Below are positions 1 through 64,000 of a stretch of 64,000 nucleotides of DNA, in pieces (positions within the stretch are counted from its first letter, which is position 1; each line of letters starts with the position of its first letter). The notes below the pieces were generated by a model that was given only the letters and a program-made list of their open reading frames with translations, did not search any database and was not told where the DNA came from. The position numbers were made by a program, and so were the translations under genes. Source of the DNA: Pomacea canaliculata (taxonomy: Eukaryota > Mollusca > Gastropoda > Architaenioglossa > Ampullariidae); assembly GCF_003073045.1 (NCBI RefSeq), contig NC_037591.1, positions 44,953,403 through 45,017,402 on the forward strand, given 5' to 3'.

Positions 1-345
1 GCAATGGTTGTTGCTGCCCAGGCACTGCCACTTAGAAAGACGACTCCAAGCATTCCGTGTTCCCATAAGTTAGTGAGGCCGATAGCTGAAGATCGTCATT
101 ATTCTTGTGCAGATGCTGGCTAATGTTCACTATAGGGGTGCAAACACTTGCTTTTCCGTGGAAGTTATGGTCCATAGACAGGGTGCTCTCCTCTCAGCTT
201 TAACTCCCTCTCCCCCCTAATTCCTGCAATTCTCATGGCCTAATGAGTACTCTATTTAAAGGCACATAAACTCGTTCTTACACAAAAATCCATTATTTTC
301 AGTCTCATGTTTCTAATTAAACTTTACACTCCTCTTTCACCCGCA
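1..345. repeat. Dispersed repeat, inverted partner of 12645-13005
   Basis: The reverse complement of this stretch matches 12645-13005 closely. Shared landmarks include the stretch around the phrase ctatggaccataacttcc, the run aagcaagtgtttgcacccct, and the end with tttacactcctc. The window begins inside the repeat, so its outer boundary is unseen. It lies in the intron or 3' part of the TFCP2-like gene. The family is unidentified and no transposase or RT motif is visible in it. Confidence 0.75.
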
Positions 346-2765
346 TTTACCATAGTACATTAGTATGTTAAAAAGAATAACATGATCAATACTTTGACTC
401 AGCAACGAATTTCATTCCCACCACCCAGCCAGTTTTCACTGTCTTACTCCTTAGATGTCTTATTTGGTAATGCCAAAACTCAATTCACCAAATATAGCCG
501 TGACTCACGCAAACACTTTGGGGACAAACAGTTAGGGGTTACCTAGAAAATGTGGAAATTTGTGCCATCGGTGTGTCACATCCTAGTTCTACTAAGTAGG
601 TCAGGAAGTAGACAGAAAGACAGGGAAGAACTGCATAAAGCTCATTCTGGCCTAGAGTGTCCCAGTGGCATTGCCATAGAGACTGCTCATAGACCATGAG
701 GCCAGACTTACATTCACATGACACTAGTAAGTAGCCTTGGTGGTCTGATCTGCTTCAATATTGCCTTGGATGCTAGTATGTCCAAAGAAAGTCAACATCT
801 TTGCTGCAACGAAGAGCCATGTCAATGGTATGGAGCCACACCCAAGTAAGTGCTCAAAACACCAGGACAGAAGAGCTTGGAGAGCAGATAGAAATATTTA
901 AGAAAATCTGCTGCGAAGACCAGTGAACGTGCTGCAAAGCTAGCAAGATGACATGAAGCTCCTCAGAGAATATAAAGTAACCATCTGCAAGATGGGCTAA
1001 ATAAAGATGGCTGTTGCAAATGGCAGGACTGAACTGCTGCTGCAGCAACAGAATCCAGGATAGCCAGAATTTCCTAGAGGTCTAAAGAGTGAAACATGTC
1101 TGCCCGACACATCACACATGCCATGATGCTTTAGTTTAAGAGTTTATAATAGCTTGAATAAATTTCAGAGAGAATTGTTGTTTCACCAGAACTTTAAGGA
1201 AAAAGAGCTATACAAATAAACACATTATTTTTCAAATGAAATAGCAAACTTATCATATTATTCATTTTCATATGTGAAACTGGCTCGAGGGGACTGCTCT
1301 CTTATCTTTGTGGTCTTATTCTTGCTTCTATGTCTCCTCCTGATCTGAGCTTTTTTGCTGTGATGAATTTACCATTCATCTTCGTCTGCACCAGACCATT
1401 TCCACCTAGAAGTCACTTCCCCTCATTGATTGCCTGCTTCCTTTATCTTGCCATAATGGATTTTTTTCATGCAGTTCACCTGTGAGGTCGCAGAGTCAAT
1501 GCAGCGTGCTTTATCCTTTCTTCTTTGTGATCCTGTAGATCCTAGCAACTTACAATGATTTGATCTCTGGACAAGAACTATTTCCGAGCATAACTTGATC
1601 TGCTTTTGCCACAGATTAATAATGACTTTGTAGATCTGAACTACTAATTGTAGAACTGTGATGCCTAACCATCTTCATCTGACTAGAAGCTACACTCTTG
1701 CATTTGACACTGATGACTAATGTTGAAATTGATTTTGGTGCTTTTGCATAAATACTGTAGAAATCTATCTTCCACTATACATTTTCTGCAGAAGATTATA
1801 GCAGTGTTTTGACCATTCATAGAGCACCAGACTAAAACAATCTATGAAAACGCTTGGACTTGTGACTCATGATGAATGATGACCAGTTGAGCATCAATGG
1901 ATTTGCACTGCTTCCTTTCTGTCGGCTTGTAAACTCATTGTCATTATGGTTTTTCAAAGAGACATTTTGAAGCAATAAAAAAAAGTTTACCTATTAGATC
2001 CATTCTCTGACTGAAATTGTGGTGTGAAAAAAAGCATCTGCAGCCTGGATTATTGCTTTTCAAATATACTGTGCATGCTGGGAGCAACTTCTGAAGACAT
2101 AACTTTCATTTCTATAAACACCAATTTTTTGCATGTTGCTTACATCCATGTCTATAAGTGTGCGTGTGTGTTTTGTAATTTGCCATGAGCCTGACTATAG
2201 GACAAGGATATGGTGCTATATAAATTCACTTTATTATTATTATGCATCAAGCACTTTTGATTGAGGCTGATTGATACACTCTGATCATGACAATATGTGC
2301 AGAAATAAGTTGTGCATTTATTGAGTTTGTAATACATGCATAGTATGATTTGTTTCTGGAACTTTATGTTCTTTAATTTGCATTATCTTGTGCAAATAGT
2401 TTATATGCTTTTAAATATATTTTATATCTATATGTTTTCAAGAGTAACGAAAGACTGAAAGATTTTTCCCTAAATGCTTTAAATCTTGACACACTTAAGA
2501 AATAACATTATTTCCAAATCTGAAGCCAGTTAAACACTACCAAGACAGAAACATGTTTTGTTTAGTACATACTCGAACTGCAATAGTTAACAATCAAATA
2601 GGTTATTTTATATAATAAAAAGTTTTAAATTGGCTGCTTGTAATTTTTTTTTTTTTTGCAGTTTGGTAAGGATTTTTAAACTCAAGCACATCATGTGCTA
2701 CAAGATGCTATATGCAAGCTTATTGCTAGACAAGTTGATACTTAAAAACTAATAAGCATGCTTAC
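346..2765. other. Non-coding stretch, TFCP2-like intron
   Basis: AT-rich sequence between the left-edge repeat and the last visible TFCP2-like exon. On the minus strand I looked for the next expected piece of the CP2 DNA-binding domain (a VVFHDRR-like or EGWRW-like segment) and did not find it, so the following exon probably lies left of the window. Apart from the LINE-like tail near 2180-2245 nothing else is recognised. Confidence 0.5.
2180..2245 (+). mobile_element. L2/CR1-like LINE or SINE 3' tail
   Basis: The sequence gtgctatataaattcact followed by ttattattattat resembles the 3' terminus of L2/CR1-type LINEs and the SINEs that borrow it (a ctatataaa box followed by an ATT microsatellite). 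Only the tail is recognisable. Confidence 0.45.
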
Positions 2766-5700
2766 CCGTAAACATTTTCCTTGTAATTCAGACAAATCAC
2801 CAAGCTTTTTCACCTTGATTTCATATGACTGACCTGTATAAAAACGTCAAGACTTATCATGAGAAAATAGCTGACACCTTTATGCACATTTGAAGTTTGA
2901 GCCATCTTATGCACATAAGTTCAAGATGAATGATGGCAACACAGAAATAATTCAGTCACAAACTTCACATCAAGTATGTATATGCCTCTAGCACATTCAC
3001 CTTCTCCTAAGGACTAATCTAAGTGGCATAAAAATATTGTTTTTTTTTTTGAGGGGATGGGCAGGTGTGGATGTCTGCCTGCATAGATCATGGTAGGATG
3101 ACAATTGTGGCATGATGTAGAGACAACTACACCTTCACAGACAGGAACAGATCCTCATAAAATATCTTAGACACTGGCTAGTTACCACTTATGGCTATGG
3201 TCAATGCTGTGCTCTGACCTCTTATCAAACTTGGAAAAGTGCCACTCATAAGCCTGACATTCAAAACATCTTTGCACAAATAAGGAATATTCACATGATG
3301 ACTAAATGCATCTGACTGTATGTTAAATCTCAGCCTCTAATTTATTTCCCAGACTGTGGACATAGGCTAAAAGTTCAGTCTCTAACTTTGGTCAAACCAT
3401 TCATTCCCCTCATAAACTAAAAGTTCAGTCTGTAACTGAGCTGCTTGCCCCAGTTTAGGCTCATCATGACTACAAAAAAGCCATGTTGTACTACTATTGA
3501 CTTCACAGTCTGACCCCTACCAGCTATGTCTGCTCCCTAGACCTTATGCAGTTGACTCATATCAGACATGTTTGGGAGCCTCCTCCTTTTCCTTGATCTG
3601 GCCCCATGAGTCAGGATAGCACTTTCAAATACTTGTCAAGGTTGGCCTTAAGACCAGCTTCCAGTTCACGACATTGCCAAACCCGTTTGACAAGAAAAGT
3701 GCTGAACAATGCTGTTACCAGTTTGGCTGACTACCCAATAGCATTTGTATTTATTTGTAAATTATGATTTGTAATCTGTAAGATACATGAAATGCTTGCC
3801 ATCTGTGGAAAGGCATGATTCACAGGATGTAAATATTCATGTTTTTGTCACATCTTACCCCTCACACAGCATGGTGCATGGAGGGCACTAGCTTGTGTTT
3901 GTCACTGAAGATCTGAAAACTTCTATTTCCAGTATACAACCAAATTCAACACAGTGATGGGGATGAAGATTATTCAGTTTAAGTAACAACATTGTTCTAC
4001 TTTTTTTTCAAACATAGAGGTTGCTGCCACAAATTCTTCAGCAACAACTGAAAGAGATAGTTCCAACATTGACACTCTTTTACTGTTTGTAATCTTAAGC
4101 ACTGCCATGTCAGTATTCTCCAGTTTCTTTATCTTTCATCACTGCTCTGATTTGAAATTTTAAGGCATGATCTGCAAATCCAGGATGCCACAGCTTTGAT
4201 GATTACACTTTAAAGTAGTGTTTACTGTGTCTTAATTCCACCTATGATGTCAGTTGACAACATGTTGACTGTCAAGAACCAGCCAAGAACTGTGTTTTGA
4301 CACGATTGTAAGTAAATGGTTTTTTTGAAACTAAAATATTGAACAGAAACAATTCAGCACATCAGAATTTATTCTTTTCACTCAATTAACTAGTTGACTG
4401 GTGTGTGCCTTAAAAAGAAAATGTACCCATGTAAAGAACACCACTGCACTCAGTAATTACCTTGATTTAAATAAGTAAGTGTTTCTTCGTTCATTTTCAC
4501 TGCAGGTGAAGTAGCTGCCCCAAGAATATACTGAAACCTGTAATGTAATGAACAATCTATATAACTACTACTCCTGAAGAGGCAGCAAAAAAACATTCAT
4601 GAACAACTAGGACATCGGAAAAATTCTTTAACCATAATTCCATAAATTTCAAGATATAATAAAAATCTGTTACAGCAAGTAAAATATATATTATGTTATT
4701 GTATAAATGGACAAAATTCACAAAAGCCCACTGTGACCAATAGCAAAATCAGCCAAGAAATTTGAAGTGATAGTGTTGTTTTCCAAGATCATAATATTTA
4801 ATTATTTTGCCCAAAAGAGGCAATGTGAACAAAGAAAACTGACATCAAAAAGATGATGTTAATGTGGAGGTTATCAAATATGCATTAACTTTATTAATAA
4901 TTTATTAACTAAAATGTATTGTTAGGACAAGTTTAAAATGGTGGGTTACTAATATTTTGACTTATAAAAGAAGCACTTTGATTTTTTAAAAAATAAAACA
5001 AGTGCTAAGAAATAAAAACTTTTCTTGAAAATTTTTAGAAAGCATTTTACATATTGCTATAATAGTCAAATGTGACAAGACCATGATTGAATGATGGCAA
5101 AGGTCAAACACCAAAGTGGCAAATGACTTCCAAAACATTTCACTATTTTGTTTCTTCAACCCACCTTGCACTGAAAACCCAAAGTACTGGACTGCTCAGC
5201 AAATCACTCAGCTATTTTACAGCACAGCTTTCAAGTTTTACATATATCGTAAATGTGTGTGTGTGTGAATGCGAGAGAGAGATAAATGAAGCAGAGTACT
5301 GGGATTTTATCCCAAACCTTACCCATTTTCTAAATTTTCTTGCTTGAAAACAGGGAGAGCCAGTAGTGCTTCACTGCACATATTGGAAAAGAAAAATCAA
5401 GACAATATTTAATAATGACCTTACTCCAACAAGTTATAACTCAAGACAATATCTATATTGACCTTACTCCAACAAGTTACTGCTCATGAGCATCAGTATG
5501 AAAAATCAACACACAATATTTACAGAATGCTGTCCTTGCATGACATTGGTAGAGCAGAAAAAAAGGGGGTTGCTCATTATGAATTACAAGCAAATACAAA
5601 ATGCTGCTTTTGCATATTTTCAACCTTCTTGGAATGACATTTTCCATGAAACCCAACAAGTAGCTGAAAACTTTGCAATGTTAGAGAGGGGTTGGGGGTA

Positions 5701-8700
5701 AGAGGGGCAAATACATATGAAAAATCGATAGTTTTCTATCATTTGAGCCATTACTTTTGTCTGTGCTTGAGAAACATTTCTACAAAATAACTGGGTTGAC
5801 CCTGCTGCTTAATCCAGTTAAGTTCTGTGCTATAACTAGCATGACTGTAAGACATGGTGGCTATCTCAAATGTATAACCTCCACCAAAACCACTTTCTAC
5901 ACGGATCTCTGGATCCACCACTCATGAGTAGAAGTTTGCTTTCTACATAGATCCCTGGATCCACCACTCGTCTATGGCACTCTTATGGGTGCAGGGCTGC
6001 CCAGACACCTCAAACCAAGCTGACCAGTTAAAAGTTACTGGGCTCCTACTGGCTGCATGCTGGGATCGTGTGCAGCATCTAGAAGTTTCTCCCGCCTCAT
6101 ACTATAGACCTCAGTCTAGTGTGCTTGTTTCCCTCGTTTTCGAAGCATTTTTGATAAGTTGGATTCGCGTTTTTTGCTTTTTGTACATTTACAAAACATT
6201 AGCACATTTATTTTATAAAAACCATGGGTCCGAAGAAGATGATGTCTATTGAATCAAAGCGTGAAATCATAGAAAAACATGGGCAAGGTGTGCGAGTAAT
6301 TGACTTGGCGAGGATGTACGGGCGTAGCACATCAATGATATGTACTGTGCTTAAACAGAAGGAGTTGATAAAGGGTATAACGCCAGCTAAGGGCGTTACA
6401 ATGATTTCTAAGCTCCGGACCTCTCTCCATGAAAAGATGGAGAAACTAGTGACGAAAATTAAGCGCTCCCATAAGCACTTCACTTTTCTTTTATTATGTT
6501 TTGATAGAATATGCATTTGTTATTTATAAATAAATGTTTCTTCTTGTAAATACATTTTTCTTATTCAAAAACACTTAACAAAAACAACTGAAGGTGATGT
6601 TTTGGGAGCTGGAACGGATTAATAGCATTTCAATTAATTTCAATGGGGAAAATTGCTTTGAGATACGAGCAAGGTTACGGAACGAATTAAACTCGTATGT
6701 GTACCACTGTACTGATAAATTTATAAAAGTGAAGTTTACTTCTGTCATTATTCTACCTCATGTTGTAGCTTGATGTGCCTAGTTCTGTGCCAAGTCCTGA
6801 CAGTGACCCATCAAAGTCTGCTGCCAATCCTCCGTCTATATCCCAAGATGTCATGGTATGTGTTGAGGGGTGACAAATCTTGGTTCGCTTTCCTGCTCCA
6901 CCCCCAGTTTCTTCACTCCAGGTATATCCACTCTCATGATTGTTGCTAGAAAACAAAGCAATTTACCAGACATAGTTCATTGGGTGTAAAATTGGCATTT
7001 TTCCCCCTTCGGCTACCTCTAGTTTTTTCCTCATTTTTAAGTGCTCATGGGCACATAAAGCAACAACATCCTCTAACAAAAATTACTGAGACACATCACC
7101 CTAACCCCACATCCTGAATCATCATACTGTGATTTTACCAGTATAACTTTATTAATTATACAATTGTAGTCTACTATAAGTTAAACACATCAGTGTCACT
7201 AAAACCCTTATAAATCATAAATCTGTTGTCATGACATCCAAAATTCAAACTGCCACTGTTTGAAACCATAAATACAAGATTTGAAAAATTCCATTTTGAA
7301 AATAATCTATTTAACATTGTATCATTAGATGAATTAGGTACTAATGGAGTAAAGGAATTTTGTTTGCTTAACTAAGCATGATGTTAGGAAAAAAGATCAT
7401 TCCCATCGTATCACAACTGCAGAAAGCTTCCCACTGCTTGTATGTTGAATTGACCATGTGAGTTTCTCAATATGAGGGGAAAGAACTGGCATTTGTAGGT
7501 GTCAAGGTATAACAACCTCCATGCCTAACCAGCCTGGAAGTGGGAGGGTAGGTTGGTCTTTAACCTTGATTTCTTTTCTGTCTGCCTCATCTTCTACACC
7601 TTTTTCTTCAAGTGGAAAGAAGTTCCCTATCATGCAGATGAAAATTAGATGAGAGTGCAGGGATAAAAACAATGATGCAATTTTTGTACATGTTTTGCTT
7701 GGTTCAGATTAATATTTAGTTTGCTGTCAACTGACAAGGAGAAGGGGAAAATAGGACTCCAGAGCTAGGTAGCGATGCTTTAATGGCAGTAGAACCAAGA
7801 TCAGGGTGATCCATGCAACATACCTTATTTATTATTCTTTACAGTTAGTGTCTTGCAGAATGTCCCTCAGTTAACCACTATGCAGCATGAATGGGGATGA
7901 GAAAGCTCACTCCCCTGCGACTTGGGGGAAGGAGGGGGGGCTAGTTGCTATATGCAGGGCTATCTGGACTTTTTAGATAATGAAAAACAGTTCAGAAAAG
8001 GTCATGCACACTTCTTGTCCAAAGTAGACCATCAAAGTGTAGCCATGCTTTCCACAAAATACAAAGACTTCCTGACAATAACACTTTGCTGTGTCATTTT
8101 TGCAACAAGATTTAAGGGTTTTTTTTTTTTTTTTTCATATTTGCAACACACGTACGCATCTAATACAAAAATATAATTTAAAAAACACACATTCAAGAAA
8201 TGGTACTAGCAAATAGGTGATTTCAAATTATTAAATAATTGGAAATTTGGAGATAAACATTGTTTTATGCTATTAATAGGCACTCATTTTTACTGAAAAA
8301 AATGTGACCTGGGTATGCAATGTCAAGGTTATTATTTAACAGTTTATTTCAGTATTATATTCCATTTACTGATATGACATTATAAACAAAAAATAGCTTT
8401 AATGGTCAGAAGTAAGTACATATCACAATAAGACAGCTACAATCAAGTTTTGCCTTTGGTGCAAATAGTTTATGTTCAGCATTTTATAATAAAAAAATAC
8501 TATATTTGATAGTTTGAAAAGTTTTCATGATGATTAAGTGCTCGTTTTCATCTGTCAAATGTATACTTATGCGTAGGGGTGGTCTTCGTTTCTAATCACT
8601 TTGTGGATTTGCCATGTATATACAAGTACTTAAAGTGTAAATGGATCATATGTGTGTGTTGCACAGATGAATTTCTCTTAGGGTGCTAGAGTGTAGATAG

Positions 8701-11700
8701 CTTGGGGAGGAAGATGGACAGGTGTACGTGTATAGTTTGCTGTCAAATGGGAAATTCTTAGTTATGCTCAGCTTGTAACTTCACGTCATAAGTTTGGATA
8801 CTGTACTTTGTAGCTCTGTTCATTCTAGAATTTTGCATTTACGCTGTACTTTTAATCATTTTCCCTCCACTGTTCTCATGTGATGGCAAAGTTGTAAACT
8901 TTATATAATAAAATGTGTTAGATTTTTCTTTCTATTTTGTATAAAACGACTCCCTGCACTAATTTTTTTCAAGCATGGCAAGATGTGTATTATAACAATA
9001 TTTGTCACTGATCCATGTCACTGTAAAGGCATCACAATCTGCACTGCAAAAACAAAACGAAATAATAAAAATAAATTTGAACCAAAAGCTGGCAAGAGAT
9101 GGCAGTTCTGAGAAAATGCCTTGCCTTTTGAGATTTATATGCCTGGGAAACCAAAACCACTGACTACAGGAAAAGTGTAAATAAAACACAACTTTTATGA
9201 ACATATATTCACATATAACTCGATTTTTGAGCTTTCTTGAACATTTGATTCCCTCAGGTAAACTATTTATGTTTAGCATCATATAGCTACCAAAATCATG
9301 ATTGTCGAATCACAAAATACATTTTAAAAAGGAAAACAAATTCGTAATGTACAACATTTCTAAATAATGGAGAAAAATACACCTTAAGACATATTTCTCT
9401 GCGCATTCAAGAATAATGCCAAATATTTATATTTCGAGATGTTGCTCTACGAGTATAGCTGCTTTAAGGGGGGGTAATGCCGACTCGACAATGAACACGT
9501 TCCTTGAATCTGTAACAACCATGCATGCAACTAACACTTTAATCTAGCATTTGTTCCTAGAATTTTCGTTCTCATGACTGTTCGCTTTACTGTTTCCTCA
9601 GTATGTTAGGCTACTAGTATATAGTTCTTACTATAAAAACCTGTGAGATTCATAAATCTTGCTAATGAAACACTTGCATAGAAACGAATAAGCTGCTTTT
9701 TAAGACAAATTTTGCTACGTTACCTGTCTGGCGTTCGGATCATGTTTCGAATCGGCGAGTAATTTTAATAAAATAAGCCGCTACGTCTGCAGTCTACGAC
9801 AGACAGCAGAAGTGTTTACTGCAACACCGCGACGTCCCGAATAATGGCGGACGTCCCCACTACCGTAGATCGGATTGAGGATCTTTTTATGACAAGCAAG
9901 AAAACATTTTTAAAAAATGGTTTAAAACAAGGAACTGATATTGTAGTAGCTAAAGTTTTAGCTCAGTGCACTATCTAATTAAACAATACTTAGTCCAATT
10001 TATACCAAAGGGATGTCACTTTAAAGGTGACGTTAAACGTTTACTTCCGCTTGCACGAGGTCCGTTCTGGGATCCACTTTTTGTACGCTAAACAAATTAC
10101 AATTTACTTCTGTACAAACTCATTAAATTTAGCAACATTTTAGTACCCAAAAAAAAAGTCATAGAAAGGCGACAGTAAATATACCGCATTCACATAATCC
10201 ATCCAGTAGTGAAGTTTTTAAACAACGGAAGCCAATTCCGTTTCTCTATATGTTCTGTTAGGAGTTCTATGGAGAATTCTTGCTCCAGATTCCTACAGTA
10301 CATCAGGACTATTCAGGTCGCATAAACAGTAACAGTACATCAGGACTATTCAGGTCGCATAAACAGTAACAGTACATCAGGACTATTCAGGTCGCATAAA
10401 CAGTAACAGTACATCAGGACTATTCAGGTCGCATAAACAGTAACAGTACATCAGGACAGCATAAACAGTAACAGGACTATTCAGGTCGCATTAACAGTAC
10501 ATCAGACTATTCAGTCGCATAAACAGTAACAGTACATCAGACTATTCAGGTTACATCAGGACTATTCAGGTCGCATAAACAGTAACAGTACATCAGGACT
10601 ATTCAGGTCGCATAAACAGTAACAGTACATCAGGACTATTCAGGTCGCATAAACAGTAACAGTACATCAGGACTATTCAGGTCGCATAAACAGCAAACTC
10701 ACTTCTGAATTATATACCAGTTAGATCTTATTAAACGAGTTCCCTTATATATCCACTATAGGTCAGGTGGTCCGCGGCTGCAGTCGTCATATGTCAGCAA
10801 AGTGATGTTTAAAGTGATGCATTCCTCGCATTAACATTTTAATTACAAATAACGAGGTAGTTTTATGTCAATTTATTGCTATACTACTGTCACAGAAGGA
10901 CATTTAGTTTTGAATTAAAATGAAACAAATGCGGCAATTTAAATTTGAAATTCATAGTACAGAGTGATTTTTAGGCCTTGGTGGTCCGCCATATTTTTTA
11001 CTTAAGTAAAGTGGTTCGCGGTCCGAAATACTTTGAGAACCACTGCCTTATAGTACAACGAAGAAAATTAACTTTACCGCTAATAGCGATTTTGAACATG
11101 TGCCAGCTACTTCAGTCTAAAGAAATAACTTCGAACACAAGATGTAATTTTCTGGTCTACATATAATCACCATACAACACTTTTTTCCTTCAACTTTTTC
11201 GTGCAAACCTCCGCAAATTAACAAAGTCAGCCTCACTACAGATCGGGCGAATAAAATATACGAAGTGTCTGAAAAAGTAACGGGACTGGTGACGTGTCAC
11301 AAACGATTTATTTCAATTTCAAACAACAAACTAAAACCTGACAGTAACCTTTAAAGTAACCCCTTCGAGTCTTGTGCACTATTCCATCCTTCTCTGGCAT
11401 ACTTCTATCAAAGAGGATAACAATTACAGCCACCACTGCTATATGAGCTTGAAGTCAGGCGGTGGTCAGGGCGCACGCCACTCGTCCGTAGGACAGTAAA
11501 AGGTCGCTAGCCTCGCGCCTCGGTTCTGAAGACCGTGGACTGGCAACACAATCAGGCGCGCACCTTTTATACTTTGGGAAATAGAGCTTGAAACATGTGA
11601 AAGGTGCAGCTTCTCTAATTTAGAAAATAAATCAAAACATATAAACGGAAAAAAATTAACCTCATTCGTTTTGCCGAGATTGTCCCTGTGTTGAAGAGGC

Positions 11701-14700
11701 TTTGTATAGCAATTTTCCATCCAATCATACATGATGAATTGCTTTTAAGTGTCGACAACCAAGGTATTGATGTCACGACACCGTGTAGTGTCTTTCGCTC
11801 ACTCCCTTTCGAACACACTTGCGGGTTAGACAATTACGCGTTCTTTCACACAAATAAACAAAACGATTTGCCTGTAGGAGTCTGCCTATATTTCATAAAC
11901 AAAACAAAATAACGTAAATAATAATAAAAATCGTAACTATGATTTATTTCCTCAAGGTAGTAACACAGTGAATACGCAAGGGCTGGCCGTTGATACGTTG
12001 AGCATAAACACAGACCGTAAAGTGTTCTTCAGTTCCTCTATAGTCTACAGTCTCTATACACTGTCTCGGCAATGGGTCTTCACTTCAAATAACACACCCA
12101 CAAAGTGTTCCTTAGGTCTTCTATAAACCAGTTAAGCTCACTGTCTCGGCAATGGCTTTTTACTTCCCATATACAATATCGTCTACTCACAATTAAACGT
12201 CCAATTTCACGTCCTCTCGGCCTTTTGCTCTCTCTCCCCAATCTCTCCTCGCTAACTGCTCTCCCCTCTCCCGTCACACCTTTTCTTTCTTTTTCTGTTT
12301 TACATCATAGAGCGGTGGTTCTTAACCTTTTTTGAGGTACCGAACCCACAAGTTTCATATGCACGTTCACCGAACCCTTCTTTAGTGTCATCACGAATTG
12401 CGGGTGTGTCTTGACCTCCGTGGCGGAGGCTCCGCCGAACCCCTGAGACCGACTCACCGAACCCCTAGGGTTCGATCGAACCCAGGTTAAGAACCACTGT
12501 CATAGAGACACGCATTCCGGAAACTTCCATCATTCACACCCTTTCGTCTGTGCACGTGAGCTTAGTCTAGCACTCCGACTAGATCTCTGACAATTGAGCA
12601 TGTGAACATGTTATTCTTGTTATCACACTAATGTGCTATGAACGCTGCAGGTGAGAGAGGAGTGTAAAGTTCCATTAGAAATGTGAGACTGAAAATAATG
12701 GATGTTTGTGTAAGAGAGAGTTAATGGGTACTTTATTTAAAGGCACATAAAGCCATGAGAATTGCAGGAATTAGGTGTGGCGGGGGGTGGGAGTTAGAGC
12801 TGAGAGGAGAGCATCCTGTCTATGGACCATAACTTCCAAGGAAAAGCAAGTGTTTGCACCCCTATCGTGGACGTTAGCCCGCATCTGCAGAAGAATAATG
12901 ACGATCTTCAACTATCAGCCGTCTGTGTATCGTCCTCACTAACTGACGGGAACACTGAAGACTTGCAGTCATCTTCCCACGTGGCAGCAGCAGCCGACGC
13001 CGCTGGGTAAGGAACGTGACATCCTTCCCATAGTGGGACGTGTCCCTCGGCAACTCTCGTAGTGGTGGATTTCCGAGAGTACCTGATACATCACCTGCGA
13101 ACGGCAATTACGGAGGCTCAACTCTTGCACAGCGACACGGACCACTGGACCACCGTGTTGCGGCTGATTTTTTTTTTATGGAGATAATTCTTGGTTGTTT
13201 GTGTGTGGCGGACGGTGTTGAAAGGAAGTGTAAATATTGTCTATTGCCTGCTATTGGGAGACAGTCATCAGGAACTCAGCCTGGGAAGTTCATTTAAATG
13301 TCTGAGAGACTCTTCAAGTATTGGATGGTGAGGTGACTGTAATAGATACTTTTTGAACTCATGTGCGCTGGCATGTGACCTTGGTATTGAAGTTTGTGTA
13401 TGCGAATAATATCGGTCCCTAGTATATTTATAGTTTAACCTGTGGATAATTGCAGTTGCCTGTAGGACTGTTTATGTAATATTGTTGATTCCCAGAGAGA
13501 GAGAGATAAGCCCAAACCCCGTCAATAGAATAAGCGAGAAGCCCATAGACAGGTCTTTGTCTTTTGTGGAAGAAAAGAACGCGTGCGGACCCTGTGTGTG
13601 TGTGAATGTGGCATCAGCTGGGAGAGTGTGATCGTGACAAACCTGAGAGGCAAACTTAACCCGAAAGGCTGAAAAACCAGGTAACTTTAGATGATTTTCT
13701 GTGAGCTGTAGAGCCATTCAGACACAGTTCTTGCTATCCATCCTGAACTTTTTTTTGGTTTTGTTTGGTTGTAAAAGCACACCAGATCAGCCAACAGTGT
13801 GTGTTTACGAGGTTCATGAGATGGCTTGGTTCAAAATGGCCAGAGCAGAGAGCACAGTTTGCATGCAAGGACAATGCTGCCTGGTCCAAAAATTGCTTCG
13901 CTGGCATCCACTTCCATCTATGGCAATGACAGCACAAGGTTAGAGAAACTGCTAAGCAGCAGCATATACGGCAAAACCAAAGATAAATACGACTTCTTAA
14001 ATATACTAAAGAAAGGAAATGCTGAAAGGGGTACCCAAACTGGATCCGATGGCGTGGTGTAGTTGCGGCCCTATGATCCGCTGGGGGCGTACAGGAATAC
14101 ATGTAATACGAACCCCTTGGAGCTATACCCCATTCATATTTGCCGCTGCCGATGACCAGAACTTTGCTCTTTTCATTGCTGGTCTTTATTCCATATGCAT
14201 TTGAACTGTCTGTCGGTCTGTTGGTGAAGTCTTGCAGGTTTTTGTTAGTACCCGCTAACACGTCTCTGTCGTCTGCAATGCGTAGGTTGCAGATTAGTCT
14301 TCCAATTGAGATGGAAGTATAATGGTCAGGGTAGAAGATATTAAACAGCACCAGTGATAGGGAGCATCCTTGACGTACTCCCACTGTGGTGCGAAGGTAA
14401 GCTCCTATTTGGTTGTTTAGCATTACACTGTACTGTACTTGTTGATCTATTGTACGGCGCTTCGATGGCTTGAATGAGGCCTTTTTCGATGTTAACTTTT
14501 CGCATCACATGCCATACGGTCCATACCCTTTCCTGCTAGACTCTGTCAAATGCCTTTTTAAAATCAATGAAGTTGAGGTAGATGTTCCGCTGAAGCTGAA
14601 GATTCTTTTCTTTGAGAATGTGACAGTTGAAAATCTGCTTAACTGTGCTTATACGTAAGCCGGCCTGTTCTGCTAAGCGGCGGTTTTGTATGACCTTCAG

Positions 14701-17700
14701 CATGACTTTGCTTCAGTGGCTGATAAGGCTTATGGTTGTGTAATTCTGGCACTGTTTGCTGTTTCCTTTTTGGGGAAGGGATATGATTAGTGACTGTGTC
14801 CATTCTTTGGCATATTCCTTGTGCTCCCAGACTCTTGGCACAGGACAATGAGGACCTTTGTGGTTTCATCCCCACCCTTCTTGAGCAGCTTAGCTGGCAC
14901 ATTATCAACGTCTGGCGACTTTCCTCTCGTCAGACTATGTACAGCTCTTTCGACCTCTTCCTGTAGGACTGGTTGGTCAGCAGGTTCACTGTCTCTACCC
15001 TGGTTGTTTAGGAGGATGTTGGCATCGGTCTTCAGGAGGAAGTTAAACAGATCCTTGCAGTACTCAGTCCATCGGTTGAGTACAGCATTGCTTTCTTCGA
15101 GAAGGTGGCCTCTGCTGTCTTCAATGACTAAGGTCTTGTGCTGATGTCTTAGTGAGGGTCTTTAGAAGTTGCTAGGCCCTTTTGCTGTCACCTCGTGTCA
15201 TTACATCTCTATGTCCCGGCACTAGCGCTCGATCCAGTTCTCCCTTGTTGCCTGCATTCCTTTCTTGATGGCACAGTTCACTTCTTTGTATTTGGTAGCT
15301 GCTTCGGGTTTGCTTTTCTTTCCGTTTCTCTCAAGGCCCTCCTTTGGTCACAGAGATCTAGAATGTCTTTCGTGACCCACGGGTGTTTCTTATTCCTATA
15401 TGTCATCCTAAAACCTAATGGGCTCTGTTGACATTAGGACCTCTTTATGTTTCCCAGGAGGGTGTCTACATCACAGTCCACCAGGTTCAACGTGGCAAAT
15501 CTTCCTCCAACTGTGGCCTTGAAGACGTCTGTAATGTGTGGGCCTTGCAGCTTCAAATCAAAGCGGATTCGGGGTCTTCAGCTTCAGGTTCGTTAGAACA
15601 CGGTCATGGTCGTTACCTATGTCAGCGCCTGGATACATCCTTGTTTTAGCCTTGTTGATGCTGCATTTGAAGCATTTCCGCAGCAGGATATAGTCGAATT
15701 GATTGTGGATCAATCCGTTTGGTGAGCGCTACTTGTCCGTCCATGGTTTCCGGGGGGAGGGGGGTGTAGAGTGTTGTTTAAGGTGTCGCTGGCTCTGCAT
15801 AAATTCTAGGAGTCGGTTGCCCTATGTTTGCTGAGGCCAAATTTGGCCACCGTTCCTGCCCATTGCAGATAGGCGTCTGTGCCAACTTTGGTGTTCTAGT
15901 CACCATGTACAACGAGGATGTCCTTTTTCGGAACTGTCTTCACCGCCATATCTAGTTCCTGGTGTCCTACGTCAGCTAATGGACAGGATACTGAAAGGGG
16001 CCTAGGAGTAATGCCAAGTGATCTTGTAGGAGTAATTGCAAGTGACTTGAAGAAGTAGTGGCAAGTGACCTTTGTAAAGTTTTGTGAAGGAAAAAATATT
16101 AATTCAATGCTACCCTTCGGCAGAAGAGACAATAATTGCAAAATTTGTAAAGCGCACATTCACACTCCTAAGGACTATGCTCTTAGCGCCTAAAAACAAG
16201 AACGAGACATGGACAGCATAGGAGGGTCAGGAAAACAACATATCAACTATAAAAAATAAACAACAGTACTAATGATTAATAAAATCAAATACAGAAAACA
16301 CAAAGTGGAATCAAATAACAAAAACTGAGAGTATCATGATAAAGACTTGCAGGGAAGAGAGCGAAAAAGGACTAGTATGGTGGGAAAGCCTGTTAGGAGT
16401 AATGATATGGGTACATGAAGTACAGACGAAGTTGGAGCAAAGGATTCTGATGACAGTTTCAATCTTTTTCTTCAGAGTAGGAGAAAGGAATCAACCTCAA
16501 TCTGGAGAAGGCAGATTTCAAGCAAATAAACAAGTTCTAGTATCTAGGTCATGTGATAACCAGTGAAAAGTGGTTTAGTGCTTATAAGCAGTTTCCACTG
16601 AAGGCATTATGACATGGTGGGAGTGACACCTAGTACATTTTTAACTGCCACTGTGCACAATGTTTTGTGTAACTGATATTTAGATTATTAAATAATGGTG
16701 AACAGAACTCTGAGAATCTATAGATTATTTGACAGCACACCTGAAGAGCGGCAAAGACTGGGAATAACAGCAGAGATGTTGAAACATGTGAATTGCTAGC
16801 TGACATCTTCAGGCCATAACATGTAAAAGAAGGATATCACCAGAAGGTCTTCATGACGGAACTCTTGAAAAGATCCGACCACAGCAAACAATCCTGAGAT
16901 GAATTGGAACACGGTAATTTCATCGACTGGAGAGGCCTGACAGCATCCACGCCCCAAACCTCCAAAGCCACAACTGTTTACCAGTACCAACAATTTGATA
17001 CCAAATGGATTTGATATGACAGCTTAGATCTTTTACTGGAAGGTCCAGCAAACTAGTAGAATGACGCCAGAGTCCCAGCGAAGAGATTGAGGAAGTTGAC
17101 AGTTTCTCCTATCTTGGGGTCCAAAATGTTCAGACCGGAGATTCGAGCCCCGACTGGCGAAAGCCAGCCAGGCCTTCGCTTTTCAGCCAGAAGATCAAGC
17201 TAAGACTCAAGAAGAGACAACTTTGATGCCCATCAAAAGAAAACTCAAAATATGCAGATTTAAAAAAAAAGGCGTTGGCAACTTTTCAGAGTCGGATTTT
17301 GGAATGGGGTGGTGGTGCGGTCACAATGTGCAATGATATATATAGATAGATAGTCATTATCACTCCTAAAAGAAATATAATTTAAAAGATATAATGTAAA
17401 AGAAATATAATTTAAAAGCACTCATTTAATAGGTTTCATATTTTTAACACCAAAACATCTCATGACTTGAGATTAATGGAAGGTGTAGAAAGTGAAATGG
17501 GGGCAACGGAAGACGTGTAACTGTAATGTCTTCAGTCAACACTCGATGGCAGTGTGCATTACATAAAATACATTCATCCCATGGCAGAAAAGAATCTCAA
17601 TGTATCATGTTCTTTGTCTAGGTCATGTCAAATCACTATCATAGAGGCCATCAAAACTCCCCTCAATACCCCCTTTACACACAGTTGTTTCCACTTCTCA

Positions 17701-20700
17701 AGAGCAGTCTGAATACTCTAATTCTTTACCATAATTTTTTTCTTTTCAAACTGAGTCCACGCTGGAAGCTTTCAAATCCATCCCAAAATCCATTTAAGCA
17801 ATACCTGTTGTAATCAAGTGAACAATTCTAGTCATTCCTTAATTTGTCCGTTCACCTCATTCATGATTGTCATGGTGTCATTTGCTGCTTGTTCTTCTTC
17901 ATTGTATGGTTCATTGTCATTTCATATTTGTGTTTTTGTACACACTGCACTGAGCTCACCTCCACAATGGTAAATATTCTATGCAAATTCAGTTATAATT
18001 ATTATTAATTCATTGGGTATTTCAGTCATTTATCTTCCTAGCCTTTCTTTAATTACACAAGAGGCCTTATCAGATGCAATCGGTAGGTGACTGAGCTGAG
18101 AAAGCGTTTAGGTAAACAACTATGCATTCCCTCCTAAAGACATCTGTCTGCAAAGATAAATACACTTACAATGTTTAATCACCATGTATTTAGATATATC
18201 ACTGTTTAAATTCTAGGTAAGATTTTTGTAAAATGACATTTTCTCTTTAACCCGTTTTCTTAGTGTGAAAATATTTTTAGGGTAAAATATTTTTAGCTAT
18301 AATAGATAATTGGGTTTCTCTTCAATAAAATACAAGGAGATTTTAGACCTCCAGTTAAAACTGATGGGGTTTTTGGACCCTCACTCATAAGTGGTGGGTG
18401 TTTTAGCATCACTCCCCCAAATACTATTAAAGATCACCAGTAATAGATAAAAGCATACAGCACGGTACATTTCTTAATATTATCAAGATCTTTAAATCTG
18501 AAGTCATGTTTTAGCAATATGACTAACACTTGATAACAAATAATTAGGAATAATCATATTTATGTCTAGTTTATTACAAAATGTCTTACTGAATAAGATC
18601 TCTGATCGAAACTCATTTATATTTCCTGCAAATTGTCAACAGATTAAGAACTCTCACACAATTTATGCACACCTCAACAGGTTAGGAATAGCCTGTAATC
18701 ACTGAGTAATACTGCAAACTACCCTTGACGTTGGTGGCCAGTAAACTACAAAGTAATTCCGGTCACTAGTAAAATACTACCAGGGAGGTGGGAAAGTAGG
18801 GTAAATGTCCCAAAAAAGTAACCTCTAGGCTGGGGTAAGGAACTGTAAGAGGTTTACCATGTCTAGACTAAAGCACTTGGATGAGGATCTCAATCTTTTC
18901 CTTATCCTGAAGAAGCTGATGCCATTTCTGCTGAGTGTACAGGGAGAAATATATCTGAATGCCCCTCAGATTGGTAACGTTCTGCTCTGAGGTTGAGTAC
19001 AACCACTAGATTATGAAGTCTAACAAATGGAAGCAATTTTCATTTAAAAAGATAGAAGAGCAACTTTAGTTTTAAAAAATGTTTAGATTCCACTGCTCTA
19101 CAATTAATGTCAGCAAAACAAATCATGAAAGTATGACATTAAACTAAAAGACATTTATGGTGCTGAGACCACTAACCCTAATCATGCAAGATCTCTTGCT
19201 GCTATCTACCTGACTAACACTGTCTAACACTATTGACACCATTAATAGGTACAGAAAAATGCAATTGGACCCAAACCTGTGTTGTTGTCGATCCAGAGAT
19301 TTTTCTTGCAGTGCCTCAGGCCAGCTGGAAGATGACCGATCAAAAAATGACAAGCTGCCCTCTATATCTGAGAAAGTTAAAATTCTAAGCTTTGAAATTG
19401 TTTTTCCACGCTTGGCAGTCTTTCCACCTTTTACAGAATGTTCAAACATGGCACTGCTATTTGGTTTGAAACCCATAAGTTTGCTTTCCGTGTTTCCAAA
19501 GACAGTGTTAATAGAAAATCTGCTGGGTGGTGGTACAGCTGTGTAAATGTTGGCACCAGAAAGTGCTGCACATCTAGCTACAGAGGCACTAGAAGATGTT
19601 ACAGAGGTACTGCAAGATGTTACAGAGGCACTGCAAGATGCTGTGGAGATGACGCAAGGGACTGTAGACACAATGCAGATGGTATTCTCAGTACTGTTGT
19701 TACTGCTACTGCTACTGCTGAGCAGGTCTGTTAAGTCTGGTTCTGGAGATACAGCACTGCAAAAACAAAAAACAAAATGGTGAAACACTTGTACTAGTGA
19801 TCTCCTTTTCCTCAGTTGACAGATCTACCACTTTTGTTTGGAAACAGGGGGCATACTTTCTGTGAAAGGAAATGTAACTGGGGTAATGCTTGCTCCCCTC
19901 CCATTCCTCCTTGCCCCCTGACCTTTTATCCCCTCAAATTACAGTCCTGTCCAAATTTGCTATATGTAGTAGATGTTTCGTGAAATTTTAGTAACACATA
20001 CACACCAAACATAGCCCATGACCAAACTACAGACAACAGTAATACTCCTGAAAAGTTTGGTGAGGGTTAGATAAATAGTGTCGATTCACACAGCAATCAA
20101 CTGCAACCAGCCATAAACATAATACACACACTGATTTAAAACTGCCATTCATTAATATGTCTGATTAGGTTATTTATGAGTTATCAAGCATGGATTAAAA
20201 AAAAAAATCATAGATTACCATTTTGTACAAATGTTTACTGAAATACAAAATTCCAATATGTGCTAGTCAAGCATACATTTCTTGAGCTGCATGCTCTTTT
20301 AGTTTTGAAGCATGAGGTTAGTGTCATTACAAAAAGCAGTTTTTCAATCTGTGATGAGCAAACATGCTTAAAATCAGCTTACAACCAGACAAAATGTAAC
20401 AACTAAAGGGTTCCTCTGGGAGAAGATAACATGGGATTGCCTTTTAAGTGGCAAAGAGGTGAAAATGGATAGATGAAACCTAAATCACAAACACTCAAAG
20501 CTCACTGTCCTTGTATGATCAACAAAATTTTTTTCTAATTAACAGCATATGCTTCAACAGCCATTTCTGGTAGCATATTCTTCAAACATTCAAATGCTAT
20601 CCCAGAAAAAGGATTTCAGCGAAAGAAAATATTGCATATACTGTCATCTATTTTCACAATACTAATATTATTATTTTAGGGTTTACTGTTGTTGACCATA

Positions 20701-21345
20701 GTACACCATTTATGACAGCATATAAAAAAATCAAGTAAAAAATTTGCAACAGTTTGTCAATTAGATTTTAATGCTTGCAAGAAGTAATTTTTTGTGTGTG
20801 ATTGTCTTATGCCAAGGAACTATAGGTTGCGGTACAGCTATTGCATTAAAATAAAGTTGTCAGTGGCATATGAAACAGATCTTACTGCATGCACATATAT
20901 ATATGTGTGGTGTTTTGAATTTATAAGAGGTGAGCAGGGAGACTGTTAATATATCACGAAATCACAACTGATACATTTAAAGAATGACTCGTGTGCCATT
21001 CTTCAAATACATGCTGCTAGTATTGCCATTCCTTATTCCGAAAACTGCATCCCTAGCAAGGCCTCTACAAGGATTGACCTCGCGTGCCTGCAGATCTGTG
21101 CTCGGACTCAAACTGCCAACTGTGCACTAATTTAGCAAATTACCTACTGCACACAACACACGTATACATCAAGTGCTCCCGCTGTCTCTGGAATCCGTGT
21201 AACCCAAAACAAGAACTTTGTGTTGCCGTTTGTTATTTGGTTGTTTACTTGACCCCCCCACCCCCATACCACGCAGTGATTCTCACCTGATGACAGGAGA
21301 CCGCCAGCACGTGTCACTAACTTGGTGTTGTCGTGATGAAGCCAT
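2766..21345 (-). CDS. TFCP2: TFCP2/UBP1-like (CP2 family) transcription factor, 5' part
   Basis: Sequence-specific nuclear transcription factor of the grainyhead/CP2 family. Six minus-strand exons join in phase with canonical GT-AG sites: 21345-21287, 19756-19277, 6945-6757, 5373-5323, 4537-4461 and 2833-2766. They give 924 nt (308 codons) with no stop, and the gene continues off the left edge. Exon 3 ends with [14 protein letters not shown], matching the N-terminal DFDASLSG motif of vertebrate TFCP2. Exon 4 gives [10 protein letters not shown]. Exon 5 gives [14 protein letters not shown] then [11 protein letters not shown], the start of the immunoglobulin-fold CP2 DNA-binding domain. Exon 6 gives GQSYEI and [12 protein letters not shown]. 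The ATG at 21345 has A at -3 and G at +4. Exon 2 (about 160 residues, Ser/Thr-rich, with a 7-residue repeat) is an N-terminal extension compared with vertebrate TFCP2; its joining on both sides is inferred from phase only. Intron 2 (12 kb) hosts RTE, hAT and mariner relics. Confidence 0.85.
5374..6756. other. TFCP2-like intron 3
   Basis: Intron between the exons at 6945-6757 and 5373-5323. It contains the Tigger-like fragment described separately and a short local duplication near 5400-5480 (a 40-bp unit ending ccttactccaacaagtta, twice). Nothing else is recognised. Confidence 0.5.
6100..6711 (+). mobile_element. Tigger/pogo-like element, internally deleted (transposase N-terminus)
   Basis: An ORF at 6224-6529 encodes [18 protein letters not shown] followed by a helix-turn-helix ([15 protein letters not shown]), the psq/CENPB-type DNA-binding start of a Tigger transposase. 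After about 80 residues the coding match stops, and the sequence passes into a typical Tigger 3' end (aaggttacggaacgaatt, actcgtatgtgtaccactgt) ending at a TA at 6710-6711. The DDE catalytic core is missing. The 5' terminal repeat was not located, so the left boundary is approximate. It sits in an intron of the TFCP2-like gene, on the opposite strand. Confidence 0.75.
6946..9843. other. Non-coding intron sequence
   Basis: Part of the large intron of the TFCP2-like gene. AT-rich with scattered homopolymers. No exon with convincing protein similarity or splice-site pairing was seen on either strand. Confidence 0.45.
9844..9978 (+). CDS. Small ORF in a CpG-containing patch, unrecognised
   Basis: A 44-codon ORF beginning [15 protein letters not shown], preceded by a locally GC/CpG-rich patch (9720-9850, unusual for this AT-rich intron) and with the start inside aataATGGCGGAC, a good initiation context. 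The remaining product ([11 protein letters not shown], then [12 protein letters not shown]) is charged and plausibly helical. I do not recognise the family. It could be the first exon or a retrocopy of a nuclear gene, or chance; no clear donor site or second exon was found. Confidence 0.25.
   Translation: MADVPTTVDRIEDLFMTSKKTFLKNGLKQGTDIVVAKVLAQCTI
10296..10693 (+). repeat. Minisatellite, 37-bp unit, about 10 copies
   Basis: The unit begins cagtacatcaggactattca and continues ggtcgcataaacagtaa. It is nearly perfect at both ends, with shortened, degenerate units in the middle (10450-10560). Located in the large intron of the TFCP2-like gene. Confidence 0.95.
10759..11045. mobile_element. hAT-like MITE, 5'-truncated copy
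   Basis: Nearly identical to the complete element at 24517-24843 over its whole length. The copy keeps the right terminal repeat (ctttgagaaccactg) but lacks the first 25 bp or so of the left end, starting at aggtcaggtggtccgcgg. Confidence 0.8.
11250..11460 (-). mobile_element. Mariner-like element terminus
   Basis: tatacgaagtgtctgaaaaa followed by gtaacggga resembles mariner inverted-repeat ends. The minus strand inside it reads ...GYFKGYCQV..., reminiscent of the C-terminal end of a mariner transposase. The opposite terminus was not found, so this is a fragment at best. Confidence 0.4.
11461..12312. other. Unclassified repeat-like sequence
   Basis: More GC-rich than its surroundings. It holds an imperfect direct duplication around 12020-12160 (cactgtctcggcaatgg appears twice). 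No protein match was recognised; it may be part of an old transposon. Confidence 0.35.
12313..12499. mobile_element. hAT-type MITE with perfect 8-bp target duplication
   Basis: The 187-bp element starts cggtggttcttaacctttt and ends aggttaagaaccactg, giving terminal inverted repeats of about 16 bp. It is flanked on both sides by tcatagag (12305-12312 and 12500-12507), a perfect 8-bp duplication as expected for hAT insertions. No coding capacity. Confidence 0.93.
12645..13005. repeat. Dispersed repeat, inverted copy of 1-345
   Basis: Inverted counterpart of the left-edge repeat. A short open frame (12822-13010) runs through it, beginning with the ATG of ctATGGACCATAACTTCC. The same frame is interrupted in the other copy, so it is probably not a functional gene. 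Confidence 0.75.
13006..14059. other. Non-coding stretch between repeat and RTE relic
   Basis: No gene was recognised. It contains a GA microsatellite around 13495-13508. The part from 13750 to 14059 shows no retrotransposon motif that I can name. Confidence 0.35.
14060..15990 (-). mobile_element. RTE-type non-LTR retrotransposon relic (endonuclease and RT)
   Basis: Minus-strand relic. Near 15890-15990 it reads [19 protein letters not shown], then [19 protein letters not shown], the end of an APE-type endonuclease. From 14423 down it carries reverse transcriptase motifs [12 protein letters not shown] and [20 protein letters not shown]. The last is the metal-binding YADD box, present as IADD. 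Between these it is broken by many frameshifts. The element is inactive and lies in the large intron of the TFCP2-like gene, in the same orientation as the gene. Confidence 0.82.
15991..16819. other. Non-coding intron sequence
   Basis: No recognised feature. Confidence 0.35.
16820..17240 (+). mobile_element. RTE-type LINE fragment, plus strand
   Basis: The plus strand reads [11 protein letters not shown] at about 17090, the segment after the catalytic boxes in RTE-type reverse transcriptases, followed by sequence rich in Lys/Arg. Upstream sequence is frameshifted. Degenerate fragment, opposite in orientation to the relic at 14060-15990. Confidence 0.55.
17241..19276. other. Non-coding intron sequence
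   Basis: AT-rich intron of the TFCP2-like gene. A short tandem duplication of taaaagaaatataattt lies near 17370-17420. No gene recognised. Confidence 0.4.
19757..21286. other. TFCP2-like intron 1
   Basis: Intron between the putative first coding exon and the Ser/Thr-rich exon. No further exon or element recognised. Confidence 0.4.
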
Positions 21346-21620
21346 ACTCCTGCTATCCTACTACACTGACCAGTTTTGCCAGGGTCACTAGGCTCGAGGT
21401 AGCTAGCTCGTCCTCTTCGTGTCGTTGCTCGTGTGTGGAGAGTTAAGCCCCTTGTTCGTCGACACCCGTACAGAGTTACCGTTCGTATGTCGTCGGGTGT
21501 CAACGTCGAAACACCGTCTTTATACTCGTCAGCTTGCTACAACGGCCACGACACGATCTTCATACTAAAATGTCCTTACTACAACAGTCGACGACTAAGG
21601 CAAATGTCGACCAAGCGTGA
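21346..21620 (-). promoter_or_regulatory. Probable promoter/5' UTR region of the TFCP2-like gene
   Basis: Sequence upstream of the ATG at 21345 is locally CpG-enriched (many cg dinucleotides between 21370 and 21620) compared with the AT-rich flanks, as expected for a broad promoter. No TATA box is obvious. Placement is inferred from the start codon. Confidence 0.35.
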
Positions 21621-22329
21621 TGAAATTCATTTCTTTCTTTAAATTTTTATATCTTTCTTTTTGCTTAATTAAGTGTCCTCAATTGACGGGACAAACACTA
21701 TAATGGAAGTGACTTTTTCTTTTAAATGCTAATGCTCTATCTATGTCATCTAATTTTCACCATACCACAGTGTGCCATGTGGCAGCTGGTATGTAGCACA
21801 TGAAAATCTTACACAGTTGAAGTTCACGACCAAGGAAACATTAAATAGTAAAAAAGGCCTACTGGGTATAAAATATCCGAGAACATTAAGACAGTAAATA
21901 AAAGGCCTGATTATAATAAGCCCTAAGGCCCACAAGCTGTCAGGGACAAACAAACAAAAAACAAAAACTAAACAGAAACAGTTGGTCCTAAGTCGCAACG
22001 GTTCCCTATGATGGTAGGACAGGGAGAAAACCTCCAAAGTCATTTGACACATGCATGGTCGGCGGGACACTTTCACTATAGTGATGAGTGAATGAAGAAT
22101 GCTGGTTGTGTGTTTGTTCAATGGTTTGTATAACGTGATGAAGATTTAAGTTAGAGACAACACTCGTCCACACGTCGTCAATGCGAAGCTAGCAAGTTGT
22201 CGGTACCCCTTGGTCGGGGAGATGGACACGTTTAGAGCATTTCAACATCAAGGGACTTTTCTCTGAGGCCGAGGACGAGCTGGGCGGGAAAGGACTCAAG
22301 AGAATGTTGGGTTAGCATTGTACAGCATT
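21621..22329. other. Intergenic, no recognised feature
   Basis: No coding or repeat family recognised between the TFCP2-like 5' end and the RTE element. Confidence 0.35.
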
Positions 22330-24020
22330 GCAACGACCTGAACAAGTTTTGCAGGGACTCAGTAATGCCTCAGGATTCGCGGGGGATGCTGTCAAAAGCC
22401 TTCTTCAGGTCGATGAAATTGGTGTACAGCGGTGTGTTCCACTCGTTGCTCTGCTCCAGAATCTGTCGCAGAATGAAGATGTGTTCAGAGCAGGATGGCC
22501 CAGGGTGGAATCCTGCTTGCTGTGGTCGGAGGTCTTTCTCAAGGGTTGCCGTCAGTCTTGACAGAACAATCTTGCTAAAGACCTTAATTGCTGGTGAGGG
22601 AAAGAAGTGTTATGCCCCTGCAGTTTTCCTGCCACCCACTCGACAACATTACCGCTCATGTCTTTCACTGGCACATCACTGTTCTTAAACCCGTTGTTCA
22701 GCTGTTTTTGTATCTTGTACAGTGTCTTTCAGGTCATTTTTTTCTTGCTTTTTCAGTTTCATCTGCCAGTTTCTCTGTGTAGTCTCTTTTATCGGTTTTT
22801 TTTTCATCCTCTTTACCTCTTTGTTAAGTTTTGTATATCTTTGTGTTGTTCCTTCAGGCGTTCAGATCTAGTGCTGTTGTTTTTTGTTTGGCTGACTTTC
22901 TCTCGTCTGTCTTCTTCCATGTCTCTTCTCTGATCCACTGTTCTTTCTTTTTCCGTTGGAAGCCCAGTATTTTCTCTCCTGTTTCCTACAAGACTCGATT
23001 GAAGTCGTCTAAGGTCATCTCTTGTTGTTCTCCTAGTGCCTGGAACCTGTTCTTTACTTCCATAGCAAAGGCCCGTTTGGTGGCTGGATCTTTTAGTTTG
23101 CCGGAGTCCACTCTCTGCTTCAGACAAACTGCGGCTATCACAAGAGTGTGGTCACTGGCAATGTCTGCTCCTCTGTAGGCTCTGACATCTTGAAGTGAGC
23201 TCCTCCATTTTCGGTTGATGATGACATGGTCTATCTGGTTCTTTGTGATCCCATCTGGTGATGTCCACGTTGTCTTGTGGATGTCTTTGTGTGGGAAGAG
23301 TGTGCCTCCAATCAGTAGGTTGTTTTCTTCACAAAAGTCTGCTAATCTCTCTCCGTTGTATTTGATGGTTGCAATTCCATGCTTGCCCATGACATCCTCT
23401 CTGCAGGTGTTGTCACTTCCCACCTTGGCATTGAGATCGCCGATGATGAGCAACATATCGTGGGCTGGAACGCTCTCTGAGGCTGCCTGGAGCTGATCGT
23501 AAAAAGCATCCTTGTCTTCTGCCTCGGAGTCTTCTGTTGGTGCATAGCAGGCTAGCACTGTCAGCTTGGTGTACTTGGAATGGAATCTTGCTCTCAAAAG
23601 CCTGGGTCCGTAAGGCTTCCATTCCAGCAGTGCCTTTTCAGTTTTCTTGTTGAGGAGTAGTGCCACTCCTTCAGAGTGCTGAGCGTCTGATCTTCCTGAG
23701 AACAAGATGGTCTGTCCTTAAGCTAATCTCCTGTTTCCGGTGCCGGTCCATCTGACCTCACTGACTCCCAGGATGTCCAAGTTGTAGTTATCAAACCCCT
23801 TGACTAGTTGGAGCATCCTGCCAGTCTGGTACAAGGTCTGGACGTTCCAGCACCCCACCCTCAACTTTTGCCTCGGCTTCAGTAAATCTGCTGTCGGGGC
23901 GCCAGCTCCCTCGCGGGTTTGGCTGTCGTCCGTCATTAGTCCAGTCTCCTGGTGTGCTTCATTACCTCCGCCATCCGTGATGAATACTCTGGTGCAGATT
24001 TCTGTAACAGGCTGGTGAGG
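22330..24020 (-). mobile_element. RTE-type non-LTR retrotransposon, 3'-truncated
   Basis: Reads on the minus strand. The APE endonuclease starts at about 23936 (KLRVGCWNVQTLYQTGRML, DILGVSEVRWTG) and continues from 23705 in the same frame (GPRLLRARFHSKYTKLTVL, CYAPTED, IIGDLNAKVGSDN, NQIDHVIIN, SDHTLVI), with the N/E/D/H catalytic boxes visible. A single in-frame TAA at 23718-23720 interrupts it. The linker is frameshifted. The first RT blocks are readable at 22560-22370 (LRPQQAGFHPGPSCSEHIF, FIDLKKAFDSIPRES) and then the element stops before the YADD box. Inactive. Confidence 0.9.
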
Positions 24021-24516
24021 TTGTTAGCCCTACCACAACCTATTTACCTTTATGTGAGGTGTCCACCTTAGTCGCCTCTCACGACATGCCTGGCTGGATT
24101 GCAGGGACCCTATTCTTACAATGCTCGTTAGGCAAGCATACCCCGGGGTCCCACAAGGGCCCAGACAGACTCACAGCGGATAATGTGAACAGCCTTGAAC
24201 AGATCGCTGTGCCAAGACGACGATTGTTCGCCGATCACAATGTTATTACCTCGTCTGCGAGGATCCTCCTCTCTCGTGATTGGTCAAGCATACCACAGAC
24301 TTACTTCCGACCATTCCACTACCTAGATACATCCAATCACTCCGTCGCTAACACACGATGGACACGTGGTCGCTTGAACTTATTCCTGCCCACACTGCAC
24401 CCCCTTCTCACTAGTAACGCGGTCTGCAACTGCAGCGCCACCCCACCTGGCCTCCTATTCACTGCCTGTGTCCAGTGGGAGGCAATAACACGTATCGCTG
24501 TTGTCCTGCTCTAGGT
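24021..24516. other. RTE 5' flank or unclassified repeat
   Basis: GC-richer sequence upstream of the endonuclease start, including ttagtcgcctctcacgacat, a phrase common at the ends of non-LTR elements. It may be the 5' UTR of the RTE element or a second old repeat. Confidence 0.35.
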
Positions 24517-24843
24517 CAGTGGTTCTCAAAGTGTGGTCCGCGGGCATAAGTCAGGTGGTCCGCGGCTGACAGTCGTCATATGTCAGCAAAGTGATGTTTA
24601 AAGTGATGCATTCCTCGCATTAACATTTTAATTACAAAGAACGAGGTACACGTATAGTTTTATGTCAACTTATTACTATGCTACTGTCACAGAAGGACAT
24701 TTAGTTTTGAATTGTAATGAAAAAAATGCGGCAATTTTAAATTTGAAATTCATAGTACAGAGTGATTTTTAGGACTTGGTGGTCCCCCATATTTTTTACT
24801 TACGTAAAGTGGTCCGCGGTCCGAAATACTTTGAAAACCACTG
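24517..24843. mobile_element. hAT-like MITE, complete copy
   Basis: 327-bp element beginning cagtggttctcaaagtgtgg and ending ctttgaaaaccactg. The inner arms (tggtccgcgg / ccgcggtcc) are also inverted. Flanks ctctaggt (24509-24516) and gtctaggt (24844-24851) form an 8-bp duplication with one mismatch, as for hAT elements. Non-coding. Confidence 0.9.
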
Positions 24844-25146
24844 GTCTAGGTGTACTGCGGCCTTACAATTAACGGACTTGTTCTGACCACTGCTCTCCTC
24901 TTCTCTGGGCGATTTTCTGTAGCGACGACTACCGTCCCGCATTCCGACCTGACCCCGCGCCATGTCCGTCGTGACGTAAGCGGTCCGCGGGTCACAGGCC
25001 TACTGATTCCAGGGGAGATAAACGGTGGTGGGACTTCCTGGCTTTTGTCCACCCGACGGTCCAGTGCCGCCAAAGGCTGACTACTGTGTCGCTGCCGGTG
25101 TAGTGAATCGAAACCTCCGGGCGTATCTAAACGTATGGGTATAGTC

Positions 25147-25158
25147 TGCGCATGCGCA
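25147..25158. promoter_or_regulatory. Perfect NRF-1-type palindrome
   Basis: tgcgcatgcgca is the textbook NRF-1 binding palindrome, in a CpG-containing patch at 24900-25160. It lies about 260 bp upstream of the putative THAP-like exon and could mark its promoter. Confidence 0.45.
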
Positions 25159-25414
25159 TGAAGTGAAACTTCACTACCGCCTGGTAGTTTACTTGAAATA
25201 AAAGTAAAGGACGAAACTTTACAGGACATACGAAATAAAATGGCATTGCAAAAAAAAAAAAAAAAAAAAAGCAAAATTATACAACTCACAATATGCTTTG
25301 AGCTGGTTTTCATAAATAGACATCCGATGGATTAGTAAACATTTTCTTGGGTTTAATATTGGCTGTTGATGCATGTAGCGTTCATTGACCACGTCAGCTC
25401 ATACAATTAAAACA

Positions 25415-25500
25415 ATGGTTGTCGACATTTCTAAGTGTACAGTTCAGGCCTCCGAGTGTCCAACATTATCCTTTCATAGATTTCCAATTAAAAAGCTTTG
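25415..25500 (+). CDS. Possible first exon of a THAP-type zinc-finger protein
   Basis: The ATG at 25415 opens 28 codons reading MVVDISKCTVQASEC, then PTLSFHRFPIKKLW, and stops at a plausible donor (tttg/gttagt). SFHRFP plus a following W resembles the THAP DNA-binding zinc finger, which occurs at protein N-termini. The Cys spacing (C-x6-C) does not match the canonical C-x2-4-C, so the zinc site may be degenerate or the match fortuitous. An NRF-1-type palindrome lies upstream. No second exon was identified; an ORF at 25765-26007 is a weak candidate. Confidence 0.35.
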
Positions 25501-26307
25501 GTTAGTAACAGTTAGGTTTATGAGTTTACTTTTCGTGCAACGAAAAGGAGTATTATGGTGACTCACAGAAGAGTAGTGATAGGCAGGCTGGGATTCGACA
25601 CGTTGCAAAAGTGTTAACACACTGCACTACAGGCTGACCAAACAGGCTAATTTTTAGGCAGATAATTGTGTTTGGCCCGCGATTGATGTTAAAACTTTCA
25701 AAATGGCCCTTGGATGAAAAAAAATTCCAGCACCCCAGCTGTACAATAAAAGTGGAGGAAAGAATTGATGGGATGGCGTGGTTCCCCTGCTGTGGGAAGC
25801 TCACGAATGCAACTGTTGGGTCAATGGCGTAACAAGAATTTGAGTCTTGAGTCTCTTCACTCTCTGAAGCTTTCATACACGCAGCCTGATGCCATCCACT
25901 TAATCTTTGAGGATAGTGATAGTGCTTCACATTCTTTCTACCAATGGTCAAAATCTCAGGGTGTACTTCACGCACAACTAATTCCAGCCATTAAAGTTTG
26001 TCACTGAATCTTGTCTTGCATTAGAACCTTAATGGTTGACATTCCCTACAAAAGAGGTAATTTTGATTACAGAAAATCTGAAGGTTACTCGTGCCCTCGT
26101 AAATGACTCGTAAATAGTTCTAGAGTCAGTTGTCTAAATCCGTAGATATGACGGAAGAACCACAGACAGGTCAACTTGTACATCTTACTCGCTACCTACA
26201 TCACGAAACAAACAGCGACTCTGGACAAGGTAAATCAATCTGACAACAAGCAAATAAAACTAGCTCTTGACTGGCTCCTTTCTCGTCACGTGATCTGCTG
26301 TGGGCCG
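25501..26307. other. Intergenic region downstream of GRHPR
   Basis: No certain feature. A plus-strand ORF (25765-26007) has an acidic/Ser-rich middle (HLIFEDSDSASHSFYQW) but no recognised homology or splice context. Confidence 0.3.
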
Positions 26308-29300
26308 CTAAGGTGCTGGTGACGGCAGCATCTGGCCCTGCAGGCCGGCCAGGACGTTGTTGACGGTCACGTGAGACATGGTGGTGCGCGCGCGGCGCGT
26401 GGCTGAGCCCAGATGCGGCAGCACCGTGACGTTTGGCAGCTGCAGCAGCGGGTGGTCGGTGGGCAGAGGCTCCGGGTTGGTGACATCCAGGCCTGCCGCC
26501 GCGATCTGGCCTGACGTGAGGGCCGACAGCAGCGCCTCCTGGTCCACAAGGGCACCCCGGGTGACATTGATGAAAATGGACGAAGACCGCATGCGTGCGA
26601 AGGTGGCCGCGTTAAAGAGATTGTAATTCTGAGTGCCCTTCATAGAGCACGTTGCGATGACAATGTCGGACTGGCTCAGCAGCTCCTCCCAACTTACTAG
26701 CTCCGCCCCCACCTGAAACAGTCATGTGCATTGTGGTATTCAACCTACTTTCTGTATCATCCAGACTTTCGCCATGCTAGTTTCCCGTATGAAATAAATG
26801 AATAAACACTACACAGGCGATTGTTTCGCCATGTTAGTACCCCATACACATTACAGGGCAACACGGATAGGGCATAAATTATCACAAAAGCATAATCCGG
26901 TGGTATTTTATGACGAAGAGATACGAGAAATATTATATTAATGTGTTTTTCTTAATCACACCTAGATTTGTCGAGAAAAACAGGAAGGAAAGGAAGAAAG
27001 GGTAGTATTTCTAAAAATAGCATCGTGTGCATGTGCTGAATTCAAAGAGGAAGGATGCCATCCTCGGTACCAGAACACACCAGGACACAATGTGCTGTTG
27101 CTGATAGTTCTCTTCCAAGTTAGTTTCTATAGTTAAAATGGCCGTACTCAAGAATTTGCTCAAAAGCGATTGTTCACTTGTCAGTCACTTGTAAGGCAAG
27201 TCTTGGACTGTCAGTAAAACGAAGAGATCTTCTACAGAAGTGGCGACTATACACAAGCACGAGCTGTTAAAGCAGCTAGCTATACGAGCTACGGTTGCTG
27301 GTAAAAAGCTTAAACAAAGATCAAGCACCAGATATACAACATGGACAGTTTCTACACCATCTGGTCTACAAGTAAACGTGTGACAGTCACAAACACACCA
27401 TCAGTCGTGTCCTTACCCTGCACAATGCTAGCCACAACTGACAGACTGACAGTGTCAGGGTACCATTCTACACCATCTGGTCTACAAGTAAATGTGTGAC
27501 AGTCACAAACACACCATCAGTCGTGTCCTTACCCTGCACAATGCTAGCCACCACTGACAGTGTCAGGGTACCATTGATGTCCGTGCTCTGAGGGCGACAA
27601 ACGTATGAGGTGAGCTTACACGGGAACACATGAGAGTACATGTACCAGCAAGTAAATTGTGCATGCAGCTATATGAGAAAGAGATGTGTTTACATAGATA
27701 AATATGTATAAAAGTTTTGATAATGCTATAATATTTTAATGGTAATAACAGTCATTATCAGCAGGCAGTTGTAACTACAAAATGAAATTCAATGCTGGAA
27801 ATCAACCATCTAGCGAAAACATTTACAGGAGTTCATCGTAGAAAAACGCACATTTGAAATGTGTTTATATTTTATTAACAATAATACACATGGAAAACTT
27901 AGCTCAAGTGCGCCCACTTAGTAATAGAGAGTCAATAATAATAAGTGTAGACTGCGATGACCGTGACCGTTGCCCATTAAATTTTGGTCGAGAAGATTGG
28001 CTTATCAGTCTGTCGAGTGAACTTTGACCTTTTCATTTTTTTAAAACTCAGTCTGAAATAGAATCTGAAATAGGTTTACTTCTGTAGGGCTGTATTCAAA
28101 AATCACCCATTTCATTTTCTGGGCAAAAATTCGCTTCAAGAACTCAACCTGAGCGATGTTTCTTCATGTGAATAGTTTGCTGGACTCGCTAGACAAATAC
28201 TACTAATACGCAATGGAACTCTCTAGTGTAGCAAAGAGATTTTCTCCTGCTTTCCCATTGGCAGGTGATAATGCTGATGTTTGAAGGATTATATCTTGAA
28301 AATTAAGCGAAATTACGTACTCGTATTTTGGGACTTGTTATTTTAAAATTAACTTAACCCGATCTGAAAGAAAACACTTTGAACTCGTGTTGCCCTTTAA
28401 CTGTGAATCAACATGCAAGGAACTGTTTCGACAAAACTTTGATTTTCTCAACATCGGGATAAGTTTAGCGGGTAATTCACGTGGACTAATAATTTGGGTG
28501 TCACTGATACACACTGATATTTCTGTCAACACAATCTCGGGTTGCAAAAGAGTCTCGAGCAACTCTGAGACACTTCATGGTGGCCATTTTGACATAGGCT
28601 ATCAGGCTGAACACAAAGTGAGCCTGGTGGTGATGTAGCAACAGACACTTGACAAGAACAGTGTACAGGAAAGCTGGAGGACCCTGGGTATAACATAAAC
28701 TGAGAGAGGGTTCGGGCAACTTGCAGTCGGCGGGGAGACACACAGTTCATGTGTAGTACACGTGGAAGGATGTACAAAGCCACGGCTGCGCTCCTCCTTG
28801 GAGAAAGCTGGTATGTGAGGGGCACTGGCTTGCTTTGATACAGAAAGCAAGTCATTCATGCTCAACTGACCTTTTAGGAAGAAAAAGCCCAAAACTAAAC
28901 AATAGTCGTTAGACATAATTTTGGCGTATATAAAAAGAGGTCGACTCTGTTTAGTGTAGGCTGAAAACCAGTAACACGAGGGTCTCTGTCATAGCATGTC
29001 CTGCATGCGCCAGTGACAGAACCCTATGTCCATCCCTAGATGCTGCTCTCTACACTGAAGATTCATCTGTCACTAGAAGTAGGACTCAAGCTACTGTCTG
29101 ACTTATGACCTGTCATCTGTCTCTAGTATGACTAGCGTTGCTCGCTGACCTGACGTCACGTGGTACTCACCAGGTCGGCGCCGGCCTTGCGGTGTTGCTG
29201 CTGCAGTAGACGATGCGCGCAGGTTGAAAGGCTTTCAGGCGAGTGGCGACACCTAGGCCGATCCTGCCCAGCCCCACGATGCCCACTACACTGCCGCTGA

Positions 29301-32300
29301 TTTCGACGCCGCTCAGCCACAGTAGGTCGTTTCCATGCTGACCCCAGACTCCAGAGTGCACCGAGCGTAGACCTGCAGTCATAGATGTCTTCACGCATGC
29401 GCTGAGATAACAGTGTCCCAATGCCCAGTCTTCTAACCAGTCAACATGCATTTAGACGGAACGGCTTGTCACAAGACCCAGTGTCTTCTAACGTGCATTG
29501 TGATTGGACAGTGTACTTGTCACAAGACCCAGTGTCTTCTAACGTGCATTGTGATTGGACAGTGTACATGTCATAAGATCCAGTGTCTTCTAACGTGCAT
29601 TGTGATTGGACAGTGTACATGTCATAAGACCCAGTGTCTTCTAACGTGCATTGTGATTGGACAGTGTACATGTCATAAGACCCAGTGTCTTCTAACGCTC
29701 ATTGTGATGGAAGGGCGTTTCACTTCACACAGTGACATCTGATGTGCACTGAGGAAATATAGAAAGCAGATGTCAGAAGATGGTGCATGCTGTGTGTTAT
29801 TTACATCTCGTGGCTCTGACAAGATCTGCAGTCACAAGGTTGAAGAAAATGCTGCTAATGATTGTTTTGCTACAGTGATAAACTAAAATCAGGACATAAT
29901 AAAGTCTTGTTACAATACATGTAGTTAACTAATTTAAACAGATAACAGTTGTCTCAATACAATATTGAACTACTTAACTTGCTGCTAGAAAAATGTGTAG
30001 ACTGGTGGTAGTGTGGTATTTTTATCAGTTTATGCGTTGTATCATGGAGACAGAGTGCTACATCATGCACGTTTATCTCTGTATTAACGCATTTTATACA
30101 AGAACAAGTGAAAGTATTTGTCAGCCATCATATGTTCCACACCATGACCTATTTGCACCAATGAACTGACCGTCCTGTAAGTGTCGGATGGTCATGAGCA
30201 GCAACGCCACGGTCAGCTCAGCCACAGCTGTTGTTAGCACACCCGGGGTATAGCCTACAAGTATACTTCTTCGTCTGCATTCTTCAAGATCAATGTGTTC
30301 CAACCCCACTGATATAGTGCCCACCACTTTCAGCTGTGGACCTGCAAATATGGCAGCAATATATGACAATACATACAATACACAGCTATACCTGAAATAG
30401 TGTATGATAATACACAGCTGTACATGTAGCAGTGAGTGACTATACACAGCTAGGCGTGTAACAGTGTGTGACAATGCACAGCTATACGTGTAACAGTGTG
30501 TGACAATACACAGCTATACCTGAAATAGTGTATGATAATACACAGCTATATGTTTAACTGTGTGACAATACACAGCTATACGTGTAACAGTGGGGACAAT
30601 ACACAGCTATACCTGAAATAGTGTATGATAATACACAGCTGTACATGTAGCAGTGAGTGACTATACACAGCTATACGTGTAACAGTGTGTGACAATACAC
30701 AGCTATACGTGTAACAGTGTGTGACAATACACAGCTATACGTGTAACAGTGTGTGACAATACACAGCTATACCTGAAATAGTGTATGATAATACACAGCT
30801 ATACATGTAGCAGTGAGTGACTATACACAGCTAGGCGTGTAACAGTGTGTGACAATGCACAGCTATACCTGAAATAGTGTATGATAATACACAGGTATAG
30901 ATGTAGCAGTGTGTGACAATACACAGTTATACATCAGCTCTACGTGTAGCAGTGGGTGACAATATGAGAGTATGTCTCCTTTCTCTACCAACTTGCATCT
31001 CAGTCTATCCCACACATAATCTCTTATCTGTAGGTCAGGGTCTTGAACGTTGCAACCTTCGCTTCTGTCAATCGACTCACAAGCTGCAGATAGTCTTTCC
31101 CTCTTCTTCCTCCAGTTTTCTGAACTTGTGGGGAGTGCACGTTGTGTTGGGACGCACGATGTAGTGTTTGTTCAAAGTATCTTCTGCTTTTTCACATTCT
31201 TCTTCATTTCCCCTGTCAGGCAAAGTTGTGAACATGTCCCCTACTTGTCCTCTTGCCCTCTCGCTCTTGTATAACAACAGTGCACGCCGCTGTCTCTTGC
31301 TGATATTCCCGTCTTCACAGATGAACAGTCCCTGACTGTCCGCATAAGCTTCGAATTCTTCCAGCCATGATATCCATTGAACTTACGGTGTTTGTGTCAC
31401 CCACAGGTTCAAATGGTGATGGTCTGGCCAACAAGCTGTCTGTATATCCTATACCTCCTTGTCAATCCTCGCCGCCATTGTAATATCTGTGCTCACCAAT
31501 ACTCAACTCCGACTGACATTTATTTGGACGCAAACTCCATCGACTGCTCCGCGACTTGTCTATTCTCTGTCCTACTGTCTCCCGGCTTCCCAGCTCATTA
31601 GTCTCTTGCTATAAAAGCAGACTGGGTCATAGGTCACCACTGTCTAGGCTATCTAACGATAAACTTTCTCTAGGATACGACAGCGCCGCTCGCTCACTAG
31701 CTCCCTTTCGTCTCCCTTTCCGTGTTCGCTCTTTGGTAAAAACAGACGAGAACTCATTCCACAAACTGATATAGATATATTGCACGTGCAGCATGTCTTA
31801 ATGATGACAATTAGCTTTCTCCAACACTGACCACTCACACACTTTTACTACGCCAATACAGGCAGTACAATACATACCTATGTACATCATGATATCTTTC
31901 GTAAGAACACACACCACAGCATCTTGTGATCTCTCTCACACCAGAACGTCTACTGATGTTCTCTCTCCCACACACATACATGCACTCTCTCACACACATC
32001 CTGTGATCACACACACACACCAGAACATCTACTGATGTTCTCTCTCACACACACACATCCTGTGATCACACACAAACACAACTGCAGTGGAACTCTCTTT
32101 TACATCACATGCGCCACTCGGACTACAAGGCTACATTCACACGCCCTGTGAAAACACAAAAGTACTATCCCTGAATAACTATTGTTAGCTCCTGGCAATA
32201 CAGTCTGCCATACTAACCCTCATGTAACGACTCCATCTGACACTGTTTATAGTATCTACATCCCTTCATACCTTTATTCAGATGTACGTTCTGTGCCTGT

Positions 32301-32787
32301 ACATATCTCACCCTCCACTATCTGTTCATTATCATTGCAGGTCTGCGCAGTGAGTGTGAGCTATCATGGTCGTGGTCATTATAAATACCCGTTATTATTA
32401 TTTACGGAAATTGTCTTCAAAGTTCCTCTTCTTTGTGTATGTATCTATCGTCCCCTCACTCACCCCATCTTTCGGGGTGTGTTTGTGGGGAGGAAGAGGT
32501 CGAAGTCACCTGACGCCAAGAACTAGTTGTACACCTCCACAAGAAAGTACACAGAAATATCTGCAGCTTCACTTCTTACCTGCAGCGTCCAGCAGCTCAG
32601 CGTCCACTCTGTCGGGAGGCATAACGATGAGTCCGTGCACGCCCCGCACGTGTTTGAGGAAGACCTCCCTGGCGAGAGGGCGGGGTGACCCGGGCACCAG
32701 GCGCACGTCACACGAAGCCTGCAGTCGTTGCTGCTCCTCTGGTGTGAGAGGACAGGTGACGAGGACGGTGGACATGATGTCGGCCAT
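26308..32787 (-). CDS. GRHPR: Glyoxylate/hydroxypyruvate reductase (D-2-hydroxyacid dehydrogenase)
   Basis: NAD(P)H-dependent reductase that converts glyoxylate to glycolate and hydroxypyruvate to D-glycerate. Four minus-strand exons: 32787-32580, 30341-30159, about 29372-29171 (alternative acceptor at 29348) and 26712-26308. Exon 1 starts MADIMSTVLVTCPLTPEEQQ with a strong start context (A at -3, G at +4) and ends LLDAAG. Exon 2 gives LKVVGTISVGLEHIDL and VGYTPGVLT. Exon 3 carries the Rossmann loop VGIVGLGRIGLG. Exon 4 carries NVTRGALVD (catalytic Arg), GLDVTNPEPLPTDHPLL (catalytic Glu) and LPHLGSAT (catalytic His). The product of about 325-332 residues matches the family. One oddity: near 29190-29205 the frame must shift by one missing base to run from VYCSSNT into KAGADL and splice in phase to exon 4. 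The introns hold several minisatellites. Confidence 0.93.
27349..27576. repeat. Tandem duplication, two copies of about 115 bp
   Basis: The block starting ctacaccatctggtctacaa and running through tgacagtgtcagggtaccat is repeated directly with few differences. It lies in GRHPR intron 3. Confidence 0.85.
27577..29170. other. GRHPR intron 3, remainder
   Basis: No additional element or exon recognised. Confidence 0.4.
29465..29705. repeat. Minisatellite, 51-bp unit, about 4.7 copies
   Basis: The unit contains cttgtcacaagacccagtgt and cttctaacgtgcattgtgat. Because 51 is a multiple of three, it stays open in frames on both strands and creates spurious ORFs. It lies about 90 bp upstream (in gene sense) of the GRHPR exon 3 acceptor. 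Confidence 0.93.
30355..30935. repeat. Minisatellite, about 31-33-bp unit, about 18 copies
   Basis: Units of the type cacagctatacgtgtaacag plus tgtgtgacaata alternate with a variant containing cctgaaatagtgtatgataa. In gene orientation the array ends only about 15 bp from the acceptor of GRHPR exon 2 (30342). Confidence 0.93.
30936..31955. other. GRHPR intron 1, part
   Basis: Moderately GC-rich intron sequence with short ORFs but no recognised homology. Confidence 0.35.
31956..32070. repeat. CA-rich microsatellite with duplicated spacer
   Basis: Runs of (ca)n / (ac)n alternate with copies of accagaacatctactgatgt and catcctgtgatcacacac. Confidence 0.8.
32075..32410 (+). mobile_element. L2-like LINE 3' end
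   Basis: Closely related to 52880-53275 along its length (shared tccatctgacactgt, ctggcaatac and cagtggaactctctt) and ending in a ttattattattt tail. It starts in the remnant of the reverse transcriptase C-terminus (WNSLP region) and continues through the 3' UTR. Located in GRHPR intron 1. Confidence 0.7.
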
Positions 32788-33235
32788 GCTGTGGACTGCG
32801 TCGACAGGAAAGACAACGATTCAAACAACTGCACGCTGTAGACTCGCTGTCACACCTGTCATCCGTAGGCTACACACTCGCTGCATGCAGATGACCCCTC
32901 TTATCGCTCCGGATATGACCTCCTGTCAACTCTGCGCAGGTCACTGTGATGACGTCGACATGGCAGGTCACATTATCGGAGCATCTGCACAGTTGTTGCC
33001 ATGTGACTATCAGGGTGAGGGTGATGGGGGGTGGGTGGGTACTGCACACACTTCTCATACATTCATTCAACACACACACAGACACGTACAACACACAAAC
33101 ACACAAACACAGGCCACAGGGACAATTCATTCTGTACGTTTTACATTGGCCTCATGTTTGTCTTCATTATCAAGCTGCTAATGATCTGGGTGATGTCACG
33201 ATCATAATCTTTATACACAAAAGTAAAAACTAAAT
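32788..33235. other. GRHPR 5' flank
   Basis: Sequence upstream of the GRHPR start. It includes a CA-rich run (33065-33110). No TATA element or CpG cluster stands out. Confidence 0.35.
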
Positions 33236-33390
33236 TTATATATCGTGGGAGTTGTATGTTGTACACAGCGAGAGTTGTCTACAGTATATAGCTGGAGTTG
33301 TATGTTGTATATAGCGGGAGTTGTGTGTTGTATATAGCGGGAGTTGTATGTTGTATATAGCGGGAGTTGTATGTTGTACATATGGTAGTG
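33236..33390. repeat. Minisatellite, about 23-bp unit
   Basis: Units of tatatagcgggagttgtatg ttg repeated about six times. The motif acagcgagagttgtctacag recurs at about 33818-33840, so the array may have flanked a longer element. Confidence 0.9.
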
Positions 33391-33439
33391 TGTAGACAAG
33401 GGGGCGGAGATGGTGGGTGGTCACCGGAAGAGGCCGAAA

Positions 33440-33612
33440 ATAGTTTTGCTGATGCATGCGGAAAAAGTGCTGATGCTTGCGGAAAAAGTGCTGATGCTTG
33501 CGGGAAAAAGTGCTGATTCATAAGAGGGCGAAAATAGTTTTGCTGATGCATGCGGGAAAAGTGCTGATGCTTGCGAAAAAAGTGCTGATGCTTGCGGGAA
33601 ATAGTGCTGATG
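33440..33612. repeat. Minisatellite, about 20-bp unit
   Basis: gcggaaaaagtgctgatgct and variants repeated about eight times, with two larger interspersed copies containing gaaaatagttttgctgatgc. Confidence 0.9.
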
Positions 33613-33642
33613 CAGAAGACCGCGAAAAGTGACCCACCCGAG

Positions 33643-33653
33643 GGGTATATAAG
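33643..33653 (+). promoter_or_regulatory. TATA-box-like sequence
   Basis: gggtatataaggaga is a strong TATA-type sequence, followed about 30 bp downstream by transcribed-looking sequence without ORFs. It could be the promoter of an LTR or another repeat; no gene start is tied to it. Confidence 0.3.
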
Positions 33654-34089
33654 GAGACAGGGCAGTTGGTGTGGGAGAGAAAGTATGTGAGATCAAGGTT
33701 CGCCACTGCCAGAAATATCGACTGGCGTCGGATTAAAACCATCTAGAACCCACGACAGTGTTGTGTTTGGTGTTGTGGAGAGACTGGGGGAAGAATCACA
33801 TCTAACCCTGCTACATACACAGCGAGAGTTGTCTACAGTATATATGTCACCTGCACTCTACAGCGCCTTTCAGACGAGGAACATAAATAAATCAAAACAC
33901 AGACAACAATTTAAATTTTAAAAATATAATATAATTTAAAAATCAAAATGAGAAACACAACACAAAACAATTCCTAATTCCTCAACCCCACAGTTCGAAC
34001 ACACGTTTCTTCCAACAGTTTCAAAAGTATTCAATCTTCTTGCACAGTTCCTCTCAAAGTCTCACTTGAACAGCACAATGTTTCCGCTT

Positions 34090-34252
34090 CTTCTTGAAGT
34101 TATATCCACAAGAAAATCCACAAGAAAATCTCACAAGAAAATCCACAAGAAAATCCAAAAGTAAATCCAAAAGTAAAACCACAAGAAAATCCACAAGAAA
34201 ATCCAAAAGAAAAATCCAAAAGTAAAACCTCAAGTAAATCCACAAGAAAACC
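34090..34252. repeat. Short tandem repeat, about 11-bp unit
   Basis: aaaatccacaag and variants (aaaatccaaaag, taaaaccacaag) repeated about a dozen times. Confidence 0.9.
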
Positions 34253-34454
34253 TGGAGAGAAAAACAAAACCATTATTTAGATAAATGTAAATTCACTCTC
34301 AACTATTTCAAACCATGTTTATGAAGTATACACAAATAGATCACACTCATCCAATACAGAAATACACATTCACCGAAAAAATCAACTAAGATTCACACTC
34401 ACCTCAACAGGTTCAATGCTAACAAAAGTACAAACAAGTATGGTACTTCAAGTC

Positions 34455-34672
34455 GGTTCAGGACTTGTACAACACAATCCAAGTCTGGTCAGGACTTGTA
34501 CCACACAATCCAAGTCTGGTCAGGACTTGTACCACACAATCCAAGTCTGGTCAGGACTTGTACCACACAATCCAAGTCTGGTCAGGACTTGTACCACACA
34601 ATCCAAGTCTGGTCAGGACTTGTACAACACAATACAAATCTGGTCAGGATTTGTACAACACACAGTCCGTCA
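34455..34672. repeat. Minisatellite, 31-bp unit, about 7 copies
   Basis: Unit caagtctggtcaggacttgt accacacaatc. It is open in several frames and explains overlapping spurious ORFs here. Confidence 0.95.
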
Positions 34673-35040
34673 AGACTGGTTACAAAACAATAGCCGTCCG
34701 CTCCGGACGCACTGACAACACCAAAGAGACTGTCCCTTCTCCCCGCTCCCGTCAAGGAAAAACCCCAATCACACCACACACATCCAACACACTACCACAC
34801 TCTTTCCTTTGTTCAAAGTAACCACCAAACAACCTATCAACAGAACTTAATTAACACAAAGACCGGCCGGCCATCCTCGTATGGCGCGGCACGCCTCAGA
34901 CTGTTGACACTAACAGCCCCAGTGATAGCTGTCTTTACCACCTCACCCGAACAATTACTTTTACTAATTAAAAAAAAAAAACATGTAAAAAAAATACATC
35001 TCAGCAGGTTTGTGACAAATAGCCCCCCACCAAAACCAAC
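34673..35040. other. Unclassified repeat-like sequence
   Basis: Contains ggccggccat and a polyA stretch. No protein match; likely belongs with the adjacent ORF to an unidentified mobile element. Confidence 0.3.
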
Positions 35041-35508
35041 CTACGGCTTGGTTAAACTTCTACGGAGCAGGTAATCAACCCACATTATCCTTTCCAGTAA
35101 TAACTGGCACAACAAATGCCAACAGTTACAGTCACAAAGCCCACCTCCCTTTTCTCTCATGTTTACTCTGACTGTCTTAGGGCTGTCTACTTCTCTCCTC
35201 TCAGAGTTGGTCGTTTTAAAAGGTTTTATGACACGTAAACCTCGTACATCTCTCCCAGCTTGTGCGTGAGTCACAACTGCAACAGGCGGTGGCGGCACTG
35301 GTGGTAATGGAGGATGAACCGACACCGGCACTCCAAGCTCTACTGCCATGCCAAGCAGGACCAGCTCCAGGGTCGGGGAAACAGGTGCGAGCACTGACTG
35401 CTGACCGCTACTTGTACCGGACAGTTTGGGTACTACGTCACTCGCTGCTGTTGTCCGTCTCGCGTGACCAAGTTTGGGGTGGAAGGGGATGCGGGGTGGA
35501 GGGAACAA
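35041..35508 (-). CDS. ORF of unknown function, possibly transposon-derived
   Basis: A 155-codon minus-strand ORF. Its middle is Pro-rich (PPLPPVPPPPVAVV) and its end is basic and Cys-containing (DVRGLRVIKPFKTTNSERR, GGGLCDCNCWHLLCQLLLE). No domain recognised. The surrounding 33.2-35.5 kb is dense in tandem repeats with a TATA-like sequence, so it may be the remnant of a retroelement or not a real gene. Confidence 0.25.
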   Translation of the reverse strand: MFPPPRIPFHPKLGHARRTTAASDVVPKLSGTSSGQQSVLAPVSPTLELVLLGMAVELGVPVSVHPPLPPVPPPPVAVVTHAQAGRDVRGLRVIKPFKTTNSERREVDSPKTVRVNMREKGGGLCDCNCWHLLCQLLLERIMWVDYLLRRSLTKP

Positions 35509-35615
35509 GCACTGTCAGCCATATACAAGCTCTCCCGCTACATTATATATGGGTGCACTGTATATTGTATATAACTGAAGCAGTGGTTCAAAGGCGAGAA
35601 ATGAGAACGTGAGAG

Positions 35616-35832
35616 GTGGACTGCCGTTTGTCTGCCGAGACCAACGCTCTTGCCACGTTCTCCGCTGTTAGTCTCGGCGAGCCTAAACAAAGAATGTGAA
35701 GAAAGCGGAAGCTATGTAGTCTCATGCCTCGTTTTAGTAGTTAATATGAAATAGAATAAACCGCAAACTTTGTACACACCAGCCTCGTTTAAGTAGTGAA
35801 CTGGAAAAAAAAAATCGTTTGCCAGCAGTCCA
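35616..35832. mobile_element. Unnamed MITE-like repeat, copy 1
   Basis: Starts gtggactgccgtttgtctgc and ends ccagcagtcca. Inside, ccgagac and gtctcgg can form a stem around accaacgctcttgcc. Closely related to 54209-54368 (copy 2). The ends (gtggactgc / gcagtcca) are roughly inverted. It lies about 1 kb upstream of the first SKAP-like exon. Confidence 0.6.
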
Positions 35833-36609
35833 GTGATACAAGTTGGTGGTGCGAGCGGGTGGTACACAAGCACATCAGTTGATGTGATGCATTTACACGC
35901 AACACGCTACATTAGCGCTAGGGGTCGACATCGCAGGGCCAAATGCTCAGTGAGCAAAGCCAACCCCACAAGTTTGCACAAACATTTGTGACATCTCTAT
36001 AAACGCCCTAGCCTGATGCCACAAGTGTACAGACACGTACCGTGATTACAAGCCGAGTTGTTGTAGTTGACAATGTTGTTGTGTGCGGCACACACGCCGT
36101 GGCCCACTGCTACAAGGAAGGGAGAAAAGAAGTGCGCCTGTCAGCCAATGACTAACGCTGTGCAGTGTCAGGAGGATGTACACCGTCAACCTCTCACAAC
36201 ACGGAAGGTAAATGACCTGTGTACACACTGTGTAGACACCACACAGCCACACAGCCACGACATGGCAGCGCTCACACAAAACACCAGGAGCGTTCTGTCA
36301 GGTGAGGGAAACTTGAGTTTTGATAACCTGGTAGGTATGAAATCATGTTTCACTGATGTCGTCTGCTGTTGTCGTTGAAGGCAGCATACACATTAATGTG
36401 CGTGTGAGTGGTGCGCCTCCAAAGTCCGAGGCGGAAGTTAAGTCTGTTGACAGCCTCAGTCTATAAGATCATGGATGTGTATACAGTTAAGTTCGCGATA
36501 AGATGGTCAGCCTGTGATGTACACATGGCTGTGGACAAATCCATAACATACACGCTGCACCTACATAAACACCGACCCACCCGATACACCCTCTTACATG
36601 AAAGTGTAA
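35833..36609. other. Intergenic region between GRHPR and SKAP-like gene
   Basis: No recognised coding or repeat feature. The two genes are divergently transcribed, so regulatory sequence for SKAP is expected here. Confidence 0.35.
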
Positions 36610-39600
36610 ATGAGAATGTTTTTAAAAATTGGTGGCAGAAGTGGAAACATTTTTGGTTGAGACCTTAAAGAGCGTAAAGCTGTCCAAGACCATACAAGAC
36701 CAGAGAGATCGTCTCGTGGAAAAGATCACACGCTTGCTGGAGGAGATACCAGGCTCTGGAGCAATAGCCAGTTGATGTCGATAATGGAAGCCTAAAGATC
36801 TCAGATGGTAAAGCATATTTGTACAGTTTTTTTTGCTAAAATGGCAAACAGTTTGGATTGTCCATGTATTTTTTTAAAATATAACTTTATTGTGCAATCT
36901 TGCATTGAAAATAAAATTAGTATTATAGTAGATCTTGCCTTACAAGCTAGCCATAATTCATGCAGTGACTAGTTGACCAAAATGTTGTTGCCATTAGCCG
37001 TGAGCATGCACAGAACTCCATTGTTCATTCCTATAGTTGGCTACTAGCAGCCCTATTTACTTTCTTTACTGAGTCTATCTTTAAGTCAGCATGTGCCTCC
37101 TCATGTGCTTGAGGCTTGTTTAGCCTGTGGAACTGGCCTGTGTTTGTTAAGCCATTTACATTACTTGTTGTGACCCTGGCTTATTACTGGTTGGTGATAT
37201 GCAGCTTACTGACAACTGTCAGGTGAAGTAAAATTTGATGCTGACTTTGATTATTGTAGCGTTATCATTTTATCTATCCAAAAATGATCAACATGGAAAT
37301 GTGGAATGTGAAGGTGATCTGTTTTGTTGATCTGCTTTTAAAAATCCTTCAGGTGGGAGATGGAGGCAGCAACAGCAGCACAAATATTGTTCACGAGGAG
37401 GAAGACTAGGTACAGTGATGTCTGTATATTATATATATGCAGTAGATTGTAATGTATGGATAGACTATTACAATAAAGAGGGAGAAAATATTTTGTAAAC
37501 TTTTTTTTATGTCAGCCTTATAGGTGAAATAGAAAGTAACGTAGGGAAAATGAGATTTTTAAAATGTAGTTTTTGGTTTGTCTTAGTATATAGTTATTTC
37601 TAGTACTAGCCTTCAGCTGTTATTTTCACAGGTACATTTGGGTTAGGATTAACTCTAACCCTCATCCTAACCCATGTACAGTTGCTTGTTTGCACTCTTG
37701 GGTATCTTGAATAGTCATGTTTATTACAATCCTTACCAACAGTATCAGCAGCAACACTCCATGCCACAAACACACACAGCAGCTGTGCAAACAACAGTGG
37801 TAACATAACAAAGCTATACTCTCCTTGTTCATTGCTGTCTGTCCCTGTGAACATCGGTTGAGTACAAACATAACAGGGATAAAGTAAAAAAGCTATACTC
37901 TCCTTGTACATTGCCATTTGTCCATGTAACAGATGTCCCCAAAGTGGCAGTAAGCAGTCTAAAGAACAAGCTGCAGTCTGGCATTCTAGAGAAAAAAACA
38001 AAAAAAGGTAAAGTATAAATAGAATGTGTTTTACTACATTCTGTGCTGTATTTGGTCGACATAAACCCTGATGTGAGCATAAGTATCATTTTTTGAAAAC
38101 ATGCTTAGACATTCACCTTTAGATCATTTCTAATTTCTCTGACTGCTTTTGTCCCTTAGTTTAGTTTAGTTAGTTTATTCTTTGTTGCTCCCTTGAAGAG
38201 CATAGGGCTGCAACAACACCTCGCCAGACTTATTATTCACTTCTCTGCTTTCTGCTTATGTCACTCATTCATTACTGTTCAGAGTCTTTTTCCCATAGCC
38301 CCCCTCATTCAGTAAATTCATTTTAGGGCATGAGATTTCCTACCTTTGACTTGTCTGTAAAGTAAAAACATCGTATGACTGATCACTTTATGTGACAGCG
38401 AGTTATTTCCTGTTTTAGCTTGTCTGTAAAATAAACATATCACATGGCTGACTACTTTGGTGTACAGAGCAGTGTTTCCCTATTTTTCGATGCCCCATAC
38501 CCCAAAGAAATGTTTAACCCTTAACATACCAAGGGGGTCCTCAGAAGATCCCAGAGGGTGACTCTTAGTGATCCTGCAATGACTATAGTGACTAATTTAC
38601 TCTTGATTTTTGTCTCTGTCCCGTATCAACTTAAGATTATTCAACTATTATCATTATTTTTTTAAACAAACGTAAAATACAGTGATACCTCGGTTCTCGA
38701 ACGCCTTGACTTTCGACCAAATCGAGTATTCGACCAGGAAATTCGAGAAAATTTTGTCTTGGAATCGAACAAATATTTGGAACTCGAACATCCGAACGTC
38801 CGAGATGAGCCGAGTTGAGCCGAATGGCGTTCATTCGACCCAGCGCGCCTTGCTTGCGGTCATCAGTGTGAGTGCAGAGAGAGAGAGAGAGTCACGTTTT
38901 TGGAGAGTCATGAAATGTGTGCAAAATGGGCAGAAATCGCAAATTTTGTTGAACAACATCACCCTGATAAGTGGTAGCAAATTAGAGCAGTTAACATTTT
39001 TAATGACAATGTTATGTCCACTTTCCGCAAAATTTTGCAAAGGAGAAAAAAACAGCAAACAATTGACAAATTCTCCGTAAAGAAATCAGACAAGCAACTG
39101 CAGAGCAAGATTCTGATTCTCCTCAGCAAAAGATACAGAGAACAAAAACACCCAAAGAGCAGTTACCCTCTGTTTTTATTGAAGAGGACTCCCCTTCAAA
39201 ACAAAACCACCCCCCTTCCCTCCTCCTTCCACATTCATTCCCTCCTGCCATAAAGTTTGGTACAGTTACAGTAAATGAAACACAATTACTGTACTGTACA
39301 GTACATTTTTATTTGTTTGTTAATAAATACACTTTTATTTCTTATTTCTTGTTGAGACATGCTTTTTCTACATATATATACAAATTAGGCCAGTAAATAG
39401 GCATTTTTCTTGGGCTTGGAACATTAATCCAGTTCCATATTTCCTATGGGTTTCATTGCTTCGGGTTCTCGAAAATTTGGGTTCTCGACCGTCGTCCTCC
39501 CGGAAACGAATTATGTTCTAAGAACCGAGGTATCACTGTAAAATGCTAGCATTTTGGTCTGTGAGACATGGAAGATCAGCACAAACTGTAACATGTGCTA

Positions 39601-42600
39601 AGGACTTGTAAAGGACTGGCAACACATGAATCGATACCATTTATTCAGTGAAATGATATAACTGGTTGTAGAGGAATATTATACTGTATGTAATCAGATG
39701 TAAAGATGTACAGACTGTATTGTTTAAATTTACATGTAAAAGTGTAGACACTTATGAAGAAAAAAATATGAATTTTATGGCTAACTACTGTTGAAATAAT
39801 CCAAATATACGATGCCTAAAAATGCTTGTATTACTGAAATATTGTTTCAGAAACCCCCCAAATCTAACTTAAGTAATCTTTTGCACGAAATATTTGAGAA
39901 ATTAAAAAAAGGGGGTTCCTCCAAGGCCCCCAGCTTGGTAAACAACGTTGACGACATAGGCTTGGTATGTTTAAGTGGTTACTGTTTGCAATCCCTGCAG
40001 AAGTAATATCACATTTTGAAAATGAAATTAATGATTTTAAAAGTAATATTCTGACAATGAGTTACTTGTATGTTAATTTGCTATTTCTCTGGTTTTGATT
40101 AAATACACGAGACTTCTGTTTGTGCTACACAGTCATTCTGGCTACCATTTCTGCAACACTGGTAGATGGCTGAGTTATGGATTGTCGCTTGTCACTCAAG
40201 GACTAAAATTACTCTTTATTGCATTCCATGAAAATTCTTCTCACACCACATGAATTTCATCTCGCACCCCCTGGCCCATGGATTAGAATAAAAGCATAAA
40301 CAATCTCCCCCAGTTACCTTTCTTGTATAGGAGAATTTGAGCAGGTTTGGAAAAAAGCAATAGACGTCTAAGGTAAAAGTGGGTTATGGAAAAAGAAATT
40401 AAAAAGATTCTTCTATTAAGGACTAACAAGTATATAATTGTACGTTCTATAAAACTTGCATGGATATTTTCTTTTTCTATTTATGATGTAAATTTGTGTT
40501 AAGATAGATTACCAAAATAACAGTTGTGGTAAAGACAAAACCCAGTTTCTGGTTAGGGTTGGTGTCAAATTAAAGCAAAGCAAAGATGGGTCTTTTAGCA
40601 CCTTATTTACAGGCCTGATCATCTTTTAGATGGAGATTAAGGTGTGAATGGCCTGTCATTGTATGCTGAAAGGTATGACACTTTCACAGTTGTTGCAGCT
40701 TTAAGATCTTGGGAATCACGATACTGTGTTGTCAATGGAAACATTTTCTACATCTACAAGAAACAGACAGACACCAAGCAAAAAGAGGCCTTTTATCTGA
40801 CAGGTCAGCACATGTACAGTTATTCTCAACTTTTGTTTAAAAAAATAGATTCCATCTTAACTGGTAATCTTGTTGAAGCTTTTGTTATTTCACAAGATTA
40901 TTTTACAGATGCACTAACCCTGATTTTCCAGTATTATAATGATATTGGAGCCCTCTGTGATCTAGTTGTGTGGACTGGAACTACTGGGCCCTGCACAGTA
41001 ATGCTGCCCAGAGTTTTATGGTAAGCTTGACTGTGTTTATAAACTTTTCTGGTCCACAGGTTATGAATTCCGTGAAGCTCCAAATCTGGAAAAAGACAAT
41101 GCAAAGAAAGAAATGTGTTTTGAACTTGTCAAACCAGGCAGCCCAACTTACCAGGTTTGTAACTCCATTCTGGCTACTGTGTTTTGATTTTTCAATATAA
41201 GTTGACAAGTCTGTGATGAATTTTGCTCCTGGCAATGAAGTAGTTTTGTTTTGAACTTGTTAATGGAGGAGTGATGTATTCAACTTGTGGAATGAGGCAG
41301 TGAAAATGGCTTGGTCTTAATTGCATGAATGCATGTCTCCCTTCTGTTTATAATGGTGATAAAAAATTTTAGAAGGTGGATGGGTCCTTCCTGATCTAGT
41401 TGTATGAGTAGGAGAAACTGAACTCTTCATGAGTAGCTGTATAGACAGGATACAATGGGCCATACACGATGCAGCTGTTTGGATAAGAGATAGTAGGCCA
41501 TACACAATACAGCTGTGTGGATAAGAAGATAGTAGGCAATACATGATACAGCTGTGTGGACAGTAGATAAAGGATCTATATCATGAACTGGATGGACTGG
41601 ACCTACAAGATCTTTGTGGACAGAAGATAAAGATAGCTGAATCTCTTTAATCACAGTGAGGTCTGTGATTTGGTAGTTTATTGGGAAGGCAACTGTTTCT
41701 CAGTTTTAAACTCATCACATCTGTGTTTAGACCAACACTGTTCATGGGTCTGTACTTTATTTGTTTGAGATAATTGTCTTGTTCTGTACATCTGATGTGT
41801 TTAATGTTCTGTATGAACAATTTATTGTTGTGTACAGTTTAGAGCTGGCAGCAAAAGATGGAATGAAAGAGTGGCAAGATTCAATCACAAAAGGAATCCA
41901 GTTGACTTCAAAGGTTGGTGACAACGGAGGTGAGTTCAGTGGTTAAGAATTAAGTTCTTAATTTTTTTTCCTAAGATTTGAGTTAATTCAAAGGACTTTC
42001 TCCCAGACCCACTGTGAGACTAAATCTTGTCTTGTTCTTGTTGAACTAAACTACCTAAGTGCATGAGATGTAGTTGTCTGTAAATAGCTGCAGGCCTAAT
42101 GGGGAGGGGTGGGTGGACAGGGAGGGCTGATGTACCTGGGCCTGCAGCTGTGGAGGGGCCTTAATCAGTAGCTTTTTTTTTTTCTTTTAAACAAATGTCT
42201 GGGAAAAAATACTGAAAAAAAGTACCTAGGATGTGTGACTGAAATTTAATTTACAATTGAAATTTAAAACATTATGCAATTATGTTTAGAGTACTGGATT
42301 TACCCAAAGAAGTTGTGCAGTTTGCTTTTCACTGTTAAAAGTGTTAAGACTTTGTTTGTAATGAATTTTATTGGTCTGTGTAATTGAAATATATATCATT
42401 TGAAAACCTTAAGGCTCTTCAATACTTGATTTTTGTTTTGTGATGCCACAAAAATGTCCTTATTGCAGTACAGTTACACTTCAGTCACAGTTTCATGTTA
42501 TCACATAGCAGTTTTCTTCACAAAGCTGTATCTTGTTGTAGTTGTATGTTAGCACAGAGCTAAAATCTTGTCCTGATTGTATGTCTGCACAGAGCTGCAT

Positions 42601-43890
42601 CTTCAACTTATTGTATGTCTGCTTATAGCTATATCTTCACCTGGTTATGTCTGCACATAGTTGTATCTTGTCCTGATTGTATGTCTGCACAGAGCTTTAT
42701 GAGGATGTGGGTCAAGAAGAACAAGAAAGTGGGACTGGCAGCTTCCCTCCACCACCTGATGATATATTCACAGACCCTGATGATATTTATGAAGAAACAC
42801 AGGATGTAGAAGAAATAAAAGAGGTTAAACCTCAGCTTAGAAATCCACCACCACCTCTTCCACCACCAAAAGTAAGAGACGAGCCAGAAGAAGTGTACGA
42901 TGATTGCAGCTCTGAACTGGCACCTGTCAGTGGACCAAAAGAAAAAGGCATGTGAAATGTGCAGTTTCTGTTACTTAGCTATGGTCAGGTGTTATGCATA
43001 GTTTGTGCATGTACACACACACAACAGTTTACATGGTAATGAAAGTGTTATGATAACATTTAAATGTATATTACATATTGTAATATTAATATTGAAATAG
43101 ACATGATCCAGTCGTTAATGCATTTGACTGAGAAGCAGTAGTGGTTTGAGATCTAAAGCAAGCTCAGGCATGTGCCTGGAAGACTTCTCCAGCAGCGTTG
43201 CCTAAATGGGTATCTGCTTTGTCAGGGAAGGTGGCTTCTCCTACATGCAAAACACTGCACATGATTAACCAGTCTCCCAAATGGCCACTAAACTGTCTGA
43301 CTTCTTATGCCAAATACTACTGTGACACTTTAAATATTTAGCAATAATGATTATAACTTTTCAGTTCTTGCAATTTTGATTGATTGCGTATTTTACTGAT
43401 GTGACTGAATTCTTTGACTAAAATGTGTGGCAGACCTACTATATTTCTTTTTCGTCATATTATTTCCAGAAATCTTACAACCACCACAAACTCAGGGATT
43501 AAGAGCTAAAGATCAAGCTGCTCCCCCACTGCCACAAGATGTGCCTCCAGTCCCTACCAGAGTGCCACCAAAAGCAGAGTTACCTGCTCTTCCCACACTC
43601 CCGCCTCCTCCTCTTCCAGACAGACGCCCCAACACTGCCGAACAACGCCCCAGCATTGCCGAACAAACTCTTCCCTTGCCTAGCAGTCCTCCCCCTCTTC
43701 CTGTCAGAAATGCTTCAGCACCTGTAGCCAGAGTTCCCAAACTACGCAAACCATTTGTATTCGGGAGGAGGATTTTGAGCACATTTACTTTGGCAAGTGG
43801 GATTGTTCTGCAGATGCAAGTACAGAGTGTCCTTTTAAACAAGGGACTTAATCCACATACTAAGTCAAGATTATGATACTGAGAACTGGG
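36610..43890 (+). CDS. SKAP: SKAP1/2-like adaptor protein (PH and partial SH3)
   Basis: Src-kinase-associated phosphoprotein, a cytosolic adaptor in immune-receptor and integrin signalling. Exons: about 36610 (or 36639)-36807, 37353-37409 (uncertain), 37933-38007, 40699-40803, 41060-41154, 41838-41929, 42693-42947, 43470-43890. The first gives VAEVETFLVETLKSVKLSK, the SKAP N-terminal dimerisation helix. The PH domain runs through LQSGILEKKTKK, ESRYCVVNGNIFYIYKK, KKEMCFELVKPGSP and DGMKEWQDSI. Next come NGELYEDVG and IYEE (tyrosine motifs), Pro-rich APPLPQDVPPVP, and an SH3 start FEHIYFGKWDCSAD ... LIHILSQDYDTENW. The final SH3 exon was not found. The reading frame is broken by single-base shifts at about 36625, 36770, 41853, 43755 and 43843. 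Intron 42948-43469 is GC-AG (aaag/gcatgt). Confidence 0.85.
36808..37352. other. SKAP-like intron
   Basis: No element recognised. Confidence 0.35.
38678..39540 (+). mobile_element. Tigger-like element, deletion derivative, complete termini
   Basis: Starts cagtgatacctcggttctcg and ends gaaccgaggtatcactg, giving near-perfect inverted ends, with TA duplications at 38678-38679 and 39539-39540. The internal coding remnant reads STFRKILQRRKKQQTIDKF and KKSDKQ, the C-terminal tail of a Tigger transposase. Most of the transposase is deleted. It sits in an intron of the SKAP-like gene. Confidence 0.93.
39541..40698. other. SKAP-like intron, non-coding
   Basis: No recognised feature. A short ORF at 39812-40006 has no homology that I recognise. 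Confidence 0.35.
41930..42692. other. SKAP-like intron with local degenerate tandem copies
   Basis: Near 42540-42700 the phrase gtatgtctgcacagagctt and variants (tatcttgtcctgattgtatg) recur about four times. The last copy contains the acceptor used by the exon at 42693. Confidence 0.6.
43095..43330 (+). mobile_element. tRNA-derived SINE-like repeat
   Basis: gatccagtcgttaatgcatt tgactgagaagcagtagtgg tttgagatc resembles a degenerate tRNA with an A box (...ccagtcgttaatgc) and a B box (ggtttgagatc). It is followed by an unrelated body of about 150 bp. Located in the GC-AG intron of the SKAP-like gene. Confidence 0.55.
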
Positions 43891-44974
43891 GTAGGTGAAC
43901 TAGAGGGAAGATTGGTCTGGTGCCCAAGAGTATCTGAGTCCTGCTTATGAACTGGTATGTTGAAACACTTGGTATGTAAAGAGTTAACAGAACATTCTGC
44001 TGCTGCAGTGCAGATTTGAGCTGAGTCATTCACTGTACTGTTGTGACAAAATACCATTCTGATCCTGAGCCTTAGGTACATATTGTATATTTGCATTAAC
44101 TTCTTACAGCATTCATTAAATTGTACACCTTGCAACAGATTTCTAATAACAAAACACATTCATATTCTTGTAAGGAGCTGGTAGCTACTAAATCTGGAGC
44201 ATACTTTTTCTCCAAGCACCATTAATTTTGCTGCATACTGTGACTGCATTTTTACACAGTAGCATACTTTGTATATTTACACTGCTACACAGTAGCAGAA
44301 GCTATCCTTTTTCTACAATTCTGGTAAGATGATTTGAACATTGTACTGAGCTCTTAACAGTCATTGGAGAGTTGCATGCATTAGTTTTAATTATGCCAGT
44401 CTTAAAGAATGCTGTTCTTAAATAATTTTTTTTTCAGTTGTATAAATATTTCAGCTTTGTTATACATCCACTGATCTGTATTGGACATCACTTACCAAGC
44501 ACTTGAAGCATTCTCCAGCAGGGTTTTGATTGTACACATAGCATAGGGCTGCAAGAATTGGTTATACTCCCCTATAAGCTTTTGAAATAATTTCTTTAAT
44601 TGATGTTCATCCCATCACCCTGCAACTGAAGGCTAAGAAAGATGAGAGTGTTTCCTACTAAGCTACTTCAGTAGATGCCGCAAAAAATTGGAAGCAATAT
44701 GCGACATCATCACTAAATGTTAGATAGCAAAAGACCAAAGATGGCAAAAACATGAAGCTAGTGGACACTGAACTTCTATATAACTAACAACTATAACTGT
44801 GTTGCTCAATGTTTGCAAACACCATTGTTTTTATTACTGTGTACTTCTCTGAAGCCTGGTCAGCAGTTGGGTACACAACACAACCATGTTGACTTTTCTA
44901 AAAGTGAATAAAATAATTAATTTTATAGTAATGTTAAAGTTATATGTAGTAACACATTGAAAGATGGTTATATT
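43891..44974. other. Downstream of SKAP-like exon, non-coding
   Basis: Expected to hold the last intron and perhaps the final SH3 exon of SKAP, but I could not identify that exon. No repeat family recognised. Confidence 0.35.
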
Positions 44975-45600
44975 TTTCATTCAGCAGGTAAATTACATGA
45001 AAGGCTTAGATAAAACAAAGTTACTAAGCTTGATATTTCTGCTCGCGCTTTTTCCGTTCATTGTTTTTGTTACAGTTTGTTTACTAAAATCCCCATACTT
45101 TATATTGACATGTGATACAGGCCTAAAATTTGAATGAAGTTTTCTTCATACATATGTAAACATTTCAGTGAGAGCTTTTTAAAAAATATTTAGTGGTTAG
45201 TAGTTACTAAGCTTTCACTTTGTTTTCCTTCGCCTTTTCAGTTTCTTGTTTTAGTAAGCTTGTTTAGTTCAAAAGCTTATAACTTTATATTGGCATGTGA
45301 TACAGGCCTAAAATTGGGTTGAAGTTTTTCTTTATTCATATTTAAACATTTCTATGAGAGCTTTTAAAAAAATATTGAGTAGTTTAGAAGTTACTAAGCT
45401 TTCAGTTTTTCTTTCCGCGATTTCTCAGTTCCTTGTTTTGGTTAGAGACTGTTTACTTCAAAAGCTAACTCCTTCTTTTGACAAGAGATATAGATCTGCA
45501 ATTTGGTTGAGCTTCTTCATACAAATTTAAACATTTCTATGATAGATTTTTAAAAATTACTTAGTAGTTGGTAGTTATACCGTTTTACATCAAAATTTCT
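44975..45600. repeat. Degenerate tandem repeat, about 190-bp unit, 3 copies
   Basis: Three head-to-tail copies carry the same order of landmarks: agttactaagctt, then a Cys/Phe-codon-like ctttttccgttc segment, gtttactaaaa or gtttagttcaaaagc, tttatattgacatgtgatac, aggcctaaaattt, acatttctatgagagcttt, and aaaaatatttagtagtt. The copies diverge by roughly a quarter. A related dispersed tail may continue to about 45920 (with ccatggcaaccgatagcgcg). Confidence 0.8.
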
Positions 45601-48087
45601 TAAAATTTAACACACTTTTTTACAAAAAAAAAATTATAAAAAAAACCTAAGAGGAATTCGCAAATTCTTTATCATAGAAATGTAGATCTGTCTTTTAGGT
45701 AACTATTTCAAAAGAATTTTGAGTCTACTCACAAAATTGGAAGAAGTTTTTTAGCTTTTAAAATTGTTTGTTTTGGCGCCATTTTGGATTGTTTCCATGG
45801 CAACCGATAGCGCGACGAGTGCAGTAAAACCATTTTTTGAAACTTCATTCAAGGGCTAAATAGCTGATACAAAAAAATCCGCGCTATCCCGTGAAACAAA
45901 AAAAAATTTTTTTGACCGGTGTCTAACCTTAAAATTCCTTCTGCCTCGCTAAGCATTTACTGTGCAGTGGCAAGGGAAGATGCTTAGCAAACTCCATGCT
46001 GATAGTGAACAGATATTCACATTCTTGCCTCCTCACTACATTTTTGAGTGGGCGATTGTTTCCCTTGTTCCCAAGCCACTGCTATGCTATTGTTTTTCAT
46101 CTTTAGGCTGTCACTTCACTGTATGATGTCACTGTGATTGTTTTTCATGTCATTTGTCAGTCACTACACTGTGTGAATGTTTCTCATCTTCAGGCTGTCA
46201 CATCCATCATAGTCATAATTACCCTTTAACCAGTGGTCACGTGTTACCATTGACAGGATTTCTGCACCTGTCACAAGCTCACAGCCAGGTAGCATGTTGT
46301 CTACTTCTGCATATTCAGCCAGTATCAGAGGCAGCTCAAAATGAATATAGAGCTATGCAAATAGATTCTCAGACTCTTGATACAGTGCCTCTAAGGATAG
46401 AAGCAGCTGTGTGACATTGGCCATCTCACCTGATGCTTCTGGTGTGCTGCCTTTGTGACATCAGCAGTTTATAACCCTGTGTGACATCGAGTTTTTCACC
46501 ATGTCACCAATCATTCCAGCTCAGACTGGTCCAGCAAACTGTATCAATTATCTCCACCTATAGTATTTTTTTGGCATTGATTGTATCCACATGGAATGTC
46601 ACCAGATGATAACAATAATGGGATGTAACTGTTAATCATATCAGCATACCCTGTGATGTTGTTGGAGGCAGAAATCTACATTTTGTTTGGTATTATGGCT
46701 TGAGGTATTGTCCATTAGCAACAGAGATTAGGGTTAGGCTTCTTTATGAAGATCATCTTGTGTAGGCAAGGTGGGACACAATATCTAGGAGTACAGAACT
46801 CGCCAGTAGTCTTTTTATTTTAAACAACTGTCAAATAGAAAGTCAGCAGTGGTGAGGGTTTCTTTCCTGAAGTATCTACAAAGAGCCACTGCAACTATCC
46901 CATGAAGACTAGCAGACAACTTTCACTTCTTAATGTTGGTAAAGCAATGCAATTAAAATTTTTGGGGTAATGGTGATAACATAACAATCTTTGTGAGCTC
47001 CTCTTTTCTGGCACGAAAAGGATTATGGTGTTTGTGCCATCTACGAAGCACATTTGTTGCCGCCAGTTTTATATGTCATTCAAAACCTGTATCTGCAAAA
47101 CTTCAACTAATATAACTGATGGCCTTATTTAAAATTTTATTTTTAGAAAAATAAAACATTTTTACTAACAAGAATGGTTTTGTTTTTCTAGTAAATTTGT
47201 ATGAAAGAGTGTAGAGTCATAATGAATGAAACGACAAAAGTAGTAGTAATCTTATAAAACTACCAAGTCAGTGCAATAAGTGATCAGTACACAATGATTA
47301 AGGACACTGAATGCCAAAACCACTTGCGAAAAAAGTTTTCTGTGGGTCTGGTCTTGTTGCCGCTAAATTGAAACATTAAAATTATTTTGCTGTATGTTTC
47401 TTATGCATGTAAAGAAAGTAAAGAGCCTCACTTTTTTTAGAGCCAGCTTTGTGTTTGAGGGGGTTGCCCATCTCCTCCCTGTCTCTCTTTACCCTTGCTC
47501 AGCCCTCTATGGAGGTATGCATTCCCAACAGCTGGGTTTAGTGGTGGAGGTTCACTGCACCACAGGGGTATCACACACACACCATTGCTCTAGAATATCC
47601 ATTCTCCATCATTTAAATGTGCATCTGCCATTTGACAGCATTTATCACAATGCAAAGTTACAAGCCTGCACCGTCTCTGTGGCCTGCTTGCAACTAGATT
47701 TGTCGCAATTTATTCAGATTCCCTTTCTTACATGGTGGTGCAAAAGATTATAACACACAATAGTTTGCAAGCTTTAAAAAATTATGTCCAGATATCACCT
47801 TTTCAATTTTAATTAACTTGCAAAAACCAATTAACACCTTCCAACTCTATTACCTGGCATGAAATAGCAAACACTCCCATATACATCTCTTACAAGCACA
47901 AATGAACTAATTTTTTTCTCCATTCACATCAAATCCTGGATCCTAAACAAAAACAATGTAAGATAAGTAGCGGAACTTCTTCTCATTGGAAGAGAAGAGC
48001 TGGTCTCAAATCCACGTTATTCAGCAATGACTATACGATGAAGGTGGGTCAGTCCTCTTGCATGTTACTTAAAAATGGTGAAGAAGG
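45601..48087. other. Intergenic between convergent SKAP-like and MTX2 genes
   Basis: AT-rich with no convincing exon. ORFs at 46154-46414 and 47394-47753 have no recognised homology or splice context. The 3' UTRs of both genes probably lie here. Confidence 0.4.
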
Positions 48088-51000
48088 TTAGTCCTTGAAG
48101 TACTCCTCTTCAATATGCTTACAGAAGTTGGTGAGATTCGAGAACTGCTGAATGATGTCTGCAAACTGCCCGACTGGTAGTTCAGTAGTGATAAGAGTGT
48201 AAAGATGACCAAAGACTAATGCATCCAGTTCTGTGGGCCTGGAAATTTCATCACAACACTTAAAGTACCACACAAGCAGTGGTCTAACTCACAATAAAGT
48301 CTGAAGCCTGTCGCCCCCTGTAATCAGGTGGGCAGGTAATCAGGTAATCAGATAGTTTACCCTCCCCAGCCCCATGAGCCTGATATTCTGTAGTTGGATC
48401 AAAGCTAAAGCATTAAAAACTTGAGTGTGGTAATTAACTACAAAATGTCTAAAGCTTTAAAACTCTGCAGCTCACACTAACAGCGATAAAACTATTTTTC
48501 AAAGACAAATGTACAAACATAAGAAGAAAAAACACTCCCCTACTTGTTTATGGTTCAGAGGTCCACGCTTATCTACTGAGTAAAAAAAAAGTTTTCTCAA
48601 CTTTACATGTTCCCCGTCTAACACACAAATACATGTTTGAGTAGACTGTAAATATTCTCATTTTATCCTGCATGCATAAAAAAGTAAATATATGTGAGAT
48701 GTCTTCCAAACCTGAGTAAGTGTCTAGGCAATGGAAGTGACAGATGGGTTAAGACTGAAGAACACAAACAGCACAACTCACTTATCTCCAAAAAAGTACT
48801 GCTGCTGATCAAGTCGCTCTGACAGAGCCTGGCAACAGATTCTGACTTCTTCACACACCTGGTACAGATAAACACAATTTATTTCCAGGCTTTCATTCAT
48901 CCATTACAACAGAAAATAATGTATGTGGAATTTTGCATGAAAGAAGTCTAACATTTTAAAGGCATCTTTTTCCACTTTGATTTTCTATTTCAACTGGTGT
49001 TCTATTAAGTTTACAGTAAAGAGATCTTTGCATTCATGTTTCACATTCTGCTCACTTATTTTTTTTAACTGGTGTTTCTCTTCAACTCAGCTGAGGGTAG
49101 ATAAAAATCTCAGTTGTTACGATGTCCCTTTACTAAAGTGTTTTATAAATATCCATTATTATTAGTATTATTAATATTTTTGTAAAGAGCTTTGAGTCTG
49201 CCTTTGATGGTCAGGTAAAGTATTATATAAATCTCACTTACTGTTATTATTAAAGCTAGGCTGAGGGTAGATTAAAGTCCCACACTTGTAATGGCATTCC
49301 TTTTATCAGGTGACTGCAAAGTTTGACGTTTGGTTTTGTAGGATTTTCAGTACTTATTATGACCTAGATAAATGTTTAGTTTTCTGATACATGGTACTTA
49401 TGATGAAGCTGACCTGTTTCATGTTCTTGTCCTTCCAGCCATTGCTGCTAAGACGAGCACGGACTTCTGATTGTTTGCGCAATGGCAAGATCCAGTTCAG
49501 TGGCCATGGATAGGGGCAACCATAACGTGGTCTTGTTACCTGGAATGATACCAATATGTAACAAAGTGCTGTGATCTAAGAATATTGGATGCATACAAGT
49601 GTTACCTGAAATAATACACGTATGTAACAGAGTGCTGTGATTGAGGAATATTAGATGCATACAAGTGCTAGACATTCAAAGCAGTAAAAATATCTTTAAA
49701 AAATTAAAATGCAAAAATAGCAACTTTAAAGTCTTTTTATTAAAATAATTCTCTCTTTCAAGAAAGCTCCAAGCAAAGAACAAAGATACATGAAAAGATG
49801 TAGGAAACAAATCTAAAGCAGCACGATACAAGGCAGCACAATAGACAGGACATAAGGACATGATTCAAAGTATGCATGATGGACAGGACATGATACAGAG
49901 CATGCACAATGGACTGAATATGATATAAAGCATGCATGATGGATAGCACATAAAGACTGGAGATGATCTAGCCAACTACAGAAGGCATTCACAGAAGAAA
50001 GTTGAACAGGTGATATGTTATGAACAGATACTAGGATCCAAAATGACCAAAGCTATTGCCTTTTATGCTACTAGATAATCAAAACTCTTTGCATGACTAA
50101 CATGTGAACTATTTTTCGCCAGATTTCAACCAGACAGCTCTCGTTAAAATATGCCTGAAAATGCATCAATCTTCTGAAAATTACACAGCTATCTATGTGC
50201 TTTCAGAAGGTCTCTAGTTATTTCACATTCCATACTTTATCAATATCAAAAGAGAAGCTGTCAAACCTTCTGCTTATTTTAACCTAAAATTAATATTTTC
50301 CTCATCCTTTTGGCAAGTAAAGCACAGGTGTACATTATCTTGGAAAAAAAACAACAACTTTTAAAATAAATTCAATATTCTGTCTGGCTCTTTTGATGAT
50401 TTTCTGTTTGCAATTAAAGCTATAACAACAAAAACAACGATAATAATAAATGCATGATTTATATAGTGCATGATCGTGCTCATGATGGTGCTTGAGACAA
50501 AAACAAGACATGGACAATATACCCAAAATAGAAGGATGAACAAGTACTGACAAGTAACAAAGATAAACACTGAAAATGCAAAAGAGGAATCGGGTAACAA
50601 AAAGTAATGATTGGGAGTTATGTGAATCTGCTGAGGGAGACAAATAGACAGAGTAGTCATATACAGGTAGTCTAAACATAATTTAGATTGAACAACATAA
50701 ATAAAACTAGTCAGATAGCCTCCCTTCTCGTCAAAAAAAAAAAAAAAAAAATTATAGACTGAAGAATACAAATAAGTCTGAAAGATTTCCTTCTCCTAAA
50801 AATAAATAGAGAGACCTGCACCAAATAGAAAGCTTCATCAGTTGGCCAGTCATTAACAAACTCATATGCTTACCTCTGATGATACTGTTTCATCCAACCA
50901 TGCCAAATAAAGCTGAAACAAACATGATTTATGAAAATATAGTTGATACTAATAAATCTTGACCTTTCACAATTTCTGGTTATACCAAGTTAACCTTTTG

Positions 51001-54000
51001 ATCAGCTTCACAAACAACCATGCTGTTCCACCATGATGAACACCTCCTAAAGTCATATCCCTTTTATTCCATCCCTATTGAATCTTCAGTCTAGGGGGCG
51101 CTACTCTGTAGCCTGACCCTGGCTAACCTTCGTTGATGCACTGGATGAAGTTCATGTGTATGTGTGAGAGGGCTTAGGTGTGTGTGCCTGTTAAATGTCA
51201 TGATATGGGTGTGTGTGTGTTTTTATATATATGTATTATGTTATGTTCACATGTATAAATTATTTTGTGAGCAAAAGAAAAATTTCTGTTCTGGATTATA
51301 TTTATGCCTAGTAGAGACAATAAAGATTGATTGATTGAACATACTAAGGATGTAAAAATAAATCCTGGATTCTGCATTTAGTCTACAGTGGAAATATCCA
51401 TCAAACTCTGAATAGCAATCTGATTTAAAAAAAAATCTATATAATACAAATGAGTGTTGTTTTAGCTGGGTCAAGTACGATGATCATTTTACGATGAATG
51501 TACATGGCTACAACCTTCAGGATGCTGAAGATATAAGAAATCCGTCATGTTGGATGTTTTGGCTACTATATCCAGTGTCTGTGTGACTGGCCCAAAATGT
51601 GAGAAGTTATTAGTTGTGAACAGAAAAAGTAATGTCATTGAGTTAATTAGAAATTACCTCTGCATTGACAAGGATGTTGTCAATCATAGCCATGTAAGCC
51701 CTCATCTCTGACCTCTCTATGTCTGACAGGTGTGAGGTCAGGGCAAAACCCTGCAATAGACCACAATTAACAATAGGACATGATATAACTCTGCAATAGA
51801 CAATCAACAATAGGACATGATGTTCAGCAGCTAAAAAAATGAGTATTTTGATTCAATAACAAATAAAATTTATGTTTGTCAAACTATGTTTTTGAGTAAT
51901 AGCAAAAATACCCTGGACATGAAGTGTGATTTGCTTACAGCCAAGCAGACAAATGTTTTTTTCTAAAAACAATTTATGTGCCAAACAGACCTACTGCTAA
52001 AGCATACATTGTAGACAGTGCAATTTCAGATCCATAATGATTACTGTCATTGACTATGTAGACAGTGCAATTTCACATCCCTAATGGTTACTGTCATTAA
52101 CAATATCGATCGAAAAACAGATGAATAGAACAACAAACTAATGATTAATACCTACCTTAGCATTGACAAATGCAATTATGGGGTCTAACTCAGAAACCAG
52201 AAATGCCCCAACATGAATAAAAGGAACTTTACCTATCAAAAATTAAAAAATACAAAAGTGAGGTAAAAATTAAAACTGTTGAAATAAAGTCTTATATCAG
52301 CTTGTGAATTAAAAATGTACTTCCAAGCATCAGTAGGTTAATTATAAAAAGTGCTGCCAAACATCAGCTGGTTAATTATAAGCTGGCTGATGCTTTTACC
52401 TTCTGATGACATCTCACTGTCAAGGGATGAGTGGTTGAGGTTTATTGTTAATCAAACATAAAAGAGCACAGTGAGATATCTGGACACATTTTGTTCATAA
52501 TTCCGTGCAAAAATCCTGTTTATAAAACTTTTAGCTTAATTAACTTGAAATTTCTAAAAGATTTCATCTTTTATTGCAACACAGCTGTCCATGTAAGTGG
52601 TGTACAACTCTCATATGACTTTCTCTTTAATCAATGAAATGTGGTGTTTCACTTAACCTGACGGTGACATCTCCTCAGCATTTGTCTTCAGCTCTACCTG
52701 AAAGTTCAGCCCACACATGTAGAGGAATGCTTTTACACTCAGGCAGTTGGCACTGTCAGGAAATGTGATCTGCTCAGCTGTACAAAGTCATTTAAAACTG
52801 CCAGGAATTCTCATCTGCTCAAATGGTCTGAAAGTCATTCTAATTCTAAACAGTTGCTTTAAAAAACAAAAAAAAAACAAAAAACAACGGGCATTCTCCC
52901 TTTGTGCTGCTAAGCAGTGGAACTCTCTTCCAAATTATGTTCACCTCTCGGACTCCAAGGCTACATTCATACGCTTTCTGAAAACATATTTTTTCACAAA
53001 GTACTATCCTTAAATTACTATTCTCAACTCCCTGGCAATACTGTCTGTCATGTTAACAATCATGTAATGACTCCATCTGACACTGTACATACCTTCATCC
53101 ATTGCTTTACATTCTATTCTTGTACCTCATCTTTCAGTTGTTCAGAGAGCCTATATGTACTCCACTGTCTACTGGATGATATCTTTCATTTATCATTAAT
53201 GGTCAGCGCAGAGAGTGCGCTCTATCTTGGTTGCGATGCTGTGCGTTACAAGTTCACATTATTATTATATAAATGACTCAGCTTTTTGTCCTTATGGACA
53301 GGTATAAATACCCCATTTCATGTAAAACAAAAAGATGCTACTACAGTTACTAAAGTATTTGAAGACAATCTCAGCATGGATGAAAAAAGCATAAGTATCA
53401 TTAAAAAGTGCAATCATATAAACCTCACCTTGATATTGTTGATAAAGGGTCACACCATCCGGCCATGGCTCAGCTGCTGTACAGTAAAGGGAATAGTATA
53501 TCGAGTTAAAGAAAACTGTAAATCATGAACACAAAGTGGAAACATACAAATATATATGTCCATATATAAATATAAGGCTGAAAAATATCACCGACAAACA
53601 GACTGGTAGATGTCATAGCAATAAATGTAGGCAGATGTAGATGAAGATGTAGGCAACATTCATTATTTTCCAGTAAAAACAAAAACAACCAAACAAACAG
53701 AATTTGTACCTAGGTGCCTTAAAAATCATGTGACCATTAAAAAGCCGGTAGAATCCCTCTTTCTACATATATATATATCGAAGCACTATTACTAAATCCT
53801 ATTTTATAACAGTGGACAGATTAATGATGCATGTTTATAATGTATTCTTATTATTATTTAAACTGAGCTGTCGGTGGTAAATACATAAGATCTGGTGGAC
53901 TCTACGCTGATGCAACGTAAGTGGTTATACATATGTATAAATATTAATAAGCTCAAAGTTGTGTTTATCGAAGGGATATGATACATGTTTCCAAGGCCGT

Positions 54001-54189
54001 AAAGGGTAAGGTTAAACTTTTGATTTTAACTTTTTATTTTCAAACTCATCCTCTTCCACTCCACGCATGTTAAGTTACTGCGTATAAACAAATGTGAAAC
54101 AGATAGAAACTTTTACAAGCAGTTGCTTTCTAACTGTACTTGCCCCCAAGTTCTGCTCGAAACTCGTCCACAACTAACGGCGAAGCCAT
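48088..54189 (-). CDS. MTX2: Metaxin-2
   Basis: GST-fold protein of the mitochondrial outer membrane, part of the metaxin/SAM50 complex for beta-barrel assembly. Nine minus-strand exons: 54189-54140, 53476-53429, 52777-52658, 52232-52156, 51750-51658, 50912-50874, 49539-49414, 48858-48782 and 48238-48088. Joined they give [75 protein letters not shown]-like [65 protein letters not shown] and [20 protein letters not shown], ending EEEYFKD. The product is about 259 residues (human about 263). All exons except the first join in phase. Exon 1 ([16 protein letters not shown], donor at 54139) is one base out; a run of five G at 54141-54147 is the likely place. A MITE-like repeat begins 20 bp upstream of the start codon. 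Confidence 0.95.
49165..49258 (+). mobile_element. L2-like LINE/SINE 3' tail
   Basis: gtaaagagctttgagtctgc then aaagtattatataaatctca and a tta-rich microsatellite match the conserved 3' end of L2-type elements. Located in an MTX2 intron, opposite in orientation. Confidence 0.6.
49670..50873. other. MTX2 intron, non-coding
   Basis: A degenerate tandem repeat at 49850-49960 (units with gacatgat, acaaagcatgcatgatggac) and poly-A at 50737-50750. No exon seen. Confidence 0.5.
52880..53275 (+). mobile_element. L2-like LINE 3' end with RT C-terminus
   Basis: Coding end reads [18 protein letters not shown] then [15 protein letters not shown] and a stop, the conserved C-terminal tail of L2/CR1-like reverse transcriptases. 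A 3' UTR follows, with tccatctgacactgtacata and an attattattatat tail. The same family occurs at 32075-32410 and, expanded, at 58820-60000. It lies between MTX2 exons 2 and 3. Confidence 0.85.
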
Positions 54190-54208
54190 TTGACCACGAC
54201 GTGTATAA

Positions 54209-54368
54209 GTGGACTGCTGTCTGTCTACCGAGACCAACGCTTAGCCTCTTGCCAAGTTCTCCGCCATTAGTCTCGGCGAGCCTACACAATGAATGTGACT
54301 AAACCGGAAGCTTTGTATAAGCATGACTCGTTTTAGTGGTGTCTGCAGTCCACTAGTCCAGCAGTCCA
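54209..54368. mobile_element. Unnamed MITE-like repeat, copy 2, in MTX2 5' flank
   Basis: Related to 35616-35832. Starts gtggactgctgtctgtctac, with ccgagac / gtctcgg stem halves and gttctccgccattagtctcg, and ends gcagtccac followed by a second gcagtcca. It begins about 20 bp upstream of the MTX2 ATG and so must form its 5' UTR or core promoter. Confidence 0.6.
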
Positions 54369-55045
54369 ATAATACAAGTTCATAATGTGACCTTATGACC
54401 TTCACACAATCATTTCCGGTAACCCTATGGAAAAGCACAGCAGATCAGTATCTGCTCAAAGACTCATGACATATAAAAGGGATGTATAACCGAGTACACC
54501 GACACTTCTACATGTATCGGGTCCTCTCAACGTTTTTATTTTGGATCCTACCAGGATAGAATAAATTTTTGCAAATGAAGTGGAATCAACACAGCGCGAT
54601 TATTCAAGGGTCCACCGATGGCGGGTTACTGTTTCGGTGGACTCATAAATTGAAACCAAAAATATATATAATAAGCATAGAAATAAATAAATTTAAAACA
54701 AGCAACAAACAACAATGAGTTACTGAATCATGCCGGCAAGAGGCATAAAGGCACGGATCTTTATAATTGTGCGCCCTCGGGAATGTCCGTGTGAAAGAGC
54801 AGACGACAGAGTCGCTTAGGCTAAGTGATAAACTTTCTTGTTTTCTGCTTCGCTGTACAACACATTACGCCACTAAATATCACGTCGACATTGACATTGT
54901 CATCTGGATTCTCAGTGCTATGAAGTCGTTGCTATCTTGATATTACTGCCGTTTCTTTTTAATTGCAGGGAGGGGGATGTGAGGAAAAGTTAAAAATAGC
55001 TGATGTGCTATTGGTCCGATATATTTAGCAGCAGCATCAAGGGGT
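54369..55045. other. Intergenic between MTX2 and RhoBTB-like genes
   Basis: Head-to-head intergenic DNA with no ORF or repeat recognised. Confidence 0.35.
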
Positions 55046-55054
55046 TATAAATAG
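55046..55054 (+). promoter_or_regulatory. TATA-box candidate for the RhoBTB-like gene
   Basis: tataaatag at 55046 lies about 30 bp upstream of a possible start site near 55078. The following sequence has a good donor (accag/gtacgc) at 55239, so a 5' UTR exon of about 160 bp could splice to the coding exon at 55800. Inferred, no transcript evidence. Confidence 0.35.
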
Positions 55055-55799
55055 AAGGGTAGGCCCCTGTACTGTCTCTAAGGACGCAGGGGATTTCTCG
55101 GGACTAGAATCGTGTTTTCACTGGTGTGTTCTTTATTTCAACTCAAGACGGCAATGTCAATGGTGTATTCACTGGTGTATTCTCACCGTTAGAGGTCTTC
55201 ACAAGACGAGAATTAAATGCCCGAAACATCAGTGACCAGGTACGCACAGCAATAGAGTTATACTGGTCGTTGTTTTCGATCATTTCACAAATTATATATA
55301 TATATGCGATCCTTAGATCATTGTTTGGTATACTATGAATACTTTATACACTATACAGTTAATGCATTTTGTGATCAATGTTTTAATTAGTGCTACTACC
55401 ATTAAAAACAATTTTTCGTATCGCTTGATCTGACTGATCCGTGTAGTGACGTATACGTAGTACATACTGTATATCTATATGCTGTCTTTTCTCATTGAAT
55501 AAATAAATCAATCAGGTCTTTAAGTTTCAGGTTTGAATTATCATTAGTAGATACACTTGGACATTGGCAGAGTACAAGTGGATCATGGACACTATCTAAT
55601 AACATCAACGTACATCACTGTACAGGTAGAAGACGTGTGGACCACACCCCTATAGGTAACAAACAGCACGTGTCATCAACACATCAGGGTTAACACAGAC
55701 TGAGATCCAAAGGGTGCCACAGTCAGCCAAGGCTTTGTGGAGCAGATCACGGGTCTGTTAGCCCGCTGTGACAGCTAGCGACTATAGCACGGCCACATC

Positions 55800-58700
55800 A
55801 TGCAGCACATTAAGCTGGTCATCGTGGTGATGTGGCGTGGGTAAGATTGCCTGCTTATTACTTACACTACCCATGGCTTCCCAAGCGAATATGTGCCTAC
55901 AGTCTTCGATAACTACAGCTGTAATATCATTGTGGACAGCAAGCCCGTCAACATCGCCTTCTGGGACACTGCCGGCCAGGTGAGCCACACACACTCACAC
56001 ACGATACAGCATTGTGAAGACATGTGACACCCATAAATACGTGGTGGTGACAACGACACCTCCCATAGATATGTGGTGGTGACAGGCAGTTAAGCCACAG
56101 CACTACCTTTTGCTGTAAATATCATTAATCAATTATAGAACGCTGGCAATGAACGTAAAAGTATAAAATGATTTCGAATAGTTACCTGTTTATACACTTT
56201 CCTGTCAATACTGTGCAGAATTCGGACTGCATTTTGTATTCATAGAAGACACGACTGGACAGGCCGCTCTAAAGCATGGCATAGAACATTTATTCATTCT
56301 GCATCACAAGTTTTTGATAACAGCGACTTAATAATTAATTCCGACCTTGCGCCAACACTTACTACAGGAGGACTACGATCGGTTGCGTCCCTTGTCCTAT
56401 CCTGGGACTGACATTTTTCTCCTGGCCTTCTCCATCGACAACCCTGCCTCCCTGAGAAACATCGAGGAGAAGTGGTATCCTGAGACCACTCATCATTGTC
56501 CTGCTGTTCCCAAACTGCTTGTGGGTTGTAAAGGAGGTAAGAGATGAAGATTGTAACCCTGACTGTCGTTTTTTTTTTCGTACTGACCTGCAGATGGTCA
56601 GGTCAGCCTCATGCATGTACATGAAAACGTCATCGTGTGACATAATGTGTCATCGTGTGTCATCGTGAGTCATGCACAACCACATCGGGGACTCCTTTCC
56701 CACCCATCAGACAGGCTTTCATAAGGCTTGGACCAACAAATGGAGGATAAACAAGTCGGGTCGATCTTTAGTCGTTCACACACTCACATCTAAGCCTAGC
56801 ATTTTCTGATTGCCACACTTATCCTCTCGAAAACAAAGTACTCAGATATGTACATACAGTACATATCTATAAAGTACATATCACTAGTCCACAAAACAGA
56901 TTTTCAACATGCATCCCTTGGTGGCATGCTGGCTGACTAGTTATCCGTTCACACAATCTTTTACAACCTCAGTTCTCTCATTTGGTGTCTGGGGATCGAC
57001 AACCTACAGAACAAGCTTGGTAATCCATCTCTATCAATCCAGGTCCTTTTGGAATTTAGTTGTCAGGGTTAGGGTTAGCAACATAGTTGACAGGGTTAGG
57101 TTTAGGGTCAGGGTCGGGGTCAGGGTTAGCAACATAGTTGACAGGGTTAGGGTCAGGGTCAGGGTTAGGAACATAGTTGACAGGGTCAGGGTTAGGAACG
57201 TAGCTGTCAGGGGTAGCGTTAGGGTCAGGGTCAGGGTTAGGAACATACATGTCAATCCTCAAAGCAGGCAACAGTGTGGGCAACTCTGGCGTCTCTAGGG
57301 ATCGACGACCTGTAACCTATACACTGCCTGTCTCCGCCTGCCTTTGCCGATACCAAGGGTTAGGGTTAGGCTACAACATTTAATTAGCTCATTAGTTCAT
57401 TCATTTAGCAGACATGACCCCATGTCCCATGACCTAGTCCAACTTTACAAAACTCGCTCATTTAGCTAAGGCTATCACTTCACTTCTCAGATGAACTTTG
57501 GGTTGTATTTAAATATTGTCTGTAATTTGTGACAGGTGTACGTTTGTTGTACACACACAAACAGTAATGGATGCTACAGAAGCTGTATACCCAACTTATG
57601 TATGTAGATCTGCGTGAGCGAGCGGGAGCGGACGCAAAGCTTCACGTGACCTACAAGGATGCGAGGGCTGTGGGGAGAACTTTGGGCATGCAGTACTTGG
57701 AGACAAGTTCCCTCTTGCAGACAGGACTCACAGAACTTTTTAACTATGCGGTATGTACAAAGCATTCTTTACACAGCTATATACACTATACACTCGTCCT
57801 CTGCTAGAGTGTGTAGTATGTAGACAATATGTAGTACGTAGACAATATACACTCGTCTCTGCTTGTGTGTAGTATGTAGATATTATACATTCGTCTCTGT
57901 TTGTGTGTAGTATGTAGACAATATACACTCGTCTCTGCTTGTGTGTAGTATGTAGACAATATACACTCGTCCTCTACTTGTGTGTGTAGTATGTAGATAT
58001 TATACACTCGTCTCTGCTAGAGTATGTAGTATGTAGATATTATACACTCGTCTCTGCTAGAGTGTGTAGTATGTAGACAATATGTAGTATGTAGACACTA
58101 TACACTCGTCCTCTACTTGTGTGTAGTATGTAGACAATATGTAGTATGTAGACACTATACACTCGTCCTCTACTTGTGTGTGTAGTATGTAGATATTATA
58201 CACTCGTCTCTGCTAGAGTATGTAGTATGTAGATATTATACACTCGTCTCTGCTAGAGTATGTAGTATGTAGATATTATACACTCGTCTCTGCTAGAGTG
58301 TGCAGTATGTAGACAATATGCATTCGTCTCTGCTTGTATGTAGTATGTAGACAATATACACTCGTCCTCTACTTGTGTGTGTAGTATGTAGATATTATAC
58401 ACTCGTCTCTGCTAGAGTATGTAGTATGTAGATATTATACACTCGTCTCTGCTAGAGTATGTAGTATGTAGATATTATACACTCGTCTCTGCTAGAGTGT
58501 GTAGACAATATGTAGACAATATGTAGTATGTAGACACTATACACTCGTCCTCTACTTGTGTGTGTAGTATGTAGATAATATACACTCGTCTTCTACCCTC
58601 TTCATCTTAAGCATTTGAACTTCCTGAGCTGCTTTCGACGCCATCTACCAAAATACATTCAAGAAATTTAGATGAAGCCTCTAGAGAGACCTCCTAACTC

Positions 58701-61700
58701 CAAACCTTGTAAATCTCTGTTTCCTTATCACCTTTTGGACATATTCACCTTCCACTCTCCTTTGATACCTTACCTTGCGTTTACTACTAATTATTCTCAT
58801 AGTGCTTCATTACTTCAGTTTCTTAGTTTATTCTTTCCCCTTAAAGGACGAGGGCTAAATGGAAACAAGCATTTTCTTGCAACATTCTGCGAAGTAGTGG
58901 AACTCTCTTCCTCATCACTGTCCACTGGCTGTTATCTTGTACCTCATCTTAATGTTGCTAACTGTGTCTATAGTACCTCACTGTCCACTGGCTGCTGTTA
59001 TCTTGTACCTCATCTTTGTGTTGTTCACTGTGTCTATAGTACCTCACTGTCCACTGGCTGTTATCTTGTACCTCATCTTGATGTTGTTCACTGTGTCTAT
59101 AGTACCTCACTGTCCACTGGCTGCTGTTATCTTGTACCTCATCTTTGTGTTGTTCACTGTGTCTATAGTACCTCACTGTCCACTGGCTGTTATCTTGTAC
59201 CTCATCTTGATGTTGCTAACTGTGTCTACAGTACCTCACTGACTGTTATCTTGTACCTCATCTTGATGTTGTTCATTGTGTCTATAGTACCTCACTGTCC
59301 ACTGGCTGTTATCTTGTACCTCATCTTTGTGTTGTTCACTGTGTCTATAGTACCTCACTGTCCACTGGCTGTTATCTTGTACCTCATCTTTGTGTTGTTC
59401 TCTGTGTCTACAGTACCTCACTGACTGTTATCTTGTACCTCATCTTGATGTTGTTCATTGTGTCTATAGTACCTCACTGTCCACTGGCTGTTATCTTGTA
59501 CCTCATCTTTGTGTTGTTCACTGTGTCTATAGTACCTCGCTGACTGTTATCTTGTACCTCATCTTGATGTTGTTCACTGTGTCTATAGTACCTCGCTGTC
59601 CACTGGCTGTTATCTTGTACCTCATCTTGATGTTGTTCACTGTGTCTACAGTACCTCGCTGTCCACTGGCTGTTATCTTGTACCTCATCTTGATGTTGTT
59701 CACTGTGTCTATAGTACCTCGCTGACTGTTATCTTGTACCTCATCTTTGTGTTGTTCACTGTGTCTATAGTATCTCACTGTCCACTGACTGTTATCTTGT
59801 ACCTCATCTTGATGTTGTTCACTGTGTCTACAGTACCTCGCTGTCCACTGGCTGTTATCTTGTACCTCATCTTGATGTTGTTCACTGTGTCTACAGTACC
59901 TCGCTGTCCACTGGCTGTTATCTTGTACCTCATCTTTGTGTTGTTCTCTGTGTCTACAGTACCTCACTGTTATCTTTCATCTATCATTATTAGAAACACA
60001 TTCCTTGTCTCTCTAGTTTTGTGCCATAGAACAGTTGTGTGTGAGACTGTAGTCAGGTGCCATGAGTGAACAACAGGTGTTGCCGTTTGTGTCTGTAGTC
60101 AGGTGCCATGAGTGAACAACAGGTGTTGCCGTCTGTGTCTGTAGTCAGGTGCCATGAGTGAACAACAGGTGTTGCCGTTTGTGTCAGGTGTCAGCGGCTG
60201 TCTCAGACGTGAAGTCCAAGAGGTCCCGTAGCTTGGTCTCCAGGCTGTCAGGCAGGCGCCAGGCTAGCACCCCCCTGCCTCCCGTCATGCCTCCGGCTGG
60301 TGAGTCCCCTCCCCCAACGACAAAGATGATGATACCTTCCACACCTTCGTCATTATCAACGAAACCTTGGTGACATATGACGATGAAATCTTCCACACTC
60401 AGGTCACTATCGATGAAACAAATCGACGAAACCTGAGTGACGCTGTGGCAGTTGGGCTGTGGTGCCGACAGAGATGTTTTTCAGTTGCTGATGCTGGCCG
60501 CATGCAGTATGAGTCTGGTGTCAGTGCTTTGCCTTATTTATGATCATGTGATCATGGAATGAAAGTCTGCTATTTATAATGGTGGACAGATAGAAATAAC
60601 AAAGTTAGACACAAACTGCTTAAAAATGTTAGAACTGTGTTTAACATTGGTAACACGGCTTTCCTGCCCCATCTCCCCCCCCTAATTACTGATTTGAACC
60701 TCGTGAGTGTTGTCTTGCTTCAAGGAAAGGCGCCATGGCTGGAGGTGGCGACATCTACTGTGCTGACGACTGGTATAACTGCTGCAGGACCCGCACTTTC
60801 CATGATGTCACCTTCGTGGTGGAGGGAGGCCGCCATGTGCACGCCCACAGGGTCCTGCTGTCTTCAGCCTCAAGCTTCTTTGCCAAACTCCTTGGGGTAC
60901 CTGCAGGAATCCAGGTGCGAGCTTCTCACCTCCGCGTGTAGATAAGGCCTGAGTGTCCATGAGGTGACATGATTGACTGTAGGAGCGATGTTTCAGTATG
61001 ATTTTGTTTTTGCTTTCATTGCTCTCACATGGTCAATGGTGTACTTTGTTGTCAGATGAAAAAAGTGACTTGTTTTTTAAGTCAAAGGTAACCCAGTATT
61101 TTACACTCTAGCGACTTAGGTCTTGGACAGTTCTGATTTGTCAGTATGTGGTAGTGGCAGAATTACTGTCTACCAGGTGACATGATGGACTAGTGTCAGA
61201 ATTACTCTCTGCGAGGTGACATGATCGGCTACAGTGACAGAATTACTGTCTACCAGGTGACATGATCGGCTACAGTGACAGAATTACTGTCTACCAGGTG
61301 ACATGATCGGCTACAGTGACAACGGCATGTGAAAGCTGTTGGATCGCCTTTGGTATAACGACCGTTGATGGCGAGTGTAGGTTCTGTCTGTTGTCACCTG
61401 ATCATGGATCCAAACACCGTCTGCAATAAACTCATGTCATGTCATGCATGTCCTGAACCTACGTGTCCGGTCTGAAGTGACTGTCAGTCTATATTGAGCA
61501 AAGTGACCTGACATTCTGTAGGAAGTATTTAGTCTGATGGCGAGTCAATGCCCAGGGTTAGTAACGGTAATCAACGTCTTCTCTCCACTGTCCAGCCTTT
61601 TGACCGCCAGGAGATTTACTCTGGCCTCGTACCCGGCATTGTCCGGGTGCAGGACAGTGACACCAAGCCTGGTGCCGATGTCTGTGGTGCTGCCATGCGT

Positions 61701-63881
61701 AACACCACCATCACGCTCAGCCAAGACATCAAAGCGTCCACTTTCCTCCGAGTTTTGGAATTCGTATACACAGGTAAGAATTTGGGGCACAAAGGTAAGA
61801 GTTCGATGTCGTGTCGTATGTACGTAGAGCACGTGCACACACTGCGCCTACAAGTGCTCTTTCCAACAACAACAGACAAAGATGTGCTTGTGGACCTCCC
61901 AACATGTTATGCTCAGCCCCCAAACAGACTTTTTCTTCCATGATTCCTTTCCGAAATGTGGTGTAGAGGCAGGATGTAACAAAACAACACGCACTGCTTG
62001 TCGCCTGTAGTCAGCACACCTACATACAATATACTTCTCCAGGCCAGCCTTCAGTTACAAGCAGACAGCATTTTCTCTCACAGAGGTTTGAACCTCACAA
62101 CTATCAACCCTCAGACTACACTCAGTCGCGGCACAACCATTCACATCACAGCAATTACCGGTGTGTAACGTGTGTAGCAGCACCTGACGATGTATGTACA
62201 CACCCAAGTTCATGTTCACATGCGCGTGTTGTATCACGGAGTGTAATCTATGTGTGTTATATCACGGAGTGTAATACACGCGTGTTGTATCACGGAGTGT
62301 AATCCACTCGTATTGTAACACGGAGTGTAATCCACTCGTATTGTATAACGGAGTGTAATCCACTCGTATTGTATAACGGAGTGTAATCCACTCGTATTGT
62401 AACACGGAGTGTAATACACGCGTGTTGTATCACGGAGTGTAATCCACTCGTACTGTAACACGGAGTGTAATACACGCGTGTTGTATCATGGAGTGTAATA
62501 TTCGCCGGTTGTATTCCATGTAGAGTGTAATCAATGTGTTATATCACGGAGTGTAACACGCGAGTTGTATCACGGAGTGTAATCCACTCGTATTGTAACA
62601 CGGAGTGTAATATTCGCGGGTTGTATTCCATGTCGAGTGTAATCTATGTGTTACATCTCCAAGTGTAATCCCCGCATGTTATTTTAGGCTGTATCAAAGG
62701 ATTGTATGCTGATGTATTTGTGAGTGTTGTTATTTCACCAAGCATAAGATATACATGTGCTATGTCATGGAGGAGGACTGTTACAGGCGTGCCCAGGCTC
62801 CCAGAGGACGTGTCACGGGAGGAGGTGGCCGACCTGCAGCGAGTAGCAGGTGTGTTTAAGATGGCGGACCTGCAGACCATCTGCCACAACATTCACACCG
62901 ACCAGGACTTCTTGAACCCCAGCATCGGCACTTTCCTGACTGACATGACGGGGGCGGAGATGAAGAGAGTTTTTCTCAACCAACCTGACTATGCTGACAT
63001 CATCTTCAAGGTGCAGGGTGAGAGGCTTCACACCCGCGTGATGTGATATGTGTGTGATATATGGCTTGTGAGGGAAATAACACGCAGAAGTAAGTTACCT
63101 GTGTGTATCTCGCACTTTATACGATTTCTTGGCCCCAAACCCACAATAAACAAACATGAAGGATATGCTGTGTAGTGAACACACAGGAAGTGCTGGATGT
63201 TGTGTGTAGAACATGTAATGAGTTGTTCAGGTTACACGCAGTGTGTAGATGTTCCGTGTTGTGTCTGTTCTGTAACACCAATCTCAGGGAGCTGACATCT
63301 CGACAACCTGCTCGTCGTGGTTAACGTGTTAGATGTATCCTCATGGTTACAGGCATGTTGTGTGTGTCAGGGTTAGTGACAGGCATGTTGTGTGTGTCAG
63401 GCTTAGTGACAGGCATGTTGTGTGTGTCAGGCTGAGTGACAAGCATGTTGTGTGTGTCATGTTATGTGACAGGCATGTTGTGTGTGTCATGTTGTGTGAC
63501 AGGCATGTGTGTGTGTCATGCTGTGTGACAGGCATGTTGTGTGTGTCATGGTGTGTGACAGGCATGTTGTGTGTGTCATGCTGAGTGACAGGCATGTTGT
63601 GTGTGTCATGCTGTGTGACAGGCTCTGTGTGTGTCATGCTGTGTGACAGGCATGTGTGTGTCATGCTGTGTGACAGGCATGTTGTGTGTGTCATGCTGTG
63701 TGACAGGCTCTGTGTCATGCTGTGACAGGCTCTGTGTCATGCTGTGTGACAGGCTGTCGACTTTACGCGCACAGAGCAGTGGTAGTTGCACGAAGCCCAG
63801 TGCTGGCAGCCATGTTTCTGGGACATTTCCGGGAGGGGACAGGCCAGAGTGTTGTGGAGGTGAGCACTGTGACATTACCAG
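55800..63881 (+). CDS. RHOBTB: RhoBTB/RacA-type GTPase with BTB domains, 3' truncated by window
   Basis: Rho-family GTPase domain followed by two BTB domains, as in RhoBTB proteins (Cul3 adaptor-type). Eight plus-strand exons with matching phases: 55800-55979, 56368-56536, 57608-57750, 60188-60299, 60730-60914, 61596-61773, 62787-63017, 63753-63881. The G domain reads [29 protein letters not shown] (switch I with Thr), [20 protein letters not shown] (G3 with catalytic Gln), LLVGCKGDLRE (G4, altered from TKxD) and [10 protein letters not shown] (G5). A basic linker follows ([16 protein letters not shown]), then BTB1 ([20 protein letters not shown] to [12 protein letters not shown]), a helical region, and BTB2 ([28 protein letters not shown]). 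The gene runs off the right edge. Oddity: at the P-loop (55825-55845) three single bases appear to be missing, leaving an in-frame TAA instead of GxxxxGKT. The intron 3 and 7 splice sites abut minisatellites. Confidence 0.9.
57062..57250 (+). repeat. Degenerate telomere-like minisatellite
   Basis: Blocks of gggttaggg and gggtcagggtca alternate with gcaacatagttgacag or aggaacatagttgaca. Molluscan telomeres are TTAGGG repeats, so this looks like an interstitial telomere-like array or a chance GGGTCA/GGGTTA minisatellite. Another gggttagggttagg occurs at about 57356. Located in RhoBTB intron 2. Confidence 0.75.
57770..58600. repeat. Minisatellite of about 34-42-bp units abutting the exon 3 donor
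   Basis: About twenty units of gtagtatgtagacaatatac then actcgtcctctacttgtgtgt with variants (tctctgctagagtg). It begins within 20-30 bp of the donor gcg/gtatgt, and the units themselves repeat gtatgt and ctatacactcgtcctc from the intron start. Confidence 0.93.
58820..60000 (+). repeat. L2-like LINE 3' end expanded into a 63-bp minisatellite (17 copies)
   Basis: The flanks match the L2-like 3' end at 52880-53275: the left flank holds gtagtggaactctcttcc, the right flank atctttcatctatcattatt. The unit (58915-59970) runs ctcactgtccactggctgtt atcttgtacctcatctttgt gttgttcactgtgtctatag tac and corresponds to the 53110-53190 part of the LINE. Because 63 is a multiple of three, several frames stay open for hundreds of codons; those ORFs are artefacts. 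Confidence 0.93.
60040..60187 (+). repeat. 46-bp tandem repeat abutting the exon 4 acceptor
   Basis: Three copies of tctgtagtcaggtgccatga gtgaacaacaggtgttgccg tttgtg. Each copy contains an acceptor-like tagtcag/gtg; the last passes directly into the real acceptor gtgtcag/GTGTCAGCGG at 60188. Confidence 0.9.
60300..60729. other. RhoBTB intron 4
   Basis: Contains a short diverged duplication around cgatgaaacc / cgacgaaacc (60350-60440). Nothing else recognised. Confidence 0.4.
61155..61335. repeat. 41-bp tandem repeat, about 4 copies
   Basis: gacagaattactgtctacca ggtgacatgatcggctacag t repeated, with one shorter first unit. Located in RhoBTB intron 5. Confidence 0.9.
62225..62655. repeat. Minisatellite, about 30-bp unit, about 14 copies
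   Basis: Units of tatcacggagtgtaatccac tcgtattgtaa and the variant acacgcgtgttg. Located in RhoBTB intron 6, ending about 130 bp before the exon 7 acceptor. Confidence 0.93.
63340..63752 (+). repeat. Minisatellite, about 30-bp unit, abutting the exon 8 acceptor
   Basis: About fifteen units of gtgacaggcatgttgtgtgt gtcatgctgt and variants. Each unit contains gtgacag/gc, the same string as the true acceptor tgtgtgacag/GCTGTCG at 63753. The exon starts exactly where the array ends. Confidence 0.95.
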
Positions 63882-64000
63882 GTATGGCTGCCTCCTGTAT
63901 CACTGTGCCATCCATTCCTTAAAATGACTTGTTTTACAGAGCTATCACCACAGGTTGGTGGCCTTGACAGCTATCACCACAGGTTGATGGCCTTGACAGC

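Follow-up and report, generated by a model that had tools for sequence, protein, structure and literature searches.

In a cichlid fish, skap2 adjoins the HoxAb cluster, scap1 (SKAP1) adjoins HoxBb together with snx11, cbx1 and nfe2l1, and mtx2 lies downstream of hoxd4b (excerpts of PMC2080641). Three units that amphioxus and scallop keep apart are merged in the vertebrate Hox group CLGB (excerpts of PMC7269912), so a place on a vertebrate Hox chromosome alone does not put a gene near the old cluster. SKAP and MTX2 stand out in that they are directly beside Hox clusters in fish (same excerpts of PMC2080641). In ampullariid snails, the Hox chromosome is a fusion of the three molluscan groups MLG16, MLG17 and MLG20, with a gap of about 30 Mb between two Hox clusters, a figure that may not be that of Pomacea canaliculata (excerpts of PMC13336756). 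The P. canaliculata chromosomes measure 27.2-45.4 Mb (excerpts of PMC6129957). Among the papers listed when open-licence full texts were searched for SKAP or metaxin alongside Hox, none on an invertebrate describes the SKAP-MTX2 pair, and the excerpts of PMC3707753, PMC4244043, PMC11310086, PMC3534614 and PMC12460157 contain nothing on SKAP or metaxin.

Here we describe a window of 64 kb from P. canaliculata, the whole stretch of DNA that was analysed, in which a SKAP1/2-like gene and a metaxin-2 (MTX2) gene are neighbours.

Results

SKAP proteins are Src-kinase adaptors. A SKAP1/2-like adaptor gene was found on the plus strand at about 36629..43963 by frameshift-tolerant spliced alignments with the SKAP proteins of Batillaria, Babylonia and Littorina, and by matches to PDB structures and to proteins. 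The exon for the SKAP N-terminal helix (36641..36776) is followed by an exon that runs from the pre-PH region into the PH domain (37933..38007; left edge varying across the three alignments), both placed by tblastn and spliced alignment. Three more exons of the PH domain lie at 40699..40803 (tblastn and spliced alignment; left edge at 40,690 in one of the three alignments), 41060..41154 (edges identical in all three) and 41838..41929 (broken in frame near 41,856, its right edge placed at 41,929-41,941 according to the relative used). Then come a linker exon at 42693..42951 (right edge 42,925-42,951 by relative) and an exon for the proline-rich linker and the SH3 domain at 43470..43963 (left edge 43,496 in one alignment), which carries five breaks. 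All of these exons are on the plus strand, and no start codon was identified in the spliced alignments.

Among solved structures, the top matches to this gene were SKAP2 (E 5.9e-14) and SKAP1/SKAP55 (E 7.5e-13). They span the PH domain and, with weak similarity, the N-terminal helix of SKAP2. The protein search returned src kinase-associated phosphoprotein 2-like proteins of Babylonia and Littorina. It also returned an unnamed P. canaliculata model, C0Q70_04396 (P0121), which takes in a portion of the SKAP locus, some of it out of frame, and has an odd C-terminal tail in common with a frame of the window. Pfam recognised the PH domain, while SH3_1 rose above the cut-off only when the pieces were joined across the frame breaks. 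The translated pieces contain the parts of a SKAP1/2 adaptor, namely the N-terminal dimerisation helix, the PH domain, the proline/acidic linker and the C-terminal SH3 domain.

Metaxin-2 acts in protein import and sorting at the mitochondrial outer membrane. A complete MTX2 gene occupies 48088..54189 on the minus strand, and its nine exons (54189-54144, 53473-53429, 52777-52658, 52232-52156, 51750-51658, 50912-50874, 49539-49414, 48858-48782 and 48238-48088) reproduce the RefSeq protein P0001 exactly: the P. canaliculata metaxin-2-like isoform X2 (257 aa) is their letter-for-letter product. A P. canaliculata metaxin-2-like protein was also the top match of a spliced model of this gene, and together with the tail of C0Q70_04396 this marks the DNA as P. 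canaliculata, or as a congener close enough to agree in both genes. Pfam found Tom37, GST_N_4 and GST_C_6, as expected for a metaxin; the Metaxin/Tom37 and GST-like domains extend over the full length of the protein and the named identity is metaxin-2. All eight introns have an AG acceptor and seven of the eight have a GT donor, while intron 1 has GC instead of GT (54144-54143, minus strand). MTX2 was checked for frame breaks by the same frameshift-tolerant spliced alignment as SKAP, against two relatives. A break at 54,150 in exon 1 was an artefact of admitting GT donors only and disappeared with the GC donor.

The SKAP gene (plus strand) and the MTX2 gene (minus strand) are thus convergent, with about 4.1 kb separating the SKAP stop (near 43,963) from the last base of MTX2 (48,088). 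A preliminary description of this DNA had placed a SKAP1/2-like gene and a complete MTX2 gene in convergent orientation about 4 kb apart within 36,610-54,189. The exon mapping bears this out and the mapped genes fit that interval, though the SKAP frame is broken. With full-length matches and conserved exon edges, chance resemblance can be dismissed for both genes.

Human TFCP2 lies on the HOXC chromosome, and the preliminary description had brought TFCP2 into its argument. That remark is grounded in the sequence, as exons of the CP2 domain were found near the window's left edge. They are the first ones found for a gene that encodes a TFCP2-like (CP2) transcription factor and lie at 2745..6830 on the minus strand (motifs at 6818, 4515 and 2834), with a Pfam CP2 match of E 1.1e-13 on the joined pieces. 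The remainder of this gene would lie off the window's left edge or be untraced.

Elsewhere in the window, a D-2-hydroxyacid dehydrogenase gene at 26311-32820 on the minus strand (Pfam 2-Hacid_dh and 2-Hacid_dh_C) is presumably GRHPR-like by name. Exons of a Rho-type GTPase (55800-56540) are followed on the plus strand by a BTB exon (60693-60938), and together they are perhaps one RhoBTB-like gene. The first Rho GTPase exon (55,800) has an in-frame stop at the expected place of the P-loop motif, which again points to a local error in the consensus. Retrotransposon pieces with reverse transcriptase and endonuclease lie at 13734-14504 and 22986-23717 on the minus strand (Pfam RVT_1 and Exo_endo_phos_2), and long runs of short direct repeats, open in several frames, were seen by eye at 58700-60000 and 63330-63740. 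Rfam gave no matches in the window, and a tRNA scan of the window with bacterial settings gave none.

The SKAP gene of the window has no intact open reading frame in this assembly: its frame is broken in six or more places, five of them within 170 bp. The break in the PH exon was placed at 41,856 in two of the three alignments and at 41,847 in the third. The breaks in the last exon (43,760; 43,843-43,846; 43,890; 43,900-43,903; 43,926-43,929) appeared in all three. Each alignment has at least one further, less consistent break at the 5' end (36.6-37.4 kb), and two alignments have one extra break each, at 42,694 and 43,474. The broken SH3 end is identical to that of Batillaria, Babylonia and Littorina at 46/63, 46/63 and 41/63 positions, and these three intact relatives among themselves are identical at 55/67, 46/67 and 48/67. 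Because conservation of the broken end is roughly that of the intact relatives, and a long-dead gene is expected to drift further, an error of assembly is more probable than the death of the gene, and we favour reading the SKAP breaks, from the sequence, as probable local consensus error. It is rather improbable that the copy here is dead and that a working SKAP resides elsewhere in the genome. Such a loss would account for the number of breaks, for a public model at the locus (C0Q70_04396) without any Pfam domain, and for the lack of a full-length P. canaliculata SKAP among 17 protein matches, but it fits poorly with an SH3 end so well kept, in which five indels without wider decay resemble consensus errors, and with the Rho GTPase exon 12 kb away that likewise has a stop at the expected P-loop. 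The origin of the assembly from PacBio long reads corrected with Illumina reads also argues against a dead gene (excerpts of PMC6129957).

SKAP-MTX2 linkage was compared in the three species common to both protein match lists (Pomacea, Littorina and Batillaria), with contigs of identical size in bp taken as one contig. The MTX2 and SKAP proteins of P. canaliculata are both on a contig of 45,157,847 bp, and those of Littorina saxatilis are both on a contig of 45,748,787 bp. In Batillaria, the longest scaffolds listed for the two proteins differ (980,912 and 717,073 bp), though MTX2 has a second contig of unstated size.

The window's chromosome, at 45.16 Mb (45,157,847 bp), is about the longest in the range reported for the species. 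Given that range and the gap of about 30 Mb, a chromosome of about 45 Mb is a natural candidate for the Hox chromosome, and the size match suggests, indirectly, that this may be the Hox chromosome. A chromosome number for the P. canaliculata Hox genes is given in none of the excerpts of PMC8152183, PMC13336756, PMC7566022, PMC12506671, PMC6129957, PMC7142155, PMC7850002 and PMC8848322. The suggestion that an anterior Hox gene (Hox1) lies nearby found no support, as a motif scan of the six-frame translation detected no homeobox helix-3 motif in the 64 kb window; by the same scan, no Hox gene was found in or beside the SKAP-MTX2 block. Motif scanning of the window detected no snx, cbx or nfe2.

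We also compared the contigs of MTX2 (best 120 of 486 matches) and Hox1 (best 120 of 2091) in the six species named in both sets of listed matches, reading the sets by eye. The Hox1 query was a homeodomain sequence, and the matches listed are mostly arthropod. Among the matches listed, MTX2 and Hox1 are both on a contig of 62,201,769 bp in the annelid Owenia and both on a contig of 169,002,194 bp in the horseshoe crab Tachypleus, while in Anabrus each has a large contig of its own (456 Mb and 1.8 Gb). Since Tachypleus has several Hox clusters, the odds of a chance match there are higher. In Lymnaea, Lingula and Abscondita, the listed matches for the two genes are on different scaffolds, all below 1.4 Mb and too short to indicate chromosomes. 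Among the matches listed, Branchiostoma lanceolatum MTX2 is on a contig of 19.3 Mb, and neither amphioxus SKAP nor amphioxus Hox1 (best 120 of 2091) appeared; the best 120 of 2091 Hox1 matches likewise hold none from P. canaliculata.

Discussion

We consider it fairly probable that in the SKAP-MTX2 block a piece of the ancestral linkage group that bore Hox has survived: a likely remnant of a known group, with a possibly ancient gene pair. The idea that the block keeps the Hox-neighbour genes of vertebrates, raised in the preliminary description, is supported in part. It gains from the cichlid flanks, from the contigs on which MTX2 and Hox1 occur together in Owenia and Tachypleus, from the size of the window's chromosome and from the CP2 gene in the window, and it loses ground in Anabrus, which separates the two genes. 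On this reading, the P. canaliculata Hox genes would be on the same chromosome, and the pair would be ancestral and not re-formed. The block would be carried on the largest or nearly the largest P. canaliculata chromosome. By their families, SKAP and MTX2 are housekeeping or signalling genes and not Hox regulators. Slow exchange of genes between chromosomes would let linkage from the bilaterian ancestor persist while gene order scrambles, and passive persistence of the linkage group seems the most likely course, with a tight pair that may be ancestral or re-formed inside the group. After genome duplication, vertebrates would have retained SKAP copies by HOXA and HOXB, and MTX2 by HOXD.

The rivals to this account answer different questions (linkage, adjacency and the state of SKAP), and for that reason our confidences in them overlap. 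On linkage, it is unlikely that SKAP and MTX2 met by plain coincidence, on a chromosome other than the one that bears Hox. The motif scan of the window, which found no homeobox motif, and the separation of MTX2 from Hox1 in Anabrus would both fit a coincidence, but it would leave unexplained why SKAP and MTX2 are on a common chromosome in two caenogastropods, why an annelid and a chelicerate each have MTX2 on the contig of Hox1, and why the chromosome has a size that fits the ampullariid Hox chromosome. On adjacency, there is a real chance, if somewhat short of an even one, that the two genes, both members of the Hox linkage group, were brought together recently by gene-order scrambling inside it. 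Outside Pomacea, the evidence reaches as far as a common chromosome, and the two Batillaria proteins are listed with different longest scaffolds. The window also holds 2-hydroxyacid dehydrogenase, Rho GTPase and BTB genes, which are not known to be Hox neighbours in vertebrates. A recent meeting of the two genes is harder to reconcile with fish, in which SKAP and MTX2 directly flank Hox, as that would be unlikely under pure scrambling within a chromosome.

A more specific history, which we put forward tentatively and regard as somewhat doubtful, is that in the bilaterian ancestor SKAP and MTX2 were adjacent on the Hox1 side with TFCP2 close by, that the snail would have kept this arrangement near-intact, and that vertebrates would have split the copies after duplication, with SKAP going to HOXA and HOXB, MTX2 to HOXD and TFCP2 to the HOXC chromosome. 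We think it very unlikely that the pair was kept by regulation, with control elements for the partner or for a Hox gene in one of the genes and breaks selected against. Genes near developmental loci are known to be retained as bystanders, which counts for such an explanation. So does the position of MTX2 next to the HoxD cluster in the cichlid (excerpts of PMC2080641), but no Hox gene was seen within the window, and in molluscs rearrangement of Hox clusters is frequent, as far as excerpts of the literature describe them.

If the pair is ancestral, the genes that flanked the first bilaterian Hox cluster could be reconstructed, and the original vertebrate flanks could be separated from those added by the fusion of three linkage groups. 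SKAP-MTX2 would also be a simple anchor by which to spot the Hox chromosome when an invertebrate assembly is fragmented.

Compared with the described systems, the chromosome of the snail locus resembles the ampullariid Hox chromosome in size, as the latter is expected to be among the longest and the window's chromosome is so likewise. The excerpted text of PMC13336756 contains no number or accession for the ampullariid Hox chromosome, and we infer that the two are the same. With the vertebrate Hox flanks, the snail block has the SKAP and MTX2 families in common, as seen in the cichlid (excerpts of PMC2080641). It differs from those flanks in that the snail SKAP adjoins MTX2, and no Hox gene was seen in the flanking 36 kb and 10 kb. 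At the level of linkage groups, the likeness is to the ancestral chordate or bilaterian Hox group CLGB (three units, amphioxus BFL10, 16 and 18), which is Hox-bearing and conserved between amphioxus and scallop (excerpts of PMC7269912), and with which the linkage of MTX2 and Hox1 in an annelid and a chelicerate is in keeping.
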